Shown here: piece after piece, positions 1 to 36,544 of the stretch
Layout: each line of letters begins with the position of its first letter
How positions within the stretch are numbered: the first letter of the stretch is position 1
Made by a program: the position numbers and the translations under genes
From: a virus
Reading direction: 5' to 3' (one strand)
IMG/VR virus record: IMGVR_UViG_3300017730_000034
Location: 1 to 36,544 of that record
DNA length: 36,544 nucleotides
The notes under the pieces: generated by a model
The model's input: the letters and a program-made list of their open reading frames with translations, nothing else
What the model was told of the DNA's origin: nothing
Database searches by the model: none

Positions 1-134
1 CACATATTGAGGGTACCATAGTAAATCGAGTATACCGCCAAGTGATGTTGCTTGGGAATCAACTTGATGATGTTCGCAATCTCTTCACCGTTTAGGGTAG
101 CGAAGAAACCGTTCTTTGGAATTGGGTTGCTCAT
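1..134 (-). CDS. Unknown small protein, N-terminal part
   Basis: The frame opens at ATG 134 with MSNPIPKNGFFATLNGEEI and runs off the left edge after 44 codons. An AAGGAAAGG ribosome-binding site lies upstream, and a promoter with TTGACG and TTTAAT lies at 166-194. I do not recognise the family. The visible part is soluble, with no signal peptide or membrane segment. The clean start signals make it a real gene, but its length and function cannot be seen. Confidence 0.7.
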   Translation of the reverse strand, partial: MSNPIPKNGFFATLNGEEIANIIKLIPKQHHLAVYSIYYGTLNM

Positions 135-165
135 ATTGTTTTTTCCTTTCCTTCAGTGTGTAACC

Positions 166-194
166 ATTAAACCATACTGAATTGGATTCGTCAA
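166..194 (-). promoter_or_regulatory. Sigma70-type promoter for the gene at 1-134
   Basis: On the minus strand, -35 TTGACG (189-194) and -10 TTTAAT (166-171) are separated by exactly 17 bp. The -10 is preceded by ATGG and followed by GG, as at the 1382 and 2234 promoters. Confidence 0.75.
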
Positions 195-213
195 CAACAA
201 TCGTACAAACCTT

Positions 214-330
214 TTAATTACAAACACTTAGCATACTATAAAGCATTCCAATATATACCAGTGATAGCGCTATCCCTAATAGGGTGTCTCCTACTGTTAT
301 TTTGTACTGATTCAACACTGTATCATTCAT
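214..330 (-). CDS. Membrane microprotein, 38 aa
   Basis: ATG 330 overlaps the stop of the preceding gene as ATGA. The product starts MNDTVLNQYKITVGDTLLG, followed by one hydrophobic segment (about residues 17-36, LLGIALSLVYIGMLYSML). An AAGGGG stretch about 11 nt upstream may be the ribosome-binding site. It is the last of three overlapping genes (419-643, 327-422, 214-330). The family is unknown. Translational coupling and a clear membrane span support it; length alone would not. Confidence 0.5.
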   Translation of the reverse strand: MNDTVLNQYKITVGDTLLGIALSLVYIGMLYSMLSVCN

Positions 331-422
331 ACCCCGAACCCCTTACAGAAAACATTCCAGATGATCCATCCAGATCCAAACCCCATTATACTAACGAGCG
401 TATAGAGCAACATGACTCTCAT
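327..422 (-). CDS. Membrane microprotein, 31 aa
   Basis: ATG 422 overlaps the stop of the upstream gene as ATGA, and its own stop overlaps the next start at 330. The peptide begins MRVMLLYTLVSIMGFGSGWI and is hydrophobic almost throughout, so it is a probable single-span inner-membrane peptide. An alternative start is ATG 413. Function is unknown. The tight double overlap is the main support. Confidence 0.45.
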   Translation of the reverse strand: MRVMLLYTLVSIMGFGSGWIIWNVFCKGFGV

Positions 423-643
423 ATAGTAACCTTATCTAAATCTGCCTCATTGTGTAAGGCGATTAGTGCACGTGAACATCGGGACTTTGCTGTGGATAGT
501 TCCAACTCGTGCAATACGAAGATGGCTTCCGTTACCGTCCCGACGATGCACGTGTATTTTTCATCCTGTGCTTTTATTAACGCTAAGTGTGGACCCCATT
601 CTACCCCCCACGTCACGTCGTCGTATTGTTCCCATGTTAACAT
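419..643 (-). CDS. Unknown small soluble protein, 74 aa
   Basis: The product begins MLTWEQYDDVTWGVEWGPHL and is acidic, with no membrane segment. It is transcribed from the promoter at 785-813 after a leader of roughly 135 nt. No strong ribosome-binding site precedes ATG 643, which is unusual here. A longer plus-strand frame (261-686) overlaps it but lacks start signals. The family is unknown. Confidence 0.65.
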   Translation of the reverse strand: MLTWEQYDDVTWGVEWGPHLALIKAQDEKYTCIVGTVTEAIFVLHELELSTAKSRCSRALIALHNEADLDKVTI

Positions 644-784
644 TATGTCGTTTTGCGTGCTTTTTCTAACGGTGTCGGGTAGTTAGTTTGCTAACGTGCT
701 CGGGTTAAGTACCACCCTTTTACACCGCTTACCACTCTTTACCCCTTAGAAACACTCAACCCCTTTACTCTTTATTACCTATAC

Positions 785-813
785 ACTATACCACACTCAT
801 TACACATACGCAA
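785..813 (-). promoter_or_regulatory. Sigma70-type promoter for the 419-643 gene cluster
   Basis: Minus-strand -35 TTGCGT (808-813) and -10 TATAGT (785-790) have a 17-bp spacer. The -35 overlaps the first hairpin of the T-tract array. Confidence 0.6.
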
Positions 814-960
814 GCGTTTTGTGTGTTTTTTCTGCGTGCCCTGTGTTTTTTTTATTTAAGGACCATCCCTTATACGCATGTGTACCTTTCATGCTTTGTG
901 TTTTTTTTATATCTTATACATATGTGCTATGACGCCAGCACTCTGCGCTGTGTTTTTTTT
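803..960 (+). repeat. Tandem hairpin plus TGTG-T(6-8) units, terminator-like on the plus strand
   Basis: TGTG followed by a T run occurs at 822-831 (T6), 842-853 (T8), 897-908 (T8) and 949-960 (T8). The last three start 55 and 52 bp apart. Hairpins precede three of them: ACG-CAAG-CGT with CACA/TGTG flanks (803-823), GCATG/CATGC with a 9-nt loop (876-894), and CAGC/GCTG (936-950). They resemble intrinsic terminators read left to right, although all neighbouring genes are on the other strand. Phased A-tract bending or an origin are alternatives. Confidence 0.5.
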
Positions 961-973
961 CTGTTTGTAACTG

Positions 974-1045
974 CTATCGCTTCTTGCGTCGTGTAGTCTT
1001 AGACCATGCTTTAGCGACTGAGGTTTTCTTTGCTTTCCTTGCCAT
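974..1045 (-). CDS. Very basic 23-aa peptide
   Basis: ATG 1045 gives MARKAKKTSVAKAWSKTTRR, then KKR and a stop: about half Lys/Arg. A GAGGATAAAG ribosome-binding region precedes the ATG, starting at the end of the gene at 1052. It is likely to bind nucleic acid or a nucleoprotein, by composition only. It is the last gene before the hairpin array. Confidence 0.55.
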   Translation of the reverse strand: MARKAKKTSVAKAWSKTTRRKKR

Positions 1046-1051
1046 ATAACT

Positions 1052-1330
1052 TTATCCTCTAACGTTACGAATAGTCTTACCATCAGCGATCAAGTCTGCT
1101 GCACTACATACCCTACCAACATGGCATGATGTCGTTTGAGACTTGAACCCATACTCTGTACCTGAACGATATTCGAATGCTACCTTGTGTCCGTTCTCGA
1201 TGGTATCTCCTATGCACAGATTGTATGAATAGATCTTGATACCATCAGTCCAGAAGTTACCCGTATGTGAAGATGCTCTCTGTCCAATTGACCATAGTCT
1301 AGGAATCTCGGTGTTTGAATACTTGCTCAT
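1052..1330 (-). CDS. Conserved phage protein of unknown function, 92 aa
   Basis: Begins MSKYSNTEIPRLWSIGQRAS and contains SHTGNFWTDG and YSYNLCIGDT stretches that I recall from unknown proteins of marine T4-like phages. It has no membrane segment. It is the first gene after the promoter at 1382-1410, following a leader of about 50 nt, and is followed directly by the 23-aa basic peptide. Function is unknown. Confidence 0.8.
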   Translation of the reverse strand: MSKYSNTEIPRLWSIGQRASSHTGNFWTDGIKIYSYNLCIGDTIENGHKVAFEYRSGTEYGFKSQTTSCHVGRVCSAADLIADGKTIRNVRG

Positions 1331-1381
1331 ACTGTAACCCTTTCAAGGTTTTATTTTATTGTTCTCTCAACTTCTGTATCC

Positions 1382-1410
1382 ATTAAACCACAATGGATTC
1401 TAAATGTCAA
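1382..1410 (-). promoter_or_regulatory. Sigma70-type promoter for 1052-1330
   Basis: TTGACA (1405-1410), 17-bp spacer, TTTAAT (1382-1387), preceded by TGTGG: close to consensus. Confidence 0.8.
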
Positions 1411-1425
1411 ATGTTTTTTTGATTC

Positions 1426-1671
1426 TTAAACAATATCAACATCTTGCACTGTTGAATCACCTACAATGGTATTCCAATTGAATGTTCGGAATCCCTTGTT
1501 ATCAAGATCCCATACCAACTCTTGACCCTGGTTCAACTTGCGTGCTTTGGCAGGATTCTTGATCTTACCATCCAAGAACGTGCTGGGTAGATCATCGATG
1601 CGAACAAAGTTCATTGTCCGATTGTCTCCGGTGTTCTTGGTGTAGGTTGCGTTGTAACTCTTTACTCTCAT
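1426..1671 (-). CDS. Possible WYL_2/DUF2693-like small protein, 81 aa
   Basis: Starts MRVKSYNATYTKNTGDNRTM and ends near FRTFNWNTIVGD. The 'RTFNW' segment after a basic middle resembles the small Sm/SH3-like phage family once called DUF2693. That match is from memory and is tentative. It is transcribed alone from the promoter at 1719-1747. An alternative is another unrelated phage early protein. Confidence 0.75.
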   Translation of the reverse strand: MRVKSYNATYTKNTGDNRTMNFVRIDDLPSTFLDGKIKNPAKARKLNQGQELVWDLDNKGFRTFNWNTIVGDSTVQDVDIV

Positions 1672-1718
1672 GTTTTTACCCTTTCAAGGTATTGTGTCGT
1701 TTCCGACGTTGTTTTAAC

Positions 1719-1747
1719 ATTATTGCAAACCATTTTGCAATTGTCAA
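1719..1747 (-). promoter_or_regulatory. Sigma70-type promoter with inverted-repeat operator candidate
   Basis: TTGACA (1742-1747), 17-bp spacer, AATAAT (1719-1724). The spacer carries the inverted repeat TTGCAAA-CCAT-TTTGCAA (1723-1740), which a repressor dimer could occupy. Confidence 0.75.
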
Positions 1748-1781
1748 ATCTTTATTAATCTTTCTTATTTCTTCAATGAAA

Positions 1782-1982
1782 TCAACAATTTGCAACCTCA
1801 CTCCATCCAAGGTGGGGTCTATCATGCACATCTACCAACCAATCGTCAATATCTGTATCCTCTATATCCTCGGGTACCGCCACAATCTGGTTCTCATCAT
1901 AAGACCCTGATAAGAACGGGTGGAGATCCTGATCTGGTACCTCCGAATCCACATCCCAATATACCATGATTTTCTTTCTCAT
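1782..1982 (-). CDS. Unknown acidic protein, 66 aa
   Basis: Starts MRKKIMVYWDVDSEVPDQDL, and the rest is rich in Asp and Glu (VAVPEDIEDTDIDDWLVD). A GAGAGGGATACAGC region precedes ATG 1982. It lies 13 nt after 1996-2205 and shares the promoter at 2234. A short acidic phage protein could mimic DNA or bind a host enzyme, but no motif shows this. Confidence 0.7.
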   Translation of the reverse strand: MRKKIMVYWDVDSEVPDQDLHPFLSGSYDENQIVAVPEDIEDTDIDDWLVDVHDRPHLGWSEVANC

Positions 1983-1995
1983 GCTGTATCCCTCT

Positions 1996-2205
1996 CTATG
2001 GTAAACACTCCATAATGTTCACTGTCTTGATGCGCTTAATCATCGCTTCACCTAAAATCATCTCTATCTGTCGATGCGGGATTGTACCCTGGACATCATC
2101 CCATAGATCCGACACTGGTTGCGGGTTGCCTGAACATCCCAATTCTGTTAGTCTAGCGTTAAACTCTCTTGCCAATACGTTGCTCAACTCTTTATACTGA
2201 CTCAT
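1996..2205 (-). CDS. Unknown protein, 69 aa
   Basis: Starts MSQYKELSNVLAREFNARLT; mostly helical in appearance, no membrane segment, no known motif. It is the first gene of the two-gene operon driven from 2234-2262, with an AAGGAAAAA ribosome-binding region before ATG 2205. Confidence 0.7.
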   Translation of the reverse strand: MSQYKELSNVLAREFNARLTELGCSGNPQPVSDLWDDVQGTIPHRQIEMILGEAMIKRIKTVNIMECLP

Positions 2206-2233
2206 GATTTTTCCTTCGCTTCATTGTGTAAAC

Positions 2234-2262
2234 ATTAAACCATATCAATTCCAATAAGTCAA
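2234..2262 (-). promoter_or_regulatory. Sigma70-type promoter for 1782-2205
   Basis: TTGACT (2257-2262), 17-bp spacer, TTTAAT (2234-2239). The transcribed start resembles that at the 166 promoter. Confidence 0.75.
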
Positions 2263-2300
2263 AACTTTTTTTAACTTTCTTTAATCTTCAATGATTTCAA

Positions 2301-2546
2301 TTACTTAGCATACTTCAACTCGTGCCTATAGTACATACGGTTCGCCTCATATTCCGCCTCCAAACTGGGGACGTTGACCCACTGAACCTGATACATATTT
2401 GCCCACGTACCGTTATCCTTTTGGTATCCTGGTTTGCGAGTGACCATGCCAATCCACTTGTTTATGTCTGACCATGACCCCAACCACTCATTTTTTTTGT
2501 TTTGAGCGGATAACTTTACTATAGCACCGATAGGTATACTCTTCAT
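2301..2546 (-). CDS. Barrel-like (SH3/KOW-like) small protein, 81 aa
   Basis: Begins MKSIPIGAIVKLSAQNKKNE and ends YYRHELKYAK. The pattern 'P-x-G-x-h-V-K' at the N-terminus, a central 'WIGMVTRK' turn and a 'YQVQWVN' strand matches the small beta-barrel layout seen many times in this window. It is the third gene of a cluster (2779, 2550, 2301) with 3-4 nt gaps. Function is unknown. Confidence 0.7.
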   Translation of the reverse strand: MKSIPIGAIVKLSAQNKKNEWLGSWSDINKWIGMVTRKPGYQKDNGTWANMYQVQWVNVPSLEAEYEANRMYYRHELKYAK

Positions 2547-2549
2547 CGT

Positions 2550-2774
2550 TTACCCTTCTTTACATATCATTGACTCGAAGCAATGCTCGTATGTGATATA
2601 GGTGCACGTCCTAACTGTTAACACCTCGCCATTGTCGAACTCTGCTGTCACTGGTTCATCGCAAACCATCTCTTTATCATCTGAGCATTCAACCGTGGTG
2701 GTGCAGTCTTTACCCTCATCATCACCACATGCTGTCATCGCCATGATCAGTGCTAGTGTCACTACCTTAAACAT
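2550..2774 (-). CDS. Small Cys-rich lipoprotein, 74 aa
   Basis: The start MFKVVTLALIMAMTACGDDE is a lipoprotein signal peptide with the lipobox MTAC (Cys16). The mature part is acidic and holds several further Cys residues (CTTTVEC, CDEP, CTY, CFESMIC), suggesting disulfides in the periplasm. Asp after Cys16 would favour inner-membrane retention in E. coli. Phage lipoproteins of this size often block superinfection; that role is inferred here, not shown. Confidence 0.75.
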   Translation of the reverse strand: MFKVVTLALIMAMTACGDDEGKDCTTTVECSDDKEMVCDEPVTAEFDNGEVLTVRTCTYITYEHCFESMICKEG

Positions 2775-2778
2775 CCTG

Positions 2779-2997
2779 TTACCTTTCCACTACTCTTGGT
2801 TTAGGTCCACCAGTCACAACCAACTTTGTGATATGGCACGCTAACCCCTCATCGGTTGCCCGTTTTAAATCCATCAATCGGCACCTTGCCAACACTTCCC
2901 TTGACTCTTTAGAGTTCAATCCCAAGTCTTCTAGTGCATCATGCACCGCACCTTGAATTGCATTCAGTACGAATACGTGATCGAAGTTACAAATCAT
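2779..2997 (-). CDS. Unknown protein, 72 aa
   Basis: Starts MICNFDHVFVLNAIQGAVHD; helical, with 'LGLNSKESREVLARCRL' in the middle. First gene after the strong promoter at 3028-3056. No membrane segment or recognised motif. Confidence 0.7.
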   Translation of the reverse strand: MICNFDHVFVLNAIQGAVHDALEDLGLNSKESREVLARCRLMDLKRATDEGLACHITKLVVTGGPKPRVVER

Positions 2998-3027
2998 TAT
3001 CTTTCTCCTTCATTGTTTATGCTTTGC

Positions 3028-3056
3028 ATTGTATCAAAGAAAAAAAATTCCGTCAA
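3028..3056 (-). promoter_or_regulatory. Sigma70-type promoter for 2301-2997
   Basis: TTGACG (3051-3056), 17-bp spacer, TACAAT (3028-3033). Its upstream half lies in the 33-bp repeat at 3038-3070. Confidence 0.8.
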
Positions 3057-3070
3057 GAAAAATCGTGAAT
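3038..3070. repeat. 33-bp direct repeat, copy 1
   Basis: Identical to 4057-4089. It contains the A8 tract of the spacer, the -35 box and about 14 bp upstream of it. A duplicated promoter module. Confidence 0.85.
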
Positions 3071-3083
3071 ACACAACGATTTT
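3059..3083 (-). terminator. AT-rich hairpin, weak terminator candidate
   Basis: Read on the minus strand, AAAATCGT and ACGATTTT (8 bp, 9-nt loop) are followed by TCTT, 14 nt after the stop of the gene at 3097. Its 3' end touches the -35 box of the next promoter. Confidence 0.35.
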
Positions 3084-3096
3084 GAATAGTTAGCGG

Positions 3097-3369
3097 TTAA
3101 TCACGTAGATTGTATTCGCTCGGTAAACCACTATTGTATCTGTTTACCACCTTCTGTATGTCTGAAGGCGTGAGGTGACTACCCCACTCTCCGTATATCT
3201 CACCCCAATCTTCTATCTTACCGACACCGTTACACTTAAACATCATGATCTCTGGATTCGTAGGGTTCATTGCTGTACTGTATGATACCAACACGTGTTG
3301 CCCTGTAACCGCATCCTTGTAAACCATCTTAGAATGCGTGATCGGGAAATGGGGTCGTAAACTAGGCAT
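3097..3369 (-). CDS. Unknown protein, 90 aa
   Basis: Starts MPSLRPHFPITHSKMVYKDA. Soluble; the C-terminal half (HLTPSDIQKVVNRYNSGLPS) looks like a short helical domain. ATG 3369 lies inside the end of the upstream gene (8-nt overlap). It is the last gene of the operon from the 4047 promoter. Function unknown. Confidence 0.75.
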   Translation of the reverse strand: MPSLRPHFPITHSKMVYKDAVTGQHVLVSYSTAMNPTNPEIMMFKCNGVGKIEDWGEIYGEWGSHLTPSDIQKVVNRYNSGLPSEYNLRD

Positions 3370-3541
3370 TTAATTCTCTCCGTTCAATCAAGCGATAATT
3401 ACCGCCTTCGTTTTCTCTGTACTCTTTAAGGTTCTGGCGTACTTCACGGTACGATTCACTGGCGAAGAGATCTTCCCACCCATGACCGTACCCGTAATTG
3501 CCCTGTAGTACGTGTAGATACTGATATTTATTCTTGCTCAT
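3362..3541 (-). CDS. Conserved phage protein, 59 aa
   Basis: ATG 3541 gives MSKNKYQYLHVLQGNYGYGH, then 'GWEDLFASESYREVRQNLKE' and 'YRENEGGNYRLIERR'. I remember this pattern (LQGxYGxGWEDL...YRENExG..R.I.RR) as a very common small protein of tailed phages, without known function. It overlaps its neighbours on both sides (13-14 nt at the start, 8 nt at the end), as expected in this operon. Confidence 0.85.
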   Translation of the reverse strand: MSKNKYQYLHVLQGNYGYGHGWEDLFASESYREVRQNLKEYRENEGGNYRLIERRELNA

Positions 3542-3719
3542 CTTGCACCTCCTCGATTGAATCGTAATCTATCTCACCTGGATCAGAGCAACATTCCCAC
3601 TCTGACCATTTATCGTAATGCGCTGCGGCCGCTAGTTCATACGCATCGTCTTGTGTCTCAGCGTCAACCTCGATATATTGCACGTGCTCTGCAAATCTTC
3701 TTACCATAAATTTAGGCAT
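3528..3719 (-). CDS. Unknown acidic protein, 63 aa
   Basis: Starts MPKFMVRRFAEHVQYIEVDA with 'ETQDDAYELAAAAHYDKW', a pattern typical of small phage proteins with one beta hairpin and a helix. Very acidic C-terminus (DYDSIEEVQDEQE). Overlaps both neighbours in the 4047 operon. Function unknown. Confidence 0.75.
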   Translation of the reverse strand: MPKFMVRRFAEHVQYIEVDAETQDDAYELAAAAHYDKWSEWECCSDPGEIDYDSIEEVQDEQE

Positions 3720-4020
3720 CCTCCACTTTCCTTATATCATTCGAGTTTGTAATCTTTCTCAACCAAGCGTGATTCACATGCACAATGTCGTGACCTGTAT
3801 CTGTAAAGAAGATGCACTTGGAGCACCCGCCTTCTTCAATGTGATTTAGCGTTACGAGTGTACCTGACTCAGATATGAACGTGTCAGTCTTCTTGCTGAG
3901 CCGCACCACATATCCAACTTTGCCATGCTCAGTAATCTTGTCGGAATCTGGTCCGTCGTAACTTGTCGTATCCCAGCACTGGATCATATCGCCTGGTGTT
4001 GGTCGCCATGGTTCTTGCAT
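3712..4020 (-). CDS. Barrel-like (SH3/KOW-like) protein, 102 aa
   Basis: Starts MQEPWRPTPGDMIQCWDTTS. 'TPGDMIQCW' corresponds to the 'VGDLVR' strand of the family centred at 8-10 kb, followed by 'GKVGYVVRLSKK' and a C-terminal 'HVNHAWLRKI'. Larger than most paralogues. First gene of the operon driven from 4047-4075. Function unknown. Confidence 0.7.
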   Translation of the reverse strand: MQEPWRPTPGDMIQCWDTTSYDGPDSDKITEHGKVGYVVRLSKKTDTFISESGTLVTLNHIEEGGCSKCIFFTDTGHDIVHVNHAWLRKITNSNDIRKVEDA

Positions 4021-4046
4021 GTTTTCTCCTTCGTTTCTATGTTTCT

Positions 4047-4075
4047 ATTAAAGCATAGAAAAAAAATTCCGTCAA
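4047..4075 (-). promoter_or_regulatory. Sigma70-type promoter for 3097-4020
   Basis: TTGACG (4070-4075), 17-bp spacer, TTTAAT (4047-4052). The first transcribed bases (AATAGAAACATA) match those at the 8060 and 9638 promoters. Confidence 0.8.
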
Positions 4076-4089
4076 GAAAAATCGTGAAT
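4057..4089. repeat. 33-bp direct repeat, copy 2
   Basis: Identical to 3038-3070 and in the same position relative to the promoter. Confidence 0.85.
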
Positions 4090-4100
4090 TGCCAATAAAA

Positions 4101-4295
4101 TCAAAAGGTTGAACGAGGTGACATATGCTTACGAAACTCCATGTGTACACCAACGCCATGATTAAATGTCTCAATAACATCCATATGAATATCGGTGCAT
4201 ACTTCCCTAGTCTCCTCTACTGACGCATCCATGTGATATAATGTGTCCGTAACTGTTCTCATGATGGCAGTCTGTAATGCTGCCTGGATCTCCAT
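4101..4295 (-). CDS. Unknown protein, 64 aa
   Basis: I chose ATG 4295 (MEIQAALQTAIMRTVTDTLY) because GAAGG lies 7 nt before it. A TTG at 4322 overlapping the previous stop would add nine residues. The product is one or two helices rich in Glu, Met and His, with no membrane span. Last gene of the 4503 operon. Confidence 0.65.
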   Translation of the reverse strand: MEIQAALQTAIMRTVTDTLYHMDASVEETREVCTDIHMDVIETFNHGVGVHMEFRKHMSPRSTF

Positions 4296-4318
4296 GAGTC
4301 TACCTTCTTTGTTGCTCG

Positions 4319-4501
4319 TCAATTTACACTCCCGTGGTTATGTTTCGCTATTAAAGATGCTCTTATATAACTACCGTTATATTGCGCTATTTCACTATCT
4401 GCACTCATGCACCTATAGTACCCACTATATATTCCTTCTGACAATACCAACCACACCTTCTTATCTGACAAGAAGGCCTGTCCTGATTTTATGTATACCA
4501 T
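4319..4501 (-). CDS. Unknown protein, 60 aa, possibly barrel-like
   Basis: Starts MVYIKSGQAFLSDKKVWLVL. Alternating hydrophobic strands (VWLVLSEG, YYRCMSAD, SYIRASLI) suggest a small beta fold. ATG 4501 directly follows the stop of the VWA protein at 4503, so it is likely co-translated. Function unknown. Confidence 0.65.
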   Translation of the reverse strand: MVYIKSGQAFLSDKKVWLVLSEGIYSGYYRCMSADSEIAQYNGSYIRASLIAKHNHGSVN

Positions 4502-4502
4502 G

Positions 4503-5714
4503 TTAATCTACCTCGACAACTCTCTCGTTAGTTTCAAAATACCCAGCAGAGGCGAACTCTTTCGTTGTCATCCACAATCTCTGACAGTTGCTTGGTTTTG
4601 GTTTAGGGGCACACATATCCGTCAAGACGATGTGACCATCGAAGTTGCCCTTGTTGACATAGTCCGTAGGCGCATCAAAACAGGTGCCACCAGATAAGAC
4701 CCTCTCAACGTTACGGGATTGACCTTTCTTCCATACATAAACCTTGTCCTCGTCCACTCTCGTGTCAAAGGGTATCACAGTGAATGATGCAACTTCTGAC
4801 AGTTTGTTCAACTCTGCAAAGAACTTCGATAACATAGTATCCGAAACCGAACCTGACTGATCTATACTTATTGCAACGTTGGCAACTCTCTTGGACTTGC
4901 GCCCCGCATGTATGTAGGGGTACCTACGATTGAGGCGACGAATCGTACTCGTCTTGTTCGCACGTTGTGATGCCTTGACAAAATATCTTAAAACCTTACG
5001 CCAGTCAACCTTAGTCTTGATGCTATCAAGTATCTGCTTCTTGACCGACGAGGATACACTTCCCCAAGATCCTGACTTGGATGACTCTTCTGATGCCTGC
5101 CTGACAATATCTTTAAGTCGCTCACTTGCTATCTCCTTCACTTCCTGTGGGCAATCACCCCACCCACTGTGATCATCTAAAGTTTCATCACTGTTACCTG
5201 CACCTTGCTGACCACCCTCCTGGTCTTCGTCCGGTGTACCCTTGCCACTAGAGTTTTTGTCTAGGGTATCTTTAATCGCTGCGACATACCACTCAGCGGA
5301 CTGTCCACGTGGCAGACTCTCAAATTTAGTACCCTTCTTGCCTGGCATTAACGCCATTTCTGGTAGTCCAGTAATGTGAGAGTTTATCGCTAAGTCAGTA
5401 GCAATATTCCACATTTTTGCACTCACGCTGGTATCTTGTTTGATCCACGGGGCACGATCTGTTACGTGCTTGAAAATAATGTGGTAAAATTCGTGCTTCA
5501 ATACAGCGGATCGCTCTGCGTCCGACAACTTCTCAAAGAAACCTGGATTGTAAAGCATTTCAAACTGTGCAGTTTCCTTGTTGACAGTAACACCCGCTGT
5601 AGGTATGCCATGCGATGCTCTCTTGTTAACACGGCGGGATATTGCTGCAAAGAACGGTTCCGACATTAACAGTCTAGCAGTATGAAAATTTAAGTCGAAC
5701 TCTGTCTCTGACAT
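4503..5714 (-). CDS. VWA-like protein with N-terminal metallopeptidase-like domain (DUF2201 type)
   Basis: 403 aa from ATG 5714, chosen because AAAGGAGG lies 6 nt upstream; an in-frame start 30 nt earlier has no such site. The N-terminal domain carries HEFYH at residues 74-78 and His83, a zincin-like HExxH motif. A low-complexity linker (about 155-185, Gly/Gln/Asp-rich) leads to a von Willebrand A-like domain with DQSGS (285-289), Thr344 in SGGTCFDAP and Asp366 in LTD, the expected metal-site residues. Such proteins pair with MoxR AAA+ ATPases, and the gene directly downstream of that ATPase (5774) fits. The pair may remodel or activate a protein complex; the substrate is unknown. Confidence 0.9.
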   Translation of the reverse strand: MSETEFDLNFHTARLLMSEPFFAAISRRVNKRASHGIPTAGVTVNKETAQFEMLYNPGFFEKLSDAERSAVLKHEFYHIIFKHVTDRAPWIKQDTSVSAKMWNIATDLAINSHITGLPEMALMPGKKGTKFESLPRGQSAEWYVAAIKDTLDKNSSGKGTPDEDQEGGQQGAGNSDETLDDHSGWGDCPQEVKEIASERLKDIVRQASEESSKSGSWGSVSSSVKKQILDSIKTKVDWRKVLRYFVKASQRANKTSTIRRLNRRYPYIHAGRKSKRVANVAISIDQSGSVSDTMLSKFFAELNKLSEVASFTVIPFDTRVDEDKVYVWKKGQSRNVERVLSGGTCFDAPTDYVNKGNFDGHIVLTDMCAPKPKPSNCQRLWMTTKEFASAGYFETNERVVEVD

Positions 5715-5742
5715 ATGTCGCCTCCTTTGAATCAATATAAAC

Positions 5743-5771
5743 ATTCTAAAACAAAAATTTCAAAAAGTCAA
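5743..5771 (-). promoter_or_regulatory. Sigma70-type promoter for 4101-5714
   Basis: TTGACT (5766-5771), 17-bp spacer, TAGAAT (5743-5748), squeezed between the ATPase stop and the VWA gene. Confidence 0.7.
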
Positions 5772-5773
5772 AT

Positions 5774-6841
5774 TTATTCTTCTTTCGGGTTCAACATATC
5801 AACTAGAAAATCAGAGAATGTACGACCTTCTATAGATACCTGATGGATCTTCAGTAGATTCTTTTGTTCATCTCCACCTGTCTGTCCGAGCATTGACCAT
5901 ACTTTCATGACTACCTCGGATGGCATGTTCATCATCATATACCTCGCAACATTGGTGATCTGCTCAACTGTCAACTCTTGAGTGAAAACCTTTTCTGCTT
6001 CAAACTTCGACACCAATGCAGTGTGATCGTTTATGTCGAAGTCTCTAACCTTAGACAGATCTCCGTGATCTAGTATATCCTCGATAGTTACCTGCCTGTC
6101 CATAGTCGCAACAAAATCCCTGAACGTAACGGCCGCCTCGAAACCTACGAACGCTGTGGAAAGGTGATATAACGCTATAGGGTCGTCGTACAGATCACCG
6201 GCCGTTAAACACTCATCGAGTCGTTCCCACGATCTACGGCTAGGGTATACTTTGTTTGGTTCAAAGTCCTCCTTGTGCTCCAGATGGTCGTGGTTGCCAT
6301 TAATGAAGGACCAAACCTGATTCGATATACCTGCATCCTTAGCCCAAACTAACCAATCCTCCACCGATGGTTCTATATCAAATACAGTCCATCGATCCAA
6401 CTCAGCAGGGTCCATCTCTCCAACCTGATACTGTGCACCATGTTCGCCACCGTTGACCGCTGCAAAGATGATGGTGTCATCGTGTAATGTGTGACCATTC
6501 AACTTTCGACTGTCCGTCAACTCGAAGATGCCCTGACGGACTTCAAGGGTCGCACGATCAACTTCATCGAGGAACAGTACCACGGGATGATCGCAAGCGG
6601 TCTTGAACCAATCTGGTGGATTGAACCTTGTAGCGCCTGAATCGACTGATGGCAAACCAACAAGATCCCCCTCTGTCATCTGTGAAGCACGTCGCTCTAC
6701 TACAGGCATGTCGATGTGTTTTGCATACTGGTAGACCACCGTGGACTTGCCAATACCGTGACGACCCCGAAGCAATACTGGTTTGCGAACCGCTGTAACG
6801 TGCTTGACCATTTTTCCGAAGGTTTTGAAATCGACTGCCAT
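5774..6841 (-). CDS. MoxR-type AAA+ ATPase
   Basis: 355 aa. Walker A GRHGIGKS at 26-33, Walker B VVLFLDEVD at 87-95, then 'RQGIFELTDSRKLNG', 'FAAVNGGEHG' (sensor 1) and 'AELDRW', all typical of MoxR ATPases. It is encoded just before the VWA/metallopeptidase-like protein, the usual MoxR-VWA arrangement. Such ATPases act as chaperones on protein complexes. GGAGATACATC precedes ATG 6841, and the promoter at 6897 drives it. Confidence 0.93.
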   Translation of the reverse strand: MAVDFKTFGKMVKHVTAVRKPVLLRGRHGIGKSTVVYQYAKHIDMPVVERRASQMTEGDLVGLPSVDSGATRFNPPDWFKTACDHPVVLFLDEVDRATLEVRQGIFELTDSRKLNGHTLHDDTIIFAAVNGGEHGAQYQVGEMDPAELDRWTVFDIEPSVEDWLVWAKDAGISNQVWSFINGNHDHLEHKEDFEPNKVYPSRRSWERLDECLTAGDLYDDPIALYHLSTAFVGFEAAVTFRDFVATMDRQVTIEDILDHGDLSKVRDFDINDHTALVSKFEAEKVFTQELTVEQITNVARYMMMNMPSEVVMKVWSMLGQTGGDEQKNLLKIHQVSIEGRTFSDFLVDMLNPKEE

Positions 6842-6896
6842 GATGTATCTCCTGTAGTAATTAGCAGTTTAAGTGGCGTTCCCAACGAACAAATAC

Positions 6897-6925
6897 ATTA
6901 AATCACAATAAAAATAAAAATGCAA
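6897..6925 (-). promoter_or_regulatory. Sigma70-type promoter for the ATPase gene
   Basis: TTGCAT (6920-6925), 17-bp spacer, TTTAAT (6897-6902), with TTTTTATTTGCAT upstream as at 8060 and 9638. The leader to ATG 6841 is about 50 nt. Confidence 0.7.
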
Positions 6926-6957
6926 ATAAAAATGAAAAACTATTCTATTTCAACACT

Positions 6958-7161
6958 TTATGAGAAATTGAAGCGATCTTTTTCGCTTGTTCTTAGAACA
7001 TAAACGCTGTATTCTCCACTTGGAAACATCACCTTGTATACATCGGTTATATCTGCATGTCCTTGTACCTTGTATCCATCGATGACAATGCCCGTACCTG
7101 CACCATCGGTGTGATTGATTGTCTTGCCTATTAACTCACTTACGTTGCCCTTGCCTACCAT
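6958..7161 (-). CDS. Barrel-like small protein, 67 aa
   Basis: Starts MVGKGNVSELIGKTINHTDG with 'GTGIVIDGYKV' and 'YKVMFPSGEYSVYVL', the strand pattern of the small barrel family. GAGGAGTGTAGA precedes ATG 7161. It overlaps the end of 7155-7484 by 7 nt and is the last gene of its operon. Function unknown. Confidence 0.7.
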   Translation of the reverse strand: MVGKGNVSELIGKTINHTDGAGTGIVIDGYKVQGHADITDVYKVMFPSGEYSVYVLRTSEKDRFNFS

Positions 7162-7484
7162 TCTACACTCCTCTGTACATACATATCACGGCCGCACGTG
7201 TCGCCTCGATACTCAACGTCGTCTGAATCATCCCCAATTCTTATAAACCCGTAATCATCATCATCCAGTAGATATAGAGCAGCATCAAACTCTGATACTT
7301 CCCTGTAGTTGTCGTACCACTTGCGCTCGCCAAAGAACAAATCTATAGTTCCGTCATCCTTTTCAATTCTTGAACACGCACTATCCAACATCGATTGTAC
7401 GTTAGGTTCTAGTTTTGCTATCGCACTAAAAACTTCAGTCGCTTCTGGACTCATTCTCAAGTAAATATCTGATCTATATCCCAT
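7155..7484 (-). CDS. Conserved phage protein, 109 aa
   Basis: The start MGYRSDIYLRMSPEATEVFS matches a widespread phage family beginning 'MGYRSDV', which has no known function. The C-terminal half is strongly acidic (LLDDDDYGFIRIGDDSDD). It overlaps 7474-7698 upstream and 6958-7161 downstream, so it is translated in a chain. Confidence 0.85.
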   Translation of the reverse strand: MGYRSDIYLRMSPEATEVFSAIAKLEPNVQSMLDSACSRIEKDDGTIDLFFGERKWYDNYREVSEFDAALYLLDDDDYGFIRIGDDSDDVEYRGDTCGRDMYVQRSVEW

Positions 7485-7698
7485 TATCTAACTCCACTCT
7501 TTCTATTAGGTTGTAATCAATAGTGCTAACCCGGTCGCCATTGGGTGCACTTCGGTTAACCCACATAACCTTAGCGCATGTATAATCATAACTAGGAACG
7601 CTGGCGGCCGTGTTTGCCTTAAACGTAACCATTCCCATGAAGACCCCTAAATCGACTGGGTTCAAATATTTGTTTCTTACCAAGTCGCCGACTATCAC
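7474..7698 (-). CDS. VGDLV-family barrel-like protein, 74 aa, GTG start
   Basis: I start it at GTG 7698 (VIVGDLVRNKYLNPVDLGVF), preceded by GGAGGT; a longer frame to 7764 runs over a separate small gene. 'VGDLVRNK', 'GMVTFKAN', 'KVMWVN' and the C-terminal 'RVELDNGI' match the array proteins at 8.1-10.3 kb. Its start overlaps the stop of the 36-aa membrane peptide. Confidence 0.75.
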   Translation of the reverse strand: MIVGDLVRNKYLNPVDLGVFMGMVTFKANTAASVPSYDYTCAKVMWVNRSAPNGDRVSTIDYNLIERVELDNGI

Positions 7699-7805
7699 TT
7701 GCGACCTCCAAAAAGTTGAGACCAAGCGTATCCGCCCATACCGAACCCCAACAACCACCACCAAATCGGGTTAGCATTGCTGATTATCTCACCGACTATT
7801 TCCAT
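7695..7805 (-). CDS. Membrane microprotein, 36 aa
   Basis: ATG 7805 gives MEIVGEIISNANPIWWWLLG, then FGMGGYAWSQLFGG and a basic end. One Trp/Gly-rich span (about 13-27). It overlaps the end of 7796-8029 by 10 nt and hands over to the GTG of the next gene. The stop region carries the GGAGGT used by that next gene. No strong site of its own; coupling is likely. Confidence 0.5.
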   Translation of the reverse strand: MEIVGEIISNANPIWWWLLGFGMGGYAWSQLFGGRK

Positions 7806-8029
7806 ATGGTCACAAGGTTGCCATAATAGTTGTCAAATATCTGCACAAGACATTCATAATTGCCTGACATCATTACTTTTGAGATTGTGTCTAATTTGTT
7901 CTCGCTGAATCCCAATTGTCGCCCTAGTCTCCTGTGTAATGCCATGAGCATATGGGCATTACCTTCAGGACCGTTAAGATCAACTTCGATTTTCTTTTGG
8001 GGCATCTCGGATCTGGACTTAATTGCCAT
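7796..8029 (-). CDS. Conserved phage protein, 77 aa
   Basis: Starts MAIKSRSEMPQKKIEVDLNG. 'KKIEVDLNGPEGNAHMLM' recalls a common phage family ('KIEVDLTGPxGNAF') of unknown role, followed by a helical C-terminal half. GAGAGGAGAGCAC precedes ATG 8029. First gene after the promoter at 8060. Confidence 0.8.
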   Translation of the reverse strand: MAIKSRSEMPQKKIEVDLNGPEGNAHMLMALHRRLGRQLGFSENKLDTISKVMMSGNYECLVQIFDNYYGNLVTIWK

Positions 8030-8059
8030 GTGCTCTCCTCTCTGCTTTGTTATGTTTCT

Positions 8060-8088
8060 ATTAGATCAAAATTAAAAACAAAATGCAA
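8060..8088 (-). promoter_or_regulatory. Sigma70-type promoter for 6958-8029
   Basis: TTGCAT (8083-8088), 17-bp spacer, TCTAAT (8060-8065). The -35 region and first transcribed bases match those at 9638. Confidence 0.7.
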
Positions 8089-8095
8089 ATAAAAA

Positions 8096-8115
8096 TGAAA
8101 TGTCCAATAATTTCA
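8096..8115 (-). terminator. Weak AT-rich hairpin after the barrel-gene array
   Basis: TGAAAT/ATTTCA (6 bp, 8-nt loop) followed by TTTTTATTT on the minus strand. It starts in the stop codon of the last array gene. A related hairpin follows the gene at 10743. Confidence 0.35.
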
Positions 8116-8280
8116 AGATCTTGGAATAACCTCAAGGTACATCTCAGTCAACCATTCTTTACCACCACCGTTCCAAATAACCTTGAACATCCCCTCGTCT
8201 TCATCCTCCCCTATGATTACTCCATACTGAGTTTTGTAATAAGTGGAATCTCTATCTCTTACTAAATCACCTTTTTTCAT
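8113..8280 (-). CDS. VGDLV-family barrel-like protein, 55 aa (array gene 11)
   Basis: ATG 8280 overlaps the previous stop as ATGA. Starts MKKGDLVRDRDSTYYKTQYG, then 'GVIIGEDEDEGMFKVIWNGG' and C-terminal 'YLEVIPRS'. Same three-strand layout as the other array proteins but with an ATG start and a diverged tail. Last gene of the array. The small barrel fold is inferred from the pattern; function is unknown. Confidence 0.75.
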   Translation of the reverse strand: MKKGDLVRDRDSTYYKTQYGVIIGEDEDEGMFKVIWNGGGKEWLTEMYLEVIPRS

Positions 8281-8444
8281 ACTACCACCTCGTAGTCTCT
8301 GCCGCTGTCCCAGGTTGCAACACCTTCGGCGGGATCGATAATCTTAATCATTGAGACGGTATCAGTAATGTCAACAGCGAGAACAAAAACTGGCGGTTTT
8401 GACTCATTATACATTTGATGCCTCACCAAATCACCGACTTTCAC
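8277..8444 (-). CDS. VGDLV-family barrel-like protein, 55 aa (array gene 10)
   Basis: GTG 8444 lies inside the end of the previous gene (14-nt overlap). Starts VKVGDLVRHQMYNESKPPVF and ends 'DYEVVV'. 'VFVLAVDIT' and 'SMIKIID' form the central strands. The conserved 'hEVh' tail carries the ribosome-binding sequence GAGGTGGTAG for the next gene. Confidence 0.75.
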   Translation of the reverse strand: MKVGDLVRHQMYNESKPPVFVLAVDITDTVSMIKIIDPAEGVATWDSGRDYEVVV

Positions 8445-8625
8445 TGATTACCTCCAAGTGTATTGGGTTGATTGGTCTAACCCAGTTCTTCTCCATCCAG
8501 TACACATTCTTAAAAGTAACTTCACCTTTATCACGATAGTCCGAAACGATAACACCAATCGGTTCGCTGCCAATGTTCATGCTCTGTCCGAAGTAGTTCC
8601 ACCTTACTATATCTCCTGCCTTCAT
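8431..8625 (-). CDS. VGDLV-family barrel-like protein, 64 aa (array gene 9)
   Basis: I start at ATG 8625 (MKAGDIVRWNYFGQSMNIGS) because TTGGAGGC lies just upstream, inside the preceding gene. 'GVIVSDYRD', 'FKNVYWMEKNW' and the tail 'LEVISESR' match the family. The last 14 nt also encode the first residues of the next gene. Confidence 0.8.
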   Translation of the reverse strand: MKAGDIVRWNYFGQSMNIGSEPIGVIVSDYRDKGEVTFKNVYWMEKNWVRPINPIHLEVISESR

Positions 8626-8777
8626 AATGCCTCCAACCAACGCTTACTAACTCTAGTTTTATTGCCATGATGTTTGGGAGTGTATACCAGCCAGTCACCA
8701 TCGTGACGTGTGATGTCCTTACTCAACAGTATGCAGAGTCCGTAGATCTTGTGTCTTACCGTGTCACCGACTTTCAC
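8622..8777 (-). CDS. VGDLV-family barrel-like protein, 51 aa (array gene 8)
   Basis: GTG 8777 gives VKVGDTVRHKIYGLCILLSK, with 'GDWLVYTPKH' in the middle and the end 'KRWLEAL'. Its tail lacks the usual 'VISESR' and its stop overlaps the next start as ATGA. It has no ATG-started form of useful length, but the 14-nt overlap and GGAGGT site are as in its neighbours. Confidence 0.7.
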   Translation of the reverse strand: MKVGDTVRHKIYGLCILLSKDITRHDGDWLVYTPKHHGNKTRVSKRWLEAL

Positions 8778-8952
8778 TGATAACCTCCAGTGCTTTGTAG
8801 CTCCACAAGCGTTTGCCGGATGAAGTGACGACGTGAATGTCTGGGTTTAAGAAGGGAGACTTATCATAACTCGGACAGGTGGCCATGTAACCAATGCCTA
8901 CCACAATACCTGTGTGTCCTTGTCCGTTCTTCACCAAGTCACCGACTTTCAC
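8764..8952 (-). CDS. VGDLV-family barrel-like protein, 62 aa (array gene 7)
   Basis: GTG 8952, start VKVGDLVKNGQGHTGIVVGI, tail 'LEVISESR'. Between these, 'PDIHVVTSSGKRLW' forms the last strands. Its start and end both use the shared junction sequence. A longer frame to 9006 only translates the junction of the upstream gene. Confidence 0.8.
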   Translation of the reverse strand: MKVGDLVKNGQGHTGIVVGIGYMATCPSYDKSPFLNPDIHVVTSSGKRLWSYKALEVISESR

Positions 8953-9094
8953 TGATAACCTCCAATCCAATTGTGTAATTGTCAGCATCTTCCACTGTAC
9001 CATCATCGACCCACTTGATCAAAGTTTCGTGAGCGTTAGCGACAATTACTAATGCTACATGCCCATTAGACATTACCAAGTCACCGACTTTCAC
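8939..9094 (-). CDS. VGDLV-family barrel-like protein, 51 aa (array gene 6)
   Basis: GTG 9094, start VKVGDLVMSNGHVALVIVAN, then 'TLIKWVDDGTVEDADNY' and the tail 'LEVISESR'. One of the shortest complete members, so it gives the minimal fold: strand VGDLV, strand ALVIV, strand LIKWVDDG, strand LEVI. Confidence 0.8.
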   Translation of the reverse strand: MKVGDLVMSNGHVALVIVANAHETLIKWVDDGTVEDADNYTIGLEVISESR

Positions 9095-9287
9095 TGAGAA
9101 CCTCCAAATCTGTACACCAAGCAGGTCCAATTAAGGCAGTTGGCAATGTTGGTCTTGGTTCATTCCACAAAACCTTGAATAGCCTTCTCTCCATGGGATG
9201 GCGTAATCGTCTGCGATCTAGGTCTGCCACAATAACACCAGTTCGCTCCTGAATCTCTTTTTCTCTTACTAAATCACCGACTTTCAC
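9081..9287 (-). CDS. VGDLV-family barrel-like protein, 68 aa (array gene 5)
   Basis: GTG 9287, start VKVGDLVREKEIQERTGVIV, then 'RRLFKVLWNEPRP' and the tail 'LEVLSESR'. It has a longer basic loop (DLDRRRLRHPMERR) than its neighbours, which could contact nucleic acid; that is a guess. Standard 14-nt junctions at both ends. Confidence 0.8.
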   Translation of the reverse strand: MKVGDLVREKEIQERTGVIVADLDRRRLRHPMERRLFKVLWNEPRPTLPTALIGPAWCTDLEVLSESR

Positions 9288-9438
9288 TGAGAACCTCACA
9301 ACCGCTTGTAACCCACCACTTTGTATCGCCCTCGTTAGTGCGGTAAACTTTGACTGTGCCGCCCTGAGAATTGATCTGTAACACGATCCCATTGCAAGTC
9401 CAAGATCCGTAATACGCCACAATATCACCCACCTTCAT
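9274..9438 (-). CDS. VGDLV-family barrel-like protein, 54 aa (array gene 4)
   Basis: ATG 9438 replaces the usual GTG. Starts MKVGDIVAYYGSWTCNGIVL, then 'GGTVKVYRTNEGDTKWW' and the tail 'CEVLSESR'. The junction with the upstream gene is diverged in sequence but keeps the 14-nt overlap. Confidence 0.8.
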   Translation of the reverse strand: MKVGDIVAYYGSWTCNGIVLQINSQGGTVKVYRTNEGDTKWWVTSGCEVLSESR

Positions 9439-9613
9439 TGACAACCTCCAAGTCATAGTTCCAAACGTTGTGACCCATTGTACCATCTGTCCATAGAATG
9501 TCAAATACTTTATTTATTGTCGTTGCACATAGCGGGTCGAACACTTCTTTGTATACGAAACCCTTGCGCTCTGAAAAGCAGTGTTGGACCAAGTCTCCGA
9601 TTTTTATATTCAT
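9425..9613 (-). CDS. VGDLV-family barrel-like protein, 62 aa (array gene 3)
   Basis: ATG 9613, start MNIKIGDLVQHCFSERKGFV, then 'NKVFDILWTDGTMGHNVW' and the tail 'LEVVNEGG'. First array gene downstream of the internal promoter at 9638. Its tail differs in protein sequence from 'LEVISESR', yet still encodes the next ribosome-binding site and start. Confidence 0.8.
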   Translation of the reverse strand: MNIKIGDLVQHCFSERKGFVYKEVFDPLCATTINKVFDILWTDGTMGHNVWNYDLEVVNEGG

Positions 9614-9637
9614 CTTGCCTCGCTTTGTTATGTTTCT

Positions 9638-9666
9638 ATTAAACCAGAACGTGAAACAAAATGCAA
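9638..9666 (-). promoter_or_regulatory. Sigma70-type promoter inside the array
   Basis: TTGCAT (9661-9666), 17-bp spacer, TTTAAT (9638-9643). It drives the nine array genes to its left. Confidence 0.7.
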
Positions 9667-9673
9667 ATAAAAA

Positions 9674-9781
9674 TCAAAAGTTGAATAAATTCACCACTTT
9701 GTAGTATATGCTGACCAGTCCATGTACCCCGATTGCATCACCAAGAACAAAACCTATCGCTACCAATACAAACTCTTTCAT
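9674..9781 (-). CDS. Membrane microprotein, 35 aa
   Basis: ATG 9781 overlaps the stop of 9778-9975 as ATGA. The product MKEFVLVAIGFVLGDAIGVH plus 15 residues has one or two short hydrophobic stretches with a Gly-rich face. AAGGAAGCGGAGG precedes the start. It splits the barrel array into two blocks. Function unknown. Confidence 0.55.
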   Translation of the reverse strand: MKEFVLVAIGFVLGDAIGVHGLVSIYYKVVNLFNF

Positions 9782-9975
9782 GCCTCCGCTTCCTTCAGTG
9801 GACAAATTTGACGTACTTCTTCAATTAACAAGTCCTCGATGAGATTGTCGTCCATCCCAGTTGCAAAGTATAGTTTCTTCTTTGCCCTATCAAAACTTAT
9901 CTTGCGATCTAGGATCATCCTCGAATACTCTTTTACGACCCTGTGCGTTAGGGACATAATCAAATCATCCATCAT
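9778..9975 (-). CDS. Unknown helical protein, 65 aa
   Basis: Starts MMDDLIMSLTHRVVKEYSRM; helical and charged (DRAKKKLYFATGMDDNLIED). GAGGT lies 6 nt before ATG 9975. It overlaps the preceding array gene by 11 nt. It does not belong to the barrel family; function unknown. Confidence 0.7.
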   Translation of the reverse strand: MMDDLIMSLTHRVVKEYSRMILDRKISFDRAKKKLYFATGMDDNLIEDLLIEEVRQICPLKEAEA

Positions 9976-10117
9976 GTATTACCTCAATCTGCTTATTATC
10001 TTCATGAACGTCTTGTTTCGTACCACAGTTCCACAATACTGTATGCCTACCCCAACCGTGTCTTGTGATTACAAGACCTATCCAATCAAAGCGCCTCACT
10101 ACATCACCGACTTTCAC
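9965..10117 (-). CDS. VGDLV-family barrel-like protein, 50 aa (array gene 2)
   Basis: GTG 10117, start VKVGDVVRRFDWIGLVITRH, then 'HTVLWNCGTKQDV' and the tail 'IEVIHDG'. Entered through a standard 14-nt junction; the exit junction has changed because an unrelated gene (9778-9975) follows. Confidence 0.75.
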   Translation of the reverse strand: MKVGDVVRRFDWIGLVITRHGWGRHTVLWNCGTKQDVHEDNKQIEVIHDG

Positions 10118-10271
10118 TGATTACCTCCAACTGATCACCCTGAAAGGGATAAGTGTGTGAACCTACCAAAACTGTGTATGTTTGTGAATAGTGACTTCGG
10201 AACGTCTTCTTCAGAATCATCCCGACCATACCATTGGCAGCAACACACCTTACTATATCACCGATGTTCAT
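10104..10271 (-). CDS. VGDLV-family barrel-like protein, 55 aa (array gene 1)
   Basis: ATG 10271, start MNIGDIVRCVAANGMVGMIL, then 'TYTVLVGSHTYPF' and the tail 'LEVISESR'. First member of the array. Its start overlaps the end of the membrane protein at 10258, whose last codons (VGDTDEHR) cover the same bases. Confidence 0.8.
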   Translation of the reverse strand: MNIGDIVRCVAANGMVGMILKKTFRSHYSQTYTVLVGSHTYPFQGDQLEVISESR

Positions 10272-10464
10272 CTGTGTCTCCAACTTCTGGACTCAGCATC
10301 CACTCGCTAGAATTGTCTACTGTACCTTGAATGCAAAGGCATGTCTCGCTCGGACAGTCTTCGCAGTGCTCCGAGCGTATTGTTTCAGTGTTCGTAACAA
10401 ACAAGATCATCACAAGCATTAAAGTCAATGCTATCGTTGGCGCTATGACGTAAACTAACCTCAT
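10258..10464 (-). CDS. Membrane-anchored Cys-rich protein, 68 aa
   Basis: Starts MRLVYVIAPTIALTLMLVMI, an N-terminal membrane anchor or signal peptide (about 4-24), followed by 'CEDCPSETCLC', a tight cluster of four Cys, and an acidic tail. If exported, the Cys would form disulfides; if cytoplasmic they could bind metal. Overlaps the zinc-finger gene upstream by 4 nt. Confidence 0.7.
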   Translation of the reverse strand: MRLVYVIAPTIALTLMLVMILFVTNTETIRSEHCEDCPSETCLCIQGTVDNSSEWMLSPEVGDTDEHR

Positions 10465-10661
10465 CTCCCTACACTCCTAGCGATCTCTACAGACCCGACA
10501 TACTGATATGCACCTTTGTTGAACGCTGGTGCTGTACACTTTGCTTTCCTGGCAACCTCTACCCTAGCATTTGCCTCGCCACAATCTAAACAAGTCTTGT
10601 ATCCTAGATTCTTTCTTGCTACTGGATACTCATCCCAACAGTCAACACAAATTGCAATCAT
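10461..10661 (-). CDS. Small zinc-ribbon protein, 66 aa
   Basis: Starts MIAICVDCWDEYPVARKNLG. Cys5-x2-Cys8 and a second CxxC ('TCLDCGEAN') about 16 residues later make a four-Cys zinc site like that of DksA/TraR-type phage proteins, but the coiled coil of DksA is missing. It may bind nucleic acid or RNA polymerase (inference). First gene after the promoter at 10689. Confidence 0.75.
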   Translation of the reverse strand: MIAICVDCWDEYPVARKNLGYKTCLDCGEANARVEVARKAKCTAPAFNKGAYQYVGSVEIARSVGR

Positions 10662-10688
10662 TGTTTTCTCCGTCGTTGTTATGCTTAC

Positions 10689-10717
10689 ATTAGATCAAAA
10701 CTTAGAATAAAAGTCAA
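10689..10717 (-). promoter_or_regulatory. Sigma70-type promoter heading the zinc-ribbon and array operon
   Basis: TTGACT (10712-10717), 17-bp spacer, TCTAAT (10689-10694). Confidence 0.75.
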
Positions 10718-10742
10718 ATAGAAAATAAAATGTTCAATAATT

Positions 10743-11474
10743 TCAGGAGTTTTTTGGAATTTTGACTGCTTTGAGATCTTTCTCACAAGCATAGATTGGT
10801 TCTTTAATGTCAGAACCCACTGGCAATATGCTGTAAACCTTACCACCCTTAGCGGCACGATAGATTGGGCGAGCGTTTGACGTAACCACAAGTGCAAGCA
10901 CCCGTTCGCCTCGTGCTGCCTTTCGATGAAGTTTATATCTCATGTTGGTGGTTCGGTTCGAACTGTATTCTGGTGCCATGTCCAATCTATTTGTAGTACG
11001 CACTTGTACCACTTGCCCTGGTTTAAACCGAGGTGTTGATCTGTGTTCTTGTATTACCTTGTCCGCATACGGGTTCATACACATTCTAGTAAACTCGTAC
11101 TTGGACAAGTTGTGCCCATCTTTGTCTTTTAAAACCTTTTCTGCGATGAGTGTCCAATACCTTTGTGTAATATCAGGGTGATTAGTGTAATACTCTGCAC
11201 AAATTACTGCGATTTCTCTAAGATCAGAGTCATACTTTTTGCGCCACTCCTTCGAAGCAGATAAAACCTCACTAGAACACGCTGATTCAATCCTAGATAG
11301 GTGGTTTTTTTGCTTTTCAGATAAGGTTTTGTTGCGCTCCACTTGACCCATTATACTTTTAAGAAAACCGTCCCACGGTACAAATCGGGTATGGCCAATC
11401 TCTCCCACTTCATACAATGTTCGCAGGTTGCCTATACAATCTTCAATTCTCTTTATCATCTTCGCCTCTTTCAT
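10743..11474 (-). CDS. Unknown protein with C-terminal barrel-like part, 243 aa
   Basis: The N-terminal half is helical (IGNLRTLYEVGEIGHTRF, SEKQKNHLSRIE). The C-terminal part from about residue 150 has 'FKPGQVVQVRTTNR', basic 'YKLHRKAARGERVLALVV' and further strands, resembling an SH3/KOW-like or RNA-binding domain. ATG 11474 gives MKEAKMIKRIEDC; ATG 11459 has the better-spaced AGAGG site and may be the true start. Promoter at 11493. No family recognised. Confidence 0.8.
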   Translation of the reverse strand: MKEAKMIKRIEDCIGNLRTLYEVGEIGHTRFVPWDGFLKSIMGQVERNKTLSEKQKNHLSRIESACSSEVLSASKEWRKKYDSDLREIAVICAEYYTNHPDITQRYWTLIAEKVLKDKDGHNLSKYEFTRMCMNPYADKVIQEHRSTPRFKPGQVVQVRTTNRLDMAPEYSSNRTTNMRYKLHRKAARGERVLALVVTSNARPIYRAAKGGKVYSILPVGSDIKEPIYACEKDLKAVKIPKNS

Positions 11475-11492
11475 ATCATTTCACCGCATGCA

Positions 11493-11521
11493 ACAATACT
11501 ACAAATTCTCAAAACACGCAA
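11493..11521 (-). promoter_or_regulatory. Sigma70-type promoter for 10743-11474
   Basis: TTGCGT (11516-11521), 17-bp spacer, TATTGT (11493-11498). Confidence 0.6.
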
Positions 11522-11638
11522 TCTTTTTTTTATTATATAAATCGCCTGCTTTCTGGATATGGGATACCTGACGTGTAATACCTTGTAGATCGACTGGTCG
11601 AGACTGGTAGTATAGCACCACTTTTGTGATAGCATGAC

Positions 11639-11881
11639 TCAACCCCCATATTTGACGAATCCTTTTTTTGTCGCTGCAACCATGCCGCTGCTAAAAATAA
11701 ATATATCCTGTTCTTCGTTTAACTCATGAAAAGCAGAAAAAATATCTCTCAACTCAACGTCTGTCTGAAAGCATCGCATGTCCCTAAGGACATCGTTTGC
11801 CAATAAGTCTAAGTGCATTGGCACTTGTGAAGTCGGTAAATTCTCCATTGTTATTCTCTTGATTCTCATACCATACTCCAT
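11639..11881 (-). CDS. Unknown protein, 80 aa
   Basis: Starts MEYGMRIKRITMENLPTSQV; soluble, helical, with 'FHELNEEQDIFIFSSGM' near the end. GGAGG lies about 8 nt before ATG 11881, but those bases are also the 3' acceptor strand of the tRNA at 11888, so translation may need unprocessed RNA. Function unknown. Confidence 0.7.
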   Translation of the reverse strand: MEYGMRIKRITMENLPTSQVPMHLDLLANDVLRDMRCFQTDVELRDIFSAFHELNEEQDIFIFSSGMVAATKKGFVKYGG

Positions 11882-11887
11882 TAGTAG

Positions 11888-11961
11888 TCCTCCCCCAAGG
11901 AATTGAACCTTGCTTAAAGACGCATATAAGACGCCGCCTAACCACCAGCCAGCCGAGGAGG
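11888..11961 (-). tRNA. Probable tRNA-Ile(UAU), irregular D arm
   Basis: 74 nt without CCA. The acceptor stem CCTCCTC/GGGGAGG has one wobble. The T arm CAAGG-TTCAATT-CCTTG is standard. The anticodon arm GGCGT-CTTATAT-GCGTC has two G-U pairs and anticodon UAU, reading AUA. The D stem is only about 3 bp, so it may be degenerate or partly functional. It is the last of three tandem tRNAs. Confidence 0.55.
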
Positions 11962-11973
11962 ATAAGTTGAGTA

Positions 11974-12047
<74 letters not shown>

Positions 12048-12058
12048 ATACTTAATAG

Positions 12059-12131
12059 TGGACCCGCTCGGACTTGAACCGAGGACCGTCCGGTTATGAG
12101 CCGGATGCTCTAACCACTGAGCTACAGGTCC
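12059..12131 (-). tRNA. tRNA with CAU anticodon (Ile2 or Met)
   Basis: 73 nt without CCA. Acceptor GGACCTG/CGGGTCC (one G-U), D arm GCTC/GAGC, anticodon arm TCCGG-CTCATAA-CCGGA, T arm CTCGG-TTCAAGT-CCGAG. AGTGGTTA and TTCAAGT resemble E. coli ileX, suggesting an Ile2 tRNA needing lysidine, but Met is not excluded. Its 5' end overlaps the stop region of 12122-12631. Confidence 0.93.
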
Positions 12132-12631
12132 ATTTTTAAATACTTTCTATATTCTTTAGACAGATTATCAAAGTAATTCGTTTTTGTCAACGATTTATGT
12201 GCATTATTTAAAACTTTTCTCTTCGCTACATTGATAAGGAAATAAGGACACTCCGCCCTGGGATTGAATCCCTGAACCTCCACCTTATCGTTAGGGTTGA
12301 AGCAAATAGTTTTGTACTCTTTCATCCCTGCTACCCTCAGCGACTTGTTGAGGAAAGTCTGAAACTTTTTTGTATCCTCTTTCGAAATCTCTACGGGAAT
12401 ATCCCCCTGAAACAATGCTAATAACGCTGATTCATAACCAGAAGAACTCATCTCCTTTACGACCTGAGAGAAATCTGTTTTCGCAGGGTCGAAAATGTCT
12501 ATCATGAGTTTGCCACTAACCCTTTCTGCTTTGGCGAATGGGCAGGTGGCAAACCCTGAAAATTCACTCCTGGGTTTTTCAACTACACTCACAAGATAAG
12601 TTGTGACGTTTTCTATTACCTGATCTCTCAT
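12122..12631 (-). CDS. Conserved protein of unknown function with CPFA motif, 169 aa
   Basis: Starts MRDQVIENVTTYLVSVVEKP; 'FATCPFAKAERVSGK' (about 27-41) and 'ECPYFLINVAKRKVL' near the end place conserved-looking Cys-Pro motifs in both halves. I recall similar proteins in marine phages and bacteria without a function. The last 10 nt overlap tRNA-CAU, and the tRNA promoter lies within its 3' end. Confidence 0.8.
   Translation of the reverse strand: MRDQVIENVTTYLVSVVEKPRSEFSGFATCPFAKAERVSGKLMIDIFDPAKTDFSQVVKEMSSSGYESALLALFQGDIPVEISKEDTKKFQTFLNKSLRVAGMKEYKTICFNPNDKVEVQGFNPRAECPYFLINVAKRKVLNNAHKSLTKTNYFDNLSKEYRKYLKMDL
12162..12190 (-). promoter_or_regulatory. Promoter inside a coding sequence, driving the tRNA cluster
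   Basis: TTGACA (12185-12190), 17-bp spacer, TAATCT (12162-12167), about 30 bp before the first tRNA and inside the gene at 12122. Confidence 0.65.
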
Positions 12632-12632
12632 C

Positions 12633-13154
12633 TTAGAAAATAATCTGTGTAGTCTCTGTGATAGGCACTTGCCTAACGTATTCGCCAGACGCCTTCCTGT
12701 TTCTCCAAGGTTTTAATGGGTATTTGAGTACTGTATCCCCCTTAATTATGACTGCCCTGTTACACTCTTTGTTTAATTGCATATAGAAAACTTTGAGATC
12801 CTCAGTAGTCTTGTAGGGTATCCCCTTGAGGAACGACTCGTCTTTTCTCCATTGGTGGTCTTTTCTTTCTATGCAATTAATATCCCTAAACGGAAAAGGT
12901 ACGTTTCCTGACCAATTTCCGTGACGAACCTCAACTTCCCAACATGCCACGACTTCATCATTTTCGTTAAGCGTGAGCAGATCAATGCCATAACGATCAG
13001 GATTTTCTACTGTGCGAAGACCCTTAGATAGAAACAGGTGCTTACCGATTGCATCTAGCGCCGCACGCTTCCCCTTGCTGTCATATGTGCGATGCTCGTC
13101 ACGGTCAAAGGATTTTAAATGACCGGACATGCCTCTTTTTTTTGCGTGATCCAT
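12633..13154 (-). CDS. Possible PD-(D/E)XK-like protein, 173 aa
   Basis: Start at ATG 13154 (MDHAKKRGMSGHLKSFDRDE), with AGGAG 8 nt upstream; an in-frame TTG at 13175 is unlikely. 'DRYGIDLLTLNENDEV' (Asp58) followed by 'ACWEVEVRHGNW' (Glu73, Glu75) looks like the core of a restriction-endonuclease fold, but the usual Lys is missing (E-x-E), so activity is uncertain. It follows the RNA ligase with 21 nt between. Confidence 0.8.
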   Translation of the reverse strand: MDHAKKRGMSGHLKSFDRDEHRTYDSKGKRAALDAIGKHLFLSKGLRTVENPDRYGIDLLTLNENDEVVACWEVEVRHGNWSGNVPFPFRDINCIERKDHQWRKDESFLKGIPYKTTEDLKVFYMQLNKECNRAVIIKGDTVLKYPLKPWRNRKASGEYVRQVPITETTQIIF

Positions 13155-13175
13155 TTTATATTCTCCTATTTTCAA

Positions 13176-14357
13176 CTAAAAAGAAAAGACAGGCAAGGGC
13201 GGCAGAGCACCCTCGTCCTGCTTCGGTACACAAACCTCACGCCAATAGTTTCTACAAACAGTGCGATAATAGTTCACGCCGCCTTCATTGTCGTTATGTA
13301 GATCGTATAGTGGTCGATAGTCAGAAGAGGTATCACATACATACTTCACCCTGTCAACCATCTCGTATGCTGTTGCCCTTACTTCCTCTGGTAAAAAGAG
13401 CAGCATTCTGTCGAGTCGCCCCTTTATCATACAGTTCATAATGTATTTGTAACTCAACTTGCTCTTGACCATTTCACCGACGTAATTGGTGTACTTGAAT
13501 TTAATCAACTCACCATCAAAATCCATGACCCAACCCTCGTGATTTGACACTTCACGACTACTCACCTCTTCGGCGAGTTCATCTAGCGTCATCACACGAG
13601 AGTCAGGACAAGTGAAAAGATGCGGCATCGCTTCACAGATATGCTCAAGATCTGCGAGTCCCAAACACTCGCCTTCGGAGTCATAAGCATTCAACAAGTA
13701 TAGCGTTTCCGCATCGTCATAATCGACGAAGACCTTTGTATATGGATGTATTAATTCGACAACAATAGTCATCAACTTACATCCAATAGTCTCCTCTACC
13801 TGCTGAAAGTCCGAAAGAGAAAGCATACTGCTGGCAATCTCCGCACTGACTGTTCCAAATTTACCCCGTGTGGAGGAACACAGTTCATCGTTGAACACAA
13901 AGTATTCTACCATGTGCCCATCTGCCTTGTATCTGCAACGATACTTGTTTCTTCCATACTTAGATGTTAGTGCCTCATGTGTATTTTCTGGCAACTCACC
14001 ATAGTTGAAAAATTTCTCGTAGCTACGACTGACGAGAACTGGTTCCTCCACCCCGAAGTTATAGATCATCCCCCGCATGTCCCGGAGTGGTTGTGACCAA
14101 CCACGATCTATTTCGTGAAGTACATTGTGTGCCTGACCAGTATAGTTGATCAAGATTAGTTGTCTCTCTTCATCAATATCAAAACCAATTAGTTCCCCTG
14201 GATTCTCCATAGTGGTATGTTCAAGTAACAGCAGTTCTCTGAACTTTTGTGCGTTCTCCCTCTTGAACGCTGCCCACTTCTCCCTTTTATCCTCTAAGGT
14301 TCTGATCTCAGATGTAATAAGTTTTACAATCTTTGGCACGTTTGAATGTACTGACAT
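13176..14357 (-). CDS. rnlA: T4 Rnl1-type RNA ligase
   Basis: 393 aa. The nucleotidyl-transfer Lys144 lies in KADG (144-147), preceded by RDMRGMIYN (92-100). Motifs near VELIHPY (200-206), EGWV (274-277) and KFKY (286-289) fit the covalent nucleotidyltransferase set of the Rnl1 group. Rnl1 rejoins RNA ends, classically repairing tRNAs cut by host anticodon nucleases. It heads an operon with 12633 and 12122 and lies near phage tRNAs. AAAGGACATTAAC precedes ATG 14357; promoter at 14390. Confidence 0.9.
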   Translation of the reverse strand: MSVHSNVPKIVKLITSEIRTLEDKREKWAAFKRENAQKFRELLLLEHTTMENPGELIGFDIDEERQLILINYTGQAHNVLHEIDRGWSQPLRDMRGMIYNFGVEEPVLVSRSYEKFFNYGELPENTHEALTSKYGRNKYRCRYKADGHMVEYFVFNDELCSSTRGKFGTVSAEIASSMLSLSDFQQVEETIGCKLMTIVVELIHPYTKVFVDYDDAETLYLLNAYDSEGECLGLADLEHICEAMPHLFTCPDSRVMTLDELAEEVSSREVSNHEGWVMDFDGELIKFKYTNYVGEMVKSKLSYKYIMNCMIKGRLDRMLLFLPEEVRATAYEMVDRVKYVCDTSSDYRPLYDLHNDNEGGVNYYRTVCRNYWREVCVPKQDEGALPPLPVFSF

Positions 14358-14389
14358 GTTAATGTCCTTTTCATTTAAGTTGTGAGACT

Positions 14390-14418
14390 ACTATATATTA
14401 ACTTTGCTCGCTTGTCAA
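14390..14418 (-). promoter_or_regulatory. Sigma70-type promoter for the RNA ligase operon
   Basis: TTGACA (14413-14418), 17-bp spacer, TATAGT (14390-14395). Confidence 0.8.
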
Positions 14419-14432
14419 GACTTATTTTCTTT

Positions 14433-14624
14433 TTATACGTGTGGTGCACCGAAGGGATATGCCGATACGAGCACCACTCTTGAGAATTTAATAGATCCCC
14501 CGTACTTCTCGGTTAAATCCATCACCTTCTTATCACAAATCTTTCTGGTCGCTATGATCTCTTGACTTCTATCTGATCCGACACGATAGCGAACCCTGAC
14601 TAGATCATCTGGCATTTTTTTCAT
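14433..14624 (-). CDS. Unknown basic protein, 63 aa
   Basis: Starts MKKMPDDLVRVRYRVGSDRS; alternating strands and helices with 'RKICDKKVMDLTEKYGG', no recognised motif. It overlaps the end of the nuclease-like gene by 4 nt and closes the dam operon. It could be a small partner of that operon. Confidence 0.7.
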   Translation of the reverse strand: MKKMPDDLVRVRYRVGSDRSQEIIATRKICDKKVMDLTEKYGGSIKFSRVVLVSAYPFGAPHV

Positions 14625-15148
14625 TTTAGATTCTTTTGAATCGCTTCGAAAATTACCTTTTCCATGTTAAGACCCTTGTAATACTTGTCAGAAGATACAT
14701 CGTCAGCAACAACGTTGACAATCGACTGGTCTGATACCCTGCACTTAACATTGGCATCATCGGGGAACATTTCCAAGTCTTCGAAATTGACCACGCCCAC
14801 CCTTCTCTTGCCTGTGTCTACAAGAATCATCTTGTCAAATGTTTTGTCTGGTGTGCCCAGATTATTGCCTCTGTGGTTTCTGAGTATCAACTTGTTGGAC
14901 CAAACGGTGTTAGGTTGAAATATCTTACCTTGCATCTTGCACTCATACCGAAGTCCATCGGATCCTTCGAAGTCCATGCCATCAGCAGTATCGCCAACAT
15001 ACTTTAACTTGCCATCACTGTACTTATCAATTGACATTTCAATAATCTCTGTACGCAGTGGCAAGGTCTGGTTCCTCTTGAGTGTCTCGACTGAATCAAT
15101 TACACCAAAGACTTTACTCCACTCTACATCATTTTTAAGATCAATCAT
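14621..15148 (-). CDS. Putative PD-(D/E)XK restriction endonuclease-like protein
   Basis: 175 aa, starting MIDLKNDVEWSKVFGVIDSV. 'ADGMDFEGSDGLRYECKMQG' holds Asp59, Glu69 and Lys71 in the D-x9-E-x-K arrangement of restriction-type nucleases. 'KMILVDTGKRRVGVV' could be the next strand of that core. It overlaps the end of the Dam-type methylase by 8 nt, so the two are co-translated, an arrangement expected for a restriction-modification pair. Cleavage specificity and activity are inferred. Confidence 0.75.
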   Translation of the reverse strand: MIDLKNDVEWSKVFGVIDSVETLKRNQTLPLRTEIIEMSIDKYSDGKLKYVGDTADGMDFEGSDGLRYECKMQGKIFQPNTVWSNKLILRNHRGNNLGTPDKTFDKMILVDTGKRRVGVVNFEDLEMFPDDANVKCRVSDQSIVNVVADDVSSDKYYKGLNMEKVIFEAIQKNLK

Positions 15149-16037
15149 TACTGTTCCTCTCGTAATTTGTTATTAACAACTCTTTGCGCTCTTTTTGCGC
15201 TTCTGAATATACCTTACTAGAACGCATTGTATATGTCAAGTCCCAATCATTAAAATAATAATCTGAAAACCTTTTTCTTAGAACTTCATTTGAATTATAA
15301 GTGATCATCCAATCATGCTCACACTTTACCGTGTCTTCATAGAATCTCATGTGATCAAACCCTGAATGCATGTCTCCGTTCTTACCGTATAGGTCATCCT
15401 TAATATCATAAGGAGGATCGAGGAAGATGAAGCAATCATCTTGACCCTTTGCACTGAGCAAGAACTCATAATCAAAGTTCGTAATTGTCCACCTCTTGAT
15501 TAGTTTAGAGTATGCTGGCAACTTGTCGATGCCAGTCATACTGAAGTTCTGCTCCGATGCCTGCTCCGAGAAAGAACTGCTCTCACCCAGTCCCGAAAAA
15601 CTACACTTGTTTAGTATGAAAAAGTACACCGCTTTCGTAAAGTCATCCACGTTAGCAATCTCTGATTTCGCCTTATTAAACAAGTCCCTGTGGTTTACAA
15701 TGTTCTCAAGAATGGAACTGTCCCATTGCGACTTGTCCACTTTTGCCTTCCGAAGAGGTTTAGACACATACTCAATAGGACTCTTGATCCTTGCTAACTC
15801 CTGGTGTAGTTCAGGGCCCTTATCTCTTAGTTGGACCCAGAAGTTGTATAGGTTGTAGTACGCATCATTGACCCAGACCTTCGTATCTGGCCTGGTCTGG
15901 GTTACATGCAACGCCATTGAACCACCTCCGAGGAATGGTTCCCTGAACTCACTGAAACTCTTCGGTAAGTCTGGACTTAGTTTCTTGATTGCTCTCGACT
16001 TACCGCCTGGGTAACGTAATGGTGTCTTCAATGACAT
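15141..16037 (-). CDS. dam: Dam-type (D12 class) DNA N6-adenine methyltransferase
   Basis: 298 aa from ATG 16037 (MSLKTPLRYPGGKSRAIKKL), with AGGAG 9 nt upstream; an ATG two codons earlier is too close to that site. RYPGGKS at the N-terminus and FREPFLGGGS (31-40) bind S-adenosylmethionine; DPPY (207-210) is the catalytic motif. Members of this class usually methylate GATC, but specificity cannot be read here. It probably protects phage DNA, including from the nuclease-like protein encoded next. Confidence 0.93.
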   Translation of the reverse strand: MSLKTPLRYPGGKSRAIKKLSPDLPKSFSEFREPFLGGGSMALHVTQTRPDTKVWVNDAYYNLYNFWVQLRDKGPELHQELARIKSPIEYVSKPLRKAKVDKSQWDSSILENIVNHRDLFNKAKSEIANVDDFTKAVYFFILNKCSFSGLGESSSFSEQASEQNFSMTGIDKLPAYSKLIKRWTITNFDYEFLLSAKGQDDCFIFLDPPYDIKDDLYGKNGDMHSGFDHMRFYEDTVKCEHDWMITYNSNEVLRKRFSDYYFNDWDLTYTMRSSKVYSEAQKERKELLITNYERNSND

Positions 16038-16061
16038 TTGCATATACTCCTATGCTTGTGA

Positions 16062-16610
16062 TTACCAGTTCACACCAGTTGTGATTGCTGTAGACCAATA
16101 GTTGTTGACATCAGGTACGAAACTGAAGTGTACTGGTACGCTGAACATACCTGCATCCATAGTGTACCCGACTGCGCCGATCAGGTGAATAAACTTGTCC
16201 TCCCCCGATGGATCGTGGAATGATAGGTTTGGACCTACGGCGATCTGAAACGACTTATCAATCTCAAACCCAATCAGTGCTCGAACTGATGGCGAGATAA
16301 CACTCTGATCTAATCCTGAAAGACTTACGTTCTGAATGAATAGCACGTCCAACCAATCTCCACCTGGCATACATTGTTGCAACTCGTACCCCATGGTAGT
16401 AAGATGGGGACTCTGGAGTTTTGACTCCTCACCATCAGAGTCTGGTTTGTGTGAGTTGTTAGAGTACACGTAACCGAATCTAACACCTGACCGCTTGGTC
16501 CACTTGCCTTCTCCCTCAGCATCTGTTGGGTGCGCCTCTGCTTGAGGACAACCCGTAAACGGTGCAGTGATCAAAATCCCGAGGGCACAAATTAAAATTT
16601 TATTCAACAT
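16062..16610 (-). CDS. Exported, probably outer-membrane-like protein, 182 aa
   Basis: Starts MLNKILICALGILITAPFTG, a signal peptide followed by CPQAEA; Cys21 could be lipidated (FTGC) or a cleavage may follow AEA. The mature part has alternating strands (RFGYVYSNN, RALIGFEID, FQIAVGPNLSF, FSVPVHFSFV) and ends in Trp, as outer-membrane barrels do. It could mask or alter receptors on the host surface (inference). It lies between tRNA-Arg and dam. Confidence 0.75.
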   Translation of the reverse strand: MLNKILICALGILITAPFTGCPQAEAHPTDAEGEGKWTKRSGVRFGYVYSNNSHKPDSDGEESKLQSPHLTTMGYELQQCMPGGDWLDVLFIQNVSLSGLDQSVISPSVRALIGFEIDKSFQIAVGPNLSFHDPSGEDKFIHLIGAVGYTMDAGMFSVPVHFSFVPDVNNYWSTAITTGVNW

Positions 16611-16645
16611 ATATTTTCTCCTTTTTTTAGTTGATTCCGTACAAG

Positions 16646-16719
16646 CGCCCTGGGTAGGATTCGAACCTACGACCGACGGATTAGAAGTCCGTTGCTCTAT
16701 CCAACTGAGCTACCAGGGC
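16646..16719 (-). tRNA. tRNA-Arg(UCU)
   Basis: 74 nt without CCA. Acceptor GCCCTGG/CCAGGGC, D arm GCTC/GAGC, anticodon arm ACGGA-CTTCTAA-TCCGT with anticodon UCU, T arm GTAGG-TTCGAAT-CCTAC. Canonical, reads AGA, a codon that AT-rich phages use often. First unit after the promoter at 16733. Confidence 0.95.
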
Positions 16720-16732
16720 ATTTGATGATATG

Positions 16733-16761
16733 ATCATAGCACACTTACTTGCGCTTGTCAA
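16733..16761 (-). promoter_or_regulatory. Strong sigma70-type promoter for tRNA-Arg and the dam operon
   Basis: TTGACA (16756-16761), 17-bp spacer, TATGAT (16733-16738). The -35 overlaps the last codons of the gene at 16758. Confidence 0.8.
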
Positions 16762-16964
16762 GGAAAAGTATTTCTTTTTCTTGTTGGGATGGTTTGTGTG
16801 ACATCGTGATTGATACTGGTCTTTCTTTCCAGATCTTCTTCCAGTGCTGTCATCTTATGCAAGATAAGTAGAGTTACAGCGAGGTTGAATGTGCTTACAA
16901 ATAAAAACAAACTATACAAGTGATAAACCTTTCTCGTCAGTTCCCTACTGATGCCTGAGGGCAT
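16758..16964 (-). CDS. Membrane protein, 68 aa
   Basis: Start taken at ATG 16964 (MPSGISRELTRKVYHLYSLF). One hydrophobic span (about 17-35, YSLFLFVSTFNLAVTLLIL) followed by a short charged helix (ALEEDLERK) and a basic tail. No clear ribosome-binding site supports this start; a longer version is possible. It lies after the 29-aa membrane peptide. Confidence 0.5.
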   Translation of the reverse strand: MPSGISRELTRKVYHLYSLFLFVSTFNLAVTLLILHKMTALEEDLERKTSINHDVTQTIPTRKRNTFP

Positions 16965-17001
16965 CCTAACATAAAAATAGCAATGTGTAAAACGAATATT
17001 C

Positions 17002-17091
17002 TCAAAATCTTTTGCGCCACGCATCGAAGGCGGCGCTGCCGATAAATATCGCAGCGGACAAAACCACAATCTGTACTAAAATGTCTATCAT
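17002..17091 (-). CDS. Membrane microprotein, 29 aa
   Basis: ATG 17091 gives MIDILVQIVVLSAAIFIGSA plus FDAWRKRF: one span with a basic C-terminus. AGAGGAAAAGA precedes it and a strong promoter lies at 17119. Function unknown. Confidence 0.6.
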   Translation of the reverse strand: MIDILVQIVVLSAAIFIGSAAFDAWRKRF

Positions 17092-17118
17092 TCTTTTCCT
17101 CTCTTTAAGTGTGAAACT

Positions 17119-17147
17119 AATATATCCTATCACCAATCTTTTGTCAA
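17119..17147 (-). promoter_or_regulatory. Sigma70-type promoter for 16758-17091
   Basis: TTGACA (17142-17147), 17-bp spacer, TATATT (17119-17124). The -35 overlaps the stop of the gene at 17144. Confidence 0.8.
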
Positions 17148-17389
17148 TGTTTTTTTTCTGCTCTGTGGATTATTCTTAAAAACTTCGCCCTAATCCAACT
17201 TGCCTCGCCTGTCGTCAGTTTTATGAAGCAGTGATACTCGTCCTTATGCCACGCATAGTCTTCAACACGAGGGAAGTCAATCATCCTCTTCTTGTTGGTT
17301 ATTAATCCCACCTCGCCCCGAGCACCCACGGGCCCAGTTATCTGGACGAGATCCCCAATATCAAATTCTTGTCTGTGCACGTGCTTCAA
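17144..17389 (-). CDS. Barrel-like (SH3/KOW-like) protein, about 81 aa
   Basis: 'FDIGDLVQITGPVGARGEVG' places the family strand near the N-terminus, followed by 'YHCFIKLTTGEASWIRAKFLRII'. The start is TTG 17389, overlapping the previous stop as TTGA, or GTG 17380; neither has a strong site. The Gly-rich turn is more KOW-like than in the array members. Confidence 0.7.
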   Translation of the reverse strand: MKHVHRQEFDIGDLVQITGPVGARGEVGLITNKKRMIDFPRVEDYAWHKDEYHCFIKLTTGEASWIRAKFLRIIHRAEKKH

Positions 17390-17853
17390 TCTTCGTAATC
17401 ATCAAAAAAATCGTATTCATCCCAACCAAGATAGGGAGAGTCTAAATCTACCGTGTCGGATGACTCTACTGTCTTTTTGGAAAACTTTGCTTCACTCATC
17501 CTACTCTTCAGTTCTTCTTTTCTTTTGAGAAACTTTCTCCTCAGATTCTCAACCTTATCATGCTTCTCTATAATTCCCTCTGACATTGCAGGCAAGTAAG
17601 ATCCGTCACCGCCGGTATATACCCTCACCTTCTCTCCCGTATCAAGCGTGATCACGGGGTCCGAAAACTTTATCACCGGATGATCTACCACCTCTCTTGC
17701 AGTCAAGTCTTTATAAGTAGTTCTCAACCTACCTGCAATGGTTTCGGTTACGGGCACTCGAAACGTACCTGTTGCACTGGCAGCAACGGACTGTCTAATT
17801 CCCTGATGCAAGAAAGAGATTCCAATTATGAGTGAAGTGTCTTTGCGCTTCAT
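17386..17853 (-). CDS. Unknown protein, 155 aa
   Basis: Starts MKRKDTSLIIGISFLHQGIR. The N-terminal half has strands and 'VPVTETIAGRLRTTYKDLTA'; then a helical basic segment (RRKFLKRKEELKSRMSEAKF) and an acidic tail (DEYDFFDDYED). Not recognised. TAATG overlap with the lipoprotein gene upstream. Confidence 0.75.
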   Translation of the reverse strand: MKRKDTSLIIGISFLHQGIRQSVAASATGTFRVPVTETIAGRLRTTYKDLTAREVVDHPVIKFSDPVITLDTGEKVRVYTGGDGSYLPAMSEGIIEKHDKVENLRRKFLKRKEELKSRMSEAKFSKKTVESSDTVDLDSPYLGWDEYDFFDDYED

Positions 17854-18092
17854 TACCGCCTCCAGTCCTCTCTGTCATGGCAGACATGGTAATCATCACA
17901 AACTCTGTTATACCGATCCTCATACCAGCACGTATTGTACTCATTGCAGACTCGGACACGAACTCGATGATCATAGCAATCATGCTCTGTATACCAGTAA
18001 TCCGGGTCATCACGTTCGCAGTCATCGTCTAGCACGAGCAGACATCCCGACAAAGAGATTAGCAATATGATACATACTATTTTTTTAAACAT
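17853..18092 (-). CDS. Cys-rich lipoprotein, 79 aa
   Basis: Starts MFKKIVCIILLISLSGCLLV, a lipoprotein signal with lipobox LSGC (Cys17). The mature part is full of Asp, Arg, Tyr and Cys (VRVCNEYNTCWYEDRYNRVC), suggesting several disulfides in the periplasm. AAGGAC lies before ATG 18092. Possible surface-exclusion protein; that role is inferred only from the type. Confidence 0.75.
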   Translation of the reverse strand: MFKKIVCIILLISLSGCLLVLDDDCERDDPDYWYTEHDCYDHRVRVRVCNEYNTCWYEDRYNRVCDDYHVCHDREDWRR

Positions 18093-18241
18093 GCCATGTC
18101 CTTTACTTTTTCCATCCCGTATCTAACGCTGAAGTGCGCTGCAACTAGTCCTGCAGCAAGTGCTGATCCCATCAGTATGGGGACAGCAATCAATATAGTG
18201 TCCAAAGTTAGCAAACTTGCCTGTCCGTACTTGCTTTTCAT
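18077..18241 (-). CDS. Membrane protein, 54 aa
   Basis: ATG 18241 gives MKSKYGQASLLTLDTILIAV, then 'PILMGSALAAGLVAAHFSVR': one or two close spans. GAGGTGAATC precedes it, a strong site. Its end overlaps the lipoprotein start by 16 nt. Function unknown. Confidence 0.65.
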   Translation of the reverse strand: MKSKYGQASLLTLDTILIAVPILMGSALAAGLVAAHFSVRYGMEKVKDMACLKK

Positions 18242-18249
18242 GATTCACC

Positions 18250-18504
18250 TCAACAACTAACAACCATTGTTCTTATCGTCTTGCACAGATTAGCATACTT
18301 CTTGGGCACATGTCCAGGTTTTTTTTGTTCAAGCATCGATACTTTTGGTTCGGCCCACTCCTCTGACATTGGGTCTAGCACCAAACATTTATCATCCATA
18401 GTATACTTATAAAACATACACTCTTTACCCTTCATATCTATGTCAAAAAGGTCGTAGTGATCCAAAAAGATAACCGCTTCGCCCTGAGTGAGTGGTGCTG
18501 TCAT
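18250..18504 (-). CDS. Unknown protein, 84 aa
   Basis: Starts MTAPLTQGEAVIFLDHYDLF. Soluble, mixed strands and helices, C-terminal 'KKYANLCKTIRTMVVSC'. Overlaps the 38-aa membrane peptide by 4 nt. The N-terminal 'GEAVIFLDHYD' is only loosely like the barrel family. Function unknown. Confidence 0.7.
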   Translation of the reverse strand: MTAPLTQGEAVIFLDHYDLFDIDMKGKECMFYKYTMDDKCLVLDPMSEEWAEPKVSMLEQKKPGHVPKKYANLCKTIRTMVVSC

Positions 18505-18617
18505 TTAATCCTCTTCTCTAGTGATCTGTTTTTTAATACTAGCGCAATTATTGAAACAATGCAAGCAATATCCACAAACGCATTGAGTTTTATATAATTC
18601 AAAAAAGTCATGCCCAT
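18501..18617 (-). CDS. Membrane microprotein, 38 aa
   Basis: ATG 18617 (or ATG 18611) gives MGMTFLNYIKLNAFVDIACI, then VSIIALVLKNRSLEKRIK: one span (about 12-28) with a basic cytoplasmic-looking tail. It lies 7 nt after the upstream stop and overlaps the next start by 4 nt. No clear ribosome-binding site. Confidence 0.5.
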   Translation of the reverse strand: MGMTFLNYIKLNAFVDIACIVSIIALVLKNRSLEKRIK

Positions 18618-18624
18618 ATAATAA

Positions 18625-18828
18625 CTAGGTTGCGTTAATACCTCGGCGTCCTAGTTTCTGCACATGTTCAGACCTCAAGTGTATCTTGTCGCCAGCGGAA
18701 TTAAGCACTATTGCAGTTTTCATGAGTTTATCATGACTCAACAGCAGTGCAGGTCCGTACCATTTGCAATGGTCATAGTCTCCAAGAAAATTGTCGTTGC
18801 GATACCTTACCAGGTCCCCGACTTTCAT
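18625..18828 (-). CDS. VGDLV-family barrel-like protein, 67 aa
   Basis: I start at ATG 18828 (MKVGDLVRYRNDNFLGDYDH) with AGAGGTATC before it. Then 'GPALLLSHDKLMKTAIVLNS' and the tail 'VQKLGRRGINAT'. It is a close relative of the array proteins located 8 kb away, suggesting dispersal of cassettes. Its start overlaps the stop of 18825-19019. Confidence 0.75.
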   Translation of the reverse strand: MKVGDLVRYRNDNFLGDYDHCKWYGPALLLSHDKLMKTAIVLNSAGDKIHLRSEHVQKLGRRGINAT

Positions 18829-19019
18829 GATACCTCTCTTAAATGCCGTGGAGCGTAACACTCCACTGTCCCGTCAGTGAACAGCACTTCTATTGAGAAG
18901 TGCCTTTCTGGAAATGGCATACCCAAAACGACCCCAATCTTGCTAGTATCCACAAAACTGGACCACTGCTTGGGGTTCAACTTCACCACCATCCCAGGAA
19001 TCACATCCTTTGCTTTCAT
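18825..19019 (-). CDS. Barrel-like small protein, 64 aa
   Basis: Starts MKAKDVIPGMVVKLNPKQWS; 'IPGMVVKL', 'KIGVVLGMPFPE', 'FSIEVLFTDGTVECYAPRHL' follow the family layout, ending 'LREVS'. Paired with the VGDLV protein at 18625 through a 4-nt ATGA overlap, like array genes. Confidence 0.75.
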   Translation of the reverse strand: MKAKDVIPGMVVKLNPKQWSSFVDTSKIGVVLGMPFPERHFSIEVLFTDGTVECYAPRHLREVS

Positions 19020-19020
19020 C

Positions 19021-19305
19021 CTATCTCTCCCTGTAGAATCGGGATAACCTGCGTGCTACCTGGTGGCATATATCATACTTACTGTCCCGGATTGTACCCG
19101 CATCATCAAAGCACTGCAGTGCCTCTCTTACATGAATGAATATTTGCTCAAAGGAACCCGTTGCGTCTTGCAGTGTTTTTTCATGCAAGTTATCAATCGT
19201 ATATCCGCTCGACAATGTTTCATAATCGGATTTATGGCGAGGTTGGGTCGTCATCGACCATCGATACCCCTTGCCTTTCTTGTCTCTCTTTTCGACACTG
19301 TTCAT
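19021..19305 (-). CDS. Unknown protein, 94 aa
   Basis: Starts MNSVEKRDKKGKGYRWSMTT. The first 18 residues overlap the end of the upstream gene by about 74 nt, so ATG 19254 (MTTQPRHKSDYETL) is an alternative start. The C-terminal half is helical and basic (CHQVARRLSRFYRER). Function unknown. Confidence 0.6.
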   Translation of the reverse strand: MNSVEKRDKKGKGYRWSMTTQPRHKSDYETLSSGYTIDNLHEKTLQDATGSFEQIFIHVREALQCFDDAGTIRDSKYDICHQVARRLSRFYRER

Positions 19306-19501
19306 TTTTTCTCAGCAAACTCCAGTATTTAAACTTAACAATGGATCCCTCGTTCATGCCGTTTTCCAACAAAATGTTATAATAATCGTTCCGCAATATA
19401 CCGACTATCTTACCACTTAAATTTAGAGGTCTACCAAAGGGATAGTCAGTTATCCAAACATCATCCCCCTTCTTAAAACCAGAGTCTTCTTTGGTAATCA
19501 T
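19232..19501 (-). CDS. Barrel-like small protein, 89 aa
   Basis: Starts MITKEDSGFKKGDDVWITDY; 'FKKGDDVWITD', 'GKIVGILRNDYYNILLENG' and 'IVKFKYWSLL' match the barrel pattern, followed by a basic tail (RKERQERQ). It follows the prolyl isomerase gene by about 40 nt. Confidence 0.7.
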   Translation of the reverse strand: MITKEDSGFKKGDDVWITDYPFGRPLNLSGKIVGILRNDYYNILLENGMNEGSIVKFKYWSLLRKNEQCRKERQERQGVSMVDDDPTSP

Positions 19502-19540
19502 AAAATAACTAGTTTACCAAAGAAGACTGTGGATGTGTTT

Positions 19541-19978
19541 TTACATCACATGAACTAACTCAATTTCAAAATTGAGGTTTTTTCCAGCCATTGGGTGATT
19601 AAAATCTACAGTAACACTATCATCATCAATTGAGTTGATAATTCCCCGAATTGGTTGATCGCCGACCTGACCTTCTACAACGATTCCCGTTTCGAAACTA
19701 AAATCTTCTGGAAACTGTTGCTTGTCAATGCTTTGTACTGCCTCCTCGTTATGCGGTCCATACGCTTGCTCTGGAGCAATCTGAACGGACTTTACTTCTC
19801 CGATTCTCATTCCAGATACGGCGGTGTCAAATCCGGGGATCATCATACCGGCGCCGACTGTAAAATTGATGGTTTCTCCACGGTCGTATGAACTGTCGAA
19901 CACTGTCCCGTCTTCAAAAGTACCTTTGTAGTGTACTTGAACTTCTCTTCCTTCTTTTGCGATTGTCTTTTTTGCCAT
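19541..19978 (-). CDS. FKBP/SlyD-type peptidyl-prolyl cis-trans isomerase
   Basis: 145 aa, starting MAKKTIAKEGREVQVHYKGT. 'VHYKGTFEDGTVFDSSYDRG' and 'IPGFDTAVSGMRIGE' are FKBP core motifs. The insert plus 'VDFNHPMAGKNLNFEIELV' is characteristic of the SlyD/FkpB-like group, which combine proline isomerisation with chaperone activity. No His-rich metal tail is present. It fits the set of folding proteins (GroEL, Hsp20) encoded in this genome. AAAGGAG precedes ATG 19978; promoter at 20073. Confidence 0.93.
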   Translation of the reverse strand: MAKKTIAKEGREVQVHYKGTFEDGTVFDSSYDRGETINFTVGAGMMIPGFDTAVSGMRIGEVKSVQIAPEQAYGPHNEEAVQSIDKQQFPEDFSFETGIVVEGQVGDQPIRGIINSIDDDSVTVDFNHPMAGKNLNFEIELVHVM

Positions 19979-20015
19979 TTTATAGCATCTCCTTTTGTTT
20001 CTTCAATCATTTTAC

Positions 20016-20036
20016 CAAGAAATATTCTTGTTTTTT
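20016..20036 (+). terminator. Small hairpin plus T6, plus strand (weak)
   Basis: CAAGAA-ATA-TTCTTG followed by T6, read left to right. It lies in the leader of the isomerase gene on the other strand, so it may instead be a leader hairpin. Confidence 0.25.
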
Positions 20037-20072
20037 CAATTATATAACTGTCTCTCTACACGTTACGCCTCC

Positions 20073-20101
20073 ATATTACCATTATCAAATCTCAAAGTCA
20101 A
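20073..20101 (-). promoter_or_regulatory. Sigma70-type promoter for the isomerase operon
   Basis: TTGACT (20096-20101), 17-bp spacer, TAATAT (20073-20078). The leader is about 90 nt. Confidence 0.75.
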
Positions 20102-20109
20102 TAATTAAT

Positions 20110-20553
20110 TTAAATATTTTCGAATACTTTCATATAAATAAGTCCTGAAAATTGCCTATTTGTAGAGTGGTAGTTTAGACCCCGCATCCTTATGTTGTTG
20201 AGTAAACTTACAATCTTTGGATGTCCCATATCATCTGCCATAAACGCAAGAGAAAAAGGGGTATTGGCAAACCTGACAAACTCATCCAACCTTTCTTCGA
20301 GCAGGTCGTCGACCACTGATCTAAGGTCTAGCACCCTGTCATTCTTCTGTAGTCTTCTATATTTTTTACTTTCAGAGTAATGTATCTCTAACATACCGAG
20401 GTCAACCATTCTCCAGAAATCGGACTTGCTCATGCTGTTCACTCTCTTCTTAAAGAGATAAAACCATTTCGCCCTAGTTTGCTTGAGAAGCACGGCTGTA
20501 CCGATAGATGTTGTTATCATATCCCCTGGTTTTACGTTATTCTTGTACTTCAC
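20110..20553 (-). CDS. Barrel-like N-terminus plus helical domain, 147 aa
   Basis: GTG 20553 gives a start of MKYKNNVKPGDMITTSIGTA; 'VKPGDMITT...GTAVLLKQ' is the barrel pattern, followed by a helical basic region (LRSVVDDLLEERLDEFVRFA). The start overlaps the stop of 20550-20756 by 4 nt. Function unknown. Confidence 0.75.
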   Translation of the reverse strand: MKYKNNVKPGDMITTSIGTAVLLKQTRAKWFYLFKKRVNSMSKSDFWRMVDLGMLEIHYSESKKYRRLQKNDRVLDLRSVVDDLLEERLDEFVRFANTPFSLAFMADDMGHPKIVSLLNNIRMRGLNYHSTNRQFSGLIYMKVFENI

Positions 20554-20756
20554 ACCTCTTCTCTCGATGGATCGAGAAATTCAAGATCCCCCTCCCACAT
20601 ATACAAATTCTCTAAACCGAACTGCACCGTGAGTCCACCAGTGTGGTCTGGCGTAGTTATGGTAATGCCGTATGGAATCTTGGGCGCTATCAGTTGATCC
20701 GCCTGCCAGTACACATACTTAACGAGCGTTCCCGGTTTTATCGGTCTCGACTTCAT
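20550..20756 (-). CDS. Barrel-like small protein, 68 aa
   Basis: Starts MKSRPIKPGTLVKYVYWQAD; 'IKPGTLVKYVYW', 'GITITTPDHTGGLTVQFG' and 'LEFLDPSREEV' give the same layout, ending with the GAGGTGTG that overlaps the next start. It overlaps the end of the DUF2061 gene by 38 nt. Confidence 0.75.
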   Translation of the reverse strand: MKSRPIKPGTLVKYVYWQADQLIAPKIPYGITITTPDHTGGLTVQFGLENLYMWEGDLEFLDPSREEV

Positions 20757-20961
20757 TCAAAGACACCCCCCACTTAAATTTGTACCACATACGCTCATGA
20801 GCATAGTAAAGAAATGTCTTTGTCAGCAACTCAACGGCACTAAAGGTTAGTCCAAATTCTGGACTGCCTGTCAAAAACCACGCTAATAAGAACGTATCTA
20901 TCGTGCCCAGTGTTCTCCATGTCATTGCCTTTGCTAAGTGTCTTCTCTTTTGTACTGCCAT
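20719..20961 (-). CDS. DUF2061 family membrane protein, 80 aa
   Basis: Starts MAVQKRRHLAKAMTWRTLGT. 'AMTWRTLGTIDTFLLAWFLT', 'ELLTKTFLYYAHERMWYK' are the signature of the DUF2061 family: two membrane spans and a conserved HERxW. The role is unknown in bacteria as well as phages. Directly follows uvdE. Confidence 0.88.
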   Translation of the reverse strand: MAVQKRRHLAKAMTWRTLGTIDTFLLAWFLTGSPEFGLTFSAVELLTKTFLYYAHERMWYKFKWGVSLNEVETDKTGNAR

Positions 20962-20964
20962 ATA

Positions 20965-21891
20965 CTATTTCTCCTCTAATATGCCCCGGTACTTCAACAG
21001 GGCAACTTCCTTCATTTTGCATTCCAACATCATATCATAGTCTACACCGTAATTTTCAACGGGTCTAAGTATATAGTCAGAATGTGCTTGTGCTTTGATC
21101 TTAAGATCGTTTTTTTCCTCTCTGCGTGACTCTGAGAGATGAACAACAGGTTTGATTCCATCTGGCCAGGTTGACGCTGCCATGTGCAGTGCTTGTGATT
21201 CAGACTGCCCACCCTGACAAAACCGATAGTGATGGTAGTCAAACACAATAGGCACACGCACGACTTTGTAGATGTAATCATACAAGTGTTTTGCTGACCA
21301 CATGCTTGCTTTGTCGTCATTCTCCAAAGTGATACGACTCTGGCAGTTTGCGCTAAGTCGTAAGAAATTGCGGCACCATCGATCAGCAGTGTTGGCGAAA
21401 TCGCCACCGTATGTGCCACCAACATGAATATTGATCTTAGCATAGGGTGACGCTTCCAATCCCATGAGGTCAAACACTTCAGAGTGAGTCTCAAGTTCCT
21501 TGATAGTCTTGTCAACTACATCTTCTCTGGGGGATCCAAGGACATTGAATGGTCCGGGGTGTGTAGTGATGCGATGACCGTTGTACCCTGCGTACTCGCC
21601 TGCTTCATCAAGGCGCCAACAAATCTCTTCGTAGTCTGGCAAGTCACGCAAACTATATTCGGATGCCCAGGGGAAAAGATCTGAAGAGAGTCTGAAGAAC
21701 TTGATATTGTTGTGCTCGTTCCACTTGAGAATGGTTAGTAAGTCTTTGACATTCTGTAGTGCCAATTCTGATGCGTAGGCAATACCTTTCTCTATGAAGG
21801 TTTTCTTGATCATGGATCTGTTGGTGGTGACACGTTTAGACTTGGGAAGTCCGGACAAGTTCATATTGATGCAAGCGTATCCGAGATTCAT
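20965..21891 (-). CDS. uvdE: UvdE-type UV damage endonuclease
   Basis: 308 aa from ATG 21891 (MNLGYACINMNLSGLPKSKR), with AAAGGTTATGTT upstream; a longer in-frame start is weaker. 'LGYACIN', 'FFRLSSDLFPWASEYSL', 'RITTHPGPFNVLG', 'INIHVGG', 'RITLENDDK' and 'PIVFDYHHY' carry the metal-binding His/Glu/Asp residues of this TIM-barrel family. It would nick DNA 5' of UV lesions and so start repair of phage DNA in sunlit water. Confidence 0.92.
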   Translation of the reverse strand: MNLGYACINMNLSGLPKSKRVTTNRSMIKKTFIEKGIAYASELALQNVKDLLTILKWNEHNNIKFFRLSSDLFPWASEYSLRDLPDYEEICWRLDEAGEYAGYNGHRITTHPGPFNVLGSPREDVVDKTIKELETHSEVFDLMGLEASPYAKINIHVGGTYGGDFANTADRWCRNFLRLSANCQSRITLENDDKASMWSAKHLYDYIYKVVRVPIVFDYHHYRFCQGGQSESQALHMAASTWPDGIKPVVHLSESRREEKNDLKIKAQAHSDYILRPVENYGVDYDMMLECKMKEVALLKYRGILEEK

Positions 21892-21920
21892 AACATAACC
21901 TTTCGTTTGATTGTTTATAG

Positions 21921-21949
21921 AATATAACAAACTAGTTTTGGAATGTCAA
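21921..21949 (-). promoter_or_regulatory. Strong sigma70-type promoter for uvdE
   Basis: TTGACA (21944-21949), 17-bp spacer, TATATT (21921-21926). Confidence 0.8.
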
Positions 21950-21952
21950 CTA

Positions 21953-22579
21953 TTATTCGCCCAAAATCTTTTTCTGAATTGACCTTACTGCCATTCTCTG
22001 GAGGCGTGGAAGTTTCTCGTATGTTTCCAGTTCTACGCCTTCCTTTGTCGTGAAGGGTCTATTGTTGATCCTAGTCATAAACTCGCCTTCTTGACCCATA
22101 GACAGGTCTCCTGTCATGTGTTTCTTGCCGTAACCAGGAAACTCAGCGTTGTTTGTTCCAATCAAGTGCACACCTTCTCCGCCTTTTGGAAAAACTATGA
22201 TAGAGTCTTGGCAAAACTTCTCACCCAGTGCTGCATGCCTGCTGATGAAGTCAGGATCATCGTTGAGGTTTACGCAAAACAAACTATTCTCTTTCACCTC
22301 TTTCGCCAACGGAGTATTGTACTTCTCTATGTAAGACCCATCAACCTTAGTGACACCATACCCGAGTCCGAGCAATGTTGCCTTGAGGTCTCGGTTCCTC
22401 TCCATGTTGTCACCACCGATCTCTGCCTTCTCTGTACAGTCATCTGATTCGTTAGCATCATCCCTGAACGCTGTGATAATAACACAGTCGTGCTCTTCGA
22501 TGTGCTTGTAGATTCTACTTAGTCCAGATTCATTTACGAATCCTCGCCATTCATTTATAATATTTTTCATGTCAGTCAT
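21953..22579 (-). CDS. Conserved phage protein, DUF3293-like, 208 aa
   Basis: Starts MTDMKNIINEWRGFVNESGL. 'VIITAFRDDANES', 'RNRDLKATLLGLGYGVTKVD', 'KEVKENSLFCVNL' and 'GEKFCQDSIIVFPKGG' recall the DUF3293 family and a set of marine phage proteins, neither with a known function. The N-terminal 'INEWR' tag is common in T4-like phages. AAAGGAGAGAAAAC precedes ATG 22579. Confidence 0.82.
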   Translation of the reverse strand: MTDMKNIINEWRGFVNESGLSRIYKHIEEHDCVIITAFRDDANESDDCTEKAEIGGDNMERNRDLKATLLGLGYGVTKVDGSYIEKYNTPLAKEVKENSLFCVNLNDDPDFISRHAALGEKFCQDSIIVFPKGGEGVHLIGTNNAEFPGYGKKHMTGDLSMGQEGEFMTRINNRPFTTKEGVELETYEKLPRLQRMAVRSIQKKILGE

Positions 22580-22953
22580 TGTTTTCTCTCCTTTAAACTT
22601 ATCTCTAGTGATTCACCGTCATCGTCAATCCTCACGAATACCATCTCGGTGGAGCAGACATCCTTAAGATTTCCAGAGTGGGGATTGTAAGACTTGGCGT
22701 CTAACTTGATCTTCAAACTAGTACGCCCGACCTTCACAACTTTGCCGTAAATCTTAACAATGCGCCCAACCTTCACTGGTCTAAGAAACGCCACCTGGTT
22801 AACATACCTTGTCACCATGTGTGTTGATTGTGCTTTCTCGCAAGCATACGCTGCGCCTGCCTCGTCTAACCATGCAAGCATATTGCCTCCAAATAGATTA
22901 CCATGGATGCCAAGGTCTTTTGCCATGCAAACTTTAGTCGTTATCAAGTCCAT
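22576..22953 (-). CDS. Hot-dog fold acyl-CoA thioesterase
   Basis: 125 aa, starting MDLITTKVCMAKDLGIHGNL. HGNLFGG (17-23) and 'LAWLDEAGAAYA' with Asp30 are the catalytic loop of YciA-type acyl-CoA thioesterases; 'VTRYVNQVAFLRPVKVG' is the second conserved part. The enzyme would hydrolyse acyl-CoA to fatty acid and CoA, perhaps altering membrane lipids during infection. It overlaps both neighbours, so it belongs to this operon and is not a contaminant. Confidence 0.9.
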   Translation of the reverse strand: MDLITTKVCMAKDLGIHGNLFGGNMLAWLDEAGAAYACEKAQSTHMVTRYVNQVAFLRPVKVGRIVKIYGKVVKVGRTSLKIKLDAKSYNPHSGNLKDVCSTEMVFVRIDDDGESLEISLKERKQ

Positions 22954-23317
22954 CTTTGTTTCCTATATATTTAATCCACGAGTACCTCTTCCTATTCTCC
23001 AGGTACGTTTCATCGATCTCTCCGGCGTTCGCCTCTTTTTCGAATGCTATAAAGTGGTACGCATCTTGACCATTGCGTGTTTTGACATACCCAACCAACC
23101 AAAAAAAACCGTACAATACATAAAATGGCAGAAATAACAGTTCCAATTGCTGCTGAAAATGTATAGTTTCATGCCTCTTTGTGACATCTGACATGAACGA
23201 CCTGCAGAATACCCAGGGTCCCAGAGATATTGCGTATATATTAATTGGTGCTATCTTAGATAACCACACCGGAATTCTACTGTTCTCCACCATAATTGGT
23301 TTTAAAGATTTCAACAT
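22934..23317 (-). CDS. Membrane protein with HExxH motif, 127 aa
   Basis: Starts MLKSLKPIMVENSRIPVWLS. HETIH (49-53) is followed by Gln-rich 'FQQQLELLFLPFYVLYGFFW', a membrane segment, and 'FEKEANAGE' that could give a third ligand. The motif suggests a zinc-dependent, membrane-linked protease, though I recall this family only as unknown phage proteins. It overlaps the thioesterase start by 20 nt. Confidence 0.75.
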   Translation of the reverse strand: MLKSLKPIMVENSRIPVWLSKIAPINIYAISLGPWVFCRSFMSDVTKRHETIHFQQQLELLFLPFYVLYGFFWLVGYVKTRNGQDAYHFIAFEKEANAGEIDETYLENRKRYSWIKYIGNKDGLDND

Positions 23318-23562
23318 TTTCCACTCCCCCTATTCAGTGTCCATATCCACTTTGTATATATCCACCCACATGTCTTAAACTCCTCGAAATAACCCTCCAA
23401 CTTGACTCCCGGTATCATCTTCACAAGGGTTTTTGAATCTCGTGCAAGTAGTCTTTCACAATCTACGGCAAGAACCAGCGCCATCCACTCAGATCTTGTG
23501 TAGATGTAGTGACATACTATATCACCTATCTTGGGTTTTTCTTTTATGTATATCTCTCCCAC
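23311..23562 (-). CDS. Barrel-like small protein, 83 aa
   Basis: GTG 23562 is the likely start (reads MGEIYIKEKPKIGDIVCHYI). 'PKIGDIVCHYI', 'WMALVLAVDCE' and 'KLEGYFEEF' give the barrel pattern. No good ribosome-binding site is seen. Overlaps the HExxH protein start by 7 nt. Confidence 0.65.
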   Translation of the reverse strand: MGEIYIKEKPKIGDIVCHYIYTRSEWMALVLAVDCERLLARDSKTLVKMIPGVKLEGYFEEFKTCGWIYTKWIWTLNRGSGKC

Positions 23563-23574
23563 ATACTAACTAGA

Positions 23575-23742
23575 TCATTCCGTATCGACACATCCCTTAA
23601 TACACTCCACCATGACTGATTCCACTGTTTTCATCGACTTATCCACATCGGAACGGTGTTTGCCATAAAAAACCATTGCAGTAAAAACTGCAGTCCACAA
23701 AATCATCGAAAGGTTTTCTATTATTCTTTTCTTATGAAACAT
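23575..23742 (-). CDS. Membrane-anchored protein, 55 aa
   Basis: ATG 23742 gives MFHKKRIIENLSMILWTAVF, with one span (about 11-27) and a soluble tail holding 'VECIKGCVD'. The start overlaps the last codons of 23732-24289 by 11 nt. Function unknown. Confidence 0.6.
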   Translation of the reverse strand: MFHKKRIIENLSMILWTAVFTAMVFYGKHRSDVDKSMKTVESVMVECIKGCVDTE

Positions 23743-24289
23743 GTTGATAACTGGTGACCTCCACCACCTTACTTAAGATGTATCGATACCTAGCAGCAAC
23801 ATCAGGTCTTGAGCGTGACTCCGCCTCTTTGATGAGAAATTTAACTCTCTTGAATAATATTTCAGAGTTAACGTAAAACTCCATCGCCTTAGTCAACACA
23901 CTAACTGCTGTAAATCCCATCGACGCAGTCCTATCCATGAAGCAGACCTTACTCTTTCTGTCGTTTTCGAATTCCAACTTCATTATTGTCTTAGACTTTA
24001 GGTTCAAAGCATCCTTGGCGCTCGTATCAATCTGAAAATACACATCGCTAAGAGATATAGTTGACAATGATGGGTGCTTCTCTGAAAAATGCGTAACAAA
24101 CGCATTGAAACCTGCATCCACCAGACCCACCCCTTGTCCGGACACAGCAACCAATTCATCACCAACCAACAAGGACATTTGTATGTTGGCACCTGATTTG
24201 TACTCTTCAAGTGTGTATGAGTTTAGTCGCATCCGAAGGGGGTCTACCAGGTACTGTTCAAAATATTCGATAATTAAATCTCTATTCAT
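23732..24289 (-). CDS. Protein resembling the LeuA regulatory domain, 185 aa
   Basis: Starts MNRDLIIEYFEQYLVDPLRM. 'ANIQMSLLVGDELVAVSGQG-VGLVDAGFNAF' (about 34-64) followed by 'DVYFQIDTSAKD' and 'TASMGFTAVSVLTKAMEFYV' resembles the leucine-binding dimerisation domain of 2-isopropylmalate synthase (G-x-G-x-VDA and a late 'AS..A...A.N' segment). The catalytic barrel is absent. If right, it could bind a branched-chain amino acid or interfere with the host enzyme. The resemblance is by eye and may be only a shared fold. Confidence 0.75.
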   Translation of the reverse strand: MNRDLIIEYFEQYLVDPLRMRLNSYTLEEYKSGANIQMSLLVGDELVAVSGQGVGLVDAGFNAFVTHFSEKHPSLSTISLSDVYFQIDTSAKDALNLKSKTIMKLEFENDRKSKVCFMDRTASMGFTAVSVLTKAMEFYVNSEILFKRVKFLIKEAESRSRPDVAARYRYILSKVVEVTSYQHVS

Positions 24290-24669
24290 ACATCCGTCTT
24301 TTCAAATCCCTGTGATACTTTGAATATTCGACGCACGCCCTTAACCTTTCTAATTGTTGTCAACACCTTAAGTTTTGCGTCTTCGGGAGATCGAAGTATG
24401 CCCGGAATACTGGGAATATACTTTATACGTAATCCCGCAACGTAATCTGTTTCAGAGATTTTTTGATTCTTCACCATGATCGTAACAACAGTGACACTCG
24501 GAATTGCTCGAATGTCCGCCACGATGTCCTCAAGTCCACGATAACCCTCTTCCCCTGAGGACTCTGCCTTGTATCCCAACATTAAATAAAATTGATAAAG
24601 AGATGTCTGCCTTGTGCGCTTGTCCCTCTCGGAAACAAGGGATTCTAAATAATCTTGTACTTCTTTCAT
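24286..24669 (-). CDS. Unknown protein, ferredoxin-like pattern, 127 aa
   Basis: Starts MKEVQDYLESLVSERDKRTR. 'GLEDIVADIRAIPSVTVVTI' and 'AKLKVLTTIRKVKGVRRIFK' form two helix-strand repeats of a ferredoxin-like fold. I recall 'iraIpgVTvV' proteins near structural genes of marine myoviruses. It overlaps the LeuA-like gene by 4 nt, so the two may act together. Confidence 0.75.
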   Translation of the reverse strand: MKEVQDYLESLVSERDKRTRQTSLYQFYLMLGYKAESSGEEGYRGLEDIVADIRAIPSVTVVTIMVKNQKISETDYVAGLRIKYIPSIPGILRSPEDAKLKVLTTIRKVKGVRRIFKVSQGFEKTDV

Positions 24670-24720
24670 ATCGCTCCCAAGTGTAATACTGTATGTTGTA
24701 AGTAGTCACGCACAATAGTA

Positions 24721-24748
24721 AAAGAAGGGGCAAAAATGCCCCTTCTTT
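24721..24748 (-). terminator. Intrinsic terminator after hsp20
   Basis: GAAGGGGC/GCCCCTTC stem with a small A/T loop, flanked by A- and T-runs, so it can work both ways. It lies just after the hsp20 stop and before the gene at 24669. The clearest terminator in the window. Confidence 0.85.
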
Positions 24749-24755
24749 CTATCGA

Positions 24756-25190
24756 TCACCCGATACTTACCGAGATTGGTTTCGCTTCTGGGCGCTGTGG
24801 GACTTTAACTGTCAACAAACCGTTCTCAAACTTTGCATCTGCTTTGGACATGTCAAGGTTATCGTCGTAATTCACATATGTCTTCACGAAGTTTCTCCTT
24901 GCAATCCTACTTCTTTTTCGGTTGGTCTCATCGACTTCACCAGCAACTGTAATAGTTCGCTTTCCGGGTTGCACATCGACCTTTAACTCGTCACGGGCAA
25001 ACCCAGCGAGGGCAAATTCAAGGATCGTAGATCCGTCATCATCTCGATAAATATCCACAACTGGATAACCCTTTGTCGAGCGTTTGATAGCACCATCCAT
25101 AAAGTGCTGGTCCCCGAAGAGGTTGTCAAAAACCTCTTCGAAATATTTGTGACCCAATAGTCCGGGTCGGTGTAGTGTAATTGCGTTCAT
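24756..25190 (-). CDS. hsp20: Hsp20 family small heat-shock protein
   Basis: 144 aa from ATG 25190 (MNAITLHRPGLLGHKYFEEV), with AAGGAGG 8 nt upstream. 'YPVVDIYRDDDGSTILEFAL-AGF' starts the alpha-crystallin domain; 'KFENGLLTVKVPQR' is the conserved end (A-x-x-NGLL-x-V-x-V-P), followed by 'PISVSIG'. IbpA-like size. It holds unfolding proteins for refolding; many marine T4-like phages encode one. It has its own promoter (25263), a possible ROSE-like leader and a strong terminator. Confidence 0.93.
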   Translation of the reverse strand: MNAITLHRPGLLGHKYFEEVFDNLFGDQHFMDGAIKRSTKGYPVVDIYRDDDGSTILEFALAGFARDELKVDVQPGKRTITVAGEVDETNRKRSRIARRNFVKTYVNYDDNLDMSKADAKFENGLLTVKVPQRPEAKPISVSIG

Positions 25191-25198
25191 GTTATATT

Positions 25199-25251
25199 CC
25201 TCCTTATTAAGCAAGTTACGCACTATGTCGAAGACCCCGAAGCGATCTTCG
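25199..25251 (-). promoter_or_regulatory. Possible ROSE-like RNA thermometer in the hsp20 leader
   Basis: The leader folds into CGAAGA/TCTTCG (25229-25251) and, next to the start, CTTGCTT pairing with AAGGAGG across loop AAT (25199-25215) with one G-G mismatch. TTGCT facing the ribosome-binding site is the mark of ROSE elements, which control hsp20 genes in many bacteria. Confidence 0.5.
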
Positions 25252-25262
25252 ATCATACCTAT

Positions 25263-25291
25263 ACAATAAACACAACCGGGTCGCTTGTCAA
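25263..25291 (-). promoter_or_regulatory. Sigma70-type promoter for hsp20
   Basis: TTGACA (25286-25291), 17-bp spacer, TATTGT (25263-25268). Not a sigma32 promoter. The -35 overlaps the last codons of the gene at 25288. Confidence 0.75.
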
Positions 25292-25626
25292 CAGTAAAGT
25301 TGAATAAAAATAATCAAAAGCGCCAAACTAAAACATATCATCGTTTTGGGAGTGAACATGGTTTCACCCAAAAGATACCAAGTTAGAATAGGGAATATTA
25401 TGTACCCCATCGAGGATCCAATGAATCGCCCTGTCCAAGCAGATCCAGTTTCATCCACTATCAACTTCCACGAGTACCAAAAAAACAGCGAACACGGTAC
25501 GCCCATGAGAAAGGCAGCAGATATTGGTCTGTCTTTCCACCAGTCTGACAAATACTGTGCGTTAAGTTGAAAGAATCCAATGACCTGAGCGAAGAAAACG
25601 AGCAAGATGCCCAACCAAAGTTTCAT
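25288..25626 (-). CDS. Integral membrane protein, four spans, 112 aa
   Basis: Starts MKLWLGILLVFFAQVIGFFQ. Four hydrophobic segments, with 'WWKDRPISAAFLMGVPCSLF' and 'WTGRFIGSSMGYIIF' between. I recall this as a widely conserved membrane protein of marine phages and bacteria (W-KDxP...P-GR-x-G...), with a DMT-like look but no assigned transport role. TAATG junction with the gene at 25626. Confidence 0.85.
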   Translation of the reverse strand: MKLWLGILLVFFAQVIGFFQLNAQYLSDWWKDRPISAAFLMGVPCSLFFWYSWKLIVDETGSAWTGRFIGSSMGYIIFPILTWYLLGETMFTPKTMICFSLALLIIFIQLYC

Positions 25627-25970
25627 TAATGTATCTCCAAACTTATTGACGATTTTAACAGCGCCTTTTTAGATTCTATCAAGGATCTCAAGCAAGACTG
25701 AACCGTTACCATTTCCTCTTCATACAGGTCTAGCGACCCATCCTCTCTTTCGTTTGCACTATCTAATATTTGTTGAGAATAGTTTTGAGAGATGTAAGAG
25801 TTGACATTAAGTTTTGATACCTCAATGACAACCTCCTCGGTGTACTTAAGATCCTCACTAAGTGCGTCCTTCAATAAGTTATCAGTAACCATCTTATACT
25901 GTACTGCCATTTCCATTATTTCTTCGATGACTTTCCGAGTCACTAATATTTCCGGTGCCTTATGAGACAA
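25626..25970 (-). CDS. Unknown helical protein, 114 aa
   Basis: TTG 25970 (MSHKAPEILVTRKVIEEIME) overlaps the upstream stop; GTG at about residue 10 is another choice. The product is helical and acidic (KYTEEVVIEVSKLNVNSYIS). Its stop overlaps the membrane protein start. Function unknown. Confidence 0.7.
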   Translation of the reverse strand: MSHKAPEILVTRKVIEEIMEMAVQYKMVTDNLLKDALSEDLKYTEEVVIEVSKLNVNSYISQNYSQQILDSANEREDGSLDLYEEEMVTVQSCLRSLIESKKALLKSSISLEIH

Positions 25971-26355
25971 AACCTTTACCCCAAAAATGTTTACTTTTTC
26001 TCTTCTCGGTAATCAGCAACGCTGAGATATGCATCCCTTCGTTAGACCTGACCAGACTTGCTTTATATAATTCTAATTGTCCATATTTTGTTTTCCGCAC
26101 TCGCCTTTGAAATTTCTTTCTTGGCGGTGGTGTATTAATGTATTCAACACAACCCCTAATGATTTCATCATCCGTCCAATTCGGTGCCGTGTCTGCGAGA
26201 ACTTTTATCTTTGTTGCAACAACCCACTTACTTGTCCCAAATCCAGGTATGTCCCAAAACATACTCCCATGATAGCGCCCGTATTTCTTGCGGTTGGTGT
26301 CGCATATGTCAACACATATATATTCTTCTTGTAACTGCAGTTCGCACTCAATCAT
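25960..26355 (-). CDS. Unknown protein, 131 aa
   Basis: Starts MIECELQLQEEYICVDICDT. Beta-rich first half (YGRYHGSMFWDIPGFGTSKW), a basic linker (PPPRKKFQRRVRKTKYG), and a second beta part. No recognised motif. Overlaps the glutaredoxin gene by 8 nt. Confidence 0.75.
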   Translation of the reverse strand: MIECELQLQEEYICVDICDTNRKKYGRYHGSMFWDIPGFGTSKWVVATKIKVLADTAPNWTDDEIIRGCVEYINTPPPRKKFQRRVRKTKYGQLELYKASLVRSNEGMHISALLITEKRKSKHFWGKGFVS

Positions 26356-26602
26356 TTAACCAACCCCTCAGGTCGTCACACCCCCCGATGAGTTTAACCT
26401 TGCCTGTAGGTCCGTCAATGCTCAACACTATCGGAACAGTATTGTGGTTATAAAATCTTTTGACTTCTTCCAAGAATTCCCTATCGTCTTCAAGGTCGAA
26501 GAAACTATAATCTAACCCAGCAAAACCAAGCAAATCTGTAGATTCAACACAGTAGGGGCACGATGACCTCCCGTACACTAAAAAACTGACTTCTCTAGCC
26601 AT
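26348..26602 (-). CDS. Glutaredoxin
   Basis: 84 aa from ATG 26602 (MAREVSFLVYGRSSCPYCVE), preceded by GAGGTTACTCC. CPYC at 15-18, cis-Pro in TVP (55-57) and 'GGCDDL' (73-78) are the active and glutathione-binding sites. It would reduce ribonucleotide reductase and thereby feed dNTPs to replication. An in-frame extension upstream covers the previous gene and is not needed. Confidence 0.92.
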   Translation of the reverse strand: MAREVSFLVYGRSSCPYCVESTDLLGFAGLDYSFFDLEDDREFLEEVKRFYNHNTVPIVLSIDGPTGKVKLIGGCDDLRGWLND

Positions 26603-26879
26603 GGAGTAACCTCTTTTTGTTGTTCGCAACTTCTTTAACCAGGTCTTCATACCTCGCAAGCACAACGATAGTCTCCACCTGCTGACCCACAGAGTATCTC
26701 ACTTCTGTTACGGACTCCCTGCTACACGGTTGATCGTTAACCTCCCTAATAACTGCCCATGGTCCAGACGGGGGACGAATAGATACTATGTATTGCGGGT
26801 TAATAGATATTTTAGTTGTTGTGAAATGTCCAGTAATCTTAGATCTTGTATCATTCTCTATCTTGTCAAGCGTCAGCAT
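26595..26879 (-). CDS. Unknown protein, 94 aa
   Basis: Starts MLTLDKIENDTRSKITGHFT. Beta-rich ('ISINPQYIVSIRPPSGPWAV', 'VTEVRYSVGQQVETIVVLAR'), possibly a small binding domain. AGGGGAAA precedes ATG 26879, and it overlaps both neighbours. Confidence 0.75.
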   Translation of the reverse strand: MLTLDKIENDTRSKITGHFTTTKISINPQYIVSIRPPSGPWAVIREVNDQPCSRESVTEVRYSVGQQVETIVVLARYEDLVKEVANNKKRLLHG

Positions 26880-27222
26880 TTTCCCCTAACCCTTTCACTG
26901 ACTTTGAGAGTTCTCCGACTCTTTCCAGCACTTCACCCATCTTTCTTTCCTGTTCCTCAGTCGCCTGTGGTCTTGGTGAAAAGTTTGCAAGAAATCCAGT
27001 CAGGACGCCTTCCATATCCGCCGTAGTCTCCATGATGTCCGATGAGATCATCTTTGCTGTCGTGGTTTTGGATAATGAGTTGACTCCATGATCCCCACTT
27101 TCCGACAGACCCTCACACAGGATCACTAATTCTTTCGCTTTCTTGAGGACTTCTGACGCCATTTCGCTGATGACGATTGGAATCCTCTCTGAGTCTATTG
27201 TGTAAGAAATTTTTACTTTCAT
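26866..27222 (-). CDS. Unknown helical protein, 118 aa
   Basis: Starts MKVKISYTIDSERIPIVISE; a short beta start followed by long helices (VLKKAKELVILCEGLSESGD, EEQERKMGEVLERVGELSKS). I recall similar 'isYti..eeVP..v' proteins in marine phages, without function. Overlaps the gene at 26595 by 14 nt. Confidence 0.8.
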   Translation of the reverse strand: MKVKISYTIDSERIPIVISEMASEVLKKAKELVILCEGLSESGDHGVNSLSKTTTAKMISSDIMETTADMEGVLTGFLANFSPRPQATEEQERKMGEVLERVGELSKSVKGLGENADA

Positions 27223-27236
27223 TTTTTTCCTTTGTT

Positions 27237-27512
27237 TTAGTTGAACCCTCGAAGGGCAAATGCGCTAGCTAAACCAATTAGTGCGGTAAAGAAGGTCCAC
27301 AGTATTTTAGAAGAGGTGTCTTTCCAGGACTCCAACGCTCGGATTCGGGCATAAAGTCCCTCGTCAGGATTGTAGACCGCTTCTTTTATTTTAGACACAT
27401 TCTCAAGCATCTCGGTCTGCCGGGCGTTCACTGTCTCTATTGTTAAACAAACTTTATCAATCTTCCTAGTTAATTCCACTACTAACTCGTTGGGTAAACT
27501 CGATTCTGACAT
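27237..27512 (-). CDS. Coiled-coil protein with C-terminal membrane span, 91 aa
   Basis: Starts MSESSLPNELVVELTRKIDK. Heptad-like helix (about 8-45), 'YNPDEGLYARIRALESWKD', then a C-terminal span 'ILWTFFTALIGLASAFAL'. This layout is shared by XhlA/DUF7201-like phage proteins found near lysis or structural genes, so a holin-accessory role is possible. AAAGGAGGTTATTAGC precedes ATG 27512. Confidence 0.8.
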   Translation of the reverse strand: MSESSLPNELVVELTRKIDKVCLTIETVNARQTEMLENVSKIKEAVYNPDEGLYARIRALESWKDTSSKILWTFFTALIGLASAFALRGFN

Positions 27513-27568
27513 GCTAATAACCTCCTTTTATTCCTGAACTCTACAAATAAATAGTGACTACACTCCCA

Positions 27569-29146
27569 CTACTCCTCAATAATGGCATAATTCGTAGTCA
27601 AAAGAGTTCCCGCTGCTGATACAGCGTTCCTTAGAGCGTTCTTAGTTACCTTCGCAGGATCAATTATTCCCGATGTGTACATGTTCGTTGCCACACCATC
27701 GAGAAAATTAAATCCCACATCGAATTGCTCGGCATCAATAATCTTATCGACATCCTGGTAGGTATATCCAGCGTTTTGTGCCATCGCTGCGATGGGTGAC
27801 TGCAGAACATGAAGGAAGATTTCTGCAGCATATTGTTCATCCTCAGTCAATTCTAACGGCGATACGTCCTCTGAGAGCGATTTAGATATGCGATAGAGGG
27901 TAAGACCCCCGCCCGGAACTAAACCCTCTTGTTGAGCAGATCTGACCGCCTCTAGTGCGTCTTCTATTCGGTGCTTCTTCTCCACCATCTCCACTTCGGT
28001 AGGCGCACCAACTCTGATAATAGCCACACCGCTAGACAATCTTGTTATTCTGTTCTGTAGTGCCTCGGCGTCGTCCATGGATTGAGATGTATTGATTTGC
28101 GTTTTTATGTCTTCGATTCTAGAGTGCATCTCACCGTGATCTCCGCCGCCGCCAACGATAATGGTACCGTACTTAGATATTTCAATCGTGTGGCAGGTAC
28201 CAAGGTCATTAATGGTTACGTCACGCACCTGATCTCCGAGCATCGTCCTAAAATATTTAGCGCCGGTGGCGATTGAGAGATCCTCCATCATTGATCGACG
28301 TTCTTCGCCATAACTCGGAGACTTGACTGCAGTGACCTTCATTGATCCACGCACAGAGTTCATGATTAGTGCCGACAATGCTTGTCCCTCAACACTGTCA
28401 CAAATAAAGACTACAGGTTTCTGTTCTCTTGCGGCGATCTCCAAGACTGGCAAAATAGTCTGCACTTGATCGACTTGTGCATCGCACAGGAACAGTAGCG
28501 GGTTCTCATACCTACAGATAGATCTCCTCTCGTCAGTTATAAAATAGTTTGATAAATATCCAGATTGAAACCTAAAACCCTCAACCAAGTCAAGCGTTGT
28601 TTCGGTGGAGCGTCCGTCCTCAATTGTAACAGACCCCCCTTTACCAACTTTGTCCACTGCTGTCGCTACAAGATCTCCAATGACCTGGTCGTTATTCGCA
28701 GAAATCTTTGCGACGAATGCGACGTCATCTGCGCTAGAAATAGGTCTAGATATCTCTTCTATCTTTTCGCACACCATATCACATACTTTGTCTAGTCCAC
28801 GCTTAACCTCGACCGGACTAAGACCTTTATCAATAAGATCTAGTGACTTTGAAAATATCGCCCTCGCAAGTATGGTAGATGTAGTAGTGCCGTCACCTGC
28901 GTCTGAATTGGTCTTTTCCGACGCCTGCTTTACAATCTCGACTGCTGCGTCCTGGAAAGGGTCGTCAAGACTCACAAACCTAGCAACCGTTACGCCATCT
29001 TTTGTGATTATTGGTTTACCATCCTTATTCCTAAGAATGACGTTGCGACCCTTGGGTCCATATGTTGACGCTACGTTGTCGGCGAGTTTGTTGACGCCGT
29101 CAAGCATTAGGCGATGGAGTTCCTTACCGTCAGAAAATTGCTTCAT
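27569..29146 (-). CDS. groL: GroEL-type chaperonin
   Basis: 525 aa, somewhat shorter than bacterial GroEL. 'NVASTYGPKGRNVIL' and 'ITKDGVTVAR' (Asp50), 'GDGTTT' (84-89), and 'EGLVPGGGLTLYR' form the ATP site. The apical domain between about 185 and 370 is diverged, and the Gly-Gly-Met C-terminal tail is absent. No GroES gene is nearby, so it may use host GroES or work alone, as proposed for some phage chaperonins. Strong own promoter (29181). Confidence 0.95.
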   Translation of the reverse strand: MKQFSDGKELHRLMLDGVNKLADNVASTYGPKGRNVILRNKDGKPIITKDGVTVARFVSLDDPFQDAAVEIVKQASEKTNSDAGDGTTTSTILARAIFSKSLDLIDKGLSPVEVKRGLDKVCDMVCEKIEEISRPISSADDVAFVAKISANNDQVIGDLVATAVDKVGKGGSVTIEDGRSTETTLDLVEGFRFQSGYLSNYFITDERRSICRYENPLLFLCDAQVDQVQTILPVLEIAAREQKPVVFICDSVEGQALSALIMNSVRGSMKVTAVKSPSYGEERRSMMEDLSIATGAKYFRTMLGDQVRDVTINDLGTCHTIEISKYGTIIVGGGGDHGEMHSRIEDIKTQINTSQSMDDAEALQNRITRLSSGVAIIRVGAPTEVEMVEKKHRIEDALEAVRSAQQEGLVPGGGLTLYRISKSLSEDVSPLELTEDEQYAAEIFLHVLQSPIAAMAQNAGYTYQDVDKIIDAEQFDVGFNFLDGVATNMYTSGIIDPAKVTKNALRNAVSAAGTLLTTNYAIIEE

Positions 29147-29180
29147 TATTACCTCTCTTTGTTATACTTTGATATTTATT

Positions 29181-29209
29181 ATAATAAACACGTTTTGCTT
29201 GTTTGTCAA
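29181..29209 (-). promoter_or_regulatory. Strong sigma70-type promoter for groEL
   Basis: TTGACA (29204-29209), 17-bp spacer, TATTAT (29181-29186). No heat-shock CIRCE repeat is seen. Confidence 0.8.
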
Positions 29210-29216
29210 GGGTTTT

Positions 29217-30443
29217 TTAAACTTGAGTTGAGTTTTGCCCAATGCGCCTAAGTGGTTTTGACATTATCCTTATGGATAAACTGGCAGACTTTATAATCGT
29301 GATTCCATGCACTTCTTCTGTTTCAATCTCTACCCCCATGGATTTAAGATAATCCTCCTTGGTGGTTCCCTCAGGGGGATTTACAAAATTAATCTGCGTG
29401 ATCTCCGCTGCAGTAAATGGTATTTTGTGTCCATTGGGTCCAAACCTACTGTGGAATACAGGTTCGTGCTGACCTGTAGGTAATTCAGGTTTTTGATATA
29501 TACTATCAGCAGAGATAGTGACTTCAGACTCCCCCGTCTTCTTAACATTGAAATCACCAAACACTAAATATTCTGCTGCGTCAGGACCTGAACCATAGAC
29601 CATTGCAGTCCTCCTGGCGGACCGTTTCTTCATAGGTCGGTGGAATCCAGCAGTTGATCTTTTTGGACCATCCTTAGAAAACAATATATCCATACGCCAC
29701 TTTCTAATTGCCGCCTCCATGAAGTCTGATGCGTCTTTTTTATCACTAGAAACAAGGTTTTTATACGCTTCGAATCCCGGTGCCTTGTGGGAAATTCCCG
29801 TGCCAGGCACAATTCCATCCTTACTGGCAGCGTAAAAATCAGACATGCCAAAGCGTTCCGGATTCTTCACGAAACCTCCCACATTTTCATACCTACTTCC
29901 ACCCATAACAATAGTACCTGGTGTTTTCATACTTATCCCAGCATCAAAAAGTTTTCTATTCAAGTCGTTAAGGTACTCTTCTTCGATAGCATCCGACTGC
30001 TCTGAAGCAGTACGTAAATACTTAACTCTCTTACCGGGTTGAACGCCTGTTAAGGTTATGTTTTCGTCGTCTAAAAAAACCGCACCGGTGAGAAACTTTG
30101 GTCTCTGGTTGCCTAGTCTGTTGGCGTCTGAAATTAAAGAAATTAACTCTTCCTGACTGTAGGATTTCTTGGTGAAATAAAACCTCAAGACCAACCCATC
30201 TGCCGACTTGAATTGTTTGGCGAATATACGTCCCGATGATACGGACTGCAGTACCTTGATGGTCTTGTAGTTTTTGTACTTCCCGAGAGCATCAGAGACG
30301 ATTGGGAATACCAACTTCTTCAGTTTGCTTGCAGAGTACAGTGTCGGGTCAACGTAATAAAAACTCCTTACGCTCCTTACCGTACCCTCTGAAACGATTG
30401 ACATCATTTCGACCATCTGCTCTAGTAGTACTTGTCTATTCAT
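29217..30443 (-). CDS. Unknown large protein, 408 aa
   Basis: Starts MNRQVLLEQMVEMMSIVSEG. Mixed content, with 'FGDFNVKKTGESEVTISADS' and 'FTAAEITQINFVNPPEGTTK' in the second half and a basic C-terminus. It has no membrane span, and no motif I recognise. Its size and place between ClpP and GroEL suggest a morphogenesis or virion protein, but this is only context. 4-nt overlap with the ClpP gene. Confidence 0.82.
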   Translation of the reverse strand: MNRQVLLEQMVEMMSIVSEGTVRSVRSFYYVDPTLYSASKLKKLVFPIVSDALGKYKNYKTIKVLQSVSSGRIFAKQFKSADGLVLRFYFTKKSYSQEELISLISDANRLGNQRPKFLTGAVFLDDENITLTGVQPGKRVKYLRTASEQSDAIEEEYLNDLNRKLFDAGISMKTPGTIVMGGSRYENVGGFVKNPERFGMSDFYAASKDGIVPGTGISHKAPGFEAYKNLVSSDKKDASDFMEAAIRKWRMDILFSKDGPKRSTAGFHRPMKKRSARRTAMVYGSGPDAAEYLVFGDFNVKKTGESEVTISADSIYQKPELPTGQHEPVFHSRFGPNGHKIPFTAAEITQINFVNPPEGTTKEDYLKSMGVEIETEEVHGITIIKSASLSIRIMSKPLRRIGQNSTQV

Positions 30444-31123
30444 AGATAATCGTCTGCAATCCCATACTTGATAGCTTCCTCTGCAGATAAATAGACGTCG
30501 ACGTTGTTTAAAAGTAATTTTTTAATCTTTCGCCTGGACAGTTTCGTGCACGAACAGAGGTAGTCGAAGTACATATCTTGAAGTTCCTTCGTCTCCCTCA
30601 TTTCGTTTTCTACATTGGGAAAAGATCCGTGATGACCGCTGATCACACTGTGGAGCATAACTCGACAATTCCGGCCGATCTTTCTCATACCCTTGGTTCC
30701 GCTGGCAAGCATTAACACTCCCGCAGACATTACCTTACCAATACCAACAGTCTCAATATCACAACCCCTCTTGATCATTTCCATTATATCTAGGATAGAA
30801 AACATATCAGAAACTACGCCGCCATGGGTAGATATATACACCCTGAACGGTCTGATAACCGACATGGCCGTGCCATCATCCGCTTCAAGGATATCTTCCT
30901 TTGTGTGGTTGAAGTACAGCATCGCCTGGACAACATCTGATGCCATCCTCTCATTAATATCTCCATAGCAATTTATTGAACGAATATCATCTTTACCATC
31001 AGACTGTCCGCCGATGTTATTGATGATATACAAGGGTTGCCCCAACTCCTCAGACAAGGCGCTGGTGGTATCAACAGGAAGCGACTGGTCCTTTTTCTTT
31101 TTGTCAGATGACTTTTTTGGCAT
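30440..31123 (-). CDS. clpP: ClpP-like serine protease
   Basis: 227 aa, with a basic N-terminal extension (MPKKSSDKKKKDQ). 'IRPFRVYISTHGGVVSDMFS' holds the Gly-Gly of the oxyanion region; Ser133 in 'GKVMSAGVLMLASGTKG', His158 in 'RVMLHSV' and Asp209 in 'NNVDVYLSAEEAIKYGIADD' form the likely triad. No Clp ATPase is encoded nearby, so it may use the host's or serve as a prohead protease, as ClpP-like proteins do in several phages. Confidence 0.92.
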   Translation of the reverse strand: MPKKSSDKKKKDQSLPVDTTSALSEELGQPLYIINNIGGQSDGKDDIRSINCYGDINERMASDVVQAMLYFNHTKEDILEADDGTAMSVIRPFRVYISTHGGVVSDMFSILDIMEMIKRGCDIETVGIGKVMSAGVLMLASGTKGMRKIGRNCRVMLHSVISGHHGSFPNVENEMRETKELQDMYFDYLCSCTKLSRRKIKKLLLNNVDVYLSAEEAIKYGIADDYL

Positions 31124-31397
31124 TATAAACTCTCTCCTTATCAGTGGGTGTTCTCTCTACGATTCTGTATGGGAATTTTCTTAAAAAAGATTTCCATTTG
31201 ACGTCGTTCTTGAACGCCATTTGGAATATCAATATCGTCTCTTTGCTTACAGGTGAGAAACCTTCCGCACACTCTCTCCAACCTTTCAATACATTGATGA
31301 TTGGTTTGATCTTACGTCCGTCTTTATAGGACACCTGTATTCTACATACAACCGACTTGTCGTCGTTCTTAGTCTGTCTCCAAGCAGTAATATTCAT
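31104..31397 (-). CDS. Unknown basic protein, 97 aa
   Basis: Starts MNITAWRQTKNDDKSVVCRI; 'CRIQVSYKDGRKIKPIINVL' and 'WKSFLRKFPYRIVERT' are beta strands with many Lys/Arg. Could bind nucleic acid. It overlaps ClpP by 20 nt and 31394 by 4 nt. Confidence 0.75.
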   Translation of the reverse strand: MNITAWRQTKNDDKSVVCRIQVSYKDGRKIKPIINVLKGWRECAEGFSPVSKETILIFQMAFKNDVKWKSFLRKFPYRIVERTPTDKERVYNAKKVI

Positions 31398-31741
31398 GAT
31401 TTGCTTGACCCTTTCCGTAATTCTAAATACTTGTGATACTTCCTAGGGATTGATCCGACCAGTATTGAGGTCGTTATTAGATCCCAGTTCTTTATTAACT
31501 CCCTTTCGGGGGCGCATTGGTTGGCGGATTCCTCTTTCGATAATCCAACCTCCTCTAACCATTCCTCCTTCGTTTTAAGAGCAGATTCTAACTGTTTTCT
31601 TGTTCTCAGTATAATTGGCACATAACTTGCGATGATCGATACAAAGATCTTTCTTTGTTCGTTGGTGTAAATCAGGCGCCTCAACATCAAAGATAGTGAG
31701 GCGCCGGTGATAAACCATATTAGTGAAGGTAACATTTCCAT
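31394..31741 (-). CDS. Membrane-anchored helical protein, 115 aa
   Basis: Starts MEMLPSLIWFITGASLSLML, an N-terminal anchor, then a long charged helix (RKQLESALKTKEEWLEEVGL) and 'RKYHKYLELRKG'. First gene after the promoter at 31748. Function unknown. Confidence 0.75.
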   Translation of the reverse strand: MEMLPSLIWFITGASLSLMLRRLIYTNEQRKIFVSIIASYVPIILRTRKQLESALKTKEEWLEEVGLSKEESANQCAPERELIKNWDLITTSILVGSIPRKYHKYLELRKGSSKS

Positions 31742-31747
31742 ACTCTT

Positions 31748-31776
31748 AATATATCAATTCCCTTTCAGGAAGTCAA
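31748..31776 (-). promoter_or_regulatory. Sigma70-type promoter for the clpP cluster
   Basis: TTGACT (31771-31776), 17-bp spacer, TATATT (31748-31753). Confidence 0.75.
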
Positions 31777-31792
31777 GTATAAAGTCAGTCTT

Positions 31793-32437
31793 TTATAGTT
31801 TGATGGATTCTGCGATGCGCTTGGCAACTCTTGCTGCAATTCTCTCTGCAACTTCTTCCAATTCTTCTTGATCCATCTCAGAAAGATCGTCAGTCTCTGC
31901 CAACTCCTCAGGTTCTTCGTCCATTTCTGGTTCTTCGTCCTCAAGTCCTGGCTCCTCATCCATCTCTGGTTCTTCGCCCTCTCCCTCTTCGCCCTCAACG
32001 GCAGACAGGATCTGGTCTAAGATGTCACGTGCAGTTCTCAACGAAGCGACGTCTCCCTCGGGGACATCAACCTCGATGTCTTCCATGTCTCCACCCTCTT
32101 CAGGGGCATCCATAGGATCCTCTTCCATCTCCGAGTCCATCTCCATTTCTGCGTCTGCAGGAGCTTCCTCTTCTGCTTCCATTTCGTCCTCTGCGGCGTA
32201 ACGCATTTCTTCAAGGTCGTCAGTATCCTCTTCCATCTTCTTTCGACCTTCTTCGTCTTCTTTGGACGCTCGCATCTCTTCGATGTCTTCCCCCTCATCG
32301 AGTTCTTCGTTCTCTTCGAGTTCATTTTCTTCGTCAAAAACGTATGCTTTTTCGTGAATTGGTCTCAGTCCGGCAATTTGCCAAAACCTTCTTGTGGTTG
32401 CCTCGTTTAAGAGTGCTTTCTTTGTTCTATTAGACAT
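31793..32437 (-). CDS. Extremely acidic protein, 214 aa
   Basis: Starts MSNRTKKALLNEATTRRFWQ; 'LLNEATTRRFWQIAGLRPI' is a short N-terminal motif I recall from acidic proteins in marine T4-like phages. Residues about 35-185 are almost all Glu, Asp, Met, Pro and Ala in degenerate repeats (EPEMDEEP); the end is a helix (VAERIAARVAKRIAESI). Such proteins may serve as scaffold or prohead-core material; the nearby ClpP-like protease fits. Function is not shown. Confidence 0.85.
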   Translation of the reverse strand: MSNRTKKALLNEATTRRFWQIAGLRPIHEKAYVFDEENELEENEELDEGEDIEEMRASKEDEEGRKKMEEDTDDLEEMRYAAEDEMEAEEEAPADAEMEMDSEMEEDPMDAPEEGGDMEDIEVDVPEGDVASLRTARDILDQILSAVEGEEGEGEEPEMDEEPGLEDEEPEMDEEPEELAETDDLSEMDQEELEEVAERIAARVAKRIAESIKL

Positions 32438-32515
32438 GTCTTTCTCCTTTTAGAAAAATAGTATTTTTGTTAACAATAATAAATAGAATAAACAGTATGA
32501 AAAAGAATAGTTAAA

Positions 32516-32788
32516 TTATTCTACAAACTGTTTAAGGTTCTTTTTGTGAGTTAGTTTTCTCAAAGCATTAATCTCTATCTGCCTCACCTTCAAATAGTTG
32601 ATCTGCAAGCGGTCTGCAACTTCATGTAATGTCAACCCTTTATCACAACCTCCTTTTCCCTTTTCCTCAATCGATATCAAACTACAGTTGTACTCGTCTG
32701 GGTAGTCAATCCATTTTCTGCATCCTCCATTTGGACACTCTGTTGTCAATTCTTTGCACAGTCGTGCGCACTTTGGCAATTCGCTCAT
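32516..32788 (-). CDS. Sigma region 4-like HTH protein with Cys cluster, 90 aa
   Basis: Starts MSELPKCARLCKELTTECPN. 'LTLHEVADRLQINYLKVRQI-EINALRKL' (52-79) matches the helix-turn-helix of sigma70 region 4, which contacts the -35 box. The N-terminal half has Cys7, 11, 18, 23, 35 and 48, likely to bind a metal. It lacks region 2, so it cannot be a complete sigma factor; it may redirect host RNA polymerase or bind promoters alone. Confidence 0.82.
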   Translation of the reverse strand: MSELPKCARLCKELTTECPNGGCRKWIDYPDEYNCSLISIEEKGKGGCDKGLTLHEVADRLQINYLKVRQIEINALRKLTHKKNLKQFVE

Positions 32789-33126
32789 TATATATCTTCA
32801 TCTCCTCTCTCAATTAAGTCGAAAACAAAGTCAATATCACACTCAGTTAGACCGAGATCTTGCAGGATTTGGTTACCTTCCTGCATGTCCTCCTTTGTCT
32901 TTGCTATCTTTCTCTTACCGATTCTTGCACTCCTCTCTTTCACTTCTGTCACAAATGATATCAAGTTGGGGTCGTTACTTATGTATCCAGTTATGATCGC
33001 TCTGAAAAACTGTGACTTGGATAACCCATCTCGGCGCAACCTCACCACTAGGTCCGCATGTCGCTTGTCAGTGTCCGAGAACATTATTGCCTTCTCGTCA
33101 CGACCGTATCCGCCACGATAACTCAC
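32788..33126 (-). CDS. Conserved phage protein, possible RHH-type, 112 aa
   Basis: GTG 33126 overlaps the stop of the IMPDH-like gene and is preceded by GGGGGTAAG. Reads [20 protein letters not shown], then 'VVRLRRDGLSKSQFFRAIIT', a strand plus helix like a ribbon-helix-helix, and a basic helical tail. I recall close relatives in marine myoviruses, without a known role. Confidence 0.82.
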   Translation of the reverse strand: MSYRGGYGRDEKAIMFSDTDKRHADLVVRLRRDGLSKSQFFRAIITGYISNDPNLISFVTEVKERSARIGKRKIAKTKEDMQEGNQILQDLGLTECDIDFVFDLIERGDEDI

Positions 33127-34121
33127 CTTACCCCCAAAATGTGCGTACTGCTCTCTACTTGCGATGCTGAAGTTTGTACGATAAATTCAGCACATGCTTG
33201 TAGTTGAGTTATATTTCTTGCACCACTGTAAGATAGTCCGGACCTGATGTTCTGCGTGAGATCATTTATTATATCGATAACAGACCCCTTGTGAGATATT
33301 GTTGTAGATATACCCTCCAATGATCTTGCTTCACCTCTCCAGTCCGTCTGAGCTTCAACTGATGCCATTCCCCTGTATACTTTATATTTATTTCCGTCAT
33401 TCCCCTGGAACACCTGACCGGGACTCTGATCCGTTCCCGCCAACATTGAACCAAGCATGACAAAGTCTGCACCAGCAGCGAGGGCCTTGACAATGTCCCC
33501 GGCGGTCTTAATTCCGCCATCGGCAATGATTGGTACCCCATCCTCATACCCACAAGTCAACACAGATTCGAAAGTTGGAACTCCATGACCTGTCTGTATC
33601 CTAGTAGAGCAAATTGATCCGCCACCAATACCGACTCTCACAGCGTCTGCACCCCATTCCGAAAGTGCCTTATACCCTTTGGGCGTTGCGACGTTGCCAG
33701 CAATTATAGTTATTCCTTCCCCATACTTGTCTCTCAGCGACTTTAAAGCTCGCTCAACCAAACTATGGTGCCCGTGAGCGACATCTAAACAAAAGATGGA
33801 GACTTTTGAGTGCTCATGTAGATGAGCGACCCTTTCCAAGTAATCTCCACTGGCGCCGATTGCTGCAGCAGCATTAAGTGGTGTCATTTGCGCCTGTTCA
33901 GATATTGAACAGTACCTATGCGTCACGGCAAGTCCTCCGAGTTCACCTATCGCTGAGGCCATCTCTGCACCTGTAACTGTATCCATTGGACTGGATATGA
34001 TCGGTAGTTGATATCGGCGGTTGCGAATATTTCTAGAGATATCAACCTCAGACCTGGACTCGATGTTACTAAACTGTGGTGCCAACAGCACGTCGTCAAA
34101 ACTATGCGTCGGTCTTCTCAT
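33123..34121 (-). CDS. guaB: IMP dehydrogenase/GMP reductase family enzyme
   Basis: 332 aa without the CBS insert of bacterial GuaB. '[20 protein letters not shown]' (43-62), '[14 protein letters not shown]' with catalytic Cys171, '[20 protein letters not shown]' and 'VMLGSMLAG' are the barrel and phosphate-binding motifs. '[14 protein letters not shown]' and a late 'SASQVES' are closer to IMP dehydrogenase than to GMP reductase, but direction is uncertain. It would shift host purines toward, or between, guanine nucleotides for phage DNA. Confidence 0.9.
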
Positions 34122-34377
34122 TGCGTACCTCCTCTTGCAGATCTTTTATGAACTTAGTTGCTGATTCCCAACAAGTTGGGCAGTAAAGATTTACCTTATC
34201 TTCTTTTTCTCTCACCACTACATTCCAGGTCATCGCTTGCTCTTTGTTAGATCGATCATATGGTTCGAAGCACGTCAAGCAGTGGTCTGGTATTTTGTCG
34301 AAAAGGTTCAATGTCCGCTTCATATCTTTTTTGGACTGCTTTTGTTTCGACCTTCTGATCTTTCTAGACGCTCCCAT
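34102..34377 (-). CDS. Conserved phage protein with CxxC zinc motifs, 91 aa
   Basis: ATG 34377 (MGASRKIRRSKQKQSKKDMK) overlaps the dut stop as TGATG. A very basic start is followed by 'DHCLTCFEPYD' and 'LYCPTCWESA', two CxxC pairs that would hold one zinc. I recall near-identical layouts in marine T4-like phages. Likely binds nucleic acid or another protein. Confidence 0.85.
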   Translation of the reverse strand: MGASRKIRRSKQKQSKKDMKRTLNLFDKIPDHCLTCFEPYDRSNKEQAMTWNVVVREKEDKVNLYCPTCWESATKFIKDLQEEVRNEKTDA

Positions 34378-34838
34378 CACAAACCCGTGGATCCAAACCC
34401 GCCGTGGCCACGAGAAGTGTTGGTTGGATATATTTTATCCTGCTTGATCTCACGAAGACCCGGTTGCTCTATTCTCACAAAAACTCCCTGGGCGATTTTT
34501 TGACCAGGTTCGATATATTGAATGTTTTTGCCTACGTTTTGCAGATTTACAAATATTTCTCCATCATAACCTTCATCAACAACACAGGCGCCTGTAATCA
34601 ATTGTGTCTTCGTAGCTATGCCAGACTTGTTCATTATCTGTAGCATGCAACCCGATGGGACCTCCATTTTTATCCCCGTCTCCAACAACATACTGTCTCC
34701 CGGTTTGACCCTGACTGCTGCGCCTTCGACGGGACAAAAGAAAAAGTCCATCCCAGCATCAGTTCTATGGGCACGTGACGGAATCTTTGCTTCTGGTCGA
34801 ACTTTATAAACATTGACAAAATTCTCTTCCCAAGTCAT
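34377..34838 (-). CDS. dut: dUTPase (dUTP diphosphatase)
   Basis: 153 aa, trimeric type. Motif 1 'AHRTDAGMDFF', motif 2 'NKSGIA', motif 3 'VVDEGYDGEI', motif 4 'GQKIAQ' and motif 5 'RGHGGFGSTG' are all present. Hydrolyses dUTP to dUMP, keeping uracil out of phage DNA and feeding thymidylate synthesis. Translated in a chain with 34102 and the HAD phosphatase (4-nt overlap). Confidence 0.95.
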   Translation of the reverse strand: MTWEENFVNVYKVRPEAKIPSRAHRTDAGMDFFFCPVEGAAVRVKPGDSMLLETGIKMEVPSGCMLQIMNKSGIATKTQLITGACVVDEGYDGEIFVNLQNVGKNIQYIEPGQKIAQGVFVRIEQPGLREIKQDKIYPTNTSRGHGGFGSTGL

Positions 34839-35215
34839 CTTACCACCTCCTCTGTAGCACCTACCACCACTCTCTTCAATCCCTTATCTCTCTCTACATT
34901 GAACGCAATTGCACGATATCCCTTGTTTGCTGGATCCATGTCGTTAATCAAATATCTGGGTCCTCTCTCGATGCCCATCAGCAACTTATCCCATGGAACG
35001 TCCCTCAGGAGAAGTTCCTTTACGGTATGATTCCGATACTCTTCTGGTCTGGCGGTTGTGAACACAATCATACACCCCTCTCTTTTCCACTTCTTCAACT
35101 TCTCCAATGCTCCTGGAGTCATGACTGGTTTCGTAGTCTTAAGTGTCTCAAACTTTCTATACTCAAATATCGTCCCATCAATATCGCAAAATATTGTCCT
35201 ATTCTTCTTTGTCAT
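34835..35215 (-). CDS. HAD-family phosphatase, 126 aa
   Basis: Starts MTKKNRTIFCDIDGTIFEYR. DIDGT (11-15) is the nucleophile motif; 'MIVFTTARPE' gives motif II Thr, and 'YLINDMDPANKG' the late Asp motif. Small, no large cap domain, so it could act on sizeable substrates such as nucleic-acid 3' phosphates or sugar phosphates; the substrate is not visible. Confidence 0.85.
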   Translation of the reverse strand: MTKKNRTIFCDIDGTIFEYRKFETLKTTKPVMTPGALEKLKKWKREGCMIVFTTARPEEYRNHTVKELLLRDVPWDKLLMGIERGPRYLINDMDPANKGYRAIAFNVERDKGLKRVVVGATEEVVR

Positions 35216-35224
35216 ATGTACCTC

Positions 35225-35857
35225 CTAGCACACGCTCTTGTTCAAATCTTGTTCACTTATCAATGTATATGTAAATGAGTTGCCCCACTTGTCAGCAGAC
35301 TTGTTACAAGTGTCCATAAACTCATAGAAGTCCTTGCTACTCTGAAACACCTGACATCCTGCCGATACTCCGCCGGTATACTCTCGCTCGTCTGAACCGA
35401 ACTGTCGGTGAATGTTGATGCCGTACATGCCCTCGTCTTCTGGTCCCACATAGTCTGGCGTAGAGTCCCTATTGTCGTCTCGCCACACACGTACCTTGCC
35501 AGAGCGCTGGCAGAGTGCAGTGTATTTTCGTTTACCTCCGTGGGTATCGATCTTATATGTCGAACGATATTGCCCCGGAACTAGGATCGCTGTGCCCTTT
35601 GAGTTGATTGGGCGCTTGAGAATATTCATACCAGGTTCAGTTGTCGCTGGGTAAATATCACACACCCACTCTCCACCTACCTTATACAAGAGGTTGATGA
35701 AGTCATCAAACTTTGTTGCATCACCTGATTCATTTCTCACTCCGACGATGTTCAAGTTGTAGTCGCCATTTTCAAAAAAGGCGTGACCCTTACTCTCAAA
35801 AGCAACCTTATATTGGTCAGCAATAATCTTTGCCGACAGTCCCTTAAGTCTAGACAT
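35225..35857 (-). CDS. Putative L,D-transpeptidase-like / murein-active protein, 210 aa
   Basis: Starts MSRLKGLSAKIIADQYKVAF. 'GMYGINIHRQFG' with His150 and 'GGVSAGCQVF' with Ser165 and Cys168 match the His...S-x-G-C active site of YkuD-type L,D-transpeptidases, though spacing is short. I recall such phage proteins annotated as endolysin-like. It has no signal peptide. It may cut or modify peptidoglycan at lysis; direct evidence is lacking. Confidence 0.8.
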   Translation of the reverse strand: MSRLKGLSAKIIADQYKVAFESKGHAFFENGDYNLNIVGVRNESGDATKFDDFINLLYKVGGEWVCDIYPATTEPGMNILKRPINSKGTAILVPGQYRSTYKIDTHGGKRKYTALCQRSGKVRVWRDDNRDSTPDYVGPEDEGMYGINIHRQFGSDEREYTGGVSAGCQVFQSSKDFYEFMDTCNKSADKWGNSFTYTLISEQDLNKSVC

Positions 35858-35868
35858 TGTGTTTCCTC

Positions 35869-36544
35869 CTATGCTAATATCTTAAACATTTTTCTAACCG
35901 ACCTTGTACTAAATCCCCACTGAGCATCCCAGTTCAATCTAGCCATATAAGGTCTGTTAATATAAATCTTGTCCTTATTGGGGTCCACACCCCAACACTT
36001 AATTGTATTTTCTTCCGAATTAGTGTCAATCACTTTTACCAGATAAAACAGTTTACCATTTTTCGTCTTCTTTTGCAAGACTTCTCTTGGTATAAACCAA
36101 CAAACTTGCAATTCTTGATCAAACTCCGAAATAGGGGGTATCATCATTTCATCGAGGCGAGACTGAAGCGCTTCGTCGACAACAGAACTGACAGGGAAAA
36201 CACCAACCAAATTGACAAGATGTTGTAACTTCTCCGCCTCAGTGAAATCTCCTTCGGGTTCAAATCGTTCTATGTTTTCAAGCAGGTTCTTCTCCTTTCT
36301 TGGGCGTTCGACAGCAACTGCGGACCAAAAGTGCTTTAATCCCGAAAATCTTTCATCCATGAGGCAGTTAAGTGCCTGACTTAGTGTCAACGCATTAACC
36401 GCCTTCTTATTCAGTTTGGAATATACAATATTCTCGTTAAATAGAAACTCCTCTACCGTACTAAACGGTCTGTTTTCTATGATTTGTGCAATAGCGGTTG
36501 ACCCCAAACCTTTAATTGACGACAAGGGTTGTATAAGAGTCTTA
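35869..36544 (-). CDS. dnaE: DNA polymerase III alpha subunit, C-terminal part
   Basis: Open at the right edge; about 225 residues are visible, from 'KTLIQPLSSIKGLGSTAIA'. 'PLSSIKGLGSTAIAQIIENR-PF' is the helix-hairpin-helix of bacterial DnaE polymerases, followed by 'LNKKAVNALTLSQALNCLMD' and an OB-like region (SRLDEMMIPPISEFDQELQV). The presence of a C-family polymerase separates this phage from classical T4, which has a B-family enzyme. The catalytic palm lies outside the window. Confidence 0.8.
   Translation of the reverse strand, partial: KTLIQPLSSIKGLGSTAIAQIIENRPFSTVEEFLFNENIVYSKLNKKAVNALTLSQALNCLMDERFSGLKHFWSAVAVERPRKEKNLLENIERFEPEGDFTEAEKLQHLVNLVGVFPVSSVVDEALQSRLDEMMIPPISEFDQELQVCWFIPREVLQKKTKNGKLFYLVKVIDTNSEENTIKCWGVDPNKDKIYINRPYMARLNWDAQWGFSTRSVRKMFKILA

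Follow-up and report, generated by a model that had tools for sequence, protein, structure and literature searches.

A probable expandable cassette array of small SH3-like barrel genes with dual-coding joints in T4-type phages

Phages hold many tiny genes, and how these come and go is poorly understood. The locus described here raises the question of whether an array of such genes can change its members at the joints between them while translation continues unbroken. It lies in a 36,544-nucleotide stretch of viral DNA, termed here the window, which is a fragment and also encodes a T4 RNA ligase 1 domain protein. Analysis of open reading frames shows 11 paralogues of 50-68 aa on the minus strand at 8113-10271. 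This confirms the tandem array with two interrupting genes described in an earlier, sequence-only reading; the interrupters are the reading frames at 9778-9975 and 9674-9781. The layout is as follows (m, cassette; x, interrupting gene; evidence, where given, in brackets).

10104..10271, minus: m1, 55 aa, ATG start (ORF and profile)
9965..10117, minus: m2, 50 aa, GTG start, overlaps m1 by 14 nt (ORF and profile)
9778..9975, minus: x1, 65 aa, outside the cassette family, overlaps m2 by 11 nt (ATGATGGATGA)
9674..9781, minus: x2, 35 aa, hydrophobic, overlaps x1 by 4 nt
9425..9613, minus: m3, 62 aa, ATG start (ORF and profile)
9274..9438, minus: m4, 54 aa, ATG start, 14-nt overlap (ORF and profile)
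9081..9287, minus: m5, 68 aa, GTG start, 14-nt overlap (ORF and profile)
8939..9094, minus: m6, 51 aa, GTG start, 14-nt overlap (ORF and profile)
8764..8952, minus: m7, 62 aa, GTG start, 14-nt overlap (ORF, profile and AF2 model)
8622..8777, minus: m8, 51 aa, GTG start, overlaps m7 by 14 nt and m9 by ATGA
8431..8625, minus: m9, 64 aa, ATG start (ORF and profile)
8277..8444, minus: m10, 55 aa, GTG start, overlaps m9 by 14 nt and m11 by ATGA
8113..8280, minus: m11, 55 aa, ATG start (ORF and AF2 model)
7474..7698, minus: extra family member downstream of the array, VIVGDLVRNK..., GTG start (profile E 0.008, marginal)

The two interrupting genes have no Pfam match. The family in the window is larger than 11, since the profile search adds the 7474-7698 reading frame, which has family homologues elsewhere at 46-49% identity, and more distant members at 17144-17380 and 18625-18828. 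Most members had been thought hidden from simple ORF calling. This is incorrect: all are present in a plain ORF list that permits GTG and TTG starts, several with an over-long start.

Nine junctions in the array join one member directly to the next, and seven of these overlap by exactly 14 nt. Six of these overlaps read GTGAAAGTCGGTGA and one reads ATGAAGGTGGGTGA, and each carries the downstream start codon directly after the ribosome-binding site. At the remaining two junctions, 8622/8625 and 8277/8280, the overlap is an ordinary ATGA of 4 nt.

10098..10129, minus: m1/m2 junction (TGGAGGTAATCAGTGAAAGTCGGTGATGTAGT; consensus match)
9425..9438, minus: m3/m4 junction overlap, variant ATGAAGGTGGGTGA
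9274..9287, minus: m4/m5 junction overlap
9075..9106, minus: m5/m6 junction (consensus match)
8933..8964, minus: m6/m7 junction (consensus match)
8758..8789, minus: m7/m8 junction (consensus match)
8425..8456, minus: m9/m10 junction (consensus match)

The sequence-only reading had also held that the seven share a 27-nt sequence. The exact overlap stands in all seven; the longer sequence is shared only loosely, because GAGGT replaces GGAGGT at m4/m5 and m3/m4 carries a variant. An extended junction consensus (up to 3 mismatches) occurs at five sites in the window, all within the array, and at none in 100 dinucleotide shuffles. The joint, TGGAGGTNATCAGTGAAAGTCGGTGATTTGGT, can be viewed as one short, nearly invariant sequence with four jobs: it would provide the end of one protein (LEVISESR and the stop), a Shine-Dalgarno site, a start codon and the first residues of the following protein (V/MKVGDLV). 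Whichever cassettes are placed side by side, frame, stop, ribosome-binding site and translational coupling would therefore be preserved. Joint conservation is partly explicable by coding and ribosome-binding constraint.

Promoter-like repeats are found in and around the array.

10673..10757, minus: third copy, more diverged (60%), upstream of the region
9622..9706, minus: copy ending just before the m3 start, motif 20 nt upstream
8044..8128, minus: second copy, at the array end

The same promoter-like element stands at the same distance in related loci L122 and L123, but ahead of a different cassette. Within 7400-10900 no terminator-like stem-loop was found, and a sigma-70 promoter scan gave promoter-like sites near shuffle expectation.

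The proteins had been guessed to be barrel-like, and confident structure prediction supports this. The AF2 model of m11 is an SH3-like barrel (pLDDT 93) and that of m7 a five-strand barrel (pLDDT 83). The closest solved folds are Spt5 KOW, Tudor and NusG, with TMq about 0.75 to KOW/Tudor domains; every Foldseek match is weak (the best PDB one at E 0.017), and so are profile matches to Spt5 and NusG KOW. Neither Pfam nor PHROGs gives a significant family match for the window members, and sequence searches of solved structures gave no name either. Of 58 array-family members, one reaches E 0.014 against the Pfam KOW family, and no curated KOW/Tudor family scores above cut-off. The predicted fold is that of a KOW/Tudor-like SH3 barrel. 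Features shared with KOW/Tudor/PWWP barrels (Spt5 KOW, the NusG C-terminal domain, ribosomal L14e/L24) are the five-strand barrel, the GD-x-V start and the G-[IV]-[IV] second strand; in contrast, the array proteins stand alone at 50-70 aa and have mutually unlike surfaces. A tentative suggestion is that they act as small binders whose set varies. Given the KOW-like fold, they would most likely bind nucleic acids or components of host transcription or translation, but with structural matches so weak this role is a guess, as is the host-takeover function raised in the sequence-only reading.

A profile search at E<0.01 detects 2383 family ORFs in 200 loci, and none among reversed or shuffled ORFs. 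The exact 14-nt overlap is present at 811 of 1098 distinct junctions across related loci. In 22 large phage contigs, with 8-29 members each, there are 92 instances of the joint pattern and none of its reverse. Of 24 related large contigs, 23 score above cut-off for the gp23 capsid family, and the array-bearing phages are large, uncultured T4-type phages. A UvsX-like recombinase gene is found in all 22 large relatives. Among members overlapped by 14 nt, 72% end in SR, vs 7% of those without an overlapping family member; the tail is therefore part of the joint. GTC makes up 83% of position-3 valine codons in overlapped starts, 66% in non-overlapped starts and 18-22% elsewhere. Homogenisation of joints within genomes was also tested and is weak (similarity 0.792 within vs 0.779 between genomes).

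Among 50,697 cultured-phage records, the array proteins tried had no match by tblastn at E<=1, and no record matched most of the joint, matches being at chance level. Protein and DNA searches of cultured phages likewise found no relatives of a 408-aa backbone protein, with matches at chance level. Small SH3-like proteins of cultured phages (such as phrog_9237, phrog_1690 and BFVD A0A7T5QXY7 of Cronobacter phage A24) have a similar size and fold and give weak profile matches; BFVD matches include several multi-copy ones (A0A516M..., A0A516LB...). In GTDB the joint is found in eight stretches, which are taken as possible stray phage contigs and not hosts because all are in metagenome-assembled genomes.

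Turnover was followed in 80 related loci. The sequence-only reading had proposed a comparison of relatives for cassette number and order, and neither fixed cassettes, a fixed order nor an absence of junction exchange was found: cassettes differ and change order, and backbone genes stay put. At 90-99% identity of the neighbouring ATPase, loci share 41% of members and 73% of backbone genes. Order is inverted in 26% of cassette vs 5% of backbone comparisons, and adjacency is retained in 21/40 vs 74/83. Homologous cassettes seldom keep a neighbour; in two clusters, of 13 and of 11 members, every member has a different downstream neighbour, and homologues of m8 in loci L121-L124, 86-90% identical, have differing neighbours there. 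One pair (L133_21/L141_17) is 96% identical between two junctions and unrelated beyond. Four near-identical genomes, with ATPases 95.8-100% identical, differ at one slot: L147 and L150 lack a cassette there, whereas L146 and L151 hold different ones. Alignment ends fall at junctions in 62-70% of cases vs 20% expected. By this comparison, turnover at the joints includes gain, loss, replacement and reordering of cassettes, outpaces that of the surrounding genes and leaves each phage with its own set. The comparison also shows that unrelated proteins are able to enter the same joints: unrelated bodies are found between standard joints, and in L172 a GIY-YIG domain (Pfam E 1e-16) is flanked by two.

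Tandem duplication with divergence would require no cassette movement; the joint would be the cheapest encoding of a KVGDLV start, a ribosome-binding site and a stop, and members would be born and die slowly. Every part of the joint indeed has a coding or translation role, the bodies are very diverged (1841 members form 1327 clusters at 60% identity, mostly singletons) and joints within genomes show no strong homogenisation. Near-identical cassettes between unrelated neighbours, order inversions among close relatives, the slot with different cassettes, unrelated bodies flanked by standard joints and a GTC bias beyond what coding need alone explains nevertheless speak against slow birth and death. 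This history is unlikely, and the order and neighbour tests have already largely refuted it. A near-neutral or selfish accumulation, with cassettes spreading by clean insertion and not by phage need, is very unlikely. Clean insertion at joints and the extreme, mostly singleton diversity fit it, but dN/dS shows purifying selection on cassette bodies (about 0.17; 0.20 when each cluster supplies one pair; median 0.16; above 1 in one of 59 pairs), and arrays are present in 22 of the 22 large contigs searched, which were picked for holding the joint or the neighbouring ATPase.

The mosaicism of T4-type hyperplastic regions deserves more weight, though it too is rather doubtful. Here recombination, illegitimate or homologous, would strike anywhere and only gene-boundary joins would survive, the joint being passive and no recombination substrate. 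Small-gene shuffling is known in T4-type phages from the PeSL work cited in PMC4503421. Identity in backbone genes also breaks off at gene ends (within 15 nt in 28 of 111), and ordinary phage mosaicism with selection therefore accounts for part of the pattern. Partial-body matches are frequent as well (58, vs 50 whole-cassette matches, at >=85% nucleotide identity), and L135_7/L136_22 appear chimeric. On the other hand, alignment ends are concentrated 3-fold at joints, cassette turnover is far above that of neighbouring genes, and the joint would still make every join viable, giving the same observable system by another route. Mosaicism addresses the molecular route only and overlaps with the cassette-array explanation. 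The proposal that junction exchange inserts, deletes or swaps cassettes with frame and coupling kept is upheld; 27-nt homology is a candidate for its molecular route, as body-internal breaks also occur and selection alone would favour gene-end breakpoints.

The locus is thus very probably an expandable cassette array in a T4-type phage, with cassettes turning over at the joints. Each cassette would encode one KOW/Tudor-like SH3 barrel of 50-70 aa. Exchange may proceed through short homology at the joint, with help from recombination functions that the phage itself encodes, such as the UvsX-like recombinase of its large relatives, and a changing binder set might help the phage against changing hosts or defences.

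The phage array may resemble integron arrays in logic only: both would have a promoter ahead of members that enter, leave and change places by way of one standard joint. The phage joint, unlike that of integrons, codes and overlaps both genes, and the phage cassettes are mostly of one fold. Closer in setting is modular shuffling by promoter early stem-loops (PeSLs) in T4-type phages (Arbiol et al., 2010; Comeau et al., 2014; both cited in PMC4503421). Both systems have repeated short linkers between small genes in hypervariable regions, permitting shuffling, and here too relatives have gained, lost and reordered the genes that lie between linkers. PeSLs, however, are an intergenic promoter and stem-loop, whereas the array linker is dual coding: it supplies a stop, a ribosome-binding site and a start, and the cassettes that it links inside one operon belong to one protein family. 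The joints do not display the early promoter with stem-loop terminator of a PeSL. A search of open-licence papers found no description of such arrays.

It is conceivable that these phages carry an open-ended protein library, in which the dual-coding joint would serve as both translation signal and recombination site and a shared environmental pool would yield ever-changing operons of small binders, with captured unrelated domains: a counterpart of integron arrays without a dedicated integrase. The exchange unit, its boundary and the junction sequence are directly readable in scores of genomes, and the route, joint homology or selection among random joins, is therefore directly testable. The standard joint offers an example of operon design in which gene order is free and translation unbroken. 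With over 1300 distinct clusters, built on one small fold and kept by purifying selection, these proteins would amount to a natural library of phage-host binders.

The window, a virus fragment of 36,544 bases from IMG/VR, carries a row of eleven small paralogues interrupted by two other genes, as the sequence-only reading had it. There are also three copies of a conserved promoter-like repeat with the motif TTGCAT...TAATAGAAACATAACAAAG.

Features of the array and its surroundings
10271 down to 8113, minus strand: eleven small paralogues (m1 to m11), 50-68 amino acids each
9674-9975: x1 and x2, small open reading frames unrelated to the family, after the second paralogue, inside the array
9622-9706: promoter-like repeat of 85 nt, directly ahead of the cassette that opens the nine-member run
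8044-8128: promoter-like repeat, further copy
10673-10757: promoter-like repeat, third copy, more diverged (only 60% identical)

Neighbouring cassettes are linked by a joint that is read twice. One frame gives ...L-E-V-I-S-E-S-R-stop, the next V/M-K-V-G-D-L-V, and the internal GGAGGT supplies Glu-Val codons together with a Shine-Dalgarno site, the start codon lying 5 nt further on. The constant 14-nt overlap claimed for seven junctions is present in 7/9 direct joints of the window, the other 2/9 overlapping by 4 nt (ATGA). None of 100 shuffles matches the joint consensus, which excludes a chance match. The m2/x1 overlap is 11 nt, ATGATGGATGA, and resembles a different type of joint. Outside the array the barrel family has two distant relatives, at 17144-17380 and 18625-18828, and the first has homologues in three other viral loci (L077, L125 and L135).

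The joint pattern was matched in at least 119 stretches of viral contigs, and 80 loci with flanks were gathered via the neighbouring MoxR-type ATPase. An iterated profile built from the eleven window proteins detected 2383 family open reading frames at E<0.01 in 200 loci, which partly overlap, members unique by DNA context numbering 1818; the profile without any iteration detected 1041 at E<=0.001. Reversed or shuffled versions of the same reading frames gave no matches to the family profile. Among 1098 distinct neighbouring pairs, the overlap is exactly 14 nt in 811 and 4 nt in 113, and the consensus joint across loci is TGGAGGT.ATCAGTGAAAGTCGGTGATTTGGT. In 22 large contigs (159-293 kb), with 8-29 members each, a shortened joint was found 92 times, on one strand only per contig, and the reversed pattern never. 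By the gp23 capsid family, 23/24 large contigs are T4-type; UvsX/RecA-like recombinase matches are present in 22/22, with a model that also matches cellular RecA. In most of the 80 ATPase-fetched loci array members lie near the ATPase, which in the window (4503-6841) adjoins a DUF2201 metallopeptidase/VWA-like protein (Pfam).

Among described systems, the PeSL-mediated shuffling of T4-type phages (cited in PMC4503421) comes closest. A PeSL is defined by a promoter plus a stem-loop, whereas the present joint has neither and is located inside two genes instead. Within the literature searched, of limited coverage, no description of such cassette arrays was found.

The phage fragment carries unusually many folding genes: a GroEL-like frame near a Clp protease family protein (27569-31123; PF00574), an FKBP-like frame (19541-19978) and a small heat-shock-like frame (24756-25256), the three "-like" assignments being made by eye. 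A D12-class adenine methyltransferase (14621-16043; PF02086) is overlapped at its end by an adjacent 175-amino-acid open reading frame, possibly a restriction-like partner. An IMP dehydrogenase/GMP reductase family gene (PF00478, E 8e-95) is found at 33123-34121.

Comparison of cassette number and order in relatives, the check proposed with the sequence-only reading, revealed cassettes that differ, orders that invert and neighbours that change. Relatives with ATPases 81-86% identical already have different cassettes in different orders. Between pairs with 90-99% ATPase identity, 104/252 members are shared versus 113/154 backbone genes, adjacency is kept in 21/40 cases for cassettes versus 74/83 for backbone genes, and order is inverted in 81/316 cassette versus 16/347 backbone comparisons; at 80-90% identity cassettes and backbone differ more strongly in sharing and adjacency. 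Within a cluster of homologous cassettes, almost every member is followed by a different neighbour (13/13, 11/11; mean ratio of downstream neighbours to members 0.80). In loci with ATPases 95.8-100% identical, one slot between two homologous cassettes is unoccupied in L147 and L150 and filled in L151 and L146, by a different cassette in each; homologues of both inserts lie elsewhere in sister genomes. Cassette group 66 lies on opposite sides of the ATPase in L147 (upstream) and L146 (downstream); group 73 is on both sides in L150. The promoter-like element is found upstream of cassettes in L122-L124, and in L122 and L123 it precedes a different cassette at unchanged distance.

Exchange at junctions had been proposed to insert, delete or swap cassettes. 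For 158 pairs of equally long cassettes with nucleotide identity of 80% or more, the match either continues for 300 nt or mostly ends no more than 15 nt from the start or stop, but taken alone this test is not decisive, because the backbone control displays boundary effects too (28/111). Joints account for 62% of the left and 70% of the right ends of array alignments, versus 20% expected for uniform ends. The comparison shows that stretches of cassette size, ending at joints, are gained, lost and replaced, and to that extent the proposal stands; since partial-body matches are common (58 vs 50 whole-cassette matches), exchange or local conservation inside bodies exists as well. Selection among random joins would likewise enrich breakpoints at joints. 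For exchange at the joints themselves, the ~30-nt sequence is a plausible candidate homology substrate for phage recombination.

Where a follower overlaps a member, the tail ends in SR in 72% of cases, vs 7% for members without an overlapping family member; judged from these shares, it is the joint, not the fold, that gives rise to the tail. GTC encodes the valine of KVGD in 83% of overlapped starts, in 66% of those without an upstream family member and in 18-22% elsewhere, an indication that many stand-alone starts derive from former joints.

Joints also border foreign bodies. A complete open reading frame follows 428 joints; in 18 of these the downstream body is unrecognized by the family profile, and 15/432 upstream bodies are likewise foreign, several being short fragments; some unrecognized bodies may be diverged barrels. 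The clearest case, at 4916-5176 of locus L172, consists of the family start VKVGD, a complete GIY-YIG domain (PF01541, E 1e-16) and EEIINESR with the family IINESR tail, flanked on both sides by standard joints. Two members of a second family, WLG[YF]VFCE..FRW, are found at L060:545-802 and in L073 (minus, about 3244 on the reverse strand), one with the joint's tail and the other with its leader; this pair suggests that foreign genes acquire either side of the joint.

In 59 homologous pairs the bodies have a dN/dS of 0.17 (0.20 when each cluster contributes a single pair; median 0.16; only one value >1), so purifying selection acts on them in the annotated frame. The description of the microproteins as barrel-like agrees with AlphaFold2 models of m11 (pLDDT 93) and m7 (pLDDT 83, the 22-37 loop less certain), both five-strand SH3-like barrels. 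In a profile search of solved structures, KOW domains (Spt5, NusG, ribosomal) matched weakly, the best E of 1.6e-4 belonging to an entire chain in which several weak repeats add up; Foldseek matches to Spt4/5, Tudor and NusG are all weak, none with E <0.001. Six BFVD entries (A0A516M733, A0A516MB64, A0A516MBH7, A0A516M749, A0A516LC03, A0A516LBZ1) are paralogous barrel proteins of 31-34% identity; the closeness of their accession numbers points to one or two viral genomes of origin, and they may come from a cultured phage whose array is similar.

Among 58 diverse members, G4 and D5 are invariant, K2, L6, V7, G20 and the joint-encoded tail are conserved, and the remainder is variable, from which we infer a predicted fixed fold with variable surfaces that may engage different partners. 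RNA polymerase, ribosomes and RNA are known targets of KOW domains, and for this reason the leading, still tentative, guess at a putative role is that the proteins interfere with host gene expression or re-use it; anti-defence binding is a candidate about as open.
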